Assembly (NCBI RefSeq): GCF_009765905.1
Contig: NZ_LMUO01000009.1
Location: forward strand, 659,941 to 723,940
Length of the DNA stretch: 64,000 nucleotides
Direction: 5' to 3'
Source: Mucilaginibacter sp. L196
GTDB taxonomy: Bacteria; Bacteroidota; Bacteroidia; Sphingobacteriales; Sphingobacteriaceae
Shown: piece by piece, positions 1 to 64,000 of the stretch
Position numbering within the stretch: position 1 is the first letter of the stretch
Layout of the letters: every line of letters begins with the position of its first letter
Notes under the pieces: generated by a model
The model's database searches: none
Told to the model about the DNA's origin: nothing
The model's input: the letters and a program-made list of their open reading frames with translations, nothing else
Program-made: the position numbers and the translations under genes

Positions 1-10
1 ATCTTTTTAT

Positions 11-92
11 CATTCTGAACGTAGTGAAGAATCTATCGATAAGCTCGCCGCTTGCAGATTAGTGGATAGATGCTTCGTTCCTCAGCAAGACA
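11..92. repeat. imperfect palindromic extragenic repeat
   Basis: The outer segments read CATTCTGAACGTAGTGAAG (positions 11-29) and, near 71-88, TGCTTCGTTCCTCAGCAA. The reverse complement of the second contains GAGGAACGAAGCA, which also occurs in the better-preserved inverted repeat near 27996-28107. I see no coding potential here. It resembles the dispersed palindromic repeats found between genes in many Bacteroidota chromosomes. The family assignment is from memory and is not verified. Confidence 0.5.
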
Positions 93-150
93 AGGAGTAT
101 AAGAGTAAATGTAAAAGATTTACCGAAATCGTTATTAACAATTAACATAA

Positions 151-2739
151 CTAAAGCCCTTTTTTCCTAACAATTCCCGGTTTGCGGCTGCGCTTGTTTT
201 CAGCATCGGGAAGACCCTCGGCGCCATAGCGGCGGGCCATTTTGGCTATACGTTCTTCAAATGTTTCTGTGGTTAACTTTTCACGCCCTAAACTATCAAC
301 CATAATTGGGAACGCGAATGGGGTAGGGCGTTCAATGGTTTTTAGTATTATGCTTTGTTTTTCGATGCGCTGCAAAGCCATGCGGAGCCTGAACTCTTCT
401 AATTGAAAAGCTAATGCCTCATTATAAGCCTGCCTCACCAGCAAATTGTCCGGTTCGTATTCACTGAATACCTCAAAAAGTAAGGAAGTCGATGCCTGTA
501 AATGTTTATTCTTCACCTGCTGGCCGGGATAGCCGGTGAACACCAATCCGCCAATATGGGCGATGTCTCTAAATCGCCTGCGAGCCATCTCATTAGCATT
601 TAAGCTGTGCTGAATATCTTCCAATAAATAATCAATGGAGAAGAAACTGGCATCCTCCAATATCTCTTCAATCGGCACATCATCGTCGGTTAACAACTCA
701 AAACCATAATCATTCATGGCGATGGAAAAACTGGCGCTCCTGATTTTGCTGATGCGATAGGCCAATAACGAAGCCATGCCCTCATGAACCAACCTACCTT
801 CAAAAGGATAAAATAATAAATGATGCCCCTCGGTGGATTTAAAGGACTCGATCAAAAATTCATGACTTTGCGGTAGGTGCGATAACTCCTCCTGCAATTT
901 AAATAGCGGCTTTAAGGCAATTACTTCTTCATCCTTTTCAATACCATGGGCAACCTCATCCAGTTTATCACGAAATACCGCAGATAATTGAGATGATAAT
1001 GGCATTCGCCCACCATTCCAGCTTGGGATAAGGCCTTTGTTTGAATTTGATTTCCTAACATAAGCCGTCATTTCCTTTACCCTCACAAACTCTAAGCTGC
1101 GGCCTGCAAACCAAAAGGTGTTGCCCGGTTTAAGTTTGGATACAAAACTCTCCTCAATAGTGCCTAAACTACCGCCGCTTAACCATTTAACTCGGATGCT
1201 TAACTCGCTGGTAATGGTGCCTATACTTAACCTATGCCGCATAGCCACCCGGCGGTTGTTTACCTTATATAAACCATTATCTAGCTCAACCTTTAAAAAC
1301 TCATCGTATTGAGCGAGGGTCTTGCCACCGTTGGTGATGAAATCTAAAAGCTGGCTAAATTCATTGCGGGTTAGATCCGCAAAAGCGAAAGTGGTTTTTA
1401 CCTCTTTAAATAACTCGTCAGCACTAAATCCTTCGGATACTGCCAACGTAACCATAAACTGTATCAGCACATCCATGGTCAGTAGCATCGGGTCGCGGCT
1501 TTCGAAGATTCCTTTTTTGATACCCTCTTTTAATGCAGCGCCTTCCAATAATTCCAGGGAATGCGTAGGCACAAAATATGCTTTGGATACAGCTCCCGGG
1601 TGGTGGCCGCTTCGCCCGGCGCGCTGCATAAAACGAGCGACACCTTTATGGCTGCCTACCTGTATAACCGTATCAACAGGTCTAAAATCAACACCTAAAT
1701 CCAGACTCGATGTACAAACCACAACCTTCAAGGCTTCGGCATGTAAGGCAGCTTCTACCCAATTGCGCAACTCATTATCTAATGACCCATGGTGCATGGC
1801 CATAACGCCCGCATACTCTGGGTAATTATCTAAAATAGCATGATACCATATCTCCGATTGCGAACGGGTATTGGTAAATATTAAGGTTGTTTTGCTTTTA
1901 GCGACGATCTCCATCACCTGCGGCAATAGTTTTATACCGATGTGCCCCGACCACGAATAGCTTTCAATATTTTCAGGAATGATGGATTTGATCAGCAATT
2001 TCTTCTCCAGGTTGGCACGAACCATGGTTACTCTATCCGCCGGAAAATCATTGCCCAGCAAAACTTCCGCGGCTTGTTCAAGATTACCGATGGTTGCGGA
2101 GATACCCCAGATGCGGAGCGAGGTATACTGAGCGGGGAGCGCGGTTTTCAGTGATTGACCATTATAGGCACTTCGCACCTCACTCCCCGCCACCCACTTT
2201 AATCTCGATAACCCCAACTCTACCTGCACGCCTCTTTTGGTGCCTAAAAGCTCATGCCATTCGTCAATTACTACCACTTGCAGGCCGTTGAATATTTTAG
2301 GATATTCTTTTTGGGCGAGCATCAGGTGCAGGCTTTCTGGAGTTGTTAAAAGCACCTCCGGCAGTTTCTTCTTTAGTGCCGCTTTTTCGGCTGCCGGGGT
2401 ATCGCCGGTGCGGGTAGCTATTTTCCAGGGGATGCCAATTTCGTCGCAAACTTCCTGCATTGCCTTTTTTATATCATTGGTTAGGGCGCGCAATGGAGTT
2501 ATCCAAAGCATTAGCAAACCATTGTTTTTATTTTTCGTATAACTATCCGGATATTTGTTGATGTAATCTGCTAAAAAAGGCAAAAATAAAGCGAATGTTT
2601 TACCACTGCCGGTTGGAGCATTTAACAGGCCCGAAAATCCGCTCAAATAAGCTGCTTCCATCTCGCTCTGAAATGCGAATTGCTCCCAGTTTTTTTGCTT
2701 GTACCAACGGCGAATAACTTGCTGTCCAACAGAAATCAT
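151..2739 (-). CDS. ligase-associated DEXH-box helicase (Lhr-like)
   Basis: An 862-residue superfamily 2 helicase. Walker A APTGSGKT lies at residues 41-48, the DEWH box at 159-162 and the SAT motif at 214-216. A motif VI-like QRAGRSGH follows in the second RecA domain, and a long Lhr-type C-terminal region completes the protein. In Bacteroidota this family is normally encoded beside an ATP-dependent DNA ligase, an exonuclease and a PdeM-type phosphoesterase as a DNA damage response set. Those partners would lie to the left, outside the window, so the repair role is inferred from the family. The basic C-terminus (KRSRKPGIVRKK) may aid DNA contact. The start ATG is the only sensible one, 36 residues before the Walker A region. 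Confidence 0.9.
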   Translation of the reverse strand: MISVGQQVIRRWYKQKNWEQFAFQSEMEAAYLSGFSGLLNAPTGSGKTFALFLPFLADYINKYPDSYTKNKNNGLLMLWITPLRALTNDIKKAMQEVCDEIGIPWKIATRTGDTPAAEKAALKKKLPEVLLTTPESLHLMLAQKEYPKIFNGLQVVVIDEWHELLGTKRGVQVELGLSRLKWVAGSEVRSAYNGQSLKTALPAQYTSLRIWGISATIGNLEQAAEVLLGNDFPADRVTMVRANLEKKLLIKSIIPENIESYSWSGHIGIKLLPQVMEIVAKSKTTLIFTNTRSQSEIWYHAILDNYPEYAGVMAMHHGSLDNELRNWVEAALHAEALKVVVCTSSLDLGVDFRPVDTVIQVGSHKGVARFMQRAGRSGHHPGAVSKAYFVPTHSLELLEGAALKEGIKKGIFESRDPMLLTMDVLIQFMVTLAVSEGFSADELFKEVKTTFAFADLTRNEFSQLLDFITNGGKTLAQYDEFLKVELDNGLYKVNNRRVAMRHRLSIGTITSELSIRVKWLSGGSLGTIEESFVSKLKPGNTFWFAGRSLEFVRVKEMTAYVRKSNSNKGLIPSWNGGRMPLSSQLSAVFRDKLDEVAHGIEKDEEVIALKPLFKLQEELSHLPQSHEFLIESFKSTEGHHLLFYPFEGRLVHEGMASLLAYRISKIRSASFSIAMNDYGFELLTDDDVPIEEILEDASFFSIDYLLEDIQHSLNANEMARRRFRDIAHIGGLVFTGYPGQQVKNKHLQASTSLLFEVFSEYEPDNLLVRQAYNEALAFQLEEFRLRMALQRIEKQSIILKTIERPTPFAFPIMVDSLGREKLTTETFEERIAKMARRYGAEGLPDAENKRSRKPGIVRKKGL

Positions 2740-2796
2740 ATTGCAAATAACAAAATTGAATAGATTTAGTTATAGTATAAAATATTTAATGTAGTC

Positions 2797-3384
2797 ATGT
2801 TTAAATACCTCTTTATCCCAGCCATTACCTTATTGATACTTGGCTGTAATACCATGTCGACACACAAAAGTTTAGCCGATAGCATACACGCTGTCGATAC
2901 GCCTTTAAAAACCATTGAACCTGCTAGAATGATAGTGCCTGGTAAGCGGATAGGCAATATTTATATTAATGAAAACGTGGATAGCGTAGTGGCAAAATTG
3001 GGCAAGCCAGATTGGCGTGATGCTGCAATGGGCGCATCATTTATGGCTTGGTTTGATAAAAAAGGTAAAAATGTACATCAAACCAGTATTTATGCCGACC
3101 GTAATATGGGCGCTGCAAATAAAAAGGCAAACTATGTAAAAGAAATACGCGAAACATCGCCCAGCTTTAAAACCGCCGATTATGGTGGAGCAGGTTCGGA
3201 AATTAAAGATGTTATAAAATTATACAAGCTAAAAAAACATCGTGCTCCCGGCAACAAAAAATTTTGGTTGTATGATAATTACCAGGCAGGCATAGGTTTT
3301 GAAGTTGACTCAACTGGTAAATGTTTGGCAGTATATATACACGCTCCAAACGATAGCTCGGCAACTTATTTAAATGTTCATTAA
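2797..3384 (+). CDS. small predicted lipoprotein of unknown function
   Basis: A 195-residue protein with a short hydrophobic N-terminus ending in the lipobox LILGC (Cys17). It is therefore probably lipid-anchored in the periplasm or outer membrane. The segment around residues 49-68 (GKRIGNIYINENVDSVVAKL, then GKPD) resembles the beta-strand and turn start of BamE/SmpA-like or pilotin-like small domains, but I cannot assign a family. It diverges from the helicase gene and is followed by a serine hydrolase gene on the same strand 80 bases later. No function is assigned. Confidence 0.75.
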   Translation: MFKYLFIPAITLLILGCNTMSTHKSLADSIHAVDTPLKTIEPARMIVPGKRIGNIYINENVDSVVAKLGKPDWRDAAMGASFMAWFDKKGKNVHQTSIYADRNMGAANKKANYVKEIRETSPSFKTADYGGAGSEIKDVIKLYKLKKHRAPGNKKFWLYDNYQAGIGFEVDSTGKCLAVYIHAPNDSSATYLNVH

Positions 3385-3439
3385 CAAATTATTCAAATGT
3401 TATTAATTGTTAATAAATGAATTAGCGTATGGCTTGTAT

Positions 3440-3456
3440 TATGATAAAGTATCATA
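3440..3456. promoter_or_regulatory. 17-bp palindrome upstream of the serine hydrolase
   Basis: TATGATA-AAG-TATCATA is a perfect 7-bp inverted repeat with a three-base centre, ending eight bases before the hydrolase ATG. It could be an operator or a leader hairpin. No cognate regulator is evident nearby. Confidence 0.3.
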
Positions 3457-3464
3457 TTTAAGCT

Positions 3465-5114
3465 ATGAAAAGATTACCATTACTTATTCTCTTAACCGCA
3501 ATTTATCTTCCTGCTTCTGCGCAAAATTTAAGCGATACTGTAAATAGTATAAATAATTTATTTCATCGCTATCAACCCGAAAACCCGGGTGGACAATTAT
3601 CCATCAGCCAAAACGAAAAGCTGATTTTTTCAAAAGCCTGGGGATTGGCTGATCTTGATCATCATGTGCCGTATACAACCATAACGGTAAGCGAGGCGGC
3701 CTCTATATCTAAACAATTTACCGCGGCATCAATTTTATTGTTAGCACAGCAAGGCAAACTATCATTAAATGATGATGTAAGAAAGTATTTCCCTCAATTA
3801 CCCAATTATGGTTCGGTTATTAGGTTGGAAAATCTTTTGCACCATACCAGCGGGTTACGCGAATGGAGCGACTTAGCTGCAATAGCCGGGTGGCCGCGAA
3901 CCACTAAAGCGTACGCTAACGAAGATGTGTTAAAGATGCTTTGCCGGCAAAAGAAGTTAAATAACGTACCCGGAACGGAATTTATATACAGCAATTCTAA
4001 CTATGTTTTGTTGACAATGATAGTTGAAAAGGTAAGCGGAATGACACTGCCCGATTTTACCCGAAAATATATTTTTAACCCTGCCGGGATGACGCATACC
4101 TTGTGGCGTGATAGCTATAAAAAGGTGGTGCCAAACAGGGCGATAGCCTACTCGAAAAATGATGGTATTTATACCATAAATATGCCTAATGAAAACGTTT
4201 ATGGCCCCGGCGGTTTATTAACCACAACAGAAGATTTATTGAAATGGAATGATTTTTACCTGAATAATAAATTAGGAAACCCGGGCTTATTACAACAGCA
4301 ATTAACTATTGAACCAATAATAGGAGGGGCGGAAACACATTATGCAGCTGGCTTATTTGTTGACAAACTGAATGGTGTAAAAGAAATTTATCATGATGGG
4401 CAAACTGCCGGTTATGTGGGTATTGTTGAAAGTTTTCCGGCTTTACATTTATCGATAGCCTGGCTTAGTAATACAACCGAATTTAAATCCGGATTATTTG
4501 ATGAAATAGAACATATTGAAAATTTATTTATTAAAAATATATCAGCTAATACAGATGTTAAAACCGGAAATCCATCACATTTAAAACTAGGAAAAGCTAA
4601 AGAACTTTTAGGATGGTATCGATACACCAAAACAAACCAGGGTACGAAAATTGCATTAATTAAGGATACGCTTTATTTTAATGATACCGCATTGATGCCA
4701 ATAAATGACTCATCGTTTAGTTATAAATCATCATCACTGAGATTCAATAGTTCGGGAGGCTTTGTTTTACATACTGAAGATAAAAGGAACTTGTTATTTA
4801 CCAAAGAAAAGAATAGTGAAATAACCGTCAAATATTTACAGGCTTTTACCGGTAATTACTACTCATCAGAAACTGAAAGTAATTTCATCATTGTATTAAA
4901 AGATGGTAAGCTGATGATAGAAAAGGACAACATTAAAGATGCAACACTATTGCCCACATATAGCCAGGATTTTGACTTTAATATTAAATCAGATGCTGAC
5001 CTTAATCCTTTACGGATAAATATTCTTTTTAAAAGAGACCCCCAAAATAAAGTTGTAGGTTGTGAACTTTCAACGAGTGATGCCCGTGATATTAGCTTCA
5101 ATAAAATTAATTAA
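3465..5114 (+). CDS. serine hydrolase, class C beta-lactamase fold
   Basis: A 549-residue exported protein. A signal peptide ends near residue 20 (PASAQ). The class C/PBP4-like active-site motifs are all present: SxxK as SISK (Ser80, Lys83), YSN (Tyr175-Asn177) and a downstream HDG in place of KTG. The catalytic domain spans roughly residues 25-360. A C-terminal beta-rich extension, as in D-aminopeptidase or esterase-type members, fills the rest. Family members include esterases, D-amino-acid peptidases and penicillin-binding proteins, so the substrate cannot be read from the sequence. The gene is followed directly by a bidirectional terminator. Confidence 0.85.
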   Translation: MKRLPLLILLTAIYLPASAQNLSDTVNSINNLFHRYQPENPGGQLSISQNEKLIFSKAWGLADLDHHVPYTTITVSEAASISKQFTAASILLLAQQGKLSLNDDVRKYFPQLPNYGSVIRLENLLHHTSGLREWSDLAAIAGWPRTTKAYANEDVLKMLCRQKKLNNVPGTEFIYSNSNYVLLTMIVEKVSGMTLPDFTRKYIFNPAGMTHTLWRDSYKKVVPNRAIAYSKNDGIYTINMPNENVYGPGGLLTTTEDLLKWNDFYLNNKLGNPGLLQQQLTIEPIIGGAETHYAAGLFVDKLNGVKEIYHDGQTAGYVGIVESFPALHLSIAWLSNTTEFKSGLFDEIEHIENLFIKNISANTDVKTGNPSHLKLGKAKELLGWYRYTKTNQGTKIALIKDTLYFNDTALMPINDSSFSYKSSSLRFNSSGGFVLHTEDKRNLLFTKEKNSEITVKYLQAFTGNYYSSETESNFIIVLKDGKLMIEKDNIKDATLLPTYSQDFDFNIKSDADLNPLRINILFKRDPQNKVVGCELSTSDARDISFNKIN

Positions 5115-5121
5115 TCAGCAT

Positions 5122-5161
5122 AAAAAAAGCGTCTTTGTAATGTTAACAAAGACGCTTTTTT
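5122..5161. terminator. bidirectional rho-independent terminator
   Basis: The arms AAAAAAGCGTCTTTG and CAAAGACGCTTTTTT form a long perfect stem with an A tract on one side and a T tract on the other. It sits between the convergent serine hydrolase and M16 peptidase genes and can serve both. Confidence 0.9.
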
Positions 5162-5175
5162 ATTAAAAAAATGAT

Positions 5176-8031
5176 TTATTTTTTCTCAGGCAGCAATATA
5201 AATTTTATAAAGTTATCACCGCTTAAGTATTTGTTAGCTGCATCCTTGGTGCTTTGTATGGTTACTGTATTTAAATTTTTAATATAATTTATAATACGAT
5301 GCGGATTAGCCTGGGTTTGACTGCCACTTGCTAAATATCCTGCCCAAAAAACATTCTGCCTTATCTGTACCTCGGTTGAACGCGTATCCTCAGATGTAAA
5401 CTTCTGGATATCTGTTTGCTGGGCACCGCTTTGTTTAATTTTATTGATCTCGTCAAGGGTTGCGGCAATCAGTTTGTCAACATTTGCAGGGGCGCAGGTA
5501 AAGTATATTGTAAAAGTATAACGGCTGTCGGGTATTTTTACGTAACTAGCCCTAACTCCCGGCGAATAAACGCCGCTTTCTTCCTGGCGCAGGCGATCAA
5601 TCAGCTTAAGTTGTATTATGGCCTCAAGCGCATCCATTTGCACGTTGTTAAGCTCGTTATAATCATAACTGCCACTAAATACCAATTCTACGGTGGCTTT
5701 ATCGCCAATGCCTTTATAAACAGTTTTGGTTATTTGCCCCGCAGGTGGGTGAATGTTTAAATTCTTATAAGTTTCTTTACTATTGGTTGATGGTAATCCG
5801 CCTAAATAGGTTTCCAATAAGGGCTTAATATTACCCATATCAAAATTACCTACAAAAGTGAATGTAAATCCGCTTGCATCAGCAAACCTGTCTTTGTAAA
5901 AGCTGTAAGCTTTATCAAGACTGGCTGCATTTAGTCTGCCTGGGGTGGTCGTCATGCCGCGGAAATTGTAGTTGCTCAAAACAGCAGCAACGGTATCCCT
6001 GTAAACATTATTAGGGTCAAGGCCACGATTGTTTAAAAATGCATTTGCCTGGGTAATTGTTGATTGCCAGATGTCCGGATCTTTACGTGGCTGGGTGAAA
6101 TACAGGTAAAGCAATTGCAAGGCGGTTTCAAAATCTTGTGGAGATGAGCTTCCGTTTATTCCTTGTGCATTATCGCTGATATAAGGTGTTAGGCTAACAT
6201 TTTTGCCTGCCAGCATTTTTCCCAACTGTATTTGGTTGAAATTACCCACGCCACTGCTGCCAACAATATCACCTGCCAGGTTTGCTGATGTGAAATCATC
6301 ATCGCTTGCTAATGATGTACCACCAAAGGCGTAACCGCTGATCAATATCTGGTCGTTTTTAAAGTCGGTTGGTTTTAGTATGATTCTTACGCCGTTGCTT
6401 AAGGTAAGCGTTGCAGTACCAATTGAATCATCGCTTGCGGCTCTAACAGTTGTGCTTGGTATCGGTGGTTTATCCAACAGGGGCTTGGTGCTAACATTAT
6501 CAACATAAGGTGTTAAGTTATTACCGGCAGCGCTTAACCAACTAAGTACAGTTGCCTGGTTAGGCAGGGTGGTTTTTTCTTTATCAGGAGCTTCAATTAC
6601 AATCACTCTATTTTGATCGCTGATAAACTTACCTGCCATCGCGTTCATTTCGGCAAGCGTGATTTTGCCAATGTTGTTTACATAAAAATTGTATTCAAAA
6701 TCAATCCCGGGTATCGCCTGCCCCTTTAAAAAGTGTTGTTCATACTCTTCAACGTAATCTGATGATGCGGTTTTGCCTCTTTCTTTATATTCGTTTTGTA
6801 ATTGCTGCAAGGCATTTTGTTTTGCACGCTCTAACTCGGTTGAAGTAAAGCCAAATCTGCGCGCGCGTTCCGTTTCTGTTGCTACTGCTTTAACAGCAAC
6901 TTCCAAATCACTATCCGACTTGGATACCGCTACAGTTATAAAAGCATCCTGCCTGCCCAAAAATGGGCCATATGATGCTTGCCCATATAAGAAAGGCGGG
7001 TTACGTTTTTGGCTAAGTTCGCCTATGCGGGCGTTTAGCATCTGGTTAAATAAAGCTACCCTAACGCCTTGTAAATATTGCGAACCGGTTTTAACAATAG
7101 TTTCGGGGTGTTTAACTATTATCTCAGCCAAAGTATACGGAAACTCCTTGTCGGTGGCTACAACAATGCTGGTTCCCGGGCTTGGTGGATCGTTATATAT
7201 GATTCTTGGTTTTTCAACAGGTGGATTTTTAAGTGATGAAAAGTTTTGTTTGATCAGTTCTTCTACGCGTTTCGGATCAAAATCGCCCACAACTATTACC
7301 GCCTGCAAATCCGGGCGGTACCAATCGTGATAGAACTCTCTGATAGCGTCAGCGCTTATTGTTTTTATAATTTCTTCTTTACCAATTGGTAAACGGGTAG
7401 CATACCGGGAGTTGTTAAACAATACCGGGTAAATTTGTTGCTGTAAGCGTTCCTGTGCATTTTTACCACGCTGGCGCGCTTCTTCTAAAACAACACCGCG
7501 CTCTCTGTCTAATTCGGCTGGGTCAAACGTATCGTATCCTGCCCAGTTGGCTAGTATATTAAAGCCTTTTTCAAATACAGCTACGCTATCAGTTGGTAAT
7601 GGCAGTTCGTAAACTGTTTCATCAAAAGTTGTGGCCGCGTTTAAATCCGCGCCAAATTTTACGCCTGATTTTTGCAGGTAATCAACCAATTGATTTTTAG
7701 GAAAATCGCGTGTGCCATCAAATGACATGTGCTCGGTAAAGTGAGCCAGGCCTTGCTGCGCATCGGTCTCTAAAACAGAGCCTACTTTGTTAACTAAATA
7801 TAATTGGGCCCTGTTTTTAGGTTCGGTATTAGCACGTATGTAATAGGTTAAACCGTTTGGTAGTTTACCGATGATAACATTATGATCGACAGGCAAAAGG
7901 TCGACATCATTTATTGATGGAGCCGTAATTGGTTTATGAGCAAGAGGCTTTTTCTTTACCTGGGCAAATGCTCCGCCTGAAGCCATCAGCAAAGCCAAAA
8001 CCGCTACGGAGATGTTCTTGTTAAAATTCAT
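5176..8031 (-). CDS. M16 family zinc metallopeptidase, two-domain
   Basis: A 951-residue exported protein with a signal peptide ending at AFAQ (residue 24). The inverted zinc motif HxxEH is HFTEH at residues 97-101, followed about 75 residues later by ELDRERGVVLEE, which supplies the third zinc ligand. The length fits a pitrilysin-like chain with an active N-terminal half and a second M16 half that carries no HxxEH. Such Bacteroidota enzymes are periplasmic oligopeptidases. The gene stands alone and is convergent with the serine hydrolase gene. The substrate is unknown. Confidence 0.92.
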   Translation of the reverse strand: MNFNKNISVAVLALLMASGGAFAQVKKKPLAHKPITAPSINDVDLLPVDHNVIIGKLPNGLTYYIRANTEPKNRAQLYLVNKVGSVLETDAQQGLAHFTEHMSFDGTRDFPKNQLVDYLQKSGVKFGADLNAATTFDETVYELPLPTDSVAVFEKGFNILANWAGYDTFDPAELDRERGVVLEEARQRGKNAQERLQQQIYPVLFNNSRYATRLPIGKEEIIKTISADAIREFYHDWYRPDLQAVIVVGDFDPKRVEELIKQNFSSLKNPPVEKPRIIYNDPPSPGTSIVVATDKEFPYTLAEIIVKHPETIVKTGSQYLQGVRVALFNQMLNARIGELSQKRNPPFLYGQASYGPFLGRQDAFITVAVSKSDSDLEVAVKAVATETERARRFGFTSTELERAKQNALQQLQNEYKERGKTASSDYVEEYEQHFLKGQAIPGIDFEYNFYVNNIGKITLAEMNAMAGKFISDQNRVIVIEAPDKEKTTLPNQATVLSWLSAAGNNLTPYVDNVSTKPLLDKPPIPSTTVRAASDDSIGTATLTLSNGVRIILKPTDFKNDQILISGYAFGGTSLASDDDFTSANLAGDIVGSSGVGNFNQIQLGKMLAGKNVSLTPYISDNAQGINGSSSPQDFETALQLLYLYFTQPRKDPDIWQSTITQANAFLNNRGLDPNNVYRDTVAAVLSNYNFRGMTTTPGRLNAASLDKAYSFYKDRFADASGFTFTFVGNFDMGNIKPLLETYLGGLPSTNSKETYKNLNIHPPAGQITKTVYKGIGDKATVELVFSGSYDYNELNNVQMDALEAIIQLKLIDRLRQEESGVYSPGVRASYVKIPDSRYTFTIYFTCAPANVDKLIAATLDEINKIKQSGAQQTDIQKFTSEDTRSTEVQIRQNVFWAGYLASGSQTQANPHRIINYIKNLNTVTIQSTKDAANKYLSGDNFIKFILLPEKK

Positions 8032-8113
8032 TAGTTTAAATTATAGGAATATATTTAGTGCTAAAGTGCAAAACGTATTTTTTAGTTTCAAAGTATTGTA
8101 AGCATTAAAGCGA

Positions 8114-9385
8114 TTACACCTTAATAATTATTTTACGCTTATATAATACCCAAACCATTAGGTATATAAGCAATGTAAAGGCTATCCCGCCAGCTAATGA
8201 AGCATTAACCGGACTGAAGTGCGGTACAAACACGGTTTGATAAATGTAACTGTAAGCATCAATGTTTTTTCCGCCGGAGTTTATTTTTATCAATGCGATA
8301 GTGCCGGGTACAATGTCAGACAAGATATAAGCTGTTATGGCATTAATACCAAAGGCCACAAAAAACGAAGTGTATTTTTTATAGCCTTGTACATCTATCA
8401 GCCAGTATAATGTAGCTAATGTCATGGTAGCTAAACCGCCTGTATACAGTACAAAAGAGCTTGTCCATAATGATTTGTTAATCGGGAAAAATAAATCCCA
8501 TATTAGCGAAGCAGTAACGGCTAAAAGGCCATAAATAAACATCCAGGTAACCTTGGTTGTATCATCACGATCTCTACGTTTTAGCCAGCCGCCTACCATC
8601 ATCCCAAACAAACCGGTGCCTAATGAGGGTAATGTGCCTAGTAAACCTTCAGGGTCCCAGGTATGAGCTTCGTTCCAAAGGTGGTTAGTAGTAAATACAA
8701 GCCTGTCTATAAATGCACCCATATTTGTTTCAGGGTTAAGGTTAGCATAACCCACTCCCGGTACAGGTATAAAGCACATAATTATCCAGTACCCCACCAA
8801 TGAACCAATAAATACCCATTTTATGGTTTTGGCTGATGTTTTTAAGTAAAGCAAAGTGCCAATAAAGTAAACTATAGCTATCCGTTGCAAAACCCCAGGT
8901 AGGCGTAGTGTTACCACTTGTGTGTGGTAGAATAACCAAGCCAATACACTTATTACAACCAAGGTTAGCGCCCATATTAACGTTTTTTGAGTGGTATTAA
9001 CGTACAACACTAACCCAATAAGCACTATTATACCAATACATTGAATAGTACCCGGAAACGGATGGTAAAAAAGTTGTACTAGCAGCGTAATAAAAATAAG
9101 CGTTACCATACGCCTGAAAGCATGTATGATAATTTGTCCATGATTTTCTACAAGGGCTTTTTTACTTTCCATCGCATAAACGATAGATACCCCTACCATA
9201 AATAGGAAGAATGGAAAGATAAGATCGGTTGGTGTGCAGCCGTTCCATTTGGAATGTTCCAGCGGCGGGTAGATATGTCCCCAATCTCCCGGGTCATTTA
9301 CTAAAACCATCGCGGCCATTGCGGCTCCCCTAAATACGTCGAGCGAGAGTAAACGCGGCTGTTTGGTTTTAACTTCAGGTTCCAT
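8114..9385 (-). CDS. NagX-like / heparan-alpha-glucosaminide N-acetyltransferase-family membrane protein
   Basis: A 423-residue multi-spanning protein beginning with a cytoplasmic tail and LLSLDVFRG, followed by the family hallmark PTDLIFPFFLFMVG near residues 51-64. About ten further hydrophobic segments follow. This matches the COG4299/DUF5009 group, related to lysosomal HGSNAT, which moves an acetyl group across a membrane onto an amino sugar. The bacterial members are often named NagX and occur with GlcNAc or chitin genes. Here it is head-to-head with anmK, 123 bases apart, which supports an amino-sugar role. The actual reaction is inferred. Confidence 0.8.
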   Translation of the reverse strand: MEPEVKTKQPRLLSLDVFRGAAMAAMVLVNDPGDWGHIYPPLEHSKWNGCTPTDLIFPFFLFMVGVSIVYAMESKKALVENHGQIIIHAFRRMVTLIFITLLVQLFYHPFPGTIQCIGIIVLIGLVLYVNTTQKTLIWALTLVVISVLAWLFYHTQVVTLRLPGVLQRIAIVYFIGTLLYLKTSAKTIKWVFIGSLVGYWIIMCFIPVPGVGYANLNPETNMGAFIDRLVFTTNHLWNEAHTWDPEGLLGTLPSLGTGLFGMMVGGWLKRRDRDDTTKVTWMFIYGLLAVTASLIWDLFFPINKSLWTSSFVLYTGGLATMTLATLYWLIDVQGYKKYTSFFVAFGINAITAYILSDIVPGTIALIKINSGGKNIDAYSYIYQTVFVPHFSPVNASLAGGIAFTLLIYLMVWVLYKRKIIIKV

Positions 9386-9508
9386 TGTAATAGTTTAAAT
9401 TTATAAAGCGATTAAATTTATAATTATTAATAAACTTATGGCACGTTATTGTAAAAAAAAATACACCGATAATGGCAAAAAGTGTAATAGTTAAGCTAAC
9501 ATAGGCCT

Positions 9509-10702
9509 ATGTTAGCGTTTAACCACAACCTGCAAAAGCTTTTTAACATTGCCTGCAAAGATGAGCGATTAGGCATAGGCTTAATGTCGGGCACTTCGCT
9601 TGATGGGTTGGATATTGCTTTGTGCAGCTTTAGCGGCAACGGCCTCACAACTAAATTTAAGCTGGAGGATTTTGTAACGATACCTTATCCCGCTGATTTT
9701 AAAACAGATGTTCAGCAGGTGTTCGCCCAAAAAACGGTCGACCTGGAAAAAGTTGTTTTGCTGAATGAGTACATTGGTACTTACCATGCGGAATTAGTTT
9801 TGCAAGCCCTTGCCGAGTGGAATATCGAACCTGAAACTGTTGATTTTATAGCCAGCCATGGGCAAACTATCTATCACGCACCAAAAAGGCTGCATCAAAA
9901 AGTAGGTTACCCAAACGCTACCCTGCAAATTGGTGATGGCGACCATATAGCGGTGAAAACCGGGATATTAACCATTAGCGATTTCAGGCAAAAGCATATC
10001 GCGGCCGGTGGAGAGGGCGCACCATTAGCTTTATACGGCGATGTAATATTAGGTAACAAAACCGGCGAGGACAGAATATTACTGAACATTGGTGGTATTG
10101 CTAATTTAACCTACCTGCCTGCCGATGGCAATTACCAAAATATTTTATGTACCGATATTGGCCCGGGCAATACGCTGATTGATGCGGCCTGTCGCAAATA
10201 TTTTGATAAGCCTTATGATGAAGATTCGAAAATCGCTTACTCGGGTAACGTAAACAAGGCTCTCCTTGATGAATTGTTTAGTAATCCTTTCTTTAAAGAA
10301 TTATCACCTAAAACAACAGGGCCGGAATTGTTTAATCTGGATTTCGTGGCAGATGCGCAAAAGAGATCGGATACTTTAGCTATTAGTGCCGAAGATTTAA
10401 TAAGTACATTGAGTGCGCTTACGGCAATATCAATTGCTCAATTTATTGAAGCTAAGTTTAAGGTAGATGATCTGCAAGTTTTTCTTAGCGGGGGCGGTGC
10501 GCGGAATCCTTTTATCGCAGCGCAATTAAAAAAATATCTGCCGCATGCAGCCATTAAAAATACAGACGCTTTAGGGATTGACCCCGATGCAAAAGAAGCG
10601 ATCCTATTTGCCTTATTAGGTAATGAAGCTTTATGTGGCGAGCCTATGAAAATTGGCAATAACCCAGCGGTTTTAATGGGAAAATTTAGTTTCCCGGGCT
10701 GA
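9509..10702 (+). CDS. anmK: anhydro-N-acetylmuramic acid kinase
   Basis: A 397-residue cytoplasmic kinase that converts 1,6-anhydroMurNAc from peptidoglycan turnover into MurNAc 6-phosphate. The hallmark GLMSGTSLDG lies at residues 24-33. Further signatures are ASHGQTIYH, GEGAPLALYGD, LNIGGIANLTYLP, DIGPGNTLID and LSGGGARNPF, spanning the whole ASKHA-type fold. The roughly 23-residue N-terminal extension before GLMSGTS is usual in Bacteroidota. The gene diverges from the NagX-like gene. No MurQ etherase is seen in the window. Confidence 0.95.
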   Translation: MLAFNHNLQKLFNIACKDERLGIGLMSGTSLDGLDIALCSFSGNGLTTKFKLEDFVTIPYPADFKTDVQQVFAQKTVDLEKVVLLNEYIGTYHAELVLQALAEWNIEPETVDFIASHGQTIYHAPKRLHQKVGYPNATLQIGDGDHIAVKTGILTISDFRQKHIAAGGEGAPLALYGDVILGNKTGEDRILLNIGGIANLTYLPADGNYQNILCTDIGPGNTLIDAACRKYFDKPYDEDSKIAYSGNVNKALLDELFSNPFFKELSPKTTGPELFNLDFVADAQKRSDTLAISAEDLISTLSALTAISIAQFIEAKFKVDDLQVFLSGGGARNPFIAAQLKKYLPHAAIKNTDALGIDPDAKEAILFALLGNEALCGEPMKIGNNPAVLMGKFSFPG

Positions 10703-10747
10703 GGTCACTTTTACAATACAAAAGCTGAATGCATATAGTTTTCGTTC

Positions 10748-10755
10748 TATATTTG
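10748..10755 (+). promoter_or_regulatory. candidate Bacteroidota -7 element before the GH92 gene
   Basis: TATATTTG matches the Bacteroidota TAnnTTTG -7 consensus and lies 28 bases before the GH92 start codon. I see no convincing TTG at the -33 distance, so the call is tentative. Confidence 0.35.
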
Positions 10756-10783
10756 TGTTTTAACTGACACCCACCTCGCCCTG

Positions 10784-13078
10784 ATGAAAAAAACGCTGAC
10801 CGTACTTTTCGCCTGCGCTGCTTTAATGGCTAATGCGCAAAAAAAATCTGACAATAACTTAGTTCAATACGTAAAACCCATCATCGGTACGGAACGGATG
10901 GGGCATACTTTCCCGGGTGCAACTGTGCCTTTTGGGATGGTGCAGCTTAGTCCGGAGACGGATACGCCGAGTTATGATCTGAATGGCCATTATAATCCCG
11001 ATGTATATAAATACTGCGCGGGTTATCAGTATGAGGATAAAACCATTGTAGGCTTTAGTCATACCCACTTTAGTGGAACAGGCCACTCAGATCTGGGTGA
11101 TTTTTTAGTGATGCCAACTGTTGGCGAGCTGAAGTTAAATCCCGGTACGGCAGATAAGCCGGGTAGTGGTTACCGTTCGGCATACTCACATGCTAATGAG
11201 GTAAGCGAAGCCAACTATTACAAAGTGAAATTGGATGCCAGCGGTATTATTGCCGAAATGACGACCAGCGCAAGAGTTGGTTTTCATCAATACACCTTCC
11301 CGAAATCAGATAACGCGCATATTATTCTCGACCTGATGGCTGGTATCTATAACTATCCCGACAAAAACGTGTGGACGTATGTACGAATGGTTAACGATAG
11401 CACCATTGTAGGTTATCGCCAAACCAATGGCTGGGCACGTACCCGTACACTTTATTTCGCCATGACTTTTAATAAGCCCTTCATCCAAATGGGTTACAAA
11501 AACTTTTCGAAGCATGAAGTTTATGGAGGATTCTGGGGCAAGTTTAACCACGTGAAGAATTTTCCGGAAATAGCGGCAAGACAATTAAAACTTTGGTTCG
11601 ACTTTAAGACCGAGGAAGGCGAAAAGATCAAAATAAAAATGGCGCTATCGCCGGTTAGTATGGACGGCGCATTAAACAACATGCAAGTCGAGATACCGGG
11701 CTGGGATTTTGACAAAGTGAAGAATGACGGGCAGGCGCTATGGGAAAAAGAACTGCATAAAATTGTAATTAACGCGAGTTATGATGATAAGGTGAATTTT
11801 TATACCTCGATGTATCATGCCATGATCAATCCAACTGTTTATATGGATGAGGATGGTCAGTACAAAGGCCTCGACCAAAACATACATAAAGCGGATGGTT
11901 TTACCAATTACACTACTTTCAGTTTATGGGATACCCACCGTGCGCTGCACCCGCTGTTCAATATTATTGAACCTGACCGCAATGCGGATATGATAAAATC
12001 AATGCTGGCCCATTACGACCAAAGTCCGGAGCATATGTTGCCGGTTTGGAGCAATTCTGCTAATGAGAACTGGTGTATGAGTGGTTTCCACAGTGTATCG
12101 GTAATTGCTGATGCCGTGGTGAAAGGGAATGCGCCATTTGATGCCAACAAAGCGCTGGATGCCTGTATCGTTACTGCCACCCATCGTGATTACCAAAGCA
12201 CAGGATTGTTTATGGATATGGGGTACATCCCGGATGAAAAGGACGATAACTCGGTATCATCAACCTTAGAATATGCTTATGACGATTGGTGCATCGCCCA
12301 AATGGCTAAAAAGCTGAACCGCATGGATGTATATGATCGTTTTATCAAATATTCCGAAAATTGGAAGAATGTATTTGATCCACAATCGGGCTTTATGCAT
12401 CCAAAAGAGGCAGATGGCACCTGGAGAAAAACAAAATTCGATCCGTTTACCACAATAGGTATGGGTTTTATTGAAGGCAATGCCTGGAACTATACGCTGT
12501 ATGTACCACAAGATCCAAAAGGCCTGATAAAGGCGATGGGCGGAGATAAGCGTTTTATTATTTACGAAGACAGCTTGTTTAGTTATAACCTGCCGGATAA
12601 ATATTTTGCCGAAACAGAAGATATTACCAAAGACGGTATTATTGGCAATTATGTGCATGGTAATGAGCCATCGCACCACGATGCTTATTTATACGATTGG
12701 ACGAATGAGCCCTGGAAAACACAGGACAAAATACGTATGATACTGCCTAAAATGTATAAGCCAACCCCCGATGGCTTAGGTGGTAACGATGATACCGGCC
12801 AAATGAGCGCCTGGTATATATTCAGCGCGATGGGCTTTTACCCAGTTGCACCGGGATCGGATCAATATGCTATCGGCAGCCCGGCGGTTAATGGGGCTGT
12901 GATTAATTTAGAGGATGGCAAAACGTTTACCATCAACGTTAAAAACCAAAGCCCTAAAAATGTATATATCCAAAAGATTCTGTTAAATGGCAAGCCGTTG
13001 GATGGATATTTTATCTCCCATGCTGATATTATGAATGGCGGCGAGATCACATTCTTTATGGGAAGCAGGCATAAATAA
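10784..13078 (+). CDS. GH92 family exo-alpha-mannosidase
   Basis: A 764-residue exported enzyme with a signal peptide ending at MANAQ (residue 19). Family GH92 signatures run through the chain: GTERMGHTFPGATVPFGMVQ near residues 36-55 and FSHTHFSGTG. Later come GNEPSHHDAYLYDW and GGNDDTGQMSAWYIFSAMGF in the catalytic domain. GH92 enzymes are calcium-dependent exo-acting alpha-mannosidases, often used on N-glycans. Linkage specificity cannot be told from the sequence. The gene lies downstream of anmK, 81 bases away, with its own probable promoter. It may contribute mannose removal to the glycoprotein degradation encoded further right, but it is physically separate. Confidence 0.93.
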   Translation: MKKTLTVLFACAALMANAQKKSDNNLVQYVKPIIGTERMGHTFPGATVPFGMVQLSPETDTPSYDLNGHYNPDVYKYCAGYQYEDKTIVGFSHTHFSGTGHSDLGDFLVMPTVGELKLNPGTADKPGSGYRSAYSHANEVSEANYYKVKLDASGIIAEMTTSARVGFHQYTFPKSDNAHIILDLMAGIYNYPDKNVWTYVRMVNDSTIVGYRQTNGWARTRTLYFAMTFNKPFIQMGYKNFSKHEVYGGFWGKFNHVKNFPEIAARQLKLWFDFKTEEGEKIKIKMALSPVSMDGALNNMQVEIPGWDFDKVKNDGQALWEKELHKIVINASYDDKVNFYTSMYHAMINPTVYMDEDGQYKGLDQNIHKADGFTNYTTFSLWDTHRALHPLFNIIEPDRNADMIKSMLAHYDQSPEHMLPVWSNSANENWCMSGFHSVSVIADAVVKGNAPFDANKALDACIVTATHRDYQSTGLFMDMGYIPDEKDDNSVSSTLEYAYDDWCIAQMAKKLNRMDVYDRFIKYSENWKNVFDPQSGFMHPKEADGTWRKTKFDPFTTIGMGFIEGNAWNYTLYVPQDPKGLIKAMGGDKRFIIYEDSLFSYNLPDKYFAETEDITKDGIIGNYVHGNEPSHHDAYLYDWTNEPWKTQDKIRMILPKMYKPTPDGLGGNDDTGQMSAWYIFSAMGFYPVAPGSDQYAIGSPAVNGAVINLEDGKTFTINVKNQSPKNVYIQKILLNGKPLDGYFISHADIMNGGEITFFMGSRHK

Positions 13079-13084
13079 TTATTC

Positions 13085-13125
13085 AAAACCATACTATCAG
13101 ACAATAGTTTAAATAGTATGGTTTT
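13085..13125 (+). terminator. hairpin after GH92 that overlaps the DUF1810 start
   Basis: AAAACCATACTAT and ATAGTATGGTTTT are perfect 13-bp arms around a 15-base loop, and the 3' arm ends in a T run. It looks like the GH92 terminator. The 3' arm contains the ATG used by the next gene, so the hairpin would hide that start codon in any read-through transcript. Confidence 0.6.
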
Positions 13126-13546
13126 TGATAATAAGCTCGAAAGATTCTTAGATGCTCAAAAGGCAGATTATGCTATTGCGCTATCTGAGATAAAAAATGG
13201 CAGGAAACGCAGCCATTGGATGTGGTATATTTTTCCGCAGATATATGGTCTGGGTTTTAGCGAAACCTCGAAGTATTACGGAATAAAGGATATTGTAGAG
13301 GCTCACTCGTTTTTGAATCACCCTATTTTAGGCGATAGGTTGGTTGCTATTTGCAAGGCATTACTTGACCTGCGAGAAAGCGATGCTAATAAAATTTTTG
13401 GCAAACCTGATGACCGAAAGCTTAAATCATCCATGACACTTTTTGCGGCTTTATCTAAAACTAATCCTGTATTTCAATCAGTCTTGGATAAGTTTTTTGA
13501 CGGAGAAAAGGATAGGACTACATTACAGATGATTTCTGAAAATTAA
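13118..13546 (+). CDS. DUF1810 family protein
   Basis: A 142-residue protein matching the DUF1810 (COG5579) family along its whole length. It begins with LERFLDAQ and carries the core RSHWMWYIFPQ and GLGFSETSKYYGI, with the C-terminal helix KDRTTLQMI. The family is small and soluble, with no established biochemical function. The start ATG sits inside the 3' arm of the hairpin that follows GH92 and is in the same frame as the GH92 stop codon, 39 bases downstream. No alternative start gives a complete domain. Confidence 0.88.
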   Translation: MVFDNKLERFLDAQKADYAIALSEIKNGRKRSHWMWYIFPQIYGLGFSETSKYYGIKDIVEAHSFLNHPILGDRLVAICKALLDLRESDANKIFGKPDDRKLKSSMTLFAALSKTNPVFQSVLDKFFDGEKDRTTLQMISEN

Positions 13547-13589
13547 TCCTTCTTGATAAATTATTACATTTATCGTTTAACAATCTTTT

Positions 13590-14483
13590 ATGCTCGACTT
13601 TCGCTTGCAGGTATTTTATACGGTTGCCAAAAGGCTTAATTTCACTAAGGCCTCTGCCGAGCTTTATATTAGCCAGCCTGCCGTAACCAAGCATATTAAG
13701 GAACTGGAAGCGCAGTTTAAGGTTTCGTTATTTGAGCGTAGTGGTAACAAGCGGATACTGTTAACCCCAGCCGGCGAAATGCTGCTGCAATATGCAGAAC
13801 GGTTATTGGAAATTTACCGCGAGCTGGATTATGATATGAATCTGCTGGTTAAGCAGCACAGCGGTGTTTTGCGCATTGGCGCCAGTACAACGGTGGCGCA
13901 ATATATTATACCGCCGATTTTGGCGCAGTTTCATAAAAAATTTAAGGATATAAAGGTATTGCTGATCACCGGGAATACGGAGGAGATTGAGCTGGCTTTA
14001 TTAAATAAAGAGATTGAATTTGGTATTATTGAAGGTATATCTCGTAACCCGCAAATTAGGTACGAGGAATATTTAAATGATGAGTTGGTGTTGGTTAGTG
14101 CTCTTAATAATCCAATTATTAAGAAGGATGTTATTAAACCAGAAGAGCTGCCAAATTATCCATTGTTATTACGCGAGCCCGGATCGGGTACGCTTGATGT
14201 GATAGCTCATGCACTAAAGCCCCACAATTTAAAACTATCCGACCTTCAGATTGAAATGCAGTTGGGTGGTACTGAAAGTATAAAATCATATTTATTGCAT
14301 AGCAATTGTCTCGCATTTTTATCCATCCACTCCATATTAAAGGAATTAAAGAATAACGAATGCCGTATAATTGATGTAAAAGGCCTTACTATTGAACGTC
14401 CTTTTAACTTTATACAGCATTATGGGCAACCTTCATCATTAACTGAATTATTTATTCGTTTTGCCAGGAGTTATAAATTGTAA
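13590..14483 (+). CDS. LysR family transcriptional regulator
   Basis: A 297-residue regulator. The N-terminal winged helix-turn-helix covers residues 1-60, with NFTKASAELYISQPAVTKHI as the recognition region. A LysR substrate-binding domain from about residue 90 follows (GVLRIGASTTVAQYIIPPIL). The sequence is of the CysL/CbbR-like type. LysR proteins usually control a neighbouring gene; the nearest candidate is the urea-transporter gene downstream on the same strand, but a dispersed repeat separates them. The effector is unknown. Confidence 0.9.
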   Translation: MLDFRLQVFYTVAKRLNFTKASAELYISQPAVTKHIKELEAQFKVSLFERSGNKRILLTPAGEMLLQYAERLLEIYRELDYDMNLLVKQHSGVLRIGASTTVAQYIIPPILAQFHKKFKDIKVLLITGNTEEIELALLNKEIEFGIIEGISRNPQIRYEEYLNDELVLVSALNNPIIKKDVIKPEELPNYPLLLREPGSGTLDVIAHALKPHNLKLSDLQIEMQLGGTESIKSYLLHSNCLAFLSIHSILKELKNNECRIIDVKGLTIERPFNFIQHYGQPSSLTELFIRFARSYKL

Positions 14484-14494
14484 AAATTTACTTA

Positions 14495-14640
14495 AAAGTT
14501 GTTTGAAAATGATAAAGCCATCGTCAATTGCGAGCGAAGGGCGAAATTGTCTGAACTCAAATTTTTTGAAATTTGTTGAACTTTTAGAATTCGGGAAATT
14601 CTTTAATTCAATAAATTCAGGTTCAGACAATTGACGTTTC
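14495..14640. repeat. composite extragenic palindromic repeat
   Basis: The 5' part, starting near 14497 (AAGTTGTTTGAAAATGATAAAG), parallels the outer flank of the repeat near 28085-28130 read on the other strand. It is followed by a diverged CGTCAATTGCGAG. The 3' part has inverted arms ATTGTCTGAAC (14546-14556) and GTTCAGACAAT (14621-14631). It looks like one repeat type nested in another, between lysR and the urea-transporter gene. A short reading frame on the minus strand here is explained by the repeat and is not called as a gene. Confidence 0.65.
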
Positions 14641-14702
14641 ATTTTATATTTACTCCTAAATCGTGAAAAATTCTTACATTCTCCTCATCTTTATTGTTAC
14701 CA

Positions 14703-15584
14703 ATGACTAAACAAAAGCAAAACTTTTTAGGTATAGTAAGCCCTTTCTTGAAAGGTATTGGGCAAATTATGTTGCAGAACAGTACATGGACGGGTCTGTT
14801 TTTTCTTGCCGGAATAAGCTGTGGTTCATTAATGATGGGGCTTGGCGCAGCAATAGCTGTAATTACAGGAACCCTTACTGCAAGGCTATTAAAATATGAC
14901 GAAGATGAAATCAATAGCGGGCTTTATGGCTTCAGTCCAACGCTGGTGGGTGTTGCTATGATTTGTTTTTTTCAACCATCTATTATAGTCTGGATCACTA
15001 TTCTTATTGGCTCAGCCCTGGCAACTATTATACAGCATTTATTTATTGTAAAAAAAGTCCCCGCTTATACTTTTCCGTTCATCCTGGTTACCTGGTTGCT
15101 ATTATGTGTTTTCCACTATTTCCCGGCTTTAATACAGTTGCAACCTGCGTCCCCCGCTACTTATGCAAATAATTATCTTGCATTATTTTCCCGTGGTTTC
15201 GGGCAGGTTAACTTTCAAGATAACATTTGGGCCGGAATACTTTTTATGATTGGGGTTTTTATTAGCTGCCCAATTGCCGCGATTTATGCTATTGTTGGCA
15301 CTGCATTAAGCGCTATGCTGGCCTACCAATTAAAAGTACCTATGCATGATATTTATCTAGGCTTACTGAGTTATAACGCGGTGATTTGTTCCATTACCTT
15401 TGCGGGTAATAAGGCAGAGGATGTTTTAATGACATTAATGTCGGTTGTATTGTCCGTACTGATCACAATCCAAATGAGGCATCTGAACTTGCCTGTGCTA
15501 ACATTCCCGTTTGTGTTGGCTACCTGGCTCACTATCGTTATAAAAATGGTAAAACAAACAGTTCAATTAAAATTGAAGCAATAA
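14703..15584 (+). CDS. urea transporter family protein
   Basis: A 293-residue membrane protein of the UT/SLC14 family (pfam03253), with about ten hydrophobic segments. Paired family signatures appear in both halves: NSGLYGFSPTLVGVA and IYLGLLSYNAVICSI, and YTFPFILVTWL and LTFPFVLATWL. The internal duplication is typical of the urea channel fold. I use the ATG at 14703 rather than an in-frame TTG nine bases earlier. No urease genes are in the window, so the transported molecule could be urea or a similar small amide. It is followed closely by pirin and osmC genes. Confidence 0.85.
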   Translation: MTKQKQNFLGIVSPFLKGIGQIMLQNSTWTGLFFLAGISCGSLMMGLGAAIAVITGTLTARLLKYDEDEINSGLYGFSPTLVGVAMICFFQPSIIVWITILIGSALATIIQHLFIVKKVPAYTFPFILVTWLLLCVFHYFPALIQLQPASPATYANNYLALFSRGFGQVNFQDNIWAGILFMIGVFISCPIAAIYAIVGTALSAMLAYQLKVPMHDIYLGLLSYNAVICSITFAGNKAEDVLMTLMSVVLSVLITIQMRHLNLPVLTFPFVLATWLTIVIKMVKQTVQLKLKQ

Positions 15585-15596
15585 ACAATTACGGTT

Positions 15597-16481
15597 ATGT
15601 CAAATATCAATCTCATCATTGAAGAAAGAGCAGCCAGTATTGGTAATTTTATGGTTGGCCGCCTACTGCCATTCCGGGAAAAAAGAATGGTTGGCCCTTT
15701 TATTTTTATTGACCACATGGGGCCGGTAAAACTAATAGAGCGACAAAGCTTTGATGTGCTGCCGCATCCGCACATCGGCCTTTCTACACTTACCTTTTTA
15801 TTCGAAGGCAGCATAATGCACAGGGATACATTAGGGAATGTTGTTGAAATAAAACCTGGGGCTGTAAACTGGATGACAGCGGGTAAGGGAATAGTACATT
15901 CTGAACGGATACCAGAATATATACATCATGCAGATCAGATAATGCATGGTTTGCAGATATGGGTTGCACTGCCAAAGGAACTGGAACAAATGGCACCTGA
16001 GTTTTTTCATATTGATGGAGCGGAGCTGCCGGCATGGGCATCCGGTGATCTGCAATTTAAGCTGATAGCAGGCGAAGCATTTGGCCATAAATCACCCGTT
16101 CCGGTTTATAGCAAGCTGTTTATGGTTGAGATTAAAAGCAAAACCAAACAAACGGTTAATATTGGCTATGAGCTATATGGAGAAGTAGGATTGTACATAC
16201 TCCAGGGCAATATTGAAAGTGAAGGAAATATTTATCACCCCAAACAATTATTAGTAGCTAAGGAAAGCGCCCTGTGCGAGTTTACTATAGCCGCCGACAG
16301 CACCATTTACCTGTTTGGCGGCGAGCCCTTTGCCGAGGAACGCTTTATTGACTGGAATTTTGTTGCTACCGATAAGGAGCTGATCAACGCCGCTAAACAA
16401 AAATGGATAGCACAAACGTTTGATAAAATAAAAGGAGATGAAACAGAATTTGTACCTTATCCAATATTTAACAAAAAATAA
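15597..16481 (+). CDS. pirin family protein
   Basis: A 294-residue bicupin protein. The N-terminal cupin carries the pirin metal ligands: the two histidines of PHPHIG and the His and Glu of GIVHSE, with HRDTLGNVVEIKPGAVNWMTAGKG motifs between them. It also has the C-terminal pirin domain. Bacterial pirins bind iron, and some have quercetinase activity or act as redox-linked regulators. Which applies here is not shown by the sequence. The gene lies 12 bases after the urea-transporter gene and 2 bases before osmC, so it is probably cotranscribed. Confidence 0.93.
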   Translation: MSNINLIIEERAASIGNFMVGRLLPFREKRMVGPFIFIDHMGPVKLIERQSFDVLPHPHIGLSTLTFLFEGSIMHRDTLGNVVEIKPGAVNWMTAGKGIVHSERIPEYIHHADQIMHGLQIWVALPKELEQMAPEFFHIDGAELPAWASGDLQFKLIAGEAFGHKSPVPVYSKLFMVEIKSKTKQTVNIGYELYGEVGLYILQGNIESEGNIYHPKQLLVAKESALCEFTIAADSTIYLFGGEPFAEERFIDWNFVATDKELINAAKQKWIAQTFDKIKGDETEFVPYPIFNKK

Positions 16482-16483
16482 TC

Positions 16484-16873
16484 ATGGCAGCAATTAAAGC
16501 AAGTATCGGCACAGAACTTTACAAGATTGAGATTGAATCACCAACAGGCAATGTGGTTATCGCTGATGAACCGGTTGCAAAAGGCGGACAGGACAAAGGC
16601 TTTTCGCCTAAAGAATTGCTGGCATCGGCCCTCGGTGCATGCACCTGTGCTACAGTGCGCATGTATGCCGATCGCAAAGCCTGGGATCTGGAAAAAGTAG
16701 AAGCATCAGTTGAGCTTATCGACGAAGAAGGGCAAACTAAATTAATCAGGAAACTGCAGATTACAGGCAATCTTCACGAGGAACAACGTACCCGGTTATT
16801 AGCCGTTGCTAATGCCTGCCCTATTCATAAAATATTAACCCATCCTATTGTTATTGAAACGGTATTGGTGTAA
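16484..16873 (+). CDS. OsmC family peroxidase-like protein
   Basis: A 129-residue OsmC/Ohr-superfamily protein. The two family cysteines are visible in LGACTCATVRMYA and ANACPIHKIL. OsmC-type proteins reduce organic hydroperoxides with thiol cofactors. The sequence starts two bases after the pirin stop, so the two are almost certainly one transcription unit and may share an oxidative-stress role. Confidence 0.9.
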   Translation: MAAIKASIGTELYKIEIESPTGNVVIADEPVAKGGQDKGFSPKELLASALGACTCATVRMYADRKAWDLEKVEASVELIDEEGQTKLIRKLQITGNLHEEQRTRLLAVANACPIHKILTHPIVIETVLV

Positions 16874-16930
16874 GCCTCTGTTTTTAAAAAATGAAGTCAT
16901 CATATTCAATTAGCCACTTATAGATTTTAG

Positions 16931-17566
16931 ATGGATAAATTACATTGGCTCTACGATTTGCTTGATTTGGCGGGGACTTTTGCTTTTGCCATAAGCGGCG
17001 CGGTGGCGGCAAAACAAAGAGGCCTGGATCTTTTCGGGATTTGCGCTATTGCATTTACAGTAGCCTGTGGCGGCGGCATTATTCGTGATGTGTGTATCGG
17101 GGCCATCCCACCAGCGGGCTTAGCTAACTGGCATTATTTGGCTGTCGCGATTTTAGCTACCGGAATGACCATTGGTTTATACCCTTTTGTACAACGGGTT
17201 AACCATCCGGTGCTGTTTTTTGATGCATTGGGCCTGTCGTTATTTGCTGTTACTGGCGCGCAAAAAGCGCTTGCTTATGGTCATAACGGGGAGGTTGCCG
17301 TTCTTCTGGGTATCACTACAGCAGTTGGCGGCGGCGTATTGCGCGATATTTTGCTTAATCGCATTCCCGTTATATTGGCAAAAGAAATTTATGCATCAGC
17401 AGCCCTTGTTGGGGCTTTAATTGTGGTTTTAGGGGATTATTTAAAATGGCTAACAGCCGACTGGGTTTCCATCGTTGCTTTAATTACATGTTTCGCATTA
17501 CGTTTGCTGGCGCTCCGCTATCATTGGAACCTGCCTGTTTATGCAGATGAAAAAACATCAGATTAA
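16931..17566 (+). CDS. trimeric intracellular cation channel family protein (UPF0126/YadS-like)
   Basis: A 211-residue inner-membrane protein with seven hydrophobic segments and an internal repeat. Each half has the TRIC/UPF0126 glycine-rich signature: VACGGGIIRDV and TAVGGGVLRDIL. Bacterial TRIC proteins form trimeric potassium-permeable channels; some relatives have been linked to glycine transport. It may be the last gene of the urea-transporter, pirin, osmC run, after a 57-base gap. The physiological ion or solute is not evident. Confidence 0.88.
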   Translation: MDKLHWLYDLLDLAGTFAFAISGAVAAKQRGLDLFGICAIAFTVACGGGIIRDVCIGAIPPAGLANWHYLAVAILATGMTIGLYPFVQRVNHPVLFFDALGLSLFAVTGAQKALAYGHNGEVAVLLGITTAVGGGVLRDILLNRIPVILAKEIYASAALVGALIVVLGDYLKWLTADWVSIVALITCFALRLLALRYHWNLPVYADEKTSD

Positions 17567-17641
17567 TAAAAATAGATTTGCTATTCTGTTATCTCATTAG
17601 ATGCTTATTCTAAAAAATAAAATTTGCCCAACTGGAAATTA

Positions 17642-19378
17642 TCAGATCACATCCGAAAGGTGTTTATAGTTAGATTTGATAATATCCAGCACCTCATCCA
17701 TCCTGCCGCCCAATATTAATTTGCCCATGGTTATGGCATATCCTTTTGCCTGTTCCCACTCTATTTTAGGGGGCATTGCTAAAGCATTGGGGTTGGTTAG
17801 TATATTTAAGAGTACAGGCCCATCTTCCTTTATAGCTTGTGCAATAGCACCTTTAACCTCGCTTTGATGATGAACAGAAATGCCTTTAAATCCCATTGCC
17901 TGGGCTACAAGAGCGAAATCGGGGTTAATCATATCTGTTTCATTATCAGGTAATCCATCAACTTCCATTTCCAGTTTTACCATCCCCAGGGCCCGGTTAT
18001 TAAATACGATTAACTTTATTGGCAAGTTATATTGCTTAATGGTAGCCAGGTCGCCAAGTAACATAGATAGCCCCCCATCACCACACAATGCAACTACCTG
18101 CCTGCCCGGATAGCATAAGGCGGCACCAATGGCCATAGGCATAGCATTAGCCATTGAGCCATGATTAAATGAACCGAGGAATTTTCGCTGCCCTGTAGCG
18201 TGTATATACCGGGCACCCCATACGCAACTCATCCCCGTATCAAGGGTGAAGATGGCATCTTTTGCGGCCAGCTCATTTATTACGGAGGCAACATACTCGG
18301 GCTGGATCATATCTTCCGCGCCAACATTATTCACGTAGGTTTGCAGGTGATCTTTTACCTTATCATACAAGCTCAGCTGTGCTTTCAGAAAACTATCATC
18401 TTCTTTCTTTGTGATCAATGGCAATAATGCTTTTACTGTGTCTGTGATATTCCCGCATAGCCCCAGCTCCAGTTTGGCCCGCCTGCCCAATCTTTCTGGT
18501 TTTTCATCAACTTGTATAATCTTGTTGTTAGTCGGCATAAAAGGTACATAAGGGAAATCGGTACCCAGCAATAAAACAACATCAGATTCGTGCATGCTAT
18601 GGTATGCAGAAGGTAAGCCCAGCAAGCCAGTCATACCCACTTCGTACGGATTATCATATTGCATACCCATTTTACCGCGGAAAGAATAACCTACAGGGGC
18701 TTGCAACGCGGCAGCAAGCTGTACAATTTCATCGTGTGCCTCACGGGCGCCGTAGCCACAAAATATGGTAATTTTTGGATATTTATTGAGTATATCAGCC
18801 AGGCCTTGCAATTCATTGTCGGCAGGCCTTAAAATCGTTTCACAGCTGAAGTTTTGCCGGGAGGCAATGCTTTCTTCTGCCGGCATGGATGATACATCGC
18901 CCGGCAGGCCAAATACAGCTACCCCTTTATGATGAATGGCATGTTGAATAGCAGCCTGAAACATACGCGGGGCCTGCGCAGCGGTAGTTGCCACCTGGTT
19001 GTAGCAACTGCAATCGTCAAACAACTTTATAGTATTGGTGCTCTGGAAATAATCCTGACCGAATTCAGGTGTGTTTATAGTTGAGGCAATAGCAATTACG
19101 GGTACACCGGTACGGTGCGCGTCATAAAGCCCATTGATAAGATGTATATGCCCCGGGCCGCAGCTACCCGCGCAGCAGGCAAGCCCTTCCAGCTCTGCTT
19201 CCGCCGCTGCTGCGTACGCGCCAACCTCTTCATGCCTTACGTGTATCCATTTTATTTTGCCACTTCGCCTTACCGCATCATTCAAATGATTTAAGCTATC
19301 GCCGGTAACGGCATAAATTCTTTTTACCCCGTTTTCTACCAGCATTTCTACCAGTTGATCTGCTACTTGTTTGCTCAT
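17642..19378 (-). CDS. thiamine-diphosphate enzyme, pyruvate oxidase/dehydrogenase-like
   Basis: A 578-residue ThDP-dependent enzyme closest to PoxB (pyruvate:quinone oxidoreductase) or pyruvate oxidase. The N-terminal Pyr domain has the activating Glu in RHEEVGAYAA. The central FAD/TH3 domain follows. The PP domain carries the ThDP motif GDGGLSMLLGDL ending in FNN. PoxB converts pyruvate to acetate and CO2 with electrons to quinone. The closing residues do not clearly show the amphipathic membrane-activation helix of E. coli PoxB, so the electron acceptor is uncertain. It is a single gene, divergent from the beta-helix-like gene. Confidence 0.85.
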   Translation of the reverse strand: MSKQVADQLVEMLVENGVKRIYAVTGDSLNHLNDAVRRSGKIKWIHVRHEEVGAYAAAAEAELEGLACCAGSCGPGHIHLINGLYDAHRTGVPVIAIASTINTPEFGQDYFQSTNTIKLFDDCSCYNQVATTAAQAPRMFQAAIQHAIHHKGVAVFGLPGDVSSMPAEESIASRQNFSCETILRPADNELQGLADILNKYPKITIFCGYGAREAHDEIVQLAAALQAPVGYSFRGKMGMQYDNPYEVGMTGLLGLPSAYHSMHESDVVLLLGTDFPYVPFMPTNNKIIQVDEKPERLGRRAKLELGLCGNITDTVKALLPLITKKEDDSFLKAQLSLYDKVKDHLQTYVNNVGAEDMIQPEYVASVINELAAKDAIFTLDTGMSCVWGARYIHATGQRKFLGSFNHGSMANAMPMAIGAALCYPGRQVVALCGDGGLSMLLGDLATIKQYNLPIKLIVFNNRALGMVKLEMEVDGLPDNETDMINPDFALVAQAMGFKGISVHHQSEVKGAIAQAIKEDGPVLLNILTNPNALAMPPKIEWEQAKGYAITMGKLILGGRMDEVLDIIKSNYKHLSDVI

Positions 19379-19573
19379 GGCTTATAGTTTTTGGTTAATA
19401 AAATGAGATCTGATTTAATCACTAAATTAATATTATTCAGGCGCGAATTATACATGTAACGATATTGTGAATAGGTTGTTTGGAAAAAATATCTGCACCA
19501 TGCAAATAGGAAACATTGTATATCTTTAAGCGTTATCTGCTTACTAATTAAAACACCCCAATCAATAGAAAAC

Positions 19574-20977
19574 ATGAAAACAGCAATCAATTCATTAGCC
19601 GATTTGATGGTTGCATTGAATAACAATGCACCTCAAAACTTAGAAATACAAACCTCTATTCTTTGCCCATATTCAATTAATTTACCAGTTGGTTTTAGCA
19701 TTACGGGGGTTAATAAAGAACGCTGCATTATTAGTTTTAACAATGGTGATGGAATTGGCCTTACTGCCGATAATGAAGTTAGCAATTTGACCATCCAAAC
19801 CAATCCTAATAACCGGGCCATTTATACGTTAAGCAACCATCCTGATTTAGGAACACTATCCCTGAAAAACCTTACTATTACAGGCCAGGTTCAAATATTG
19901 ACCAGGACGGGTACCAATAAAACAAAATTGGTTGCCGATAACATTGATATTGTGGCTTGCGATGCCCGCAGATATTCAGAACAGCCACAAAAATATGGTG
20001 TTAATGTTTATCAGGGTGCTTTTACGGTTTATAACTTTAACAGCGATCTGGATAGCGTAATCAACGCTACTTTAACCAACATCTGCTTAGGGCGAAAGGG
20101 GGCTCCAGTAATTGGCTCCGGCTTATTTATTTGCGGGTTTGGCGACAATGGCGGCTGGGTAATAGCGGATACGATAACTACAGGCGATATTTACTCGAAC
20201 GGGATGCTGCCTTTTGGGCAACCGGATATGATAACCGCCGGTGTTTTTATTGTAAATGGCGTTAAAGTAAAAAGCCTGACACACAAAGGTTCGGTAACCA
20301 CTTATGGGGTAAATGATATGGTATTAGATACCTGGGGATATGTAGAGAAATGGGTGGCTGAAAAACCGATTACATCGTACGGGCCAAGCGGTATTGGCTT
20401 TGTAAACTTTGGAACTGTTGATGAGTTTGAAGCCAAAGATAAAGTTGAAACTTTTGGTTCAGGTGCACGTGGCTTTAACCAGTATGATGGTACGGTTAAA
20501 AAGGCCGTTTTCCATTCTATAATTACGCATGGAAATGGTTCTATCGGGATGCAGTTTAGCAAAGCGGTAGGCAGTATCGAAGTAAAAAACGGAGTTGTTA
20601 CCAATGGCTCTGTAGGGGAATCGCTTGTTAAAGGGGTAATTATGACCTTGCCTGCCAATGCCATTAGTGTTAAGCCTGGTGGAGAGATTAAGCAATTGAA
20701 AATTTCAGGCGGTATTACAACTCATGGTAACAATGTAACCTCTTATCATGTAGAGGGAGGAATTGTACACGAATTGAATGTTAAAGGAGATATAGCTGCC
20801 AATGGCGATGATTCAATTGCTGTACTTGTTTCCAATAATGGGGAAACACCATTAACCAATATTTCGGCGGTATCAAAACAAGGGATCGCCGTCAAAATTT
20901 CTGGTGGCAAGGTGACCGATCGTACAGGCCTTTCGGCTAAAGGTGCAAAAGGCAATATTGTCGAAACAAATCAGTAA
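19574..20977 (+). CDS. orphan right-handed beta-helix-like protein
   Basis: A 467-residue protein without a recognisable signal peptide or membrane segment. From about residue 60 it consists of short strand-turn units rich in G, N, T, V and I. Recurrent phrases are NLTIQT, LSLKNLTITG, GDIYSNG, KSLTHKGSVTTYG, SIITHGNGSIG, VKNGVVTNGSVG, KISGGITTHGN and VKGDIAANGD. This layout suits a parallel beta-helix such as pectate-lyase-like folds. No catalytic signature is visible, and I know of no named family for it. It is divergent from the PoxB-like gene and ends at a bidirectional terminator shared with the lacI-type gene. Confidence 0.75.
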   Translation: MKTAINSLADLMVALNNNAPQNLEIQTSILCPYSINLPVGFSITGVNKERCIISFNNGDGIGLTADNEVSNLTIQTNPNNRAIYTLSNHPDLGTLSLKNLTITGQVQILTRTGTNKTKLVADNIDIVACDARRYSEQPQKYGVNVYQGAFTVYNFNSDLDSVINATLTNICLGRKGAPVIGSGLFICGFGDNGGWVIADTITTGDIYSNGMLPFGQPDMITAGVFIVNGVKVKSLTHKGSVTTYGVNDMVLDTWGYVEKWVAEKPITSYGPSGIGFVNFGTVDEFEAKDKVETFGSGARGFNQYDGTVKKAVFHSIITHGNGSIGMQFSKAVGSIEVKNGVVTNGSVGESLVKGVIMTLPANAISVKPGGEIKQLKISGGITTHGNNVTSYHVEGGIVHELNVKGDIAANGDDSIAVLVSNNGETPLTNISAVSKQGIAVKISGGKVTDRTGLSAKGAKGNIVETNQ

Positions 20978-20987
20978 TCAATACCAC

Positions 20988-21020
20988 ATAGCCCGCTAAA
21001 ACATTGATTTAGTGGGCTAT
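20988..21020. terminator. bidirectional terminator hairpin
   Basis: ATAGCCCGCTAAA and TTTAGTGGGCTAT form a 13-bp stem with one G-T wobble and a seven-base loop. It lies between the convergent beta-helix-like and lacI-type genes. Confidence 0.75.
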
Positions 21021-21022
21021 TA

Positions 21023-22093
21023 TCAGGCTATGGTATCAGCAAGTTTATTGCTTGCTTTTATCGCGTGTGATTTTCCGGATTCCATTAACTGCGACTCTAT
21101 TTTTACTTTGTAATACCCCAGCGGTATATGGTTGTTTTCGTTTTTCTGATCCAGCAGCTGCATTAGAATATCTGTTGCTTTCTGCCCTTGTAAATATGGA
21201 AACTGTTCGACAGAAGCGGCCGGTACAACATCCATATAGTGAACAAGCGGGAGATTTGAATAGCTAACAAACTCAATATCCTTATCCGTTGCGTTGTTGG
21301 AGTGGCGCGAATAATTGATCGCGAATAAAGCCAGGTAATCATTAAATGTTATGATGGCTGTCGGTTTTCTTTTATTAGCAAGTAATTCACGATAGGCCAT
21401 GAGTGTTCCCTGTTCGGTCAGGTCGCAATTAACAATCATTGATGGATCAAATTTTAACCGATTTTTTGTCATGGCCTCAATATATCCTTCACGCCTTTCT
21501 TCGCATGCAAATAATGTTTTTGGCCCGTTGATCATTCCAATAACACGATGGCCTTTTTTTAATAAATAGTTCATCGCTTCAATGGTCCCGGTTTTGATGT
21601 TACAGCCCACAAAATGCGTTTGTGCAATTGGAGGAACGCGATCAAAGAACACCACCGGAATGTTATAATTTTTCAGGCATTGAAAATGATCAATATTTGT
21701 TGTGTTTTTGGCAATGGAAACCAGCAATCCATCTACACGATGATCCTTCATTCTTTTTACCAATTGCTTTTCATGCTCCGTATTTTCATGCGACTGGGCT
21801 ATTAATACGGTATAATTTTGTTTCGCGGCAGTATCTTCAATGGCGTTAACTACGGTAGAAAAGAATGATTCTGAAAGCTCCGGCAATATGACACCAATGG
21901 TATAGTTTCTGCCTTTCTGAAAAGATATAGCCGATAGGTTAGGCTCGTAATTAAGCTGCGTTGCCAGATTCCTTACTTTTACCCTTGTAGCCTGCCCGAT
22001 ACTTGAATGATCATGAAGTGCCCTTGATACCGTTGATGGGGAAATATTTAAAAGGGAGGCAATTTCTGTTATGGTAGCTGGCTTTGAATACAT
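21023..22093 (-). CDS. LacI family transcriptional regulator
   Basis: A 356-residue LacI/GalR protein. The helix-turn-helix is at residues 6-27 (ITEIASLLNISPSTVSRALHD), followed by the hinge and a periplasmic-binding-protein-like effector domain (YTIGVILPELSESFFSTVV, then RVDGLLVSI). It lies next to the GH35 and GH20 genes, and candidate LacI-type sites with a central CG (CAAACGTTTG) lie in front of those genes, so it probably controls them. Its own promoter carries a 25-bp palindrome identical in its arms to one at susC. It may therefore be a target of the GntR regulator encoded at 30910-31617. The effector sugar is unknown. Confidence 0.92.
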   Translation of the reverse strand: MYSKPATITEIASLLNISPSTVSRALHDHSSIGQATRVKVRNLATQLNYEPNLSAISFQKGRNYTIGVILPELSESFFSTVVNAIEDTAAKQNYTVLIAQSHENTEHEKQLVKRMKDHRVDGLLVSIAKNTTNIDHFQCLKNYNIPVVFFDRVPPIAQTHFVGCNIKTGTIEAMNYLLKKGHRVIGMINGPKTLFACEERREGYIEAMTKNRLKFDPSMIVNCDLTEQGTLMAYRELLANKRKPTAIITFNDYLALFAINYSRHSNNATDKDIEFVSYSNLPLVHYMDVVPAASVEQFPYLQGQKATDILMQLLDQKNENNHIPLGYYKVKIESQLMESGKSHAIKASNKLADTIA

Positions 22094-22103
22094 TTTATCA
22101 ATA

Positions 22104-22128
22104 TTGCATTATGTTATACATAATGCAA
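22104..22128. promoter_or_regulatory. 25-bp palindromic operator in front of lacI-type gene
   Basis: TTGCATTATGT, three bases (TAT), then ACATAATGCAA. The arms are identical to those of the site at 31870-31894. The dyad is part of a longer perfect inverted repeat (arms 22093-22113 and 22119-22139) starting at the lacI-type start codon. The GT-N3-AC core suits a FadR-type GntR protein better than a LacI protein. Confidence 0.65.
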
Positions 22129-22138
22129 TATTGATAAA

Positions 22139-22168
22139 AAATATCTAACAAACAAATATCTAACAAAC
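22139..22168. repeat. 15-bp tandem repeat, two copies
   Basis: AAATATCTAACAAAC occurs twice back to back in the leader of the lacI-type gene, directly beyond the long palindrome. The second copy runs into GTT and so creates a partial CAAACGTT, resembling half of the LacI-type motif seen at 24152 and 28147. Confidence 0.6.
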
Positions 22169-22205
22169 GTTCAGCACCAAAGCATCCGGTTTGTTACTGA
22201 ATTAT

Positions 22206-24056
22206 TTAACGCAATTCATCAAGTACCGGTGCTTTAACCGTCACAATTTCGTGTTGTGGATTATCATTTTGCTGTTCAAAAACAGTAATTACATTGTTGC
22301 CCTTTTTTAACCAGCAGCAGGGTAAATAAAGTGTTTGCTGAGGGCCGATGTTCCAGTATCTCCCAAGATTGTGTCCATTTACAAATACAATACCTTTTCC
22401 CCAGGTGTGCATATCCAAAAATGTATCCCCAATGGCCGCTAACTTAAATCTACCCTGATAAATTGTCGGGTTTCCTTTAATGTTTATAGCGCTATGGCTC
22501 AGAACCGGCGTTTTGCTCATAGGGAATTTGTACATTTTCCAGTTTCCGGTGATGTTTTTGCCATTAATTACAACCGGGCTTATAATTCCTTTTGAGTTAT
22601 GGATAATTTCGCTGCCATAGTTAATGCGGCCCATGTTCTCAACTAAAATATCAAGGCGCGCGTTAGCCGGAATATTGATGTCGCAGGTAAATTTATTTTG
22701 CTGGCGATTAAGTTCAGCCACTTTTTGTCCATTTACATAGATGGTAGCGTAGTCCCTTAATCCCTCAATATCCAACGAGCCATTTATTGGTTGGCTAAAT
22801 TTACGGCTGTATAAAATATACCCGGTCCCTTGGTTAAGGCTTTCAAATGTTTCAGGGGTATCAGCCACCACAGGTGTCATATGGTTTACTAAATTCAGTA
22901 AGTTCACAGTTGCCGTTAATTTAACCGGTGGGATTTGTATAACGGGAATTTGTTCAGGAATAGCAGGAACAGGATAACTCACATATTTTTTTAATAAGTT
23001 ACGTATGGCTGTAAATTTAGGCGTTACCCAGCCGGATTCTGAAATAGGTGCATCATAGTCGTAACTGGTTAGGTCGGGTTGCAACTGATGTTCTTTGCTG
23101 TAATTTGCACCACTTGTAAAACCAAAGTTAGTGCCGCCATGTACCATATACAGATTAAACGATACACTGTCTTTTAAGTAAGCTTCTAAATCTTTAACCA
23201 CACCTTCTGTCGTGACTTTTTCAAATTTTTCGCCCCAGTGGTCCAGCCAGCCGGGATAGTATTCGGCAACCATATAAGGGCCCTTGCCACCGTGGTATTG
23301 GTTAACCGATTTTTTTAACCGTTGTATATCTGTTTCGCCATTAGCGGTGGGCAGTGTGCCGGTAATGGCCCCCCCTTCAAACGCGTTGCTGCCATCTGAT
23401 GTATATAAAGGGACATCTATTCCTGCCTCGATCAATAGTTTTTTTATTGCAGCGCTGTAAGCTTTATGATCCGCTAAGGAAATATCCTTTCGCTGGATTA
23501 CATATGATCCAAATTCATTTTCTGCCTGTACCATAATCACGGGTCCACCATGTGTGATTTGAAGATCCCTGACCTGATCAGCCAGTTTATTTATATATAC
23601 CTTGCATGAATCAAGAAATTGCCGGTTATTACTTCTGATCACCAGATCCTTGTTTTTCAGAAGCCACCACGGGTAGCCTCCAAATTCCCACTCGGCGCAG
23701 GCATATGGCCCCGGTCTGAGTATAACCATTAAACCTTCCTCCTGGGCAATTTTTATAAACTCCCTGATGTTATGATTGCCTGTCTTAAAGTCCCAAACGC
23801 CGGGTGCTGTTTCCTGGTAATTCCAAAATATATAGGTGGCAACAGCATTAAGGCCCATGGCCCGCATCATTTTTAACCGATGACGCCAGTAAGGTGCAGG
23901 CACACGTGCAAAATGCATTTCCCCTGAATGTATCTGGATGGTTTTTCCGTCGTATTTAAACGCGCCATCACTAACTTCAAAAGTATGCTTCACCTGGCTA
24001 AAGGCTTTTGAAGCAAGTAAACAACATAATAGCAGGCAAACAACTCTTTTATTCAT
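22206..24056 (-). CDS. GH35 family beta-galactosidase
   Basis: A 616-residue exported enzyme. The ATG at 24056 gives a clean signal peptide (MNKRVVCLLLCC to AFSQ); an in-frame upstream ATG would add 32 residues without signal character. GH35 landmarks are HSGEMHFARVP, PGPYACAEWEFGGYPWWL and the acid/base motif QAENEFG (residues 177-183). The nucleophile is Glu263 in VAEYYPGW. C-terminal beta-sandwich domains (FVNGHNLGRYW, GPQQTLYLP) complete the chain. It releases terminal beta-galactose. It diverges from the GH20 gene, with a LacI-type site between them, which suggests coordinated trimming of Gal-HexNAc chains. Confidence 0.94.
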   Translation of the reverse strand: MNKRVVCLLLCCLLASKAFSQVKHTFEVSDGAFKYDGKTIQIHSGEMHFARVPAPYWRHRLKMMRAMGLNAVATYIFWNYQETAPGVWDFKTGNHNIREFIKIAQEEGLMVILRPGPYACAEWEFGGYPWWLLKNKDLVIRSNNRQFLDSCKVYINKLADQVRDLQITHGGPVIMVQAENEFGSYVIQRKDISLADHKAYSAAIKKLLIEAGIDVPLYTSDGSNAFEGGAITGTLPTANGETDIQRLKKSVNQYHGGKGPYMVAEYYPGWLDHWGEKFEKVTTEGVVKDLEAYLKDSVSFNLYMVHGGTNFGFTSGANYSKEHQLQPDLTSYDYDAPISESGWVTPKFTAIRNLLKKYVSYPVPAIPEQIPVIQIPPVKLTATVNLLNLVNHMTPVVADTPETFESLNQGTGYILYSRKFSQPINGSLDIEGLRDYATIYVNGQKVAELNRQQNKFTCDINIPANARLDILVENMGRINYGSEIIHNSKGIISPVVINGKNITGNWKMYKFPMSKTPVLSHSAINIKGNPTIYQGRFKLAAIGDTFLDMHTWGKGIVFVNGHNLGRYWNIGPQQTLYLPCCWLKKGNNVITVFEQQNDNPQHEIVTVKAPVLDELR

Positions 24057-24151
24057 ATTAATTTTAGCAGTGTTAGTAGTAAGTAATTTTATACAAACGA
24101 AATTAACTATTTTATGCTCATTAACCACAAAATAGCTGCTACAGTTAAACA

Positions 24152-24161
24152 CAAACGTTTG
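24152..24161. promoter_or_regulatory. candidate LacI-family operator between GH35 and GH20
   Basis: CAAACGTTTG is a perfect palindrome with a central CG, the usual form of LacI-family sites. It lies in the divergent intergenic region between the GH35 and GH20 genes. The same ten bases recur at 28147-28156, and a one-base variant occurs at 26608-26617. Confidence 0.55.
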
Positions 24162-24241
24162 CGTAGGGTTAATAACTCGAATTTACGGGTCATTATAGGC
24201 TAATTGCTAACTTGCGGTATCTTAATCTAATTTGTATTAAA

Positions 24242-26563
24242 GTGATTGTAAATTTATCAAAACGGATTCTTACCCTGATTATTCTACTGCTTGTCATCAG
24301 CTTTTTCCAAACTGCTTTTAGTCAAACTATAAATATTATTCCGTATCCCAATGCTGTTAAGGTTATGCCCGGGGAGTTTGTTATAACCAAGGCCACGCGC
24401 ATTATTTATAATCATCAGGATAAAGAACTGGCTGTAGCTATTAGTCCGCTGATTCTAAAATTTCAAAAAGCTGGCGGCATCAAACTGAAAACTACCGGCA
24501 AATTACGTAGCCATGATATTCTTGTAAGGCTAACGGATAACATAAAACAACCGGAAGGTTATCATCTGGAAATCAGCCCGAGTAGTATTAAGATTGAAGC
24601 CGGAACACCTACGGGGGTATTTTACGCTGTTCAATCATTATTACAATTACTCCCAACAGAAATAGAGAGCCCAACGCTGGTGAAAAATGTACAATGGAAA
24701 GCTCAGGCAGTTATAATTGATGATGCTCCGGCATTTGCTTACCGTGGTTTAATGCTTGATGTGGCGCGACACTTTATGCCATACAGTTTCCTGGAAAAAA
24801 TGGTTGACCTGATGGCTATGCAAAAAATGAATACCCTGCATTTGCATTTAACAGATAGCCAGGGCTGGCGCTTTGAGAGTAAGAAGTATCCAAAACTTAC
24901 ACAAATTGGCGCTTACCGTAAAGGAACGGCTTTCAACACCACCTATGATTATGCGTCACGACCGAATGATACGCTTTACGGCGGCTTTTATACACAGGAT
25001 CAGTTACGCAAGCTGGTTGCTTACGCGCAATCTAAATTTATTACCATTATTCCGGAAATTGAAATGCCTGCTCATGCAGAGGCTGCGCTTGCCGCTTATC
25101 CCCAATTTGCTTGTTTAGATAGTACAGGCAAGGCATTCCCATATCCATCGCAAATACAGAATGAATTTTGTACCAAGGATTCGACCTTTATTTTCCTGAC
25201 TGATATACTAACCGAGGTGATGGATGTTTTTCCATCTAAATATATCCATATAGCCGGAGACGAAGCATCTAAGGAAAATTGGCGCAAATGCCCGATATGC
25301 CTTCAACGGATGAAAGATGAACATCTAAATTCCGTAGATGAACTGCAAAGCTATTTTATAAAAAGGATTGAAAAATTTGTCAACCAAAAAGGAAGAAGGA
25401 TTATTGGCTGGGATGAGATTTTAGAGGGCGGCTTAGCACCCAACGCGACCGTTATGAGCTGGCGCGGAGAACAGGGCGGTATTGATGCTGCAAAATTAGG
25501 CCACCAGGTAATAATGACACCAGGCGACTATTGTTATTTTGATCATTATCAGTCTGCCGATAGCTCAGAACCTCCTGCATTTGAGGGTTTAACTACCCTT
25601 GCCACTGTTTATGGTTATCATCCAGTGCCGGATGGTTTAACGCCAGAACAGGCAAAGTTAATAATCGGAACCCAGGGTAATCTATGGACGGAATCTGTAC
25701 CAACGCCTGAGCATGCTGAATATATGTATTTCCCGAGGGCTATAGCACTGGCCGAAGTAGCATGGACTACCAATAAACAACCTTATGATCAATTTTTGAG
25801 CAGGCTTTTGTCTTATATCAAAAGGTTGGATTACTATCACGTCAACTATTCACGCCATATGTTCGACATTCAAATGACTACTTCAGTTGATTCGGTAACA
25901 AAGTTGGTGAAGGCACAGCTAGCAGGCATTCCGAAGGGTTATGATGTGTATTATACCACAGATGGTTCCCATCCAACGGTTAATTCATTTAAATATACAG
26001 GCCCTATCACCATAACTAAAGATGCTGAAATAAATGCTGGTGTAATTTATAATGGTATACTGGTTGACGAGGTGAACAAAGCATTTACCATAAATAAGGG
26101 TACAGGGCATCCATCCACATTAGTAACTCCACCGAGTAAGTCCTACAATAAAGGTGGCGAACATGCCTGGAATAATGGAATTTTGGGAAGCGATAGCAGG
26201 TTTAATGACGGCGAATGGCTGGGTTGGGACGGACAGGATTTTGACGGAACAATTGATTTGGGTACATCGCAATATATGGATACCATCACAACGAGGTTTT
26301 TTAATAAACCATCAGATTGGGTTTATATGCCGCAATGGGTAAGTATATCGGTTTCGGATAATGGGGTAGATTTTAAAGAAGTAGCAAGGCTGGCCGACCT
26401 GCAAACAACCAAAGATGGATCCCATATTTTAAAGACAGGATTAGGGCATATAAGCGCGAGATACGTAAAGATAGTTGCAAAATGCGATGGGCTTATTCCA
26501 AAAGGTTCTCCGGGAGAAGGAAATCAAGCGTGGCTTTTTGTTGATGAGGTTAAAGTTGAGTAA
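24242..26563 (+). CDS. GH20 beta-N-acetylhexosaminidase with C-terminal discoidin-type domain
   Basis: An exported GH20 enzyme. No ATG precedes the signal peptide, so I choose the GTG at 24242 (773 residues); an in-frame TTG at 24212 is possible. A GH20 N-terminal domain (to about residue 155) precedes the catalytic barrel. The barrel carries YRGLMLDVARHF, HLHLTDSQGWR and the catalytic Asp-Glu pair in HIAGDEAS (residues 340-341). A chitobiase-type C-terminal piece (YYTTDGSHPT) and a final F5/8 type C-like domain (FDGTIDLG) follow, the latter probably binding glycan. It removes terminal beta-GlcNAc or beta-GalNAc. It is divergent from GH35 and followed by the DUF3472 gene. Confidence 0.92.
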   Translation: MIVNLSKRILTLIILLLVISFFQTAFSQTINIIPYPNAVKVMPGEFVITKATRIIYNHQDKELAVAISPLILKFQKAGGIKLKTTGKLRSHDILVRLTDNIKQPEGYHLEISPSSIKIEAGTPTGVFYAVQSLLQLLPTEIESPTLVKNVQWKAQAVIIDDAPAFAYRGLMLDVARHFMPYSFLEKMVDLMAMQKMNTLHLHLTDSQGWRFESKKYPKLTQIGAYRKGTAFNTTYDYASRPNDTLYGGFYTQDQLRKLVAYAQSKFITIIPEIEMPAHAEAALAAYPQFACLDSTGKAFPYPSQIQNEFCTKDSTFIFLTDILTEVMDVFPSKYIHIAGDEASKENWRKCPICLQRMKDEHLNSVDELQSYFIKRIEKFVNQKGRRIIGWDEILEGGLAPNATVMSWRGEQGGIDAAKLGHQVIMTPGDYCYFDHYQSADSSEPPAFEGLTTLATVYGYHPVPDGLTPEQAKLIIGTQGNLWTESVPTPEHAEYMYFPRAIALAEVAWTTNKQPYDQFLSRLLSYIKRLDYYHVNYSRHMFDIQMTTSVDSVTKLVKAQLAGIPKGYDVYYTTDGSHPTVNSFKYTGPITITKDAEINAGVIYNGILVDEVNKAFTINKGTGHPSTLVTPPSKSYNKGGEHAWNNGILGSDSRFNDGEWLGWDGQDFDGTIDLGTSQYMDTITTRFFNKPSDWVYMPQWVSISVSDNGVDFKEVARLADLQTTKDGSHILKTGLGHISARYVKIVAKCDGLIPKGSPGEGNQAWLFVDEVKVE

Positions 26564-26607
26564 TAGGACAATCAAGCTATCAGCAGTAATTATCTAAAAC
26601 ATCAGGA

Positions 26608-26617
26608 CAAACATTTG
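26608..26617. promoter_or_regulatory. near-match to the LacI-type operator
   Basis: CAAACATTTG, within ACAAACATTTGT, differs at one central base from CAAACGTTTG. It lies 21 bases before the DUF3472 gene. Because it lacks the central CG it is weaker evidence than the other two sites. Confidence 0.35.
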
Positions 26618-26637
26618 TGCGGCGTTAATTATAAACT

Positions 26638-27933
26638 ATGAGAAAACTAATAATCATTTGCCAGTTTATCGGTTGCATGCTGTTGATTGATACAAGGGTT
26701 TTTGCTGCTGATACTTTGCAGATAAAGCCCAATATTGTTATTCCATTGGGAGGCAATGCCTGGGTAAATGCCCCAGCAACAATAGTGGATGCCGGTTTGA
26801 TGAACTGGAAAGAACAACAGTCTGTATGCAAAATTTATTTTAAGGTTTCAGTTAAGCAAAATCTTGCTGTTGCCTTACGGTTACGTGTACCCCAAGGGAA
26901 AAGCACCATCCAAATAAAGGTTGGGAACAGAACTTTTATTAAACAGGTAGCTAACACGGCGTATGATACCGTGAAAATAGGAGGCTTTTTTGTGAGCGAT
27001 CCCGGTTATCTTACGGTTGAACTTAAAGGTATTAGTAAAACAGGGGAGGTTTATGCTGATGTGTCAGATCTGATCATACACGCGGCTAGGGCCGATACGG
27101 GAATTAGCTATGTAGCAACAGGGAGTTCTTTTCACTATGGCAGGCGGGGGCCCTCTGTGCATCTACGATATGGTATACCTAAAAAGTTTAATACGGTCCG
27201 TTGGTTTTATAATGAGGTGACTGTTCCCGTCGGGATGGATGTTATAGGATCCTATTTTCAGGCTGATGGGTTTGGTCAGGGATATTTTGGGATGCAGGTT
27301 AATTCAACAATTGAGCGGAGGATATTATTTTCTGTTTGGAGCCCTTTCAATACGGAGGATCCCAAAAGCATTCCTGATAGTATGCGTATTAAGTTGATAA
27401 AAAAAGGAAGCCAAACTCATATCGGGGAATTTGGCAATGAGGGATCGGGAGGACAAAGCTACATGATCTATCCGTGGGTAGCTGGCAGCACCTATGCTTT
27501 TTTATTAAGTGCAGAACCTGATACAATACATAAATCGACCATCTTTACAGCTTATTTTAAAGATATCAACCTAAATAAATGGTATTTGGTTGCAAGATTC
27601 AGTCGGCCGCAAACGGTTACCGGCTTAACAAATCTGTATTCCTTTGTTGAAAATTTTATTCCTGAGCAAGGGGATAAGACGAGGATGGCCTTTTTTAATA
27701 ATCAGTGGATTGGTGACCGGAACGGCAATTGGCAAGAACTGACAAAAGCGACCTTTACAGGCGATGCTACCGCAAAAATGAAATACCGAAAAGATTATGG
27801 CGGCGGATTGAACGGAGGGGCATTTTATTTAAAGAATGGTGGCTTTTTTAACAAGTTTACAATCCTTAATCAAACTTTTGTCCGGAAAGCTAACGGTCAT
27901 CAACCGCAGGTTTTCGGATTACCTGCAAAATAA
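26638..27933 (+). CDS. DUF5077-DUF3472 domain protein
   Basis: A 431-residue exported protein with a signal peptide ending near VFAAD (residue 24). The N-terminal part (about 25-155) looks like DUF5077, a carbohydrate-binding-like beta-sandwich. The rest matches DUF3472: YFGMQVNSTIERRILFSVW, IGEFGNEGSGGQSYMIYPW and FYLKNGGFF. Neither domain has a proven activity that I know of, but both recur in Bacteroidota polysaccharide utilisation loci. Here it sits between two GH20 genes, which suggests glycan binding or processing outside the cell or in the periplasm. Confidence 0.85.
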   Translation: MRKLIIICQFIGCMLLIDTRVFAADTLQIKPNIVIPLGGNAWVNAPATIVDAGLMNWKEQQSVCKIYFKVSVKQNLAVALRLRVPQGKSTIQIKVGNRTFIKQVANTAYDTVKIGGFFVSDPGYLTVELKGISKTGEVYADVSDLIIHAARADTGISYVATGSSFHYGRRGPSVHLRYGIPKKFNTVRWFYNEVTVPVGMDVIGSYFQADGFGQGYFGMQVNSTIERRILFSVWSPFNTEDPKSIPDSMRIKLIKKGSQTHIGEFGNEGSGGQSYMIYPWVAGSTYAFLLSAEPDTIHKSTIFTAYFKDINLNKWYLVARFSRPQTVTGLTNLYSFVENFIPEQGDKTRMAFFNNQWIGDRNGNWQELTKATFTGDATAKMKYRKDYGGGLNGGAFYLKNGGFFNKFTILNQTFVRKANGHQPQVFGLPAK

Positions 27934-27947
27934 TGTTCATCTTAGAC

Positions 27948-28129
27948 GCTGTTTAAAAATGATTGAATGTTTTCTATATAAACACAAAAACAAAGCGTCA
28001 TTGCGAGGAACGAAGCAATCTCTACATAGGCAAGACGATTAGAAAGGTGCTGAATCTATAGAGTAGCTCTGTAAAGTATATAGATTGCTTCGTTCCTCGC
28101 AATGACGATACTTTATCATTTTAAACAGC
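27948..28129. repeat. two-tier inverted extragenic repeat
   Basis: The outer arms, GCTGTTTAAAAATGA (27948-27962) and TCATTTTAAACAGC (28116-28129), flank perfect 26-bp inner arms at 27996-28021 and 28082-28107 (core GCGAGGAACGAAGCAATCT). Transcribed, it would fold into a long hairpin, and it may end the DUF3472 transcript. Similar repeats are present at 11-92 and 14495-14640. The rest of this 367-base gap holds only the LacI-type site at 28147; no gene is seen. Confidence 0.8.
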
Positions 28130-28146
28130 TTCTAAATGGCGCTATG

Positions 28147-28156
28147 CAAACGTTTG
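28147..28156. promoter_or_regulatory. candidate LacI-family operator before the SGNH-GH20 gene
   Basis: CAAACGTTTG, inside GCAAACGTTTGT, is identical to the site at 24152-24161. It lies 144 bases upstream of the SGNH-GH20 start codon. Confidence 0.5.
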
Positions 28157-28300
28157 TCTGGTGAAATCTGGGCTCCAAATAAGCGACTGTCAGTTCCTAT
28201 TACTACTTTCACTGCCGGTTATCCGGGCGTGATTACTCCGCTTTCAAAATATGTGTGACTTGGATGACGGCGTCTAATCTTATTTAAGTTATAAGCGAAA

Positions 28301-30901
28301 ATGAAACGAATTATTGTTTTGGTATTGTTAACGGTAAGTGGTTATGCCTTTGGACAGATTAAACCGGAAGGTAAGTATGATCAATCTTTTCCGACATTTT
28401 ATCAGCAACGGTCTTCACTTTTCAGGGTGCTTCCGGAAACAAAAAATGATATTATATTCCAGGGGAACAGCATAACCAACGGAAGTGAATGGGGTGAATT
28501 ATTTAGTGATCAAACGATAAAAAATAGGGGGATCAGCGGTGATGTAACTGCAGGTGTTTTAAACCGGCTTGATGAAGTTACCAGCCGTAAGCCGTCGAAA
28601 ATATTTTTGCTTATTGGCGTTAATGATCTTGCCGCAGGCCGCGCTCCGGATAGCGTTGCAAAGAACATTTTTCTGATCGCCGATAGGATACACCGGGAAT
28701 CGCCCGATACGCGACTATACGTACAGAGCATCCTACCGGTTAACAATACTTTTAATAAATTCCCCAGCCATGTTAATAAGGAAGAGCAGATAAAGCAGGT
28801 GGACCTGCTGCTTGAAAAAGGAGCCGCTGATCATCAATATACATTTATTAACCTATACCCCTCGTTTACTAATGCTCAGCAGCAACTGGATACGGCTTTT
28901 ACCAATGATGGTTTGCATGAAAAGGGCAGAGGCTATATGTTGTGGAAACACCTGATCTATCCCTATGTATACGATCTGCAAGCCCGACCATCTATTGTTC
29001 CGTTGCCCCGGTCAATTAACTGGACAAATGATCTCTTCCCGCTTTACAGATGCCACTATATAGTGGTAACGGATACGATGTTTAGAAGTGTAGCAGTCGG
29101 CCTGCAACAGCTGATGCTGCAAAAAGGACTAATCGCCAAAATTTCTGACCACGTACTCAACAATGGTGAACCTCAAATCATACTGGAGCGTCAAAATGTG
29201 CTTACTCACGGAGTAAATGAAGAAGCTTACCAGTTTCAGGTAAACAGCAATCGCGTTAGTATAGTGGCGGGCACACGGCATGATTGTTTTAATGCTGTTC
29301 AAACACTTGCACAGCTGATGCGGGATAATAGTGTTATAGATGGCGTTGCTATCACAGATTATCCTGCTTTCAATTGGCGGGGTTACATGGTGGACGTCGG
29401 CCGTAATTTTGAATCTGTGGATATGCTTAAACAGCAGATCGAGGTGATGGCAAGATATAAACTTAATGTTTTTCATTTGCACCTGACCGAAGATATTGCC
29501 TGGCGTTTACAGATAAAACAATACCCGCAACTGACACAGGCGGATAACATGGAACGCAATAAAGGAGCTTTTTATACGGTTGATGAGTTAAAGGACCTCA
29601 TTAAATTCTGTAAGGAAAGATATATTACCCTGATACCGGAAATTGATATGCCGGGGCATAGCGCCGCTTTCAGGCGCGCTTTTCATTGCGATATGCAAAG
29701 TGATTCGGGTATGCTGATCGTAAAAAATATCCTGAAAGAGGTTTGTGATGAATACAACATCCCCTATTTAAATATAGGTGGCGATGAGGTGAAAATAACC
29801 AATAAAAACTTCTTACCGGCAGTTATACAATTCGTCCACGAACAAGGTAAACAAACTATCGCATGGTCGCCCGGGGGTAACCTGGATACGGCTACTATAC
29901 GCCAACTATGGGTAAAAGACGGTCCTGTTGATCCTCGGATCAGCTATATTGATTCACGTAACCTGTATATCAATCACATGGATCCGCTCGAAAGTGTGAT
30001 CAGTATTTTTAATCGTAAGATTAATGATTGCGATAGTGGAAGCGTAAAAAAATTAGGCGGCATATTATGCTTATGGCCCGACCGAAATGTAATAAAACAA
30101 GAGGATATACTGACGATGAACCCCGTGTATCCTGCCATGTTAACTTTTGCGGAAAGAAGTTGGAGGGGGGGCGGCACTGATGGCTGGCACACCGGTATTA
30201 TAGATAGCGCTACTTTTTCAGCTTTTGAAAACCGGCTCATTGATCAGCAAAAGCAATATTTTGCTGATACGCCTTTTCCTTATATAAAGCAATCAGGTAT
30301 TAAATGGAAACTTTACGGGCCATATGCCAATAAAGGTGTTTTGACGACTAAATTCGCTCCTGAAAAAAAAAGCTTTCGACCAGGAAAGCAAAAATATTTA
30401 CCGGTTACCGGGGGGACAATTATATTAAGGCATTTCTGGTATCCTGAAGTGAGAGGCGTATTGACTAAGCCTGCTGATAGTACGACTTACTACGCTGTTG
30501 CGAATGTTTGGAGTAACCGCGATACCAGTGCTTTAATGTGGATAGGATTTTATAATATATCCCGGTCTGTACCAACATCAACACCCGAATTAAATACATG
30601 GGATAACCGCAGCAGCGAGATCTGGATAAACGGCGAACTAATTCCTCCCCCTCATTGGGCGCATGCCGGAGAGAAAGGAAATATAGAAAGCCCGCTTATG
30701 GATGAAGGCTATGAATACCGTGTACCAACCGCCGTACATATGCATCAGGGGTGGAATCAGCTGCTGATTAAACTACCCGTGGGCAGCTTCCGTTCAGGTA
30801 ATTGGGAAAACCCGGTAAAATGGATGTTTACCGCGGTTTTTGTTAAACCATCAGGTCAAAATTTCATCAGCGATGATCAGTTCACTTATTCAACTAATTA
30901 G
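28301..30901 (+). CDS. SGNH esterase fused to GH20 beta-hexosaminidase
   Basis: An 866-residue exported fusion with a signal peptide ending near FGQ (residue 19). Residues 25-225 form an SGNH/GDSL hydrolase: the Ser57 block GNSIT, GISGD, LIGVND (Asn108) and the DGLH dyad (Asp203, His206). Residues 230-690 form a GH20 module with a GH20b-like N-terminal domain, HLHLTEDIAWRLQ and the catalytic pair Asp495-Glu496. The residue normally His before GGDE is Asn here (NIGGDE). A C-terminal beta-rich region binds or caps the barrel. It may remove an ester group and then the HexNAc from the same glycan. It is convergent with gntR, eight bases apart. Confidence 0.88.
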   Translation: MKRIIVLVLLTVSGYAFGQIKPEGKYDQSFPTFYQQRSSLFRVLPETKNDIIFQGNSITNGSEWGELFSDQTIKNRGISGDVTAGVLNRLDEVTSRKPSKIFLLIGVNDLAAGRAPDSVAKNIFLIADRIHRESPDTRLYVQSILPVNNTFNKFPSHVNKEEQIKQVDLLLEKGAADHQYTFINLYPSFTNAQQQLDTAFTNDGLHEKGRGYMLWKHLIYPYVYDLQARPSIVPLPRSINWTNDLFPLYRCHYIVVTDTMFRSVAVGLQQLMLQKGLIAKISDHVLNNGEPQIILERQNVLTHGVNEEAYQFQVNSNRVSIVAGTRHDCFNAVQTLAQLMRDNSVIDGVAITDYPAFNWRGYMVDVGRNFESVDMLKQQIEVMARYKLNVFHLHLTEDIAWRLQIKQYPQLTQADNMERNKGAFYTVDELKDLIKFCKERYITLIPEIDMPGHSAAFRRAFHCDMQSDSGMLIVKNILKEVCDEYNIPYLNIGGDEVKITNKNFLPAVIQFVHEQGKQTIAWSPGGNLDTATIRQLWVKDGPVDPRISYIDSRNLYINHMDPLESVISIFNRKINDCDSGSVKKLGGILCLWPDRNVIKQEDILTMNPVYPAMLTFAERSWRGGGTDGWHTGIIDSATFSAFENRLIDQQKQYFADTPFPYIKQSGIKWKLYGPYANKGVLTTKFAPEKKSFRPGKQKYLPVTGGTIILRHFWYPEVRGVLTKPADSTTYYAVANVWSNRDTSALMWIGFYNISRSVPTSTPELNTWDNRSSEIWINGELIPPPHWAHAGEKGNIESPLMDEGYEYRVPTAVHMHQGWNQLLIKLPVGSFRSGNWENPVKWMFTAVFVKPSGQNFISDDQFTYSTN

Positions 30902-30909
30902 CTGGGCAG

Positions 30910-31617
30910 TTATTCAAACAAACGCGAAAAGTGATTTTCCAGGTGATTGCGTATCCCGTTCCTCAGTTTTTCAGCAGACCCCTTTTCGATAAGTTCAATA
31001 AGGCCGGCATGTGAAACAAACTGTTTTAAAACAATTTGTTTTTTGAGCAGCCCGCTTTGGTGTACATAGTGAAATATGGGCAATAGCATTTTCTGGAAGT
31101 TCTTCAGTGTTTCATTACCCGTAATGTCATACAGTTTTGCGTGAAATTTGATTTCCTGTTCAATCTGGAATAAATGCGCTTGCGCCTTCTTAGGTTCAGT
31201 CTTTACAATGGCCTTCAATTCGACAATATCCTCCGGCGTAACACGCTGTATAATAAAGTCGGCCATTCCGATCTCAAGCGATAACCTCATCTCGAAAATT
31301 TCCCGTAGCGTATTGTCATCCAGCATCTGCGGGTTCATGCTTTTTTGTAAAACAGCCGTCAGGTCCGGGCTGGTAATAACGGCACCCCGGCGTTTCTTTG
31401 AATCTATAAGGCCGATCATCCTTAACCGGAGTAATGCTTCCCTGATAACGGTCCTGCTTACCCCCATGGCTTCTTTTAGCTCGAGCTCGGTAGGAATAGT
31501 ATCACCCACTTTAAATTCTTTTTCTATAAAAAGTTCTATTAAATTTTTCTCTACCTTGTCAACAAGAGAGCTTGTATCAACATTACGCAGACTTTCAATA
31601 AGATTGATCGATTTCAT
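30910..31617 (-). CDS. FadR-type GntR family transcriptional regulator
   Basis: A 235-residue regulator. The winged helix spans residues about 18-85 (IPTELELKEAMGVSRTVIREALLRLR). The FCD effector domain follows, with candidate metal-binding histidines in EIKFHAKLYD, FVSHAGLIEL and IRNHLENHF. The same subfamily includes NanR, the sialic-acid regulator of E. coli. It lies beside the sialic acid susC, reading away from it. A TTATGT-N2-GACATAA dyad lies in their shared promoter region, with further copies at susC and the lacI-type gene. It probably represses the sialic acid operon and itself; that is inference. Confidence 0.92.
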   Translation of the reverse strand: MKSINLIESLRNVDTSSLVDKVEKNLIELFIEKEFKVGDTIPTELELKEAMGVSRTVIREALLRLRMIGLIDSKKRRGAVITSPDLTAVLQKSMNPQMLDDNTLREIFEMRLSLEIGMADFIIQRVTPEDIVELKAIVKTEPKKAQAHLFQIEQEIKFHAKLYDITGNETLKNFQKMLLPIFHYVHQSGLLKKQIVLKQFVSHAGLIELIEKGSAEKLRNGIRNHLENHFSRLFE

Positions 31618-31700
31618 AAATTCAGTAATAAGCCTTACGACCTTTTAGCCGTAAATAAAGGATAAGTTTTCACAAACTTAAACAATTTCACAAAAAAGTT

Positions 31701-31715
31701 TTATGTCAGACATAA
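31701..31715. promoter_or_regulatory. candidate GntR operator between gntR and susC
   Basis: TTATGTCAGACATAA is a 15-bp dyad with 7-bp arms. It matches the core of the 31870-31894 site (TTATGTATGACATAA) at 13 of 15 positions. It lies 84 bases before the gntR start, consistent with autoregulation. Confidence 0.55.
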
Positions 31716-31841
31716 TAAATTAAAAATTTATTTTTTTTATAATATGTCTCCATTGCCTAATATGGGCCTTTTTTCTTGTTTTTTCTAAAGTGTACATCTA
31801 ACACTCAGTAATTCAGGCACTAAAATTTATGATTTAATTAC

Positions 31842-31872
31842 TTGGAATTAATAATTGTAATTTTTATACTTG
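31842..31872 (+). promoter_or_regulatory. predicted promoter of the sialic acid operon
   Basis: TTGG at 31842-31845 and TATACTTG at 31865-31872 (TAnnTTTG with one mismatch) are 19 bases apart, which suits the Bacteroidota primary sigma factor. The -7 element overlaps the palindrome at 31870-31894, so a bound repressor would block it. Confidence 0.6.
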
Positions 31873-31894
31873 CATTATGTATGACATAATGCAA
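31870..31894. promoter_or_regulatory. 25-bp palindromic operator of the sialic acid operon
   Basis: TTGCATTATGT, three bases (ATG), then ACATAATGCAA: perfect 11-bp arms identical to those at 22104-22128. It overlaps the -7 element and lies 17 bases before the susC start codon. The GT-N3-AC core is of FadR/GntR type. Confidence 0.7.
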
Positions 31895-31911
31895 ACTAAA
31901 AACTAAAAATT

Positions 31912-34900
31912 ATGAAACTAAATTTTACTTACTACCGGGCGTGGTTATTGGTAATGGGGATGCTTCTCTGTTCCGTAGTTCAGGCCCAAAACATCAAAAT
32001 CACCGGGCAGGTAATTGCTTCGGATGATCACGGTCCCCTACCGGGGGTGACTGTTGCAGTAAAGGGGACCACTAATGGTACTCAAACTGATGTAAACGGG
32101 GCATTCAGCATTAAAGCTGCAAGTGGAGATGTGTTGGTATTTAGATTTGTTGGGTATTCACCAACAGAAGTAAAGGTTAAAACTCAAGGTGCTATTAACG
32201 TATCCCTGGTGCCGGAAACTAAAAATTTAAATGAAGTTTTGGTTGTTGGTTACGGTACACAATCAAGAGAAACGGTAACAAGTGCTGTGGCTAAGCTTGA
32301 TCAGCAAGTTTTAGCTACGCAGCCTCGCTCTAACGTGGCAACGGCATTACAGGGAACGGTATCCGGTTTGCAAGTGATCAGCCAGACAGGTCAGCCGGGG
32401 GCGGCACCATTAATTACCCTGCGCGGGGGCGCTTCTATCAGTAGTCCACAGCAACCACTTATCATTGTGGATGGAGTGGTGAGGTCATATAATGATATAG
32501 CTGAAGAAGATATTGCTTCTATCGATGTTTTGAAAGATGCTGCGGCAACAGCCATTTATGGTTCAAGAGCAAGCAATGGTGTTATACTTATTACCTTAAA
32601 AAAGGGTAAGCAGGGATCATCTGATATAAATTATAAATATACTACAGGCTTTAATCAGAATAGGCAAGGTTACCAGTTTCTGGATGCGCAGCAATATATT
32701 TATTACGGCCGGTTAGGCAGTTTAAATTCAGGACGTTCGTTAGCGGCAATCAACTCTTCCGCTGGGTATGGGTTAAGCACAACCCCTACCGCGCTGGCAC
32801 AATACGACATACAGGAATCAACCCCATCTAATCAATATCTATTAAAACAAGGATGGCAGCTAATGAATGATCCTGCTGATCCAGGTACGCAAATTATTTT
32901 CAAGGATAATGAAAAAGAAATTCAGGATATGGTATTCAGAAATACCCAAACTGAAGACCATTACCTTAGCGCGTCTGGAGGAAATGATAAGGGTACTTAT
33001 TACTCGAGCCTTGATTATTATCATGAGCCCGGAGTTGTTATCGGTTCTGACTACAAGCGGTATACAGGAAATTTCAACGGTTCGTATAAAGTAAAGCCTA
33101 ATGTTGAAATAACCAGCGGTGTTACTTTCTCCGATTCACAAAATGCAGGCCCTGTAGCCAGCGATTTAAGTACATTTTACCGGACTTTATCGTTACAGCC
33201 AACGTTTAACCCATGGCTAAATGCGGCTAATACAGTTCCTGATCCCGGGAATTCAGCCTCAGACGGTAACCCATTATATTATCTGCAGCATGAAATAAAC
33301 AGTAATGAGGTTGATAATATTGTAGCCAATGCAGCTGTTAACTGGACTATAATTCCTGGCTTATCTTTCAAAGTATCGGGCAGCGGTTATTATTACCAAA
33401 ACCTGATACAAAACTTTACTGAGGAAACGCAAACTTTAGCGCAGATGTTCACTACCCCACAGGGTGGAAACGTAACACGGCCTTCAACTACAATTTATAA
33501 CAGGACATTCACACAGACCTATGATGGTACTTTAAATTATACTAAATCATTTGGGAAAAATAATTTCAACTTATTAGCAGGAGGTGAGTATTATGATATA
33601 TCAACTTTTGGTGATGAGGTTTATGGAACAAATGCGCCTACTGATAATATACCAACTGCAAACGCATCTACGCTATTTGCAGCCGGTAATAATACCAGTG
33701 TCAAAACAGATTTCAGGATTATATCCAGTTTTGCAAGGTTCAATTATGATTATGATCAAAAATACTTGTTTACTGCGGTATTGAGGGAAGATGGTGTGTC
33801 AGCATTTGCTGCTCAAAATAGGATTGGTTATTTCCCGGGCATGTCTGCCGGATGGAACATAGCAAAAGAAGATTTCTTTCAAAACTCAGGCATCAGTAAA
33901 ATAATATCTACTATTAAGCCCCGTATTAGTTATGGCGCAAACGGTAATGTAGGGTCCTTACAAAACAACCCCTACCTTTATCAGGGCACCTATAACGCAA
34001 CAACTACATATCCTCAATATAATGGGAATGGCGCTATTACCGCCACACAACTTCCCGATCCTAACTTACAATGGGAAACCAGTACCACTAAGGACGTGGG
34101 GATCGATTTGGGCTTTTTGCATGACCGCATAAGTTTAATTGTGGACTATTATGATAAGATTAACAGCAATCTACTTACAAACCTGACTTTGCCAACTGAT
34201 GTAGGCTTTTCAAGTATTTTAACAAACGATGGCACCTACCAGAACAAAGGCATTGAATTTACATTAAAGGCTAATCTGATTAACAGCCCTAACGGATTCA
34301 GGCTTGATTTTGGCGCGACCGCATCTTATGATAAAAATAAAGTCCTGAAACTACCTAATAATGGCCAACCCAATAATGGGGTAGGTACCACACAGGTATT
34401 TGACCCTAAAACCGGCAAGTTGATAAATGTAGAAGGTATACAGCAGGGTCAGCCGCTAGGCCAGGTATATGGTTATAAAGAGCTTGGCATTTTCCAGAAT
34501 GAGGCGCAAATAAAAGCTATAGCAGGAAACCGCAACGATGAAATTGGAGGCGTTACCGGGCCAAACCTTCCTGCCGGGCCGGGTGGGCATATTGTACCAG
34601 GCGATGTAAACTGGGAAGACGTGAATCATGATGGCATCATTGACTCACGCGATCAGGTTTACCTGGGCAACATATTCCCTGATTGGACAGGCGGATATAA
34701 TTTTAATGCTTCTTATAAAGGATTCTCGTTATATACCCGGTTCGATTTTTCATTAGGGAATGTAATTTATAATGATTTTGAAGCCAGGTCATTAGGCCAA
34801 TACCAGGGAACGTTTAATATGATAAGTGAAATGACCAATTCCTGGTCACCAACCAACACCAATACAATGATTCCACGGGTAACTTATGCCGATCAGGTGG

Positions 34901-35262
34901 TAGGTTCAGGTGCTAATTACACAAGAGGCAATAATGGAAACGCGAATTTGGACGGTGAGAATTCAGAATTTTATCAAAGTGGCAATTATATGGCCTGCCG
35001 TGAGATCAGCCTGTCCTACAATTTTCCTAAGGCGCTGCTGGCAAAAAGCCATGTGTTTAAATCCGCACGAATATTTGTAAGTGGTGAAAATCTCTTTTAT
35101 GTAAAAAGTTTCAGCGGTCCTGATCCTGAAGCACCTGTTACTGCCGGCGCAGCAGCTACCCCCGGCTCACCGGCTACTGGCGCCACTACTATTAATGGCA
35201 TTTATCAGGGTACCTACCCTACACCGCGTACTTATGTATTAGGCGTTTCAGTTTCTTTATAA
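31912..35262 (+). CDS. SusC/RagA-type TonB-dependent transporter (sialic acid locus)
   Basis: A 1116-residue outer-membrane transporter. The signal peptide ends at VVQAQ (residue 26). A carboxypeptidase D-like N-terminal domain (about 30-110: ITGQVIASDDHGPLPGVTV) leads to the TonB-box region LNEVLVVGYG. The plug follows (ASIDVLKDAAATAIYGSRAS), and then the beta-barrel with a terminal aromatic/hydrophobic strand (LGVSVSL). It imports glycan or monosaccharide ligand with the SusD lipoprotein encoded 17 bases downstream. Its place at the head of a sialic acid operon makes it analogous to NanO of Tannerella forsythia. The ligand is inferred. Confidence 0.93.
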   Translation: MKLNFTYYRAWLLVMGMLLCSVVQAQNIKITGQVIASDDHGPLPGVTVAVKGTTNGTQTDVNGAFSIKAASGDVLVFRFVGYSPTEVKVKTQGAINVSLVPETKNLNEVLVVGYGTQSRETVTSAVAKLDQQVLATQPRSNVATALQGTVSGLQVISQTGQPGAAPLITLRGGASISSPQQPLIIVDGVVRSYNDIAEEDIASIDVLKDAAATAIYGSRASNGVILITLKKGKQGSSDINYKYTTGFNQNRQGYQFLDAQQYIYYGRLGSLNSGRSLAAINSSAGYGLSTTPTALAQYDIQESTPSNQYLLKQGWQLMNDPADPGTQIIFKDNEKEIQDMVFRNTQTEDHYLSASGGNDKGTYYSSLDYYHEPGVVIGSDYKRYTGNFNGSYKVKPNVEITSGVTFSDSQNAGPVASDLSTFYRTLSLQPTFNPWLNAANTVPDPGNSASDGNPLYYLQHEINSNEVDNIVANAAVNWTIIPGLSFKVSGSGYYYQNLIQNFTEETQTLAQMFTTPQGGNVTRPSTTIYNRTFTQTYDGTLNYTKSFGKNNFNLLAGGEYYDISTFGDEVYGTNAPTDNIPTANASTLFAAGNNTSVKTDFRIISSFARFNYDYDQKYLFTAVLREDGVSAFAAQNRIGYFPGMSAGWNIAKEDFFQNSGISKIISTIKPRISYGANGNVGSLQNNPYLYQGTYNATTTYPQYNGNGAITATQLPDPNLQWETSTTKDVGIDLGFLHDRISLIVDYYDKINSNLLTNLTLPTDVGFSSILTNDGTYQNKGIEFTLKANLINSPNGFRLDFGATASYDKNKVLKLPNNGQPNNGVGTTQVFDPKTGKLINVEGIQQGQPLGQVYGYKELGIFQNEAQIKAIAGNRNDEIGGVTGPNLPAGPGGHIVPGDVNWEDVNHDGIIDSRDQVYLGNIFPDWTGGYNFNASYKGFSLYTRFDFSLGNVIYNDFEARSLGQYQGTFNMISEMTNSWSPTNTNTMIPRVTYADQVVGSGANYTRGNNGNANLDGENSEFYQSGNYMACREISLSYNFPKALLAKSHVFKSARIFVSGENLFYVKSFSGPDPEAPVTAGAAATPGSPATGATTINGIYQGTYPTPRTYVLGVSVSL

Positions 35263-35279
35263 CTATTAATCAATTAACA

Positions 35280-36839
35280 ATGAAAAAATATATAATCATA
35301 TTGTTATCGGGATTGGGTGTACTAACCCTGATACCTTCCTGTCGCAAGGATCTAAACCTGTCGCCAGTGAGCCAGATAAGTAATAGTACTTACTTTAAAA
35401 CAGCCACGCAGTTTGATGCTTATATTGCGGGTATTCACAGCGTCTTTCGTGCCCAGACTGAAAGTTTTCAGCGCTTAGGTGAAATGCGTGCAGATATATT
35501 TGGAACTGACCCCGGGTCGAGCACAGCATTTACTGGTGAAGCTACACAGGGATTGGAAAAAATGTGGGAGGAAACGCTAGATCTGAATACTGCAGGCGTA
35601 AATAATTATGGTTTCCCTCCTAGTGTATCCACAGCGAATAACTTTTATTTTAACATTGGCCAAATCAATACTATGATAGCCAATTTAAATACTACAACCG
35701 TTGTTACACCAGCAAATAAAAGTTATTACCTAGGTATATGTTATGGCATGCGCGCTTTCTATTATTTCCAAATCTACCGCAGTTGGGGCGATGCTATTAT
35801 AACTACTACACCTATTGTGGTTAACATCAATAACCTGAATCAGACGCAGTCGCCTGCGGCAAGTGTAATGACGCTTATTAAATCAGATATAGATCAGTCG
35901 GTAGCCAGCTTTGGTACAAATTACGCGTTTATGAATTCAAAAGGATACTGGTCATTATCAGCTACGTTAATGCTTAAGGCCGAAGTTTATTTATGGACAA
36001 GCAGTCATAATTCCAGCACCGCTGATGCCACAACTGCGTTGACTGCGTTAAACACCATTCAGACTAATGTTCCTTCTTTAGCACTATTGCCATCTTATTC
36101 AAGCGTTTTTGCTACTACAAACAGGGGTAATAATGAGATCATATTCGCGATCCACAATACACTTAATGAATATGCAATGGCTTGGGTGCAAAGCTCCTTT
36201 GTGCCACAAAATAACCTGATAATTGCTTATTATGATTCAATACAAAACCGCCAGTTTAACGCAACTACCGATAACTGGGGTGGCTTGCTGCGGGCCCCTA
36301 TAAAAATATCCACTTTCAGGCAGTTTAATCCTCTTGACAGCAGGAGGCTGGCTACCATACAACCATGTTATACCAAAGTAAGCGGAGCATATAAAATGGC
36401 CGGCTGTTTTGTTGATAAATACGCGGGCGAACAAAATGCAGGGGTAAGATCGATCACAAATGACTTTCCAATATACCGTTATGCTGATTTGCTTTTATTG
36501 AAAGCGACTGCCGAAGTTTACCTGGGCGAAAGCCCGGCTACTGAGATTAATATGGTAAGGTCAAGGGCATATGGAGCAAATTATGATGCGGCCACAATGA
36601 GCTACCCTAACCAGGCTGTAGATGCCAACCCCAGAGAGGCAATTTTACAGGAGCGTTTCTTTGAATTTATTTTTGAAGGAAAAAGATGGTATGATTTAAG
36701 AAGCATGGGTGATAGCTATGTGTACGAACATACCGCATTGACGGTGGCAAATGCATACGCTTTATTATGGCCGATTGATAAGCAAACGTTGGTAAACGAT
36801 CCATTGTTAAAGCAAACACCTGGTTATTCATCATTTTAA
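35280..36839 (+). CDS. SusD/RagB-type surface lipoprotein (sialic acid locus)
   Basis: A 519-residue lipoprotein with the lipobox IPSC (Cys21), followed by the SusD tetratricopeptide-like scaffold. Typical landmarks are MRAFYYFQIYRSWGDAII, YADLLLLKATAEVYLGE and the C-terminal AILQERFFEFIFEGKRWYDLRSMG. It forms the lid of the SusC channel and binds the ligand at the cell surface, in the manner of NanU. A strong hairpin directly follows the gene, before nanA, and may set the ratio of susCD to downstream mRNA. Confidence 0.92.
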   Translation: MKKYIIILLSGLGVLTLIPSCRKDLNLSPVSQISNSTYFKTATQFDAYIAGIHSVFRAQTESFQRLGEMRADIFGTDPGSSTAFTGEATQGLEKMWEETLDLNTAGVNNYGFPPSVSTANNFYFNIGQINTMIANLNTTTVVTPANKSYYLGICYGMRAFYYFQIYRSWGDAIITTTPIVVNINNLNQTQSPAASVMTLIKSDIDQSVASFGTNYAFMNSKGYWSLSATLMLKAEVYLWTSSHNSSTADATTALTALNTIQTNVPSLALLPSYSSVFATTNRGNNEIIFAIHNTLNEYAMAWVQSSFVPQNNLIIAYYDSIQNRQFNATTDNWGGLLRAPIKISTFRQFNPLDSRRLATIQPCYTKVSGAYKMAGCFVDKYAGEQNAGVRSITNDFPIYRYADLLLLKATAEVYLGESPATEINMVRSRAYGANYDAATMSYPNQAVDANPREAILQERFFEFIFEGKRWYDLRSMGDSYVYEHTALTVANAYALLWPIDKQTLVNDPLLKQTPGYSSF

Positions 36840-36889
36840 TATAAAGAAACTCTGCTTTAGGGTAGGGGATTAGTTTGGTTTAATAGAGA

Positions 36890-36929
36890 CTTTAGAAATA
36901 CCGGGGAGTGGTGGCCCCGGTATCTAAAG
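36890..36929 (+). promoter_or_regulatory. intercistronic RNA hairpin between susD and nanA
   Basis: CTTTAGA plus TACCGGGG (with a two-A bulge) pairs with CCCCGGTA plus TCTAAAG around an eight-base loop. The 15-bp stem has no following T tract. It is more likely a processing, attenuation or 3'-end stabilising element than a full terminator. Confidence 0.6.
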
Positions 36930-36979
36930 AAAATTTAACCACGTGCCCGGCTATTAAAGCATTAATAAAACAACTAGTT

Positions 36980-37909
36980 ATGAAATTTGAACATTTACAA
37001 GGATTAATAGCTGCTCCTTTTACGCCGATGGATAAAAACGGGCAACTGAATACTGCTATTATACCTGATTATTATCGGTTTTTAAAACATAATGGCGTAA
37101 CCGGCGCTTTCATTTGTGGATCTACCGGAGAAGGTGTTTCCCTAACTACCAACGAAAAAATGCAAGTTGCTGAGGCCTGGGCTTCGGCTACGGTAAATGA
37201 CACTAACTTTAAGGTAATGACCTTATTAGGCGGCAATAGTATTAGTGATTGTAAAGAATTGGCCAAACATGCCCAATTCTTGAATTTGTATGGTGTATCG
37301 TTTACATCACCCTCTTATTTTAAACCGGCTACTGTTGATGTTTTAGCCAAAATGTGCCTGGAAATTGCAGAAACAGTTCCGGATATGCCTTTTTATTATT
37401 ATCATATACCTGTATTAACTGGGGCTAACTTTGCGATGTTGAGCATGCTTGAAGCGCTGGACGGTAAACTGAATAACTTTGCAGGAATTAAATATACCCA
37501 CGAGGATTTTATGGACTTTCAGAGCTGCATGAGCTTTAAGAATGGCAAATATGATATGCTTTGGGGAAGAGATGAAAATATGCTATCGGCCCTGGTATTA
37601 GGTGCAAAAGGCGCTGTTGGTAGTACCTTTAATTATGCTCCATCTCTTTATCTGGAAATGATCACGGCATTTAATCAAAATGATTTAACAAAGGCCCGGG
37701 CACTTCAGCAAAAATCTATCGATATGATAAGGCTGCTTGGAAAATACGGCGGCATCTCTGTTGGCAAGGCTTATATGAAACTTGTTGAAGTAGATTGCGG
37801 AGAGTTTAGACTACCGGTAAAGAATATGGATAGTGAACAATTTAAGCACTTTACAGCCGATGTTCAAGCACTGGGATTTAACGGGTTTAAATCGAGCATG
37901 AAACAATAA
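36980..37909 (+). CDS. nanA: N-acetylneuraminate lyase
   Basis: A 309-residue class I aldolase of the DapA/NanA family that splits Neu5Ac into ManNAc and pyruvate. It shows GSTGEG at residues 48-52, the tyrosine before HIP (Tyr141 in YYYHIPV) and the Schiff-base Lys171 in GIKYTHED. WGRDENMLSALVLGAKGAVGST is typical of NanA rather than of dihydrodipicolinate synthase. I use the ATG at 36980; an upstream in-frame GTG at 36908 lies inside the hairpin loop. The mutarotase gene starts 10 bases downstream. Confidence 0.93.
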   Translation: MKFEHLQGLIAAPFTPMDKNGQLNTAIIPDYYRFLKHNGVTGAFICGSTGEGVSLTTNEKMQVAEAWASATVNDTNFKVMTLLGGNSISDCKELAKHAQFLNLYGVSFTSPSYFKPATVDVLAKMCLEIAETVPDMPFYYYHIPVLTGANFAMLSMLEALDGKLNNFAGIKYTHEDFMDFQSCMSFKNGKYDMLWGRDENMLSALVLGAKGAVGSTFNYAPSLYLEMITAFNQNDLTKARALQQKSIDMIRLLGKYGGISVGKAYMKLVEVDCGEFRLPVKNMDSEQFKHFTADVQALGFNGFKSSMKQ

Positions 37910-37919
37910 AACAATAGAA

Positions 37920-39107
37920 GTGAAAATCATTATTGCACTTTTCTTTACTATATACATAATGCTATTCTCCTTAAAAGACATCGCCCAGAATAATACAAAA
38001 CATATAACATGGTCGCAACCTACACAATTGCCAACCATTAATAGTAATAAGCAATTAGGCCTGGCCGGTGTTTTTACAGGGGTTAGTAATGATGTGTTAT
38101 TGGTTGCAGGAGGTTCAAATTTTGCAGATGGGGCAAAGCCATGGCAGGGCGGAAAAAAAATACATTACGACGATATATACGTCCTGGAAAAACATGGAGA
38201 AAATGGATTTACATGGCTAAGTCCTAAAACAAAACATTTAGCAAGGAAAGTCGCATATGGCGCAAGTACTTCAATAGCGGCAGGGGTAGTATGCGCGGGT
38301 GGTGAAACAGAAACTTCCGATTGCAGCTCGGAAGTGTTCTTGATGAAGTGGGACAAAAAACAACAGGATGTTAGTTTTCAAAACCTACCCTCGTTGCCTG
38401 TTCCGCTGGCAAATGCCTGTATGATAAGTATAGGAAATGTGATTTATTTATTTGGAGGAGAAAGCAGGGGCATACCAAGCAATAAATGCTTCAAATTAAA
38501 CCTGGGTGCGGCAATAAAGCAATGGGAAACCTTGCCGCCAATGCCGATAGCGATGTCGCATTCTGTTGTCGTTACGCAGTCAAATGGTAAGTATCCCTGC
38601 ATTTATATAATTGGAGGCCGTAGCAGTACACCAGCAGGTATAAGTACATTGCATAATAATACCTTTTGTTATGATCCGCAGGAAAATAAATGGATCAGGC
38701 TAGCCCCGGTTGGCGATGGTAATACGACAACTACCATGTCGGCAGGCACCGCTGTTGCAGAAGGTGATCATGATATTATTCTTATCGGCGGAGATAAAGG
38801 CAAAATTTTTCACCAGATAGAGGTATTTAATAACTGGATCAGCCATGCCCGTAATGATGTTGAAAAAAAACAATTACAAAATGAAAAATTACAGCTGTTA
38901 AATCATCACCCCGGATTTAGCAAGGATGTGTATATTTATAATACACTAAAAAACACCTGGGAACTAATGGGTAGCTTACCCTTTTACGGCCAGGTTACAA
39001 CAACAGCCGTAAAATGGGATAACGAAATTTTTATTCCATGTGGTGAAATAAAGCCGGGCACTCGTACCGCGGCCATAACAATGGGTGAGTTTTATAACGC
39101 AAAATGA
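37920..39107 (+). CDS. NanM-like N-acetylneuraminate mutarotase (kelch, cyclically permuted type)
   Basis: A 395-residue exported beta-propeller starting at GTG, with a signal peptide ending near DIAQN. Repeated kelch blades are visible: VLLVAGGSNFADG, VCAGGETETSDCSSEV, VIYLFGGESRG, IYIIGGRSST and IILIGGDKGK. It matches the cyclically permuted mutarotase family that interconverts Neu5Ac anomers in the periplasm. It overlaps the MFS gene by four bases (ATGA), so the two are translationally coupled, consistent with feeding the permease. Confidence 0.88.
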   Translation: MKIIIALFFTIYIMLFSLKDIAQNNTKHITWSQPTQLPTINSNKQLGLAGVFTGVSNDVLLVAGGSNFADGAKPWQGGKKIHYDDIYVLEKHGENGFTWLSPKTKHLARKVAYGASTSIAAGVVCAGGETETSDCSSEVFLMKWDKKQQDVSFQNLPSLPVPLANACMISIGNVIYLFGGESRGIPSNKCFKLNLGAAIKQWETLPPMPIAMSHSVVVTQSNGKYPCIYIIGGRSSTPAGISTLHNNTFCYDPQENKWIRLAPVGDGNTTTTMSAGTAVAEGDHDIILIGGDKGKIFHQIEVFNNWISHARNDVEKKQLQNEKLQLLNHHPGFSKDVYIYNTLKNTWELMGSLPFYGQVTTTAVKWDNEIFIPCGEIKPGTRTAAITMGEFYNAK

Positions 39108-40339
39108 TCAACGAGAAAAATTATCCCTGGGTTTTAGTTGGGTTACTTTGGGTAGTGGCCCTGTTGAATTACATGGACCGACAAATGCTGGCCGTTATGA
39201 AACCGACCATGCAGCTAAATATAGCTGAATTGAACTCGGCAACTAATTTCGGTTACCTGATGGCTATTTTCCTATGGGTATATGGTTGTATGAGCCCGGT
39301 TTCTGGTTTTATAGCCGATAAGTTCAATCGTAAATGGCTGATAATTTTAAGCTTATTTGTTTGGTCGGGAGTTACCTTCAGTATGGGTTATGCTACCACC
39401 TATAATCAGGTTTATTGGCTTAGAGCTATAATGGGGGTGAGTGAAGCCCTGTATATTCCTGCCGGGTTATCATTAATCGCGGATTTTCACTCGTCCAAGA
39501 CCCGTTCCCTCGCTATAGGCATCCATATGACCGGGTTTTACGCCGGGCAAGCATTAGGCGGCTTTGGTGCTACCGCGGCCGCGGCATATTCCTGGCAAAC
39601 TACTTTTCACTATTTTGGGCTAACAGGTATGATCTATTCCCTGGTATTGATCTTGTTCTTAAGAGGGAAAAAAACTCAGGCAGAAAAAATATTGGAGGAT
39701 CTTCCCATCTCCTCCGACAAATTACCAACGGTTAAAGGTTTGGCAATTTTGTTTGCCAATATCTCCTTTTGGGTCATTGTTTTTTACTTCGCGGTTGCAA
39801 GTGTTCCCGGTTGGGCCTGTAAAAACTGGTTACCTACGCTCTTCGCGCAAAACTTAAATATACCTATGGCCAAGGCAGGCCCGGTTTCAACAATAGCCAT
39901 TGCCGCGTCTTCATTTATTGGGGTGATATTTGGCGGAATTTTGTCAGATAGATGGGTTCAAAAAAATGCGAAAGGCCGTATTTATACCAGCGTAATCGGT
40001 TTGGGGTTGACCATACCAGCCTTATTATTGATGGGCTTTGGACATACTTTCTATGCCGTTGCCGGTGCAGCAGTTTGTTTTGGATTGGGCTACGGCATAT
40101 TCGACGCGAACAATATGCCCATCCTGTGCCAGTTTGTAGCATCCCGTTACCGGGGCACTGCGTATGGAATTATGAATATGACAGGGGTGTTTGCCGGTGC
40201 GATAATTACCGGTCTGCTGGGTAAATCATCAGATGCCGGAAACCTCGGTAAAGATTTCGCGATGCTGGCTGGCATTGTATTGCTGGCCTTAGCAGCTCAA
40301 CTATACTTTTTGCGTCCCGGAGAAAAAGATGCTGTATAA
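39104..40339 (+). CDS. nanT: MFS permease, probable sialic acid transporter (NanT-like)
   Basis: A 411-residue major facilitator with twelve predicted membrane segments. It carries the signature LNYMDRQMLAV in helix 1 and the loop 2-3 motif GFIADKFNRKW, a form common in the anion:cation and sugar-acid symporter branch. In Bacteroides fragilis and T. forsythia an MFS NanT moves Neu5Ac across the inner membrane, and this gene sits between the mutarotase and esterase genes of the operon. The substrate is assigned from context. It overlaps the mutarotase gene by four bases. Confidence 0.85.
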   Translation: MINEKNYPWVLVGLLWVVALLNYMDRQMLAVMKPTMQLNIAELNSATNFGYLMAIFLWVYGCMSPVSGFIADKFNRKWLIILSLFVWSGVTFSMGYATTYNQVYWLRAIMGVSEALYIPAGLSLIADFHSSKTRSLAIGIHMTGFYAGQALGGFGATAAAAYSWQTTFHYFGLTGMIYSLVLILFLRGKKTQAEKILEDLPISSDKLPTVKGLAILFANISFWVIVFYFAVASVPGWACKNWLPTLFAQNLNIPMAKAGPVSTIAIAASSFIGVIFGGILSDRWVQKNAKGRIYTSVIGLGLTIPALLLMGFGHTFYAVAGAAVCFGLGYGIFDANNMPILCQFVASRYRGTAYGIMNMTGVFAGAIITGLLGKSSDAGNLGKDFAMLAGIVLLALAAQLYFLRPGEKDAV

Positions 40340-40386
40340 TCCGTTGCTTAGCGGGCGCTTTTATTAAATAATAAATAATATAAATC

Positions 40387-42492
40387 ATGAGATTGAACAA
40401 TAAACAAAAGATAACACCGATAATACTAACCACACTTTTGTTTATGAGTTTGTCCCTTTTTGCTCAAAAAAAGGCGATTAAAGTTGCTTGTGTTGGCAAC
40501 TCGGTTACTTATGGCTATGGCCTTCAGCACAGGGAACAAGAATGTTATCCGGTACAGCTGCAGGCATTATTAGGTAGCAATTATGATGTAAGAAATTTTG
40601 GTCACAGTGGTGCTACACTATTGAAAAAAGGCCATAACCCCTATTATAAAACACCCGAATTTGAGGCAGCTACCTCCTTTGCTCCCGACATTGCCATTAT
40701 ACATCTCGGCTTAAATGATACAGACCCCAGAGATTGGCCGGATTATCATGATGATTTTGAAGCAGATTATGCCTGGCTAATTGCTCAATTCAGGAAAGCA
40801 AACCCTGCCGTTAAAATATACATATGCAGGCTAACGCCTATATTCAGTGGTCATCCCCGTTTTAAATCAGGAACCAGGGATTGGTACTGGAAAATACAAA
40901 ACCTTATTCCCGAGATTGCACGTGTAAACCATGTTGGGCTGATCGATTTACATTCACCACTATATGCACGCCCGAACCTGTTTGCAGATAATATTCACCC
41001 GGATAAGGAAGGAGCATCAATACTAGCATCTACTATTTCTGATGCCATCATCGGCTATCATGGCAGTCTGGAAATCCCGGCTACATTTAGTGATAACATG
41101 GTGTTGCAAAGAAATACGCAAATACCACTCACCGGAAGGGCCAACGCCGGAGACTTACTCCAGGTATACTTTCAACAACATAAATGGACGGCTACAGCTG
41201 ATATGGATGGCTACTGGAAGGTTATGCTGCCCGCTATGCATGCCGGAGGGCCGTTTAACCTGACTATAAAAGATCACGATTCCGTTATTACCCTCAAAAA
41301 TATATTGATCGGCGATGTGTGGATATGTTCAGGCCAGTCTAATATGGCATTTCCACTTAATCAGGAGGCTGATGGGCAATCCGAAATTCAAAAAGCCGCT
41401 GATAGCAAAATGATCAGGCTATGCAATATGGAGGTGCTTAGACAGCCGGATGCGGTTGTTTGGGACAGCACTGCCTTAACTAAGATTAATAAACTGGCAT
41501 ACTTTTCCGGATCATGGAAAACAGCCAGCGCGCTTTCTGCAAAAGATTTTTCTGCGATTGGCTATTATTTCGCGAAAAAAATAAATTCATCGGAGCATGT
41601 TCCAATAGGAATTATCGAAATAGCCGTAGGCGGCTCACCTATTGATTCGTGGATCGATCGTTATACGATGGAGCATGATCCCATTTTGGTTGATATGCTG
41701 AGTAACTGGAGAAAATCAGACTTTTTGATGAAATGGTGCCGGGATCGTGCCGACGTTAATTTAAAAAATGCGACTGCTTTCGGCCAGCGCCATCCTTATG
41801 ACCCCTGTTATAATTATGAAGCAGGTATAGCCAACCTGGTTAATTTTCCGGTTAGCGGCGTTATCTGGTATCAGGGCGAAAGCGATGCTGACCAACCGGA
41901 TCTGTACCGCCTTTTGTTTAAAACAATGGTTGGCAGCTGGCGGCAAAAATGGGGTTATCAGCTTCCTTTTTACTTTGTTCAGTTATCCGGTATAAATCGT
42001 CCGTCCTGGCCTGCATTTAGGGATATGGAAAACAAAATGCAGCAGCAAATCCCGGGGGTACATATGGCTGTAAGTATGGATATGGGCGACTCGTTAAATG
42101 TGCATTACAAGCGAAAAGCGGTAGTTGCTGACCGGCTGGCCTTGCTGGTCCGGCGCTATACTTATCATGAGCCAGTAATAGCCGATGGACCGGCAGTAGT
42201 TTCAATGGTTCAAAAGAACAACGCTGTCATGATCACTTTTAACAATAAACTGGCCACCAATGACGGTAAATCATTAATCGGCTTTGAATTGGTAAATGAA
42301 AAGGGCGAGCGTTTGCCTGTGAGCGCAGCCATAAAAAATAACCAGGTATGGCTAAGAATCCCCTCGGGCGAAAAGATAAAAACGGTGTTTTATGGCATGC
42401 AGCCTTATACACATGCTAACCTGGTAAATAATTCAGGTTTGCCGGCATCTACATTTATCCTTCCCCTTCACGATAATAAAAAATTTGAATAA
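40387..42492 (+). CDS. nanS: dual-SGNH sialate O-acetylesterase
   Basis: A 701-residue exported two-domain esterase. The signal peptide ends at LFAQ (residue 27). The first SGNH domain (30-225) has Ser39 in GNSVTYG, GLND and the DNIHP dyad (Asp201, His204). The second is a sialate O-acetylesterase (SASA/DUF303) domain with Ser316 in CSGQSNM, GVIWYQGESDA and His573. In the usual motif this His is followed by Pro; here it is Tyr (NVHYKRK). Two-domain NanS-type esterases of Bacteroidota remove O-acetyl groups from sialic acids so that sialidase and lyase can act. It sits one base before the epimerase gene. Confidence 0.88.
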   Translation: MRLNNKQKITPIILTTLLFMSLSLFAQKKAIKVACVGNSVTYGYGLQHREQECYPVQLQALLGSNYDVRNFGHSGATLLKKGHNPYYKTPEFEAATSFAPDIAIIHLGLNDTDPRDWPDYHDDFEADYAWLIAQFRKANPAVKIYICRLTPIFSGHPRFKSGTRDWYWKIQNLIPEIARVNHVGLIDLHSPLYARPNLFADNIHPDKEGASILASTISDAIIGYHGSLEIPATFSDNMVLQRNTQIPLTGRANAGDLLQVYFQQHKWTATADMDGYWKVMLPAMHAGGPFNLTIKDHDSVITLKNILIGDVWICSGQSNMAFPLNQEADGQSEIQKAADSKMIRLCNMEVLRQPDAVVWDSTALTKINKLAYFSGSWKTASALSAKDFSAIGYYFAKKINSSEHVPIGIIEIAVGGSPIDSWIDRYTMEHDPILVDMLSNWRKSDFLMKWCRDRADVNLKNATAFGQRHPYDPCYNYEAGIANLVNFPVSGVIWYQGESDADQPDLYRLLFKTMVGSWRQKWGYQLPFYFVQLSGINRPSWPAFRDMENKMQQQIPGVHMAVSMDMGDSLNVHYKRKAVVADRLALLVRRYTYHEPVIADGPAVVSMVQKNNAVMITFNNKLATNDGKSLIGFELVNEKGERLPVSAAIKNNQVWLRIPSGEKIKTVFYGMQPYTHANLVNNSGLPASTFILPLHDNKKFE

Positions 42493-42493
42493 G

Positions 42494-43675
42494 ATGAGTT
42501 ATACAACACATGACTTGGAAAGACTAGCTGATTTTTATCAGGATCAATTATTAAATGATACAGTACCCTTTTGGTTCCCGAGGTCGATTGACACGGAGTT
42601 TGGTGGGTATTTGCTGATGCGTGACCGTGATGGCAGTCTGATTGATGATGATAAGGCGGTTTGGATACAGGGTCGTGCCGCCTGGTTATTAGCAACGCTT
42701 TATAATACCGTAGCTCCTAAGCAAGAATGGCTGGAAGGTGCCAAAGTCGGTATAGATTTTTTGAATCAACATTGTTTTGATACCGATGGCCAGATGTTCT
42801 TTCACGTAACCCGTGATGGAAGCCCGATACGCAAACGCCGTTATTATTTTTCTGAAACATTTGCCGTTATCGCAATGGCTGCATATGCTAAGGCCTCCGG
42901 CGATGAAGCTGCTGCCGAGAAAGCACGATACCTGTTTGGTAAATGTATAGACTATGCAACGATACCCGGTTTGTTGCCGCCGAAGTTTACTTCAACGCGC
43001 CCGGCTAAGGGTATTGGCGTACCGATGATCATGATCAACACCGCGCAGCAATTAAGGGAAACCATTGGTGACCCCAGGTGCGATGAATATATCAGCCAAT
43101 GGATAAAGGAAATTGAAACCGATTTTATAAAACATGACATCAGGTGTGTGATGGAACAGGTTGCTCCCGATGGAAGTATAATAGACCATATTGATGGCCG
43201 TACGCTTAACCCGGGGCATGCTATAGAGGGTGCCTGGTTTATTTTGCATGAGGCGAAATACCGGAACAATGATCCGCATCTGATCGCGCTGGGTTGCCAG
43301 ATGCTTGATTATATGTGGGAACGTGGCTGGGATAAAGACCATGGTGGTATTTTGTATTACCGAGATGTGTACAACAAGCCCGTACAGGAATACTGGCAGG
43401 ATATGAAGTTTTGGTGGCCTCATAATGAAGTGATCATTGCCACCTTATTGGCATATACCATGACCGGAGATGAAAAGTACGCGGAATGGCACAAACTGGT
43501 GCATGATTATGCTTATAGTCATTTTCATGATAAGGAACATGGGGAGTGGTTCGGCTACCTGCATCGCGATGGCAGCATTGCGCAAACTGCAAAAGGTAAC
43601 CTATTTAAGGGCCCTTTTCATTTGCCTCGGCAGGAATGGTATTGCCTTGAAATCTTAAAAAATTATAAAAAATGA
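42494..43675 (+). CDS. nanE: N-acylglucosamine 2-epimerase (RenBP/AGE family)
   Basis: A 393-residue (alpha/alpha)6-barrel enzyme interconverting ManNAc and GlcNAc. The catalytic histidines are visible as His242 in LNPGHAIEG and His376 in GPFHLPRQEW, with WWPHNEV between. This is the B. fragilis NanE type, not the E. coli ManNAc-6-phosphate epimerase. It implies that GlcNAc is the product, to be phosphorylated by a separate hexokinase (RokA in B. fragilis) not seen here. I use the ATG at 42494; the upstream in-frame TTG overlaps the esterase stop. It overlaps the sialidase gene by four bases. Confidence 0.93.
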   Translation: MSYTTHDLERLADFYQDQLLNDTVPFWFPRSIDTEFGGYLLMRDRDGSLIDDDKAVWIQGRAAWLLATLYNTVAPKQEWLEGAKVGIDFLNQHCFDTDGQMFFHVTRDGSPIRKRRYYFSETFAVIAMAAYAKASGDEAAAEKARYLFGKCIDYATIPGLLPPKFTSTRPAKGIGVPMIMINTAQQLRETIGDPRCDEYISQWIKEIETDFIKHDIRCVMEQVAPDGSIIDHIDGRTLNPGHAIEGAWFILHEAKYRNNDPHLIALGCQMLDYMWERGWDKDHGGILYYRDVYNKPVQEYWQDMKFWWPHNEVIIATLLAYTMTGDEKYAEWHKLVHDYAYSHFHDKEHGEWFGYLHRDGSIAQTAKGNLFKGPFHLPRQEWYCLEILKNYKK

Positions 43676-44844
43676 GATCATTATTAATTTATCTGCTGTT
43701 TTGTATAACAGGTATTACGATTGTACAGGCACAGACAACGGGTGTGCCTGTTTTTGTTTCCGGGACGGAAGGTTATAAAACATTTCGTATCCCGGCTATA
43801 ATCAAAGCTCCTAATGGCGACCTGCTTGCCTTTTGTGAGGGAAGAGTAAACGGTGCAGGTGATTTTGGAAACGTTAAAGTGGTACTTAAACGTAGTGAAG
43901 ATAATGGTAAAACATGGAGTGGTTTACAGGTGGTTGCGTCAAATGATACGCTTCAAACAGATAATTCAGCCCCGGTTGTTGATATGTCGGATCCGGCTTA
44001 TCCCAAAGGACGTATATTTCTGTTTTACAATACCGGAAACGTATCGGAAGCAAAGCTGCGTAGGGGTTTGGGCGTTAGGGAAGTATGGTATAAAACATCT
44101 GTTGACAATGGTAAAAGCTGGTCGGACGCGGTCAATATTACTTTGCAGGTACATAAACCTAAACAGCCAAGTTTTAATAAAGACTATAATTTTGTAGAGG
44201 ACTGGCGCAGTTATGCCAATACACCCGGGCATGCCATACAATTAGTGGCAGGGAGATATAAAAACCGCATTTATGTTGCTGCCAATCATTCTGCCGGTGC
44301 CCCGCAAAAAAGATATGCGGATGGAAGAGCGTTCGGATACTACACTGATGATCATGGCAAAACATTTAAAATAAGTGATGATGTCCCTATGCCTGGTGGC
44401 AATGAAGTAATGGCAACCGAGCTTTCTGATTCCCGTGTGATGCTTAATGCGCGCAACCAGCTGGGTAATGTAAAAGCGAGAATAGTGGCTATAAGCAAAA
44501 ATGGGGGTAAAAACTGGGATACCACTTATTTCGATCGGCAGCTTCCCGACCCTGTTTGCCAGGGCAGTATACTCAACATAGGCCAAAAACATGGGAAAAG
44601 CATATTGGCTTTTTGTAATAATGCCGATACCACCAGCAGGGATAACCTTACCTTGCGCATCAGTTATAACGAGGGTAAGACATGGCCTTTTAGCGAGGTT
44701 ATTGCAAAATCTCCGGATGGCTATAAGGGTGATTATACCGGCTACTCCGATTTAGTTAAATTATCGGCTAACGAGATTGGTGTGTTTTATGAGAAGGATG
44801 ATTATAAACAGTTAATTTTTACTATAATCGACTGGAAAAAATAA
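43672..44844 (+). CDS. nanH: GH33 exo-alpha-sialidase
   Basis: A compact 390-residue exported sialidase with a signal peptide ending at VQAQ (residue 21). The FRIP motif gives Arg39, and Arg261 and Arg329 complete the arginine triad. Five Asp-box segments occur: SEDNGKTW (75-82), SVDNGKSW (143-150), TDDHGKTF (225-232), SKNGGKNW (275-282) and SYNEGKTW (331-338). Glu250 and the nucleophile Tyr358 (YTGYSDL) are present. There is no extra carbohydrate-binding domain. It frees terminal sialic acid, probably in the periplasm or at the surface. Confidence 0.95.
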   Translation: MRSLLIYLLFCITGITIVQAQTTGVPVFVSGTEGYKTFRIPAIIKAPNGDLLAFCEGRVNGAGDFGNVKVVLKRSEDNGKTWSGLQVVASNDTLQTDNSAPVVDMSDPAYPKGRIFLFYNTGNVSEAKLRRGLGVREVWYKTSVDNGKSWSDAVNITLQVHKPKQPSFNKDYNFVEDWRSYANTPGHAIQLVAGRYKNRIYVAANHSAGAPQKRYADGRAFGYYTDDHGKTFKISDDVPMPGGNEVMATELSDSRVMLNARNQLGNVKARIVAISKNGGKNWDTTYFDRQLPDPVCQGSILNIGQKHGKSILAFCNNADTTSRDNLTLRISYNEGKTWPFSEVIAKSPDGYKGDYTGYSDLVKLSANEIGVFYEKDDYKQLIFTIIDWKK

Positions 44845-44885
44845 GTGGCAAAATATTGCACCTGCGACTAGAATATCAAAATAAC

Positions 44886-47800
44886 ATGGTTCGTTTAAAT
44901 TTGAAAAATATATTAAGAACAGCGGCTGTAGCGATAGTGATTTTTACGTTTGGTTGCAGCCCAGCAAGGGCACAGCAAGTAAAATATATTTCGGGGCATA
45001 ATGAATGGAATCCCGATTCGTTGGGCAATCATCGCGCTATTGTTAAAGTTTCGCATACGGCCGGGGCAGCCAGTGTATGGATCCCATGGCGCAGGCGGGA
45101 TAATCCAGCCGAAAAAAACATTATTGTAGTTGACTCAGCTACGGACAAAAGAATTTATAATGTAAAAGCTGGCGAGTTAACACGTGAAAGCGGGATGATT
45201 TATTTTGAGCCCACTTCAGGTGCAGGTACTTATTATATTTATTATCTGCCTTATCATGTAGATCCAAAATCAAACTATCCGCATGCGGTGTATCAGAAAT
45301 GGAGCAATCACGTTGATGGTGAATGGTTAAAAGGCTTGCAAAGTCAGTCGGTAACCAAGGCAAATTTAATATGCCTGGAGGCCATAAATGCGCTGAACAG
45401 TTTTTACCCGATGGAGGTGATAGCCACCCGCGCAGAGGTTGACGGTTTAATAGCTGCTAATCAGCATAAACTCTACCTTGTTTTTCCTGAAGACAGGCTG
45501 CATCCGATTAAAATGACTACGGATATTCCTGAGCGCTGGATAAACAAAGGTGCAAACGTGAATTTTATTGATACGGCGGCAAAAGGCGAAAATTTTAGCT
45601 ATCAGCTGGGTTTGTATGCATTTAACAAAGAGATTCGGAATGTTAAAATAAAATTTGCTGACCTGAAAAGTACTTCTGGCGGAATAATACCTGCAAGTTT
45701 ATTCTCCTGCTTGAATACAGATGGAAGGAATTGGGATAATACCATTATAAGTAAAATAGTGGATGTTCCTGCTGGACACATACAAACTTTTTGGTGTTTG
45801 GTTAATCTACCCCAAAACACAGGTGCGGGGATATACAAAGGCACAGTAACGGTAACAGCCAATGATGCGCCGCCAACTATGGTCAAAATTACTTTGGTAG
45901 TTACGAATCGTGTGCTTGCTGATGGTGGTGTAAACGAGCCCTGGAAACAGACAAGGTTAACCTGGCTGAACTCTAGCATGGGGCAAAAGAATGATGTTAT
46001 CAAACCTTATATTCCATTAACGCTTGCCGGAAATACTATTAGTTTGCTTGGGCGGAAATTGACGATTGCTGATAATGGTTTACCGGCACAGGTTGAAACC
46101 TATTTTACGGAGGAAATGACCAGCATCGGCAAGCTGCCGCGGCAAATTTTGAAGTCGCCTTTTCAATGGGTTGTTAAGGATAAAACAGGCACAGCCATTA
46201 AATGGACAACTAGCAAACCGATTTTTAACGATGTTGAACCCGGCCAGGTAAGCTGGTCTTCTACTAGTCGCTCAGCCTCGCTGCTGATGAAAGTAAAGGG
46301 CGGTATAGAATTTGACGGCTTTATGCATTACCGCATTCAGATGATCGCGCGGAAGAATATTGATTTGAACGACATTGCTATGGTGATACCGTTTAAAAAG
46401 GATGTGGCGCAATATATGATGGGGCTTAACCTGAAGGGCACTAAAATGCCAGCAGCTTATAGCTGGAAATGGGACGTAGCGCATAAAAATCAAGACGGAG
46501 CCTGGGTAGGCGATGTTAATGCAGGGCTACAGTTCTCGCTAAGAGATCAGCATTATGTACGCCCGCTGAATACAAATTTCTATCTGCAAAAACCTTTGTT
46601 GCTTCCTGTTTCATGGGGTAATAATGGCGAAGGTGGTATTGATATTTCTGAAAATAAAGATAAAACCGACGTGAACTGTTACAGCGGTAAACGCACCATG
46701 AAAAAAGGAGATACGCTGTATTATGATATTAACCTAATGATTACGCCTTTTCATGCTATAAACACCGAGCAGCAATGGTCATTACGTTTTTATCATAAGT
46801 ATGATAATGTTGATAGCATTAAGGCAAAGGGTGCTACGGTTATAAATATACATCATGGCACACCTATTAACCCATATATCAATTATCCGTTCATCGCGCA
46901 TGATGCCATGAAAGCTTATATTGATTCAGCGCATAATTTGGGGCTGAAAGTAAAAATTTACAATACTGTTCGTGAGCTTTCAAACAGCGCTTACGAGTTA
47001 TTCCCGCTGCGTAGTTTGGGACACGAAGTTTACTCGACAGGAAAAGGTGGCGGCCATGCCTGGCTACAGGAACATTTGGACAGTGATTACATTGCAGGTT
47101 GGTATGTACCCGAGGTAAGAGATATGGCCATTGTGAATAGCGGAATGAGCCGCTGGCACAATTATTATGTTGAGGGAATGAACTGGCTGGTAAACAACGT
47201 TGGGATTGACGGTATTTATCTGGATGATGTAGCATATGACCGTACAACAATGAAGCGCATTAAACGTGTCCTTACTCAAAACGGACACCCCGGCATTATT
47301 GATCTGCATTCGGCTAATCAATATGATGATCGCGACGGATTTAACAACAGTGCTAATCTTTACATGGATCAATTCCCTTACCTGAACCGCTTATGGTTTG
47401 GCGAATATTTTGATTATCAGCATAATGATCCTGCATTCTTTCTTACAGAAGTTTCGGGGATACCTTTCGGGCTTATGGGAGAGATGTTGCAGGGCGGGGG
47501 TAATCCATGGAGAGGGATGATATATGGCATGACCAACCGGATGCCATGGTCTGATAATGCCGACCCGCGACCAATATGGAAAGCCTGGGATGATTTCGGA
47601 ATAAAAGGCAGCCGCATGATAGGCTATTGGGTAAAAACCAATCCGGTAAAAACAACTGATCCTGAAATACTGGCTACTGTTTATAAAAAGGATAAAAAAG
47701 CAATGGTGGCTATTGCAAGCTGGGCAGCTACGGACAAAAAAATAAAGCTGCTGATTGATTGGAAAGCTTTACATATTGATCCTGCCAAAGCAACTATCGT

Positions 47801-47906
47801 AGCGCCTGCAATAAAAGGTTTCCAGGTGGCTAGTCAGTTTTCAGCATCCGATGATATACCGGTTGAAAAAGGTAAAGGCTGGCTGTTAATTATCCAACAG
47901 CAGTAA
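44886..47906 (+). CDS. large putative glycoside hydrolase-like protein of unassigned family
   Basis: A 1006-residue exported protein beginning at the ATG at 44886. The N-terminus has FTFGC (a weak lipobox) or a cleavage site at ARAQ. The first 600 residues appear to be beta-sandwich modules (ASVWIPWRRRD, FYLQKPLLLPVSWGNNGEGG). The C-terminal third looks like a TIM barrel: KVKIYNTVRELSN, AGWYVPEVRDM and WLVNNVGIDGIYLDDVAYDR. Asp780-Asp781 are candidate catalytic residues, followed by GIIDLHSANQYDDRDGF. It resembles Bacteroidota glycoside-hydrolase-domain proteins of the DUF6067 kind, with no reaction known to me. It follows the sialidase by 41 bases and is probably cotranscribed, so a role in sialoglycan breakdown is likely. 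Confidence 0.75.
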   Translation: MVRLNLKNILRTAAVAIVIFTFGCSPARAQQVKYISGHNEWNPDSLGNHRAIVKVSHTAGAASVWIPWRRRDNPAEKNIIVVDSATDKRIYNVKAGELTRESGMIYFEPTSGAGTYYIYYLPYHVDPKSNYPHAVYQKWSNHVDGEWLKGLQSQSVTKANLICLEAINALNSFYPMEVIATRAEVDGLIAANQHKLYLVFPEDRLHPIKMTTDIPERWINKGANVNFIDTAAKGENFSYQLGLYAFNKEIRNVKIKFADLKSTSGGIIPASLFSCLNTDGRNWDNTIISKIVDVPAGHIQTFWCLVNLPQNTGAGIYKGTVTVTANDAPPTMVKITLVVTNRVLADGGVNEPWKQTRLTWLNSSMGQKNDVIKPYIPLTLAGNTISLLGRKLTIADNGLPAQVETYFTEEMTSIGKLPRQILKSPFQWVVKDKTGTAIKWTTSKPIFNDVEPGQVSWSSTSRSASLLMKVKGGIEFDGFMHYRIQMIARKNIDLNDIAMVIPFKKDVAQYMMGLNLKGTKMPAAYSWKWDVAHKNQDGAWVGDVNAGLQFSLRDQHYVRPLNTNFYLQKPLLLPVSWGNNGEGGIDISENKDKTDVNCYSGKRTMKKGDTLYYDINLMITPFHAINTEQQWSLRFYHKYDNVDSIKAKGATVINIHHGTPINPYINYPFIAHDAMKAYIDSAHNLGLKVKIYNTVRELSNSAYELFPLRSLGHEVYSTGKGGGHAWLQEHLDSDYIAGWYVPEVRDMAIVNSGMSRWHNYYVEGMNWLVNNVGIDGIYLDDVAYDRTTMKRIKRVLTQNGHPGIIDLHSANQYDDRDGFNNSANLYMDQFPYLNRLWFGEYFDYQHNDPAFFLTEVSGIPFGLMGEMLQGGGNPWRGMIYGMTNRMPWSDNADPRPIWKAWDDFGIKGSRMIGYWVKTNPVKTTDPEILATVYKKDKKAMVAIASWAATDKKIKLLIDWKALHIDPAKATIVAPAIKGFQVASQFSASDDIPVEKGKGWLLIIQQQ

Positions 47907-47945
47907 CAGGTTATCGATACTATAGAATAAAAACACCTGTAATTT

Positions 47946-47973
47946 CGCGGCATACTTCACGGAGTATGCCGCG
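47946..47973 (+). terminator. hairpin at the end of the sialic acid operon
   Basis: CGCGGCATACT and AGTATGCCGCG are perfect 11-bp arms around a six-base loop, 39 bases after the large hydrolase-like gene and 19 before the second MFS gene. There is no long T tract, so termination may be partial. Confidence 0.5.
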
Positions 47974-47992
47974 ACTTATTTGTTTATAACGA

Positions 47993-49228
47993 ATGCTTTT
48001 CAGACATAAAAAAAATACCGGGCTTAACAGCTCCGAAGCTTTACCGACCCCAAAGATTTCAGGTTATCTGTTTAAAATATTTGCCATTATTTTCCCCGAA
48101 TTTTTGATCATGGGCATATCGCTGGGTGTATTACCTGCTTATGTTCATAATCAATTGCTTTTTGGTAATTTGGTAGTAGGAGTGGTTATTGGCACCCAAT
48201 ATGCCGCAACGCTTTGTACACGCCATTTTGCAGGCCGGATTGCCGATACCAAGGGCGGTAGAGCATCTGCAACAACAGGGTTAATCTTTTCCTCTCTTTC
48301 CGCTGTGTTTTGTTTATTGTCTTCTTCTCTTTCGTCGTTTCGATTGCTTAGTCTTGCTATCTTGATCGGTGGAAGGATACTGCTGGGCATTGGCGAAAGT
48401 TTCCTGGTTATTGGCATTTTTACATGGGGTTTTAACCTGGTTGGATCAAATAATACCGGCAAAGTTATGGTATGGAACGGGATGGGAATGTATGGAGGAA
48501 TGGCTTGTGGTGCGCCGCTGGGCGTTTTTCTGGCCACCAAGTTTTCGTTAGGGGTGGCATTCGGCAGCATTATGCTATTCCCGTTGCTTAGCTTTGGGAT
48601 AATGCTGCTATTGCCTGATGTTGTTCTAGCTAAACAGGCAGTTAAATTGCCCTTTTATAAGGCGGTGCAATTGGTTTGGAAATCAGGAACTGGTCTTGCT
48701 TTATCCAGTTTTGGTTTTGGTGGCATTGCCTCTTTTATTACCCTTTATTTTATCCAGCAATCCTGGCAGGGAGCCTATTTAGCTATTACGGCTTTCGGCG
48801 CGGGTTATATTGTTGTCAGGATATTTTTGGCGCATCTGCCTGATAAATTTGGAGGCGGCAAAGTAGCAATGATCTCGTTATTGGTCGAGATTGTCGGCCA
48901 GGTATTAATATGGAAAGCCCCGAATGCAACTGCCGGAATATGCGGTGCCGGATTAACTGGTATTGGCATGTCGTTGGTTTTTCCATCTTTTGGGGTGATG
49001 GCTTTAAAAAATGTGCTTGCTGAAAACCGGGGCATTGCCATTGCCGCTTACAATGCTTTCTTTGATTTAGGTATAGGCCTTACAGCTCCCCTGGCAGGGT
49101 TAATAGCCGAAGGGGGTAACTACAGTGAGATCTATTTATTTGGCGCGATAGCGGCCGGTATTAGTATAATGCTGGCTTCTCTGGAATATAACAAGTCTAA
49201 GCCTAACAGCAAAGGCATTGCTATTTAA
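47993..49228 (+). CDS. MFS transporter, YhhS/arabinose-efflux-like
   Basis: A 411-residue, twelve-helix major facilitator. It resembles the YhhS/YfcJ branch (annotated as arabinose or small-molecule efflux), with the loop HFAGRIADTKGGR, GRILLGIGESFLVIG and GAGLTGIGMSLVFPSFGVMAL. It differs clearly from the NanT-like permease at 39104. It follows the sialic acid operon after a hairpin, on the same strand, and is convergent with GH127. It could serve either locus or neither. The substrate is unknown. Confidence 0.85.
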   Translation: MLFRHKKNTGLNSSEALPTPKISGYLFKIFAIIFPEFLIMGISLGVLPAYVHNQLLFGNLVVGVVIGTQYAATLCTRHFAGRIADTKGGRASATTGLIFSSLSAVFCLLSSSLSSFRLLSLAILIGGRILLGIGESFLVIGIFTWGFNLVGSNNTGKVMVWNGMGMYGGMACGAPLGVFLATKFSLGVAFGSIMLFPLLSFGIMLLLPDVVLAKQAVKLPFYKAVQLVWKSGTGLALSSFGFGGIASFITLYFIQQSWQGAYLAITAFGAGYIVVRIFLAHLPDKFGGGKVAMISLLVEIVGQVLIWKAPNATAGICGAGLTGIGMSLVFPSFGVMALKNVLAENRGIAIAAYNAFFDLGIGLTAPLAGLIAEGGNYSEIYLFGAIAAGISIMLASLEYNKSKPNSKGIAI

Positions 49229-49253
49229 AAAAGTTATAGATAGAGTAAATGCA

Positions 49254-49289
49254 CAAACGGCGGTAACCTGAAAAGATTACCGCCGTTTG
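49254..49289. terminator. hairpin between convergent MFS and GH127 genes
   Basis: CAAACGGCGGTAA and TTACCGCCGTTTG form a perfect 13-bp stem with a ten-base loop. It has no strong T tract, but its place between two convergent genes suits a shared terminator. Confidence 0.65.
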
Positions 49290-49314
49290 AATACATTGGT
49301 TTGGAAATTAATTA

Positions 49315-51681
49315 TTAGTCTTTTATCATTCTGCTACCATACACGGGGCCGGCATCGTTGCCTGTTTTTGGTACAAGTTTAATAGTAACCTTTGATTTGC
49401 CTTTGGTAATCTCAATAGGGATTTCATAAGATATGTTATAAAATTTGCTCTCCTTAAACTTATTGAGGTCCTCTGTAGTCAGCTTAACGGTATCTACATA
49501 AATATCAAATACTCTACCGCGGTTATCCATACCCCAATAGCTGTTGATTAGCGTGTTGTGCGCATTAGGATCGGTTTTCATCTCAAAACTCAGGAAGCCG
49601 CCATCCTGTGCTAAACGCCATTTCTTTTGGTGGTCCTCGCCTGTCACTTCATTTTTACCGGTAAAGTTATGGTCGCGTTCGGGCTGCATTTCACCTAGGC
49701 GTATAATATCGGTAGTATGGGCCTCGAGTTCTTGTTGTTTTATTTTTTCTTCATCGTAAGCCTTTTGCTGTACCGTCCAGGTAGATGGGCTGAACACGTC
49801 CCAATAAACGGTATAAAATTCGTTCTTTGTTTCGTTAAAAGGGATAAGTCTTACCTCTTCCGGTTTTGAAATATCAACGGTTTTAAATTCAAGTGTTTTT
49901 TTGTCTACCATCTGCAACCATTTGTTAGGGTCTGTTTCGCTGGTGACAAAAACAGGTACACCTTTAAGCGGATCAGGCTCAGTATTACCTAACTCGCCTG
50001 CAAGCAATACCGGGCCATAAAATAAAGCCTTGCGCGATTGGTTATCGGGCATTTGTTCGGTGTAAATTTTTTCAGGAGTGATGAATTCTATCTTATCCTC
50101 ATTTTTCCATTTGTGGTTCAATACCAGGTAACCTTCCTCATCAGCAACTATCTGTTGTATAGCGCCATTAATTTTAACAATATAACCACTTGTCCATTTA
50201 GGTTTGCGAATACGTATTGCAAAAGTTGATGGCTTAACGGTGTTGATGGTGAAATTGATCACATCATTTGAAGGCAGCGATGTATGTTGGGTGATGGTAA
50301 CCCCTTTCGCTTTCCAATTAAGTACCGACGGAATAAACAGATTCACATATAAGCTACCATCGGCACCCTGAAAATAAATGCTCTCGTTATATTTTACATG
50401 GTTCTCCATTCCCGAGCCAACGCAGCAAGTGAAGGTGGTAAAGGGCGTACTGTATTCTTTTCTTCCACCCATCCGTAATGGTACAAAATAGGTCATCATT
50501 CCATCGTCATGGTTTTGTGAGGCTAGAATGTGGTTATACAATGCTTTCTCGTAAAAATCCATTAATGTTGCTGATGGATGGACCGCGAATAAGTGGCGGG
50601 TGAGTTTAAGCATGTTATAAGTGTTACAGGTTTCGGTGGTATTATCTGTAAGCTTATCATTTAACTCATCAGGATCGCTTAAATACTCATAATTACTGTT
50701 ACCTCCTGTAGCATAGGAGTGATGTAGGGTAATGATATTCCAGAAATTGGTTGATATATCCTCATCTTTTTTATCACCTGTAAGTTCATATCTCCGGGCG
50801 CTGGCTATTATTTTAGGAATTTGAGTGTTGGAGTGTTTACCCGGTAAAATATCTTTTCCTTCGGATACTGGATCAAGGATGCGCTTATCGTAAAATTTAT
50901 AAGAAGATTCAAGATAACTCTTATTACCTGTAACAGCATATAAGTTGGCTAATGTTTCGGCCATACCGCCGTATTCGCAAAGCAACATTTTTTGCAACTG
51001 ATCATCATTAAGGTTTTTTATGGTTTCACCTGTCCAATTTCCCATACCCTTGCAAATAGTAAGGGCATCCTGGTTCCCTGTATAAAAATAGGCATCCAGC
51101 AAACCGGCCATAACTTTATGTACCGTGTACCATGGCGACCATCCTCCATTTAAATCAAATCCTCTTGATTTAATATCTCCGGCCTTTACTTCCGCCCAAA
51201 TAGTATCTTCTTTAGGTATGGCGCCTACATAGCCGGTTTTACGTGCAAGCTGGCATTCTTTTAATTCCTTTACAATATAATTAACACGCTCTAAAAAACG
51301 AGGATCTTTTGTTGATGCATATTGCATAGATATAGCCGATAGGTAATGCCCCAAAGTATGCCCTGCAAGCCCTGAGGATTCCCAACCTTCATATAATGCG
51401 CCTTTTGGCTTTAACCCTGAATGTGAGCGAAAGCCTGACAACAGTCTATCGGGCTCAATGGATAACAGGTAGGCTGCATCTTTTTCCATGGCATCTTTAA
51501 AAGGGCTTTCTAAAAGGTGCACATCCTTCAGATCAAAGGAATAAGCCTTTATAGGTACTTGTGGTTTTATTTTAATACGGCTGTCATTTAATTCGGGCAC
51601 ATATGATTGGGCCTTGGCTCTGTTTATATTAAGCACTAAAGAAGCTATACCACAAGTTGTAATCAAAAAATATTTTTTCAT
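49315..51681 (-). CDS. GH127-type beta-L-arabinofuranosidase
   Basis: A 788-residue exported enzyme with a signal peptide ending at AKAQ (residue 25). It has the (alpha/alpha)6-barrel signatures of the former DUF1680 group. The zinc-thiolate site of HypBA1 from Bifidobacterium is preserved: Glu350 and Cys352 in TETCNTYN, and Cys419-Cys420 in FTCCVGSG, the first cysteine of the pair being the nucleophile. Extra C-terminal beta domains (FDIYVDTVKL) follow, as in Bacteroidota relatives. GH127/GH146 enzymes cleave beta-L-arabinofuranosides, including those on plant hydroxyproline-rich proteins, but the clan has other specificities. It is divergent from the second susC, whose operon breaks down hydroxyproline. 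Confidence 0.88.
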   Translation of the reverse strand: MKKYFLITTCGIASLVLNINRAKAQSYVPELNDSRIKIKPQVPIKAYSFDLKDVHLLESPFKDAMEKDAAYLLSIEPDRLLSGFRSHSGLKPKGALYEGWESSGLAGHTLGHYLSAISMQYASTKDPRFLERVNYIVKELKECQLARKTGYVGAIPKEDTIWAEVKAGDIKSRGFDLNGGWSPWYTVHKVMAGLLDAYFYTGNQDALTICKGMGNWTGETIKNLNDDQLQKMLLCEYGGMAETLANLYAVTGNKSYLESSYKFYDKRILDPVSEGKDILPGKHSNTQIPKIIASARRYELTGDKKDEDISTNFWNIITLHHSYATGGNSNYEYLSDPDELNDKLTDNTTETCNTYNMLKLTRHLFAVHPSATLMDFYEKALYNHILASQNHDDGMMTYFVPLRMGGRKEYSTPFTTFTCCVGSGMENHVKYNESIYFQGADGSLYVNLFIPSVLNWKAKGVTITQHTSLPSNDVINFTINTVKPSTFAIRIRKPKWTSGYIVKINGAIQQIVADEEGYLVLNHKWKNEDKIEFITPEKIYTEQMPDNQSRKALFYGPVLLAGELGNTEPDPLKGVPVFVTSETDPNKWLQMVDKKTLEFKTVDISKPEEVRLIPFNETKNEFYTVYWDVFSPSTWTVQQKAYDEEKIKQQELEAHTTDIIRLGEMQPERDHNFTGKNEVTGEDHQKKWRLAQDGGFLSFEMKTDPNAHNTLINSYWGMDNRGRVFDIYVDTVKLTTEDLNKFKESKFYNISYEIPIEITKGKSKVTIKLVPKTGNDAGPVYGSRMIKD

Positions 51682-51983
51682 CGGGTTATTAAAAAATGGA
51701 GATTTTAAAATTCAAGAAGATAAAGTTAGCAATGGCCGCGCATTTATCATGGCTGATAATTGATAGATGATACCCGGATTTTAGCTTGTTTATTATAAAA
51801 TATTGTTTTTGGTAGATATTGTTAAAAATGTCATTAATACTTGATTAATACGCTGTTAATGCTATGATAATATACAGTTAGTATTGGATAATAAGGGTAA
51901 AAAAAGTGGTTTTGCCTTTCCATAATTTTATCACAGTGCTAATTGATTTATTTCCATAACGAATTTTCCCAAACTCAAACTCT
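51682..51983. promoter_or_regulatory. shared promoter region of GH127 and susC2
   Basis: A 302-base AT-rich divergent region with no open frame worth calling. ATTAATAC occurs at 51833-51840 and 51844-51851, and a variant GTTAATGC at 51854-51861. The start spacings of 11 and 10 bases put all three on one face of the helix, as expected for an AraC-type activator. I see no clear TAnnTTTG promoter. Confidence 0.45.
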
Positions 51984-54900
51984 ATGAAGATTAAACTATT
52001 ACTAAAAAAAATAACGCCATTGTACCTTATTATAATGGCGTTCAGTTTCAATGCGTTTTCGCAAGCTAACCAGCTTAAAGGAACAATTGTTGATTCGACA
52101 GGCGTTGCCATCCGCGGTGCATCTATTAAGATAAAAGGCGCCAGTTCCGGAACCACTTCCGATGCTAATGGTGATTTTACTATTAACTATCAGGGCTCAG
52201 CAAAAATTGAGGTTTCATACATTGGATACACCCCGCGATTAATACCTATAGATGGTAAACAAACAATTAGGGTAATGCTCCAAAGCGAATCAAAAGGCCT
52301 GAATGAAGTTGTAGTAACCGCATTAGGTATTAAACGCGAAAAAAGGTTGTTAACCTATGCCACACAGGAAATTAAGGGTGATGAAATTATGGAAACCAAG
52401 CAAGCCAATGTGCTGAATGCGCTTGACGGAAAGCTTGCGGGTGTACAAATCACCAGTTCAACCGGTGCTCCGGGTGCATCAGTTAATGTTGTAATAAGAG
52501 GGGCTATATCTATCTCGGGTAATAATCAAGCTTTGATAGTTCTTGATGGTGTACCAATTGATAACTCAGAAACCGGTATCGTTAACTCGGGAGCTTCGGG
52601 TGCAGGTAGCAGCAGAATATCAGATATTGACCCTAATACAATTGAAAGTGTAAACGTACTTAAAGGAGCTGCCGCCACTACCTTGTATGGCTCGGCAGGT
52701 GCAAGAGGTGTAATATTAATCACTACAAAAAGTGGCTCCAGAAACAAAAAACCGGTTGTTACATTTTCATCCGACTTTTCTTTTGACAATGCTATTTTAC
52801 CTAAACGCCAAACTGATTATGCCCAAGGTACTAATGGTATATTTTATAATGGCGACGATGCCGCTGGGAAAATCAGTACTTCATGGGGCCCTGCAATGGA
52901 TACCTTGAAAATAAATGGTGTTCCTGCAAAAAAGTATGACCCTTATTCAACTTTTTTTAAAACGGGCCACAGTTCTAACAGCGCGGTATCTGTTGAAGGC
53001 GGTGCCGACAAAAGCAGCTATTTTGTGTCATATTCTTACCTGGATCAAACCGGAACTGAGCCGAATAATGATTTTAAAAGAAATACATTATTTACCAAGT
53101 TTAATAACGCAATTACGGATAACCTGAACTTTACTTTCCAGTTAGGTTATACCAACTCAGATCAGGACAGGCTTCCGGAAGGTTCATCAAATGGGCCGCT
53201 ATTCACGCTATTCAGCGAGCCGGTATCATGGAACCCATATCCTTACGAAAATGCTGATGGCACGCAAAGGTTATATCGTAATTCAAGGAATAATCCTTTA
53301 TGGGCTGCTGCCAACGAATCGAATCATTATAATGTTAACCGTTTTACCCCGGTAATGACATTGAATTTTACCCCAACCAAATGGTTAACCATTACTGAAA
53401 GAGGTGGCGCTGATATTTACGGCGAGCAAGATAAATATTGGGAAAACCCAAGTGTTAACATAGGGACATTAGGCGAGATCATTGAGCAGAATAATAACTT
53501 CAGGCAGTTTAATAACGACCTGATTGCTAATGCTACAAAACAATTTGGAAAGTTTAATGTGAATTTTCTGGTAGGTAATAACCTGCTTTCAACCTACAAC
53601 CAGAGTTATTACGAATTAGGTAGCGGCTTAAGCATCCCCGGTTATTATAACATAGCTGGAGCTTCAACCGTTACGGCTTCCGAGAGCCATTCAACGGAGC
53701 GTAAAATAGGGTTTTATAGCCAGGCTAATATTGAATACAACAGATTCCTGTCATTAAACTTAACAGGTAGATATGATGGTAGTTCAGTATTATCAACCGC
53801 GAAAGACTTTTATCCATATGGTTCAGTAGCTACTGGGTTCATATTCTCTGAATTGTTATCGCCTGAGCTTTCTAAAATTATCAGTTACGGAAAACTAAGA
53901 TTGTCTTATGCTTCTGTTGGTAACGATAATGTTGGGGCTTATGTGCTGAATACACCTTATGTACCGGCAAATGTAAATAGCATACAATTTCCATATCAAG
54001 GCCAGGCAGGTTTGCTTGTTAGCAGCAATTACGGAAATCCATATCTACAAAATGAGCGCTTAAATGAAGCTGAAACAGGTTTGGAAATGAAGTTCTTAAA
54101 TAACCGGTTTGGGTTTGATTTCTCTTACTATAACCGCAAAACAACCGATGGATTAATTTCAGCTGTAGGAATTGCACCATCAACTGGTTATGCAACAACT
54201 ACAGTAAACTCAGCAAGTTTACGTAATAAAGGTGTTGAGGCATTGTTAACAGGAACCCCAATAAAAACAAAAGATTTTCAATGGGATGCTAATTTAAATT
54301 TTAGTCTTAACAGGAGCAAAGTGCTGTCGTTATACAAAACTACCGATCAATTAGGCCGTATTATAGTTGGCCAGCCTTATGATGTGTTTTATGGCACCAG
54401 GTATGCACGTAACTCAAGCGGTCAGTTGCTTATTGGGGATGATGGTTTGCCTGAAGAATCTTCAACACAGGGGATTGTAGGTAACCCCAATCCAAACTGG
54501 ACAGCAGGCTTAACTAACTCATTCAGGTACAAAAATGTCACATTCAGCTTTATGTTTGATGTGAAGGATGGTGGCGATATTGAAAATGATGTTGACTTGT
54601 ATGGCGACTACTATGGCACTTCTTATGCTACGGAAAACCGTGCACCAAGGGTTATCGATGGTGTAAATGCTACCACAGGTAAACCAAATACAGTAAGTGT
54701 AGGCGCGCAAACGTATTATCAATACATCAATTCAATTTATGAAGCATCAATACAGGACGGGACATATATTAAGTTAAGAAATGTAAGCTTATCTTATAGT
54801 CTGAATAAAGATTTCCTTAAGAAAACACCGTTCAAAGCAGCGTCAATCAGCGCTACTGCAAATAACTTATGGATATATAGCCCACATTTTACCGGTGCTG

Positions 54901-55007
54901 ATCCTGAAGTAAGTTCTTATGGAACAGGTAATAGTGTTTGGGGGATCTACGCGTTCTCAACCCCCTCTTCCCGTTCATATATTTTCAGTATTAAAGCCAG
55001 TTTCTAA
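51984..55007 (+). CDS. SusC/RagA-type TonB-dependent transporter (hydroxyproline locus)
   Basis: A 1007-residue outer-membrane transporter. The signal peptide ends at NAFSQ (residue 27). A carboxypeptidase D-like domain (KGTIVDSTGVAIRGASIKIKG, trimmed here) leads to the TonB-box region LNEVVVTALG. The plug (NVLKGAAATTLYGSAGARGV) and barrel follow, ending in SIKASF. It heads an operon of amino-acid catabolic genes, so its cargo may be a hydroxyproline-containing peptide or glycopeptide. RagA of Porphyromonas, of the same superfamily, imports peptides. The ligand is inference. Confidence 0.92.
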   Translation: MKIKLLLKKITPLYLIIMAFSFNAFSQANQLKGTIVDSTGVAIRGASIKIKGASSGTTSDANGDFTINYQGSAKIEVSYIGYTPRLIPIDGKQTIRVMLQSESKGLNEVVVTALGIKREKRLLTYATQEIKGDEIMETKQANVLNALDGKLAGVQITSSTGAPGASVNVVIRGAISISGNNQALIVLDGVPIDNSETGIVNSGASGAGSSRISDIDPNTIESVNVLKGAAATTLYGSAGARGVILITTKSGSRNKKPVVTFSSDFSFDNAILPKRQTDYAQGTNGIFYNGDDAAGKISTSWGPAMDTLKINGVPAKKYDPYSTFFKTGHSSNSAVSVEGGADKSSYFVSYSYLDQTGTEPNNDFKRNTLFTKFNNAITDNLNFTFQLGYTNSDQDRLPEGSSNGPLFTLFSEPVSWNPYPYENADGTQRLYRNSRNNPLWAAANESNHYNVNRFTPVMTLNFTPTKWLTITERGGADIYGEQDKYWENPSVNIGTLGEIIEQNNNFRQFNNDLIANATKQFGKFNVNFLVGNNLLSTYNQSYYELGSGLSIPGYYNIAGASTVTASESHSTERKIGFYSQANIEYNRFLSLNLTGRYDGSSVLSTAKDFYPYGSVATGFIFSELLSPELSKIISYGKLRLSYASVGNDNVGAYVLNTPYVPANVNSIQFPYQGQAGLLVSSNYGNPYLQNERLNEAETGLEMKFLNNRFGFDFSYYNRKTTDGLISAVGIAPSTGYATTTVNSASLRNKGVEALLTGTPIKTKDFQWDANLNFSLNRSKVLSLYKTTDQLGRIIVGQPYDVFYGTRYARNSSGQLLIGDDGLPEESSTQGIVGNPNPNWTAGLTNSFRYKNVTFSFMFDVKDGGDIENDVDLYGDYYGTSYATENRAPRVIDGVNATTGKPNTVSVGAQTYYQYINSIYEASIQDGTYIKLRNVSLSYSLNKDFLKKTPFKAASISATANNLWIYSPHFTGADPEVSSYGTGNSVWGIYAFSTPSSRSYIFSIKASF

Positions 55008-55033
55008 TTATTCATTCCTTATAAAGATTAAAA

Positions 55034-56422
55034 ATGAAAAAGATATCAATATATATAATGGGTTTTGTCTTATTGGCATCCTCAGGATGTAAAAAGTTTA
55101 TCGATGTAAACACAGACCCTAATAACGCCGTTGACGGAACAGAAGCAACAATACTGCCGCCCGTTGAAATTGCTATAGCAGATGAAATGTATGGTGGTAA
55201 TGCTGCCTTTATAGTTCAAAACTTTATGCAAACAACAGCTATTAATCAACCGCCGCCACAAATCGGCACTTACCTGGAAATCAATTCAGATTTAGATGGT
55301 GATTGGAGCGTTTATTACAACACGGTTTTAATTAACCTTAAAATCATGAATACTAAAGCTGTAGCCGATGGTAAGCTAAATTATGCGGCTATAGCTCAAA
55401 TATTATCAGCCCTTGCTCTCGGAAATGCAACTGATCTGTGGGGTGATATTCCTTACAGTCAGGCGCTTCAAGGTACAGCAAACCTTTCTCCTGTGTATGA
55501 TAAACAGGAAGCTATTTACAATGATATTCAAACTTTACTGGATAAGGGTATAGCCGATATTAATGCCGGTACTACCACTGTACCTTCAGGGGATGATTTT
55601 TTCTATACAGGTGATATGAGCAAATGGAAAATGCTGGCTTATTCACTTAAGGCCCGTTACTATATGCACTTAACCAAAGCGCCGGGTTATACAGCGGCGG
55701 CACAGGCGCAGCTTGCGTTAACAGCATTAACAAATGCAATGCAAAGCAGTGATGATGATCTGGAGTATATATTCCCGGGTGCTGCAGGCCAGACAAATCC
55801 ATGGTATAACAATTTTAACCAGGTGAGCACAGCTGTAATTTCATCGGATTTTGTTGATACGCTCGTTACAAGAAATGATCCGCGCTTATCTAAAATGGTA
55901 TCTCCCTCAACAGAAACAGGATTATACACCGGTAGACAAATTGGAGCTTCGGCACCCGGCGACTTGGAATCGTACTCTTATCCAAGTAGTTTTTATATGG
56001 GTATAGGTGCGGGGGTTTACATGATGAGCTACTCCGAAACCTTATTTTTAAAGGCAGAGGCTACATACATTGTTTCAGGGTATGCTGCGGCACAATCCAT
56101 TTATCAAAGCGCGGTAACAGCACATATGACTAAGGTAGGTGTTGCTACTGCTGATATAACTACTTATTTAAGTTCAAGAGGTACATTAACCGCTGCAAAT
56201 GCTGAGCAAAGAATAATTGAAGAAAAATTCATTTCAAACTATTTGAATTTGGAAATATTTAATGATTGGAGAAGAACAGGATACCCAACAATGGTAAAAG
56301 TTCCAAATGCTTTGTCTGATATTCCAAGAAGGGTATTGTATCCGGAAATTGAAATTACAACAAATGCGCAGCCGCAACAATCAGCAATATTAACTGACCG
56401 CGTTTGGTGGGATGCGAAATAA
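55034..56422 (+). CDS. SusD/RagB-like surface lipoprotein (hydroxyproline locus)
   Basis: A 462-residue lipoprotein with the lipobox ASSGC (Cys19). It is of the shorter SusD-like type, showing KKFIDVNTDPNNA, ALGNATDLWGDIPYSQAL and WKMLAYSLKARYYMHLTK. Toward the end are YSETLFLKAEATY, EEKFISNYLNLEIFNDWRRT and YP(E)IE. It lies 26 bases after susC2 and should form the lid of that transporter. The next gene starts 98 bases later. Confidence 0.92.
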   Translation: MKKISIYIMGFVLLASSGCKKFIDVNTDPNNAVDGTEATILPPVEIAIADEMYGGNAAFIVQNFMQTTAINQPPPQIGTYLEINSDLDGDWSVYYNTVLINLKIMNTKAVADGKLNYAAIAQILSALALGNATDLWGDIPYSQALQGTANLSPVYDKQEAIYNDIQTLLDKGIADINAGTTTVPSGDDFFYTGDMSKWKMLAYSLKARYYMHLTKAPGYTAAAQAQLALTALTNAMQSSDDDLEYIFPGAAGQTNPWYNNFNQVSTAVISSDFVDTLVTRNDPRLSKMVSPSTETGLYTGRQIGASAPGDLESYSYPSSFYMGIGAGVYMMSYSETLFLKAEATYIVSGYAAAQSIYQSAVTAHMTKVGVATADITTYLSSRGTLTAANAEQRIIEEKFISNYLNLEIFNDWRRTGYPTMVKVPNALSDIPRRVLYPEIEITTNAQPQQSAILTDRVWWDAK

Positions 56423-56520
56423 TCATGTTAATATTAAACAACTAATTGGTAATTTGTAAGTTTTTGAAACCTTACCTTCGGGTACCTTTGAACAATAATA
56501 AATTAAGATTTTAAACGTAT

Positions 56521-57456
56521 ATGAAATTTGAATGGAAAGGGGTTTTCCCTGCGGTAACAACTAAGTTTACGGAAAATGAAGAGCTTGACTTAGACGCGTT
56601 TGACATAAATATTAAGGCACAGCTTGAAGCAGGTGTGGATGGTATAATACTTGGTGGCTCTTTAGGCGAAGCTAGTGTGCTAACCGAAAATGAAAAATTC
56701 GTGTTATTACAACATACCTTAGCATATGTTGCAGGTAAAGTGCCTGTAATATTGAATATTGCAGAACAGTCGACCCGCAGTGCAGTTGCGGTTGCAAAAA
56801 AGGCATACGAACTTGGTGCTGACGGTTTAATGCTATTGCCGCCAATGCGTTACAATGCTGATGAGGATGAAACTATCGCTTATTTATCTGCAATTGCTGA
56901 AAGTACGCCGTTGCCTATCATGATTTATAATAACCCGGTTGATTATAAAATTGAGATAACACTTGACATGTTTGAGCGTTTGAAAGTTTATGAAAACATC
57001 CAGGCTATAAAGGAGTCAACAAGGGATATTATTAATACCACCAGGCTTATCAATAAATTTGGCGACAGGTATAAGATATTTACAGGTGTTGATCCTATAG
57101 CTACAGAAAGCTTAATAATGGGGGCTCACGGTTGGGTTGCGGGCTTGGTTGATGCATTCCCGAAGGAAACTGTTGCCATATACCGTTTGGTTAAGGCAGG
57201 CCGTTTTCAGGAAGCAATTGCTATTCACCGCTGGTTCCTTCCGGTTTTGGAGTTGGATATCCATGCCAAATTAGTACAATACATTAAACTTGCAGAAGTT
57301 GGCACAGGTATAGGAACCGAAAAAGTTAGAGCGCCTCGTTTACCGTTAAAAGGTAAAGAGCGCGAAAGAGTTCTTAATATCATCAATTCTGCTTTAGCTA
57401 TTCGCCCGGAATTACCGGAAGGAAGTTGGGGGAGGTTAAATGAAGTTAATGCTTAA
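56521..57456 (+). CDS. DapA-family pyrroline-4-hydroxy-2-carboxylate deaminase, probable
   Basis: A 311-residue class I aldolase-fold enzyme. Tyr136 (IMIYNNPVDY) and Schiff-base Lys164 (AIKESTRD) are in place, and the GSLGEAS loop lies at residues 46-52. It is not a second sialate lyase: it lacks the HIP motif after the tyrosine and sits with hydroxyproline genes. In Pseudomonas and Sinorhizobium a DapA homologue deaminates delta1-pyrroline-4-hydroxy-2-carboxylate to 2-oxoglutarate semialdehyde, and the next gene encodes the dehydrogenase for that product, 12 bases away. The assignment depends mainly on this context. Confidence 0.85.
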   Translation: MKFEWKGVFPAVTTKFTENEELDLDAFDINIKAQLEAGVDGIILGGSLGEASVLTENEKFVLLQHTLAYVAGKVPVILNIAEQSTRSAVAVAKKAYELGADGLMLLPPMRYNADEDETIAYLSAIAESTPLPIMIYNNPVDYKIEITLDMFERLKVYENIQAIKESTRDIINTTRLINKFGDRYKIFTGVDPIATESLIMGAHGWVAGLVDAFPKETVAIYRLVKAGRFQEAIAIHRWFLPVLELDIHAKLVQYIKLAEVGTGIGTEKVRAPRLPLKGKERERVLNIINSALAIRPELPEGSWGRLNEVNA

Positions 57457-57468
57457 TAAACAAGCTAA

Positions 57469-59052
57469 ATGATAAATGGTAATAATATAATAGCCTGCGA
57501 TTACGCTTTAGCCGACGATGAAAGTTTTAAAGCTTTTGATCCGTCGACAGGGGCGCAGTTGGAAGGTGCTTTTCAAAAAGCGGATACTTTAATGGTTAAT
57601 AATGCTTTGAATGCTGCAACTGCAGCATTCAAAGTTTACAAGAATGTTGCTCCCGCTGATAAAGCAAAATTTTTAAGAGCTATTGCAGCAGAGATAACAA
57701 CCTTAGGCGAAACACTGGTAAACAGGGCAGTAGCCGAAAGTGGTTTGCCTGTTGCAAGGTTAAGCGGCGAATTAGGCCGTACAACAGGGCAACTAAATAT
57801 GTTTGCCAATCTTGTTGAAGAAGGTTCGTGGGTTGATGCTGTAATTGATACCGCCAACTCTGAACGCACACCTTTGCCAAAGCCCGATATCAGGAGAATG
57901 TATTCGCCAATAGGCCCGGTTGTTGTTTTTGGGGCGAGTAACTTTCCATTGGCATTTTCTGTTGCCGGTGGCGACACTGCTTCGGCATTAGCGTCAGGTT
58001 GCCCGGTTGTTGTAAAGGTTCACCCGGCTCATCCCGGTACAAGTGCCATGGTTGGCCAGGCCATAAGCAAAGCTGCAAAAGAAACAGGTATGCCTGATGG
58101 CGTTTTCTCACTGTTATTTGATGATGGTTATGCCACAGGCGCTGAATTAGTTAAACACGAGCAAACCAAGGCTGTAGCTTTTACAGGTTCGTACCACGGA
58201 GGTATGGCGCTGTTAAAATTGGCACAGGAGCGTAAAAGCGTTATTCCTGTATTCACAGAATTGGGAAGTATTAACCCGGTAGTACTACTACCCGGCATAC
58301 TTGATTCGCAGGCAGAATCAGTAGCTGCAAGATATGCATCGTCAATAACCTTAGGGGCGGGTCAGTTTTGTACCAATCCCGGTTTAATATTAGCTGTAAA
58401 ATCAGCAGGATTAGATCGTTTTCTTTCTGCCCTTGGCGATGCTATTGAAACCACGCCATCAGCAACCATGTTAACAATAGGGATATGGAAAAACTACGAA
58501 TCACTTTCAGATAAAATAATTGGCGAACCGGGTATTAAGTTAATTGCTAAATCAACAGCAGTTAATACCGAAAAAATCAATCAATCTGTAGCGACAGTAG
58601 CAACAGTAGGCGCAAGTGATTTCATCGCCAATAAAAAATATAGCGAAGAGATATTCGGCCCATGGTCGTTAGTAGTAGTTTGTGATAATATAACACAGTT
58701 ACAACAGGTGATAGAATCATTAGAAGGCCAGTTAACAACTACCGTTATGGCCGAAAAAGATGAATTATCGAACCACACCGGCATCTTAAATGCCTTGGCC
58801 GACATATCAGGCCGTGTAATATTGAATAATGTACCTACAGGTGTTGAGGTTTGCGCGGCAATGCAGCATGGCGGCCCCTTTCCGGCTACAAGCGACAGTC
58901 GTTTTACTTCGGTTGGTACAGGTGCAATTTATAGGTTTGTAAGGCCTATTGCATGGCAGGATTGGGAAGATAGCCTGCTGCCTTTGGAATTGCAGGCAGC
59001 AAACCCGTTAAAAATTTGGAGGCAGATAGATAACAACCTCACGAAAAACTAA
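57469..59052 (+). CDS. 2-oxoglutarate-semialdehyde (2,5-dioxovalerate) dehydrogenase
   Basis: A 527-residue NAD(P)-dependent aldehyde dehydrogenase. The catalytic Cys301 is in GAGQFCTNPG, the general base Glu264 in FTELGSINP, and the oxyanion-hole Asn158 in FGASNFPLAF. The FTELGSINP and GQFCTNPG forms are typical of the KGSADH group used in hydroxyproline and pentose pathways. It oxidises 2-oxoglutarate semialdehyde to 2-oxoglutarate, which enters the TCA cycle. The epimerase gene begins one base after its stop. Confidence 0.9.
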   Translation: MINGNNIIACDYALADDESFKAFDPSTGAQLEGAFQKADTLMVNNALNAATAAFKVYKNVAPADKAKFLRAIAAEITTLGETLVNRAVAESGLPVARLSGELGRTTGQLNMFANLVEEGSWVDAVIDTANSERTPLPKPDIRRMYSPIGPVVVFGASNFPLAFSVAGGDTASALASGCPVVVKVHPAHPGTSAMVGQAISKAAKETGMPDGVFSLLFDDGYATGAELVKHEQTKAVAFTGSYHGGMALLKLAQERKSVIPVFTELGSINPVVLLPGILDSQAESVAARYASSITLGAGQFCTNPGLILAVKSAGLDRFLSALGDAIETTPSATMLTIGIWKNYESLSDKIIGEPGIKLIAKSTAVNTEKINQSVATVATVGASDFIANKKYSEEIFGPWSLVVVCDNITQLQQVIESLEGQLTTTVMAEKDELSNHTGILNALADISGRVILNNVPTGVEVCAAMQHGGPFPATSDSRFTSVGTGAIYRFVRPIAWQDWEDSLLPLELQAANPLKIWRQIDNNLTKN

Positions 59053-59053
59053 A

Positions 59054-60055
59054 ATGGCAAGTAAAACTTTTTTTTGTATCGATGCGCATACTTGCGGTAA
59101 CCCGGTAAGGTTGGTTGCCGGTGGCGGGCCAGCGCTTAAAGGCGCAAGCATGAGCGAAAAACGCCAGCATTTTTTAAAAGAATATGATTGGATACGCACT
59201 GGTTTAATGTTTGAACCGCGTGGTCACGATATGATGTCGGGTAGTATTTTGTACGAGCCCAGCAATCCCGAAAATGATGTGGCTGTTTTATTTATTGAAA
59301 CCAGCGGCTGTTTGCCAATGTGCGGGCACGGTACTATCGGTACTATAACCATAGCTATTGAAGAGGGCCTTATCAAACCTAAAGTCCCTGGAATTATAAG
59401 AATGGAGGCTCCTGCGGGTTTGGTTATTATTAATTACAAGCAAGAGGGTAGCAAGGTTACATCGGTTAAGCTAACTAATGTGCCTGCATATCTTGCCGCG
59501 CAGAACCTGACACTGGAATGCCCTGATTTGGGTACGTTGACTTTTGACGTAGCCTACGGGGGTAATTATTATGCGATAATTGATCCTCAGCCTAATTTTA
59601 AGGGCTTGGAGAATTACAGTGCCGGTGAATTGATAGGATGGAGTAGGGTTTTTCGTGATCTTATCAATCAGAATTTTACGTTTGTTCACCCATTAGATCC
59701 TACCATAAATACCTGTACGCACATTTTATGGGCGGGTAAAACATTATCTGCTGATGCTACTGCCCGTAACGCGGTATTTTATGGCGATAAAGCAATCGAC
59801 CGCTCGCCATGCGGCACCGGCACATCTGCGAGGATGGCGCAATGGCATGCAAAAGGTAAATTAAAAAAAGGCGATGTGTTCATCCATGAAAGCATCATCG
59901 GCAGTAAATTTATTGGTACTGTTGAAGATGTGGTGAAGATAGGAGAGATAGACGCTATTATTCCAGGCATTGAAGGCTGGGCAAAAGTTTATGGCTACAA
60001 CACCATAAAAATTGATGATGACGACCCTTACGCGCACGGTTTTCAGGTGATATAA
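59054..60055 (+). CDS. 4-hydroxyproline 2-epimerase (proline racemase family)
   Basis: A 333-residue proline-racemase-fold enzyme that turns trans-4-hydroxy-L-proline into cis-4-hydroxy-D-proline. Both catalytic cysteines are present: Cys90 in PMCGHG and Cys253 in DRSPCGTGT. The second one excludes the trans-3-hydroxyproline dehydratases, which have Thr there. The N-terminal CIDAHTCGNPVRLVAGG and MFEPRGHDMMSG favour the hydroxyproline group over true proline racemase. It is tightly spaced after the dehydrogenase gene and followed after 53 bases by the oxidase gene. Confidence 0.92.
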   Translation: MASKTFFCIDAHTCGNPVRLVAGGGPALKGASMSEKRQHFLKEYDWIRTGLMFEPRGHDMMSGSILYEPSNPENDVAVLFIETSGCLPMCGHGTIGTITIAIEEGLIKPKVPGIIRMEAPAGLVIINYKQEGSKVTSVKLTNVPAYLAAQNLTLECPDLGTLTFDVAYGGNYYAIIDPQPNFKGLENYSAGELIGWSRVFRDLINQNFTFVHPLDPTINTCTHILWAGKTLSADATARNAVFYGDKAIDRSPCGTGTSARMAQWHAKGKLKKGDVFIHESIIGSKFIGTVEDVVKIGEIDAIIPGIEGWAKVYGYNTIKIDDDDPYAHGFQVI

Positions 60056-60108
60056 CACTAATTTGATTTGAAGTCTTAGGCCATAGCTTAAGCATATAAA
60101 ATATTATT

Positions 60109-61353
60109 ATGTCTAAAGTATTGATTATTGGGGGCGGAATAATGGGGCTTAGCTCTGCTTATTATTTAACAAAAGCAGGCTATGAGGTCACCATTTTAGA
60201 TAAAGGCGATTTGACAGACAATTGCTCCTATGGCAATGCGGGTATGATTGTACCAAGCCACTTTGTTCCACTAGCTGCGCCCGGCATGATTAAGCAGGGC
60301 GTAAGATGGATGTTTAATAATAAAAGCCCATTTTATGTTAAGCCATCGCTTAATCCTGATTTGGTTTCGTGGGGGATTAAATTTCTGAAGAATGCTAACA
60401 ATAAACATGTAGAAGATTCGGCAAAACCATTGACTGAATTATCCTTGCTTAGTAAAAGTCTTTATAAAGACCTTGCTAAAGAATCAGGCTTTGATTTTGA
60501 GCTGACCGAGAACGGCATCCTGATGTTTTACAAAACAGAAAAAGCAGGTGAAGAAGAAGCTCACTTAGCGGAGCAAGGCAGAAAACTTGGCCTTGATATG
60601 GAAGTGTTAAGTGTTGCCCAGTGTAAAGCGCTTCAGCCAAATCTTGAACTGGATGTTTTGGGGGCTGTCCATTATCGTTGCGATGCCCACTTGTATCCAC
60701 AGGCGCTGATGGCGGCTTTATTGCGATACCTTACTGCAAAGGGCGTAAATATTGTAAGGAACCACGAAGTGACAAAGATTGAAACTTCAGGATCGACAGT
60801 ATTGGGTGTATTTACAGGATCTCAAAAATGGCAGGCTGATAATTATATTATCGCAGGTGGCTCATGGTCGCCATCAATTGCTAAGCTGGTTGATATTAAA
60901 GCGCCGTTAATGCCGGGCAAAGGTTATTCTTTTATGGTTAAGGAGCCTGAAAAACGAATGCATATACCGGCCTTATTAGCCGAAGCAAGAGTAGCCATAA
61001 CACCAATGAATGGCAATTTAAGATATGGTGGCACGATGGAATTGGACAAGATCAACAAGCGGATAAACATGAGCAGAGTGAGGGGGATAGTTGAATCTAT
61101 TCCACAATATTTTCCTAACCTGCGGCCTGAAGTCCCGGCAGAAGAAGATATATGGTTTGGTTTCAGGCCGTCATCGCCGGATGGTTTACCTTACATTGGC
61201 CGCAGCAATAAATACAATAATCTTGTTGTAGCAACGGGCCACGGTATGATGGGGCTGAGTTTAGGCCCAGCAACCGGATTACTGGTTAGCGAGGTAATAA
61301 AAGGATCAAAAACAGCAATTGATATTAACGCCTTTTCGCCCAATCGTTTTTAA
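60109..61353 (+). CDS. FAD-dependent D-amino-acid dehydrogenase, probable D-hydroxyproline dehydrogenase
   Basis: A 414-residue DadA/DAO-type flavoprotein. The Rossmann dinucleotide motif GGGIMG lies at residues 8-13, DKG marks the end of strand 2, and the C-terminal FAD contact is VVATGHGMMGLSLGPATG. It would oxidise cis-4-hydroxy-D-proline from the epimerase to delta1-pyrroline-4-hydroxy-2-carboxylate, passing electrons to a quinone or carrier. It is the last gene of the operon and is followed by a strong terminator. Specificity for hydroxyproline over other D-amino acids is inferred from its neighbours. Confidence 0.9.
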   Translation: MSKVLIIGGGIMGLSSAYYLTKAGYEVTILDKGDLTDNCSYGNAGMIVPSHFVPLAAPGMIKQGVRWMFNNKSPFYVKPSLNPDLVSWGIKFLKNANNKHVEDSAKPLTELSLLSKSLYKDLAKESGFDFELTENGILMFYKTEKAGEEEAHLAEQGRKLGLDMEVLSVAQCKALQPNLELDVLGAVHYRCDAHLYPQALMAALLRYLTAKGVNIVRNHEVTKIETSGSTVLGVFTGSQKWQADNYIIAGGSWSPSIAKLVDIKAPLMPGKGYSFMVKEPEKRMHIPALLAEARVAITPMNGNLRYGGTMELDKINKRINMSRVRGIVESIPQYFPNLRPEVPAEEDIWFGFRPSSPDGLPYIGRSNKYNNLVVATGHGMMGLSLGPATGLLVSEVIKGSKTAIDINAFSPNRF

Positions 61354-61373
61354 AATCACATTTTTACTTTTAT

Positions 61374-61405
61374 AAAAAAAGGATAGCTTTTGCTATCCTT
61401 TTTTT
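61374..61405 (+). terminator. rho-independent terminator of the hydroxyproline operon
   Basis: An A7 tract, GGATAGC, the loop TTTT, GCTATCC and T7 form a compact perfect stem 21 bases after the dehydrogenase stop codon. Confidence 0.92.
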
Positions 61406-61689
61406 ATGCGTATCATTTTTTACGGGTGGCGTATCATCAGTATTATAGATACATTAAGTTGATTCTTTTATATTATTTTGATAATTTAGGCGAAAACAAA
61501 ATAATACTTGGTTGTGGATTGGTTTAAGTGTTGATAATACGGTAATGGCTCTTGTTTCGCATATAAAGCACTTAGCATGCTGCTGAAAATTAACCTGTAC
61601 TTCTCATATATTACCCCATATTGAGAATAATTTTAATATTTAGGTTAATTAATTGTAAATTCAACAATAATTAATTAAAGGATCATCTC
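61406..61689. promoter_or_regulatory. leader region of the AraC-type gene
   Basis: AT-rich, with no gene visible. A 27-base imperfect dyad lies at 61601-61627 (TTCTCA on the left, TGAGAA on the right, each with an inner ATAT). A second AT-only dyad (TTAATTAATTGT and ACAATAATTAATTAA) is close to the start codon. ATAATAC-type words near 61501 and 61535 recall the ATTAATAC repeats before susC2. Confidence 0.35.
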
Positions 61690-62592
61690 ATGAAAGTACT
61701 GCAATTTACCATCCCGGTAGCTCATGACAAGAGCGTAATAATTGATCAGGTAGAGTTACCTTATCATTATCCTTACTTACATCGCCATACTGAAGCGCAG
61801 ATTACATGGGTACAGCGTGGTGAGGGAACCCTAATAGCAGGGAATAATATGCATGATTACACATCAGGAGAAATATACCTTCTTGGCGCAAACTTGCCTC
61901 ATCTGTTTAAAAGCAGTCCTGAATATTTTGCTTCCGATAGTGGACGGTCAATCAAAGCCTTCACCATATTTTTTAATCCCGATGGAGTTTTGGCCGGGTT
62001 ATTTGATCTTCCTGAAATGAAGACCTTTAAAATATTCCTGCAACAGCATCAGCAAGGATTTAAGATCCCTGATGATAACTTCCATGAAGTATCGCAGGTA
62101 ATGAACGCCATTAAAAATACATCTGGTCCTGAGCAATTGATGCAATTCTTTAATTTGCTTGATAGCTTGCTTAAGGTCAATAATAAAGTTGAGCCGCTTT
62201 CGTCATATGGCAGCATACCCGCGATTACCGAAAACGAAGGTATAAGGATAGGAAACATCTACAACTACATTATGCAAAATTATAGTGAACCTATCACTCT
62301 TGAAGATGTAGCGATGGAGGCTTATATGACACCTGAGTCATTCTGCAGGTACTTTAAAAAACATACCGGCCATACCTTTATCTCTTTTTTAAATGAGATA
62401 AGGATAAACGAAGCCTGTAAAAAACTTACAGCACATAAATTTGAAAGCATATCAACAGTTGCATACAAATGCGGGTTTAAAAGCATCACCAACTTTAATC
62501 GTGTTTTTAAATGTGTAATTGGCATATCACCACGCGAATACCTCGATAACTATTTCAAAAACGTAAAGAGCCTTTCAAAAATAGCAAGCTAA
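61690..62592 (+). CDS. AraC family transcriptional regulator
   Basis: A 300-residue regulator. An N-terminal cupin-like sensor (PYHYPYLHRHTEAQITWVQ, GEIYLLGANLPH) is followed by the two helix-turn-helix AraC domain from about residue 190 (ITLEDVAMEAYMTPESFCRYFKK, trimmed form FCRYFKKHTG). The second helix pair (YKCGFKSITNFNRVFKCVIGISPREY, within residues 258-285) completes it. It lies between the hydroxyproline operon and the DUF885 gene, so it probably activates these and the susC2 promoter. The effector may be hydroxyproline, which is untested. Confidence 0.9.
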   Translation: MKVLQFTIPVAHDKSVIIDQVELPYHYPYLHRHTEAQITWVQRGEGTLIAGNNMHDYTSGEIYLLGANLPHLFKSSPEYFASDSGRSIKAFTIFFNPDGVLAGLFDLPEMKTFKIFLQQHQQGFKIPDDNFHEVSQVMNAIKNTSGPEQLMQFFNLLDSLLKVNNKVEPLSSYGSIPAITENEGIRIGNIYNYIMQNYSEPITLEDVAMEAYMTPESFCRYFKKHTGHTFISFLNEIRINEACKKLTAHKFESISTVAYKCGFKSITNFNRVFKCVIGISPREYLDNYFKNVKSLSKIAS

Positions 62593-62778
62593 TTATCTTG
62601 ATATAACTGTATACTTTTTAAATCTGCGGTATTAGGTAAAAAACAGTTAGTAACAGATAATTTAGGTGATTTTGCGGTTACCAATCCTTTTATTTTTGCT
62701 ATAGCATATAACGCTATAAGTTAAATCCAGGCAATATTCAGGTATTACAAACCTTGTTGCAGGGCAACCCTATTCATC

Positions 62779-64000
62779 ATGATTTATTGTAAAAAATACC
62801 AGTTCCGCATTTTATCAAAATTATTTATTGCCCCACTTTTTTTCGTATACCTGCTTTCATCAGCACCTGTTGCAAAGGCCCAAACTGCCAATGTTCCGGC
62901 AAGTATGTATGAGCAGGCTACGGAGGTAAGCGGTACGGTTATCCAATATGGGCAGGATATTCAGGCCATCAAAGAATTTTACTGGCCCTACCATCTTGAT
63001 CCCAATCAGGAATATCAGGATAAAGACCCGGTATTCTTTTCGCCAGAACAAAGAAAAAGACTGGTAGAAGTAAATAATGATTATTTAAAACAACTTGATC
63101 AGATAGATTTTAACTCCATCAGTGTTTATGGTAAGGTTGACTATATCTTGCTAAAGAAAAAAATACAATTTGAACTAGACTATCTTCAAAAACAGGAACA
63201 AAAATATAGCAGCATAAAGCAATATATCCCTTTTGCGGATAGCATTTATTTTTTAGAAAAGGAGCGCAGGCGCGGTGCCAGTGTAAACGGACAGCAAGTT
63301 GCTAATACGCTTAATACTGTACTAAAAGAGCTTAAATCAGAGTCAGCCCAGTTTAGTAAGCTTCAATCTTTAGACATGCCATTGGCGATAACGGCACATG
63401 ATGCTGTAATAGGACTAAAGAGCCGCCTAAAGAACTTCTACGATTTTTATAATGGTTATGATCCAATGTTTACCTGGTGGGCACCTGCGCCATATGGGGC
63501 ATTGGATAGCGCCCTGGACGCATATAGCAATCAGGTTATAAAAAAGGGAAAATTGCACACCATGCAAAAAGCTGATACCAGCGGCATTGTGGGCGTACCA
63601 ATCGGTCGTGAGGAATTGATTAACCAGCTAAATGTTGAAATGATCCCTTATACACCGGAAGAATTGATTAAATTGGCTAATAAAGAATTTGCCTGGTGCA
63701 ATAAGGAAGTACTGAAAGCATCGCAGGAGATGGGTTATGGTAACGACTGGAAAAAGGCATTGGAACAAGTTAAAAACAGCTATGTAGAAGCCGGTAAACA
63801 ACCGGAGCTGATTGTAAGCATATATAACAGGTCATTAGACTTTATTAAAGCGAGAGACCTGATAACTATACCTCCATTGGCTGATGAAACCTGGGGAATG
63901 ATTATGATGAGCCCGCAAAGGCAATTGGTAAATCCATTTTTTACAGGCGGTAAGGAGATTAGCATATCTTACCCAACCAATAGCATGCAAGAAGATAACA
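62779..64000 (+). CDS. DUF885 family putative metallopeptidase, 3' end cut by the window
   Basis: At least 407 codons run from the ATG at 62779 to the end of the window without a stop. A signal peptide (LFFVYLLSSAPVAKAQ) ends near residue 36. The DUF885 character shows in YGKVDYILLKKKI, the Gly-rich GIVGVPIGREELI and ELIKLANKEFAWCNKEVLK. DUF885 proteins are thought to be zinc carboxy- or dipeptidases with an HExxH-type site in the C-terminal half, which would lie beyond position 64000 and cannot be checked. It follows the AraC gene on the same strand, so it could free hydroxyproline from imported peptides. Confidence 0.85.
   Translation, partial: MIYCKKYQFRILSKLFIAPLFFVYLLSSAPVAKAQTANVPASMYEQATEVSGTVIQYGQDIQAIKEFYWPYHLDPNQEYQDKDPVFFSPEQRKRLVEVNNDYLKQLDQIDFNSISVYGKVDYILLKKKIQFELDYLQKQEQKYSSIKQYIPFADSIYFLEKERRRGASVNGQQVANTLNTVLKELKSESAQFSKLQSLDMPLAITAHDAVIGLKSRLKNFYDFYNGYDPMFTWWAPAPYGALDSALDAYSNQVIKKGKLHTMQKADTSGIVGVPIGREELINQLNVEMIPYTPEELIKLANKEFAWCNKEVLKASQEMGYGNDWKKALEQVKNSYVEAGKQPELIVSIYNRSLDFIKARDLITIPPLADETWGMIMMSPQRQLVNPFFTGGKEISISYPTNSMQEDN

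What the first reader, a model, noticed from the sequence alone, without database searches (positions are those of the whole stretch)
44886..47906. Unassigned 1006-residue hydrolase-like protein downstream of the sialidase
The protein has N-terminal beta modules and a C-terminal TIM-barrel-like part with the Asp pair in GIYLDDVAYDR, but it matches no characterised glycosidase family that I can name. Position directly after GH33 in the operon suggests a role on sialylated glycans, for example a new endo- or exo-acting enzyme.
Basis: partly seen in the sequence, partly recalled or inferred. Interest (0 to 1): 0.68.

Follow-up and report, generated by a model that had tools for sequence, protein, structure and literature searches.

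The report
Sugar-cleaving enzyme family mislabelled as GH123
This is a secreted enzyme from a large, apparently untested bacterial family that databases call GH123; its catalytic part instead resembles enzymes that cut alpha-linked sugars, and its place beside a sialidase looks incidental.

Summary
The 1006-residue ORF is real and intact. It matches Pfam PF19543 ("GH123_N") over its whole length (1487 bits), so it belongs to a named family, but a misnamed one. Only one internal beta-sandwich resembles GH123. The GH123 catalytic domain PF13320 is absent even at E<=10 (5 of 5 controls scanned have it), and the DE motif is absent (DD in 126 of 126 rows, 107 distinct). The barrel's only other Pfam relatives are DUF6259 and GH66 (34 and 28 of 40 members), and GH66's catalytic Asp aligns with D780. 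Foldseek ranks GH36 FpGalNase, then GH97, first; VIA ranks GH123 and PL26 chains slightly higher. Best reading: a retaining alpha-glycosidase with D780 as nucleophile and E840 as acid/base (inferred), perhaps on HexNAc/Gal-rich glycans. The sialic-acid link fails: GH33 lies within 30 kb in 1 of 45 genomes (this one), and in a close relative the sialate operon is deleted, leaving a broken GH33 stub, while this gene is kept. An N-acetylhexosamine-kinase relative lies within 30 kb in 21 of 45, but 15 of these share one genus. The paper searches made here found no assayed member.

The parts
44886..47906 (+). CDS of the PF19543 protein, 1006 aa (the feature of the finding)
   Evidence: open frame; PF19543 1486.8 bits over residues 39-1004
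44886..44972 (+). probable signal peptide, residues 1-29 (cleavage after ARA)
   Evidence: read from the sequence; not computed by a predictor
44973..45383 (+). N-terminal beta module, residues 30-166 (not searched on its own)
   Evidence: AlphaFold2 strands
45471..45920 (+). GH123-type beta-sandwich, residues 196-345
   Evidence: PF22680 2.2e-9 over 231-324; profile hit to BvGH123 5l7v 2.9e-8; VIA 8k2g Z 17.3, rmsd 2.3, 142 residues, 25% id
46014..46754 (+). galactose-mutarotase-like supersandwich, residues 377-623
   Evidence: VIA 4bze Z 16.5, rmsd 3.0, 206 residues
46776..47648 (+). catalytic barrel, residues 631-921, GH66/DUF6259-like
   Evidence: Pfam DUF6259 and GH66 in 34 and 28 of 40 members; hhalign E 5.5e-6 / 1.7e-5
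47223..47228 (+). codons of D780 (predicted nucleophile) and D781
   Evidence: GH66 catalytic Asp aligns with D780; invariant 126 of 126 rows; D780 follows strand 776-779
47403..47405 (+). codon of E840, predicted acid/base
   Evidence: invariant 126 of 126 rows; follows strand 836-839, in a stretch of pLDDT about 60; assignment inferred
47649..47903 (+). C-terminal beta domain, residues 922-1006
   Evidence: AlphaFold2
43672..44844 (+). GH33 sialidase gene, neighbour judged incidental
   Evidence: Pfam BNR_2; linkage 1 of 45
31967..44609 (.). sialate block absent by deletion in relative L053
   Evidence: blastn breakpoints

Best explanation
A secreted (periplasmic or surface) glycosidase of the uncharacterised family behind Pfam PF19543. 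It carries a GH123-type beta-sandwich and a mutarotase-like supersandwich as structural or binding modules, and a GH66-like (beta/alpha)8 barrel that does the chemistry. Predicted mechanism: retaining double displacement on an alpha-linked sugar, with D780 at the end of strand 4 as nucleophile and E840 at the end of strand 6 as acid/base; D781, D806 and H808 help. Likely role: releasing or trimming alpha-linked residues of HexNAc/Gal-containing glycoconjugates, alongside enzymes such as N-acetylhexosamine kinase, GH109, GH95, GH20 and GH35 that lie near it in one relative or another. Shown: family, domain make-up at the sequence level, invariance of the residues, sequence relation to GH66/DUF6259 around D780, and loss of the sialic-acid link. 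Inferred: retention, alpha specificity, E840 as acid/base, substrate.
For: DUF6259 and GH66 are the only other Pfam families hit at E<=0.01 (34 and 28 of 40 members scanned). hhalign of the barrel: GH66 (6 sequences) E 1.7e-5, P 79; DUF6259 (3 sequences) 5.5e-6, P 86; eight controls E>=0.018: GH36, GH97 and GH123 as alignments, GH20, GH35, DHDPS, GH127 and NanA as single sequences. GH66 FDGFHIDQLG aligns with IDGIYLDDVA. That Asp is the GH66 catalytic one: it lies 62 residues before the Glu in L132 as Asp293 and Glu355 do in FjGH66 (PMC10316084, passages), and it is Gly in the dextranase entry 5axh. GH66 catalytic residues lie at the ends of strands 4 and 6 (PMC5408701, passages), as D780 and E840 do in the model. 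D780, D781, D806, H808 and E840 are invariant in 126 of 126 rows, 107 distinct. Foldseek ranks GH36 FpGalNase first and GH97 entries next for both models. A deep-sea protein of this description, DSSM_1, was modelled by others with a GH66-like barrel and no DE motif (PMC11087588, passages). Context: NahK-like kinase in 11 of 80 loci, GH109/GFO cluster in 22 of 80; kinase 7e-53 to solved NahK; GH109 of L080 6e-151 to 2ixa; a 40% identical relative sits with a GLAA-B protein.
Against: GH66 and DUF6259 scores of the window protein are below Pfam's curated cut-offs (17.4 against 23.7; 18.3 against 28.7). No GH66 structure is among the 50 rows shown in any fold search. VIA puts GH123 chains first (5fr0 Z 17.8, rmsd 21.8 over 320 residues, model range 167-858) and PL26 (Z 17.4, rmsd 2.6 over 220) above FpGalNase (Z 16.1, rmsd 8.0 over 500). 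In one search, non-glycosidase and beta-galactosidase matches stand between GH97 and GH31. The barrel is the least certain part of the model and was worse when folded without the N-terminal domains (pLDDT under 50 in long stretches). Profile alignment beyond D780 is unreliable and does not place E840 on the GH66 Glu. D781, invariant here, is Q in the aligned GH66. 15 of the 21 kinase linkages are one genus; in the two of those loci read (L192, L194) other genes lie between, in L192 one that reads as a DnaK-like chaperone. The close GH109 clade is within 10 kb in only 3 of 45 genomes, read by eye.
Confidence: 0.55

Rival explanations
1. It is a beta-N-acetylgalactosaminidase that works like GH123 by substrate-assisted catalysis, with the D780-D781 pair standing in for the DE pair (as a DD pair does in GH84, recalled).
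For: The Pfam name; a true GH123-type beta-sandwich; GH123 chains top the VIA list with a range that reaches into the barrel, though at rmsd 21.8; an invariant adjacent acid pair at the end of strand 4, where the aligned GH66 has D-Q; HexNAc-related neighbours.
Against: No PF13320 GH123_cat even at E<=10 while 5 of 5 controls scanned (of 11 such loci) have it; barrel profile unrelated to the GH123-type members (hhalign E 0.23); E never follows D780 (0 of 126 rows). DSSM_1 was set aside as a beta-GalNAcase candidate on structure by Sumida et al..
Confidence: 0.17
2. It works on sialylated or freshly desialylated glycans as a functional partner of the adjacent GH33.
For: 41 bp spacing and same strand in the window; near relative L052 keeps the order; L080 and L115 also have a GH33-like gene in the flank (3 of 80 loci in all).
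Against: GH33 within 30 kb in 1 of 45 genomes; L053 deleted the sialate block and kept this gene; GH33 presence not associated (p=0.29).
Confidence: 0.1
3. The barrel is a transglycosidase, lyase or other non-hydrolytic enzyme on a sugar (GH66 contains glucanotransferases; PL26 also shows up by fold).
For: GH66 includes cycloisomaltooligosaccharide glucanotransferases; PL26 5xqg Z 17.4, rmsd 2.6, 220 residues, model range 339-797.
Against: SusC/D-type genes in many of the loci (44 and 43 of 80; names by reading) favour degradation; only 220 residues align to PL26 over that range.
Confidence: 0.15

Closest known systems
Pfam PF19543 GH123_N family (by description including DSSM_1 of Sumida et al. 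2024)
   Same: Full-length match, 1486.8 bits; DSSM_1 is described with a single GH123-like beta-sandwich, a GH66-like barrel, no DE motif and no DUF4091.
   Different: Name and use of the model as GH123 (PMC13355591, passage) imply an activity that no call supports; the DSSM_1 sequence was not fetched, so its membership is inferred.
GH66 dextranase / CITase
   Same: Barrel profile; catalytic Asp position; HH, AH..K..YN and DG motifs.
   Different: Below the Pfam cut-off; accessory domains look different; D781 where the aligned GH66 has Q.
GH36 FpGalNase (Flavonifractor plautii galactosaminidase)
   Same: First in Foldseek: E 1.2e-14 for the mature protein, 1.4e-16 for residues 347-1006; VIA Z 16.1, rmsd 8.0, 500 residues, spanning 382-1006.
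   Different: Large rmsd; no sequence-profile similarity to GH36 members; K-x-D of FpGalNase (K461, D463, PMC11762096) is Y-L-D here.
GH123 beta-N-acetylgalactosaminidase
   Same: One beta-sandwich domain.
   Different: No GH123 catalytic domain, no DE motif.
DUF6259 (PF19773)
   Same: Strongest secondary Pfam hit, 34 of 40 members.
   Different: Function unknown; window protein below cut-off.

Membership tests
GH123 | Catalytic domain PF13320 (DUF4091/GH123_cat) | tested here: not met
   No hit at E<=10; 5 of 5 controls scanned, out of 11 such loci, hit at 4e-93 to 1.3e-116
GH123 | Consecutive DE catalytic motif (PMC11087588) | tested here: not met
   D780-D781 is DD in 126 of 126 rows
GH123 | N-terminal beta-sandwich | tested here: met
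   PF22680 2.2e-9, 5l7v 2.9e-8, 8k2g Z 17.3 rmsd 2.3 over 142 residues
GH123 | beta-N-acetylgalactosaminidase activity | not testable with these tools
   needs enzyme assay
GH66 | Match above the curated Pfam score | tested here: not met
   17.4 bits against 23.7
GH66 | Catalytic Asp at the end of barrel strand 4 | tested here: met
   GH66 D281 of L132 aligned with D780; its identity as the catalytic Asp; strand 776-779 precedes D780
GH66 | Catalytic Glu at the end of barrel strand 6 | tested here: inconclusive
   E840 follows strand 836-839 at pLDDT about 60 and is invariant, but the profile alignment there is unreliable
GH36 | Sequence-profile relation to Melibiase members | tested here: not met
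   hhalign E 0.3, P 0.2 against 15 members
GH36 | K-x-D nucleophile motif (K461/D463 in FpGalNase) | tested here: not met
   Y778-L-D780; Y778 invariant; FpGalNase residues from PMC11762096
GH36 | Supersandwich-barrel-C-domain fold | tested here: inconclusive
   Foldseek E 1.4e-16 but TM 0.37 and rmsd 11.8
PF19543 (sequence family) | Full-length match above cut-off | tested here: met
   1486.8 bits against 22, model positions 1-969 of 969

The most novel reading that the evidence does not exclude
The roughly 1000-residue PF19543 proteins found a new glycoside hydrolase family, wrongly filed under GH123: retaining alpha-N-acetylhexosaminidases or alpha-galactosaminidases (exo or endo) that use a GH66-like D780/E840 pair on mucin-type or blood-group-like glycans, recruited by soil and water Bacteroidota.
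Probability: 0.22. Interest if true: 0.65.

Novelty: new variant of a known kind. Interest (0 to 1): 0.42.

Why it matters
Pfam and at least one 2026 annotation tool treat the model as GH123, so such genes are liable to be counted as beta-N-acetylgalactosaminidases. The predicted alpha-type mechanism is directly testable and would correct many annotations. Blood-group and mucin-active alpha-enzymes are also of practical interest.

Tried and rejected
GH123 membership by name: rejected after the PF13320 and DE-motif tests. Sialic-acid partnership: rejected on linkage and on L053. GH36/GH97 membership: favoured by Foldseek, not by sequence profile. Folding residues 347-1006 alone made the barrel worse. 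Fold lists showed no GH66 chain among their 50 rows; this is no exclusion. Viral contigs: 38 pattern matches, no relative. PADLOC and NCBIfam: no hit for this protein. DUF5107, DUF3472, DUF5077: 5 papers, only the listing seen, no function taken from it. Paper searches by name: GH123_N/PF19543/DUF6067 gave 1 paper and IPR045711 with related terms the same 1; one passage of it was seen, which uses the model as a GH123 marker. Broader searches led to PMC11087588 and to PMC7531118 (passages), whose GH123 is a DUF4091 protein, not this family. PMC12856340 (a fused sialidase/beta-GalNAcase) was seen in the listing only. So no assay of a member was found in the held library. The name DUF6067 was recalled and is unverified. 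The GH109 linkage looked strong in gene clusters (22 of 80, single-linkage cluster, three members checked by Pfam) but is weak for the close GH109 clade (3 of 45). NahK linkage is partly shared ancestry, and the match list was cut off, so its counts are lower bounds. The 45 genomes include two whose match covers model positions 141-969 only and one split copy. In one search several loci were short contigs with little flank, and all 80 were counted. GH97 and DUF6259 alignments lost one row each (19 of 20, 3 of 4) because no usable frame was extracted. In one search three of the 80 loci (L077, L098, L106) were dropped from the structure alignment for length.
Full report
What is there. The window codes for an intact 1006-residue secreted protein at 44886-47906 on the plus strand, 41 bp after a GH33-type sialidase gene and 86 bp before an MFS transporter gene. 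Upstream lies a sialate operon: SusC/D-like pair (named by reading), NanA-like aldolase, NanM-like epimerase, MFS transporter, GDSL/SASA esterase, N-acylglucosamine 2-epimerase and GH33. It missed that the protein matches Pfam PF19543 "GH123_N" end to end, 1486.8 bits.

Is it a GH123? No, by the features that could be tested. PF19543 hits GH123-type proteins only over about 50 to 140 residues, the beta-sandwich, while those proteins carry PF13320 GH123_cat (5 of 5 scanned, out of 11 such loci). The window protein has no PF13320 match even at E<=10. Profile searches of solved structures reach GH123 enzymes only in that sandwich (best 2.9e-8, profile positions 221-341). GH123 is defined by a consecutive DE pair (PMC11087588, passages); here the pair is DD in 126 of 126 aligned rows, of which 107 are distinct in the barrel, down to 35% identity. 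The same paper reports DSSM_1, a deep-sea protein pulled in by a GH123 domain search, with five domains, one GH123-like sandwich, a GH66-like barrel and no DE motif or DUF4091; the authors set it aside, and the passages seen report no assay of it. I take DSSM_1 to be a member of this family from that description; its sequence was not fetched.

What the barrel is. Of 40 relatives scanned over residues 347-1006, 34 hit DUF6259 and 28 hit GH66 at E<=0.01, and no other Pfam family besides PF19543 appears; the window protein's own scores are below the curated cut-offs. Profile alignment of residues 631-921 gives E 1.7e-5 for GH66 (6 sequences) and 5.5e-6 for DUF6259 (3 sequences), against 0.018 or worse for eight control families: GH36, GH97 and GH123 as alignments, five others as single sequences. 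In the alignment the GH66 Asp of HIDQLG (D281 of L132) lies on D780, and the motifs HH, AH..K..YN, N....W and DG also correspond. That this is the GH66 catalytic Asp is supported from calls: FjGH66 has catalytic Asp293 and Glu355, 62 apart (PMC10316084, passages); D281 and E343 of L132 are 62 apart and align with its structure 8iu8 at a constant offset from those numbers; the Asp is Gly in dextranase entry 5axh and the Glu is Ala in 9sjf, as expected of inactive mutants. GH66 catalytic residues sit at the ends of strands 4 and 6 (PMC5408701, passages). In the AlphaFold2 model strand 776-779 is followed by D780 and strand 836-839 by E840. Hence D780 as nucleophile and E840 as acid/base. The second is less certain: the profile alignment past D780 does not place E840 and local pLDDT is about 60. 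That the Asp is the nucleophile of a retaining reaction in GH66 is recalled.

Fold. The mature-protein model has pLDDT 81.4 and pTM 0.77, with the barrel weakest. Foldseek ranks FpGalNase, a GH36 galactosaminidase, first (1.2e-14), then GH97. Residues 347-1006 folded alone give FpGalNase 1.4e-16, then GH97, then other matches (beta-galactosidase, MdoD, YidC), and GH31 lower; that model has a poor barrel. VIA orders things differently: GH123 chains first (5fr0 Z 17.8, rmsd 21.8 over 320), PL26 Z 17.4 (rmsd 2.6 over 220), 8k2g Z 17.3 (rmsd 2.3 over 142, the sandwich), and FpGalNase 8x1b Z 16.1 (rmsd 8.0 over 500); many rows are tied. GH66 chains are not in the 50 rows shown. Foldseek's order leans towards an alpha-glycosidase type of enzyme but names no one family; that GH36, GH97 and GH31 act mostly on alpha-linked sugars is recalled.

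Sialic acid or not. In 80 named loci the sialate set (lacking the GDSL/SASA gene) accompanies this gene only in L052, a near relative; a GH33-like gene is in the flank of 3 of 80 (L052, L080, L115) and an AGE relative in L052, L115 and L116. In 45 genomes of the family with a match of 900 bits or more, GH33 is within 30 kb in 1, the window (0.26 expected), and GH33 presence is not associated (19 of 45 against 52 of 156, p=0.29). In L053 the stretch matching window 31967-44609 is missing: the start of the SusC gene runs straight into the tail of the GH33 gene, which carries frame breaks, so this looks like an old deletion and not an assembly join, although L053 is from a metagenome bin. The PF19543 gene in L053 is intact, 93% identical, pairwise dN/dS 0.08, a value that includes the time before the loss. 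The gene is therefore kept without the sialate operon.

What it is near instead. Within six genes in the 80 loci: SusC 44, SusD 43, an arylsulfotransferase-like protein 35, cytochrome c 31, DUF5107-TPR 31, DUF3472 23, GH109/GFO cluster 22, M1 peptidase 21, NahK-like kinase 11, LacI 10, GH95 4 (cluster names come from one to three members each, or from reading). The kinase is a close relative of solved N-acetylhexosamine 1-kinases (7e-53) and lies within 30 kb in 21 of 45 genomes against 0.71 expected. Fifteen of the 21 are one genus; in the two such loci read (L192, L194) other genes lie in between. In several Mucilaginibacter loci and in L080, L112 and L113 the kinase is adjacent or a few genes away. 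L080 combines LacI, NahK, GH95, a transporter, this gene, an A-zyme-like GH109 (6e-151 to 2ixa), DUF5107 and a GH33 fragment. A 40% identical relative sits with a GLAA-B protein and a GH95-like protein. In the window GH35, two GH20 genes and DUF3472 lie upstream. This points to HexNAc/Gal-rich glycoconjugates, but it does not name the bond cut.

Verdict. An intact member of a widespread and misnamed family for which no assay was found; most likely a retaining alpha-glycosidase with D780/E840; not GH123; not specifically tied to sialic acid. Confidence in the mechanism is about 0.55, in any specific substrate well below that.

Noticed in passing
49315-61353: GH127 gene (minus), a second SusC/D-like pair, then DHDPS-family, aldehyde dehydrogenase, proline racemase family and FAD oxidoreductase genes: looks like a locus for hydroxyproline-arabinosides such as extensin (inference from recalled pathway knowledge).
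   Followed up: no
L053:9700-9960 and window 31967-44609: Natural deletion of the whole sialate operon in a close relative, leaving a decayed GH33 tail.
   Followed up: yes
Pfam PF19543 / IPR045711: The model called GH123_N covers a whole different protein family; a 2026 tool uses it as the GH123 marker, so counts of GH123 may be inflated.
   Followed up: partly
L039:1435-2259: Secreted 274-aa protein made of the supersandwich domain alone (PF19543 positions 340-608), next to genes that read as ribosomal protein L17/RNA polymerase alpha and a GMC-type oxidoreductase pair; a similar oxidoreductase pair borders the full-length gene in L192.
   Followed up: partly
L107:13241-16375 and L202: DUF5107-TPR protein is a recurrent neighbour (31 of 80 loci), also beside the 43% identical relative in L202; no function found.
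   Followed up: no
L052: This near relative keeps the sialate operon but lacks the GDSL/SASA gene (window 40387-42492) and the MFS gene 47993-49228.
   Followed up: no
G185:C1:109184-112056: PF19543 gene split into two overlapping pieces, perhaps a frameshift or sequencing error.
   Followed up: no
9509-13078: Anhydro-N-acetylmuramic acid kinase and GH92 genes upstream.
   Followed up: no
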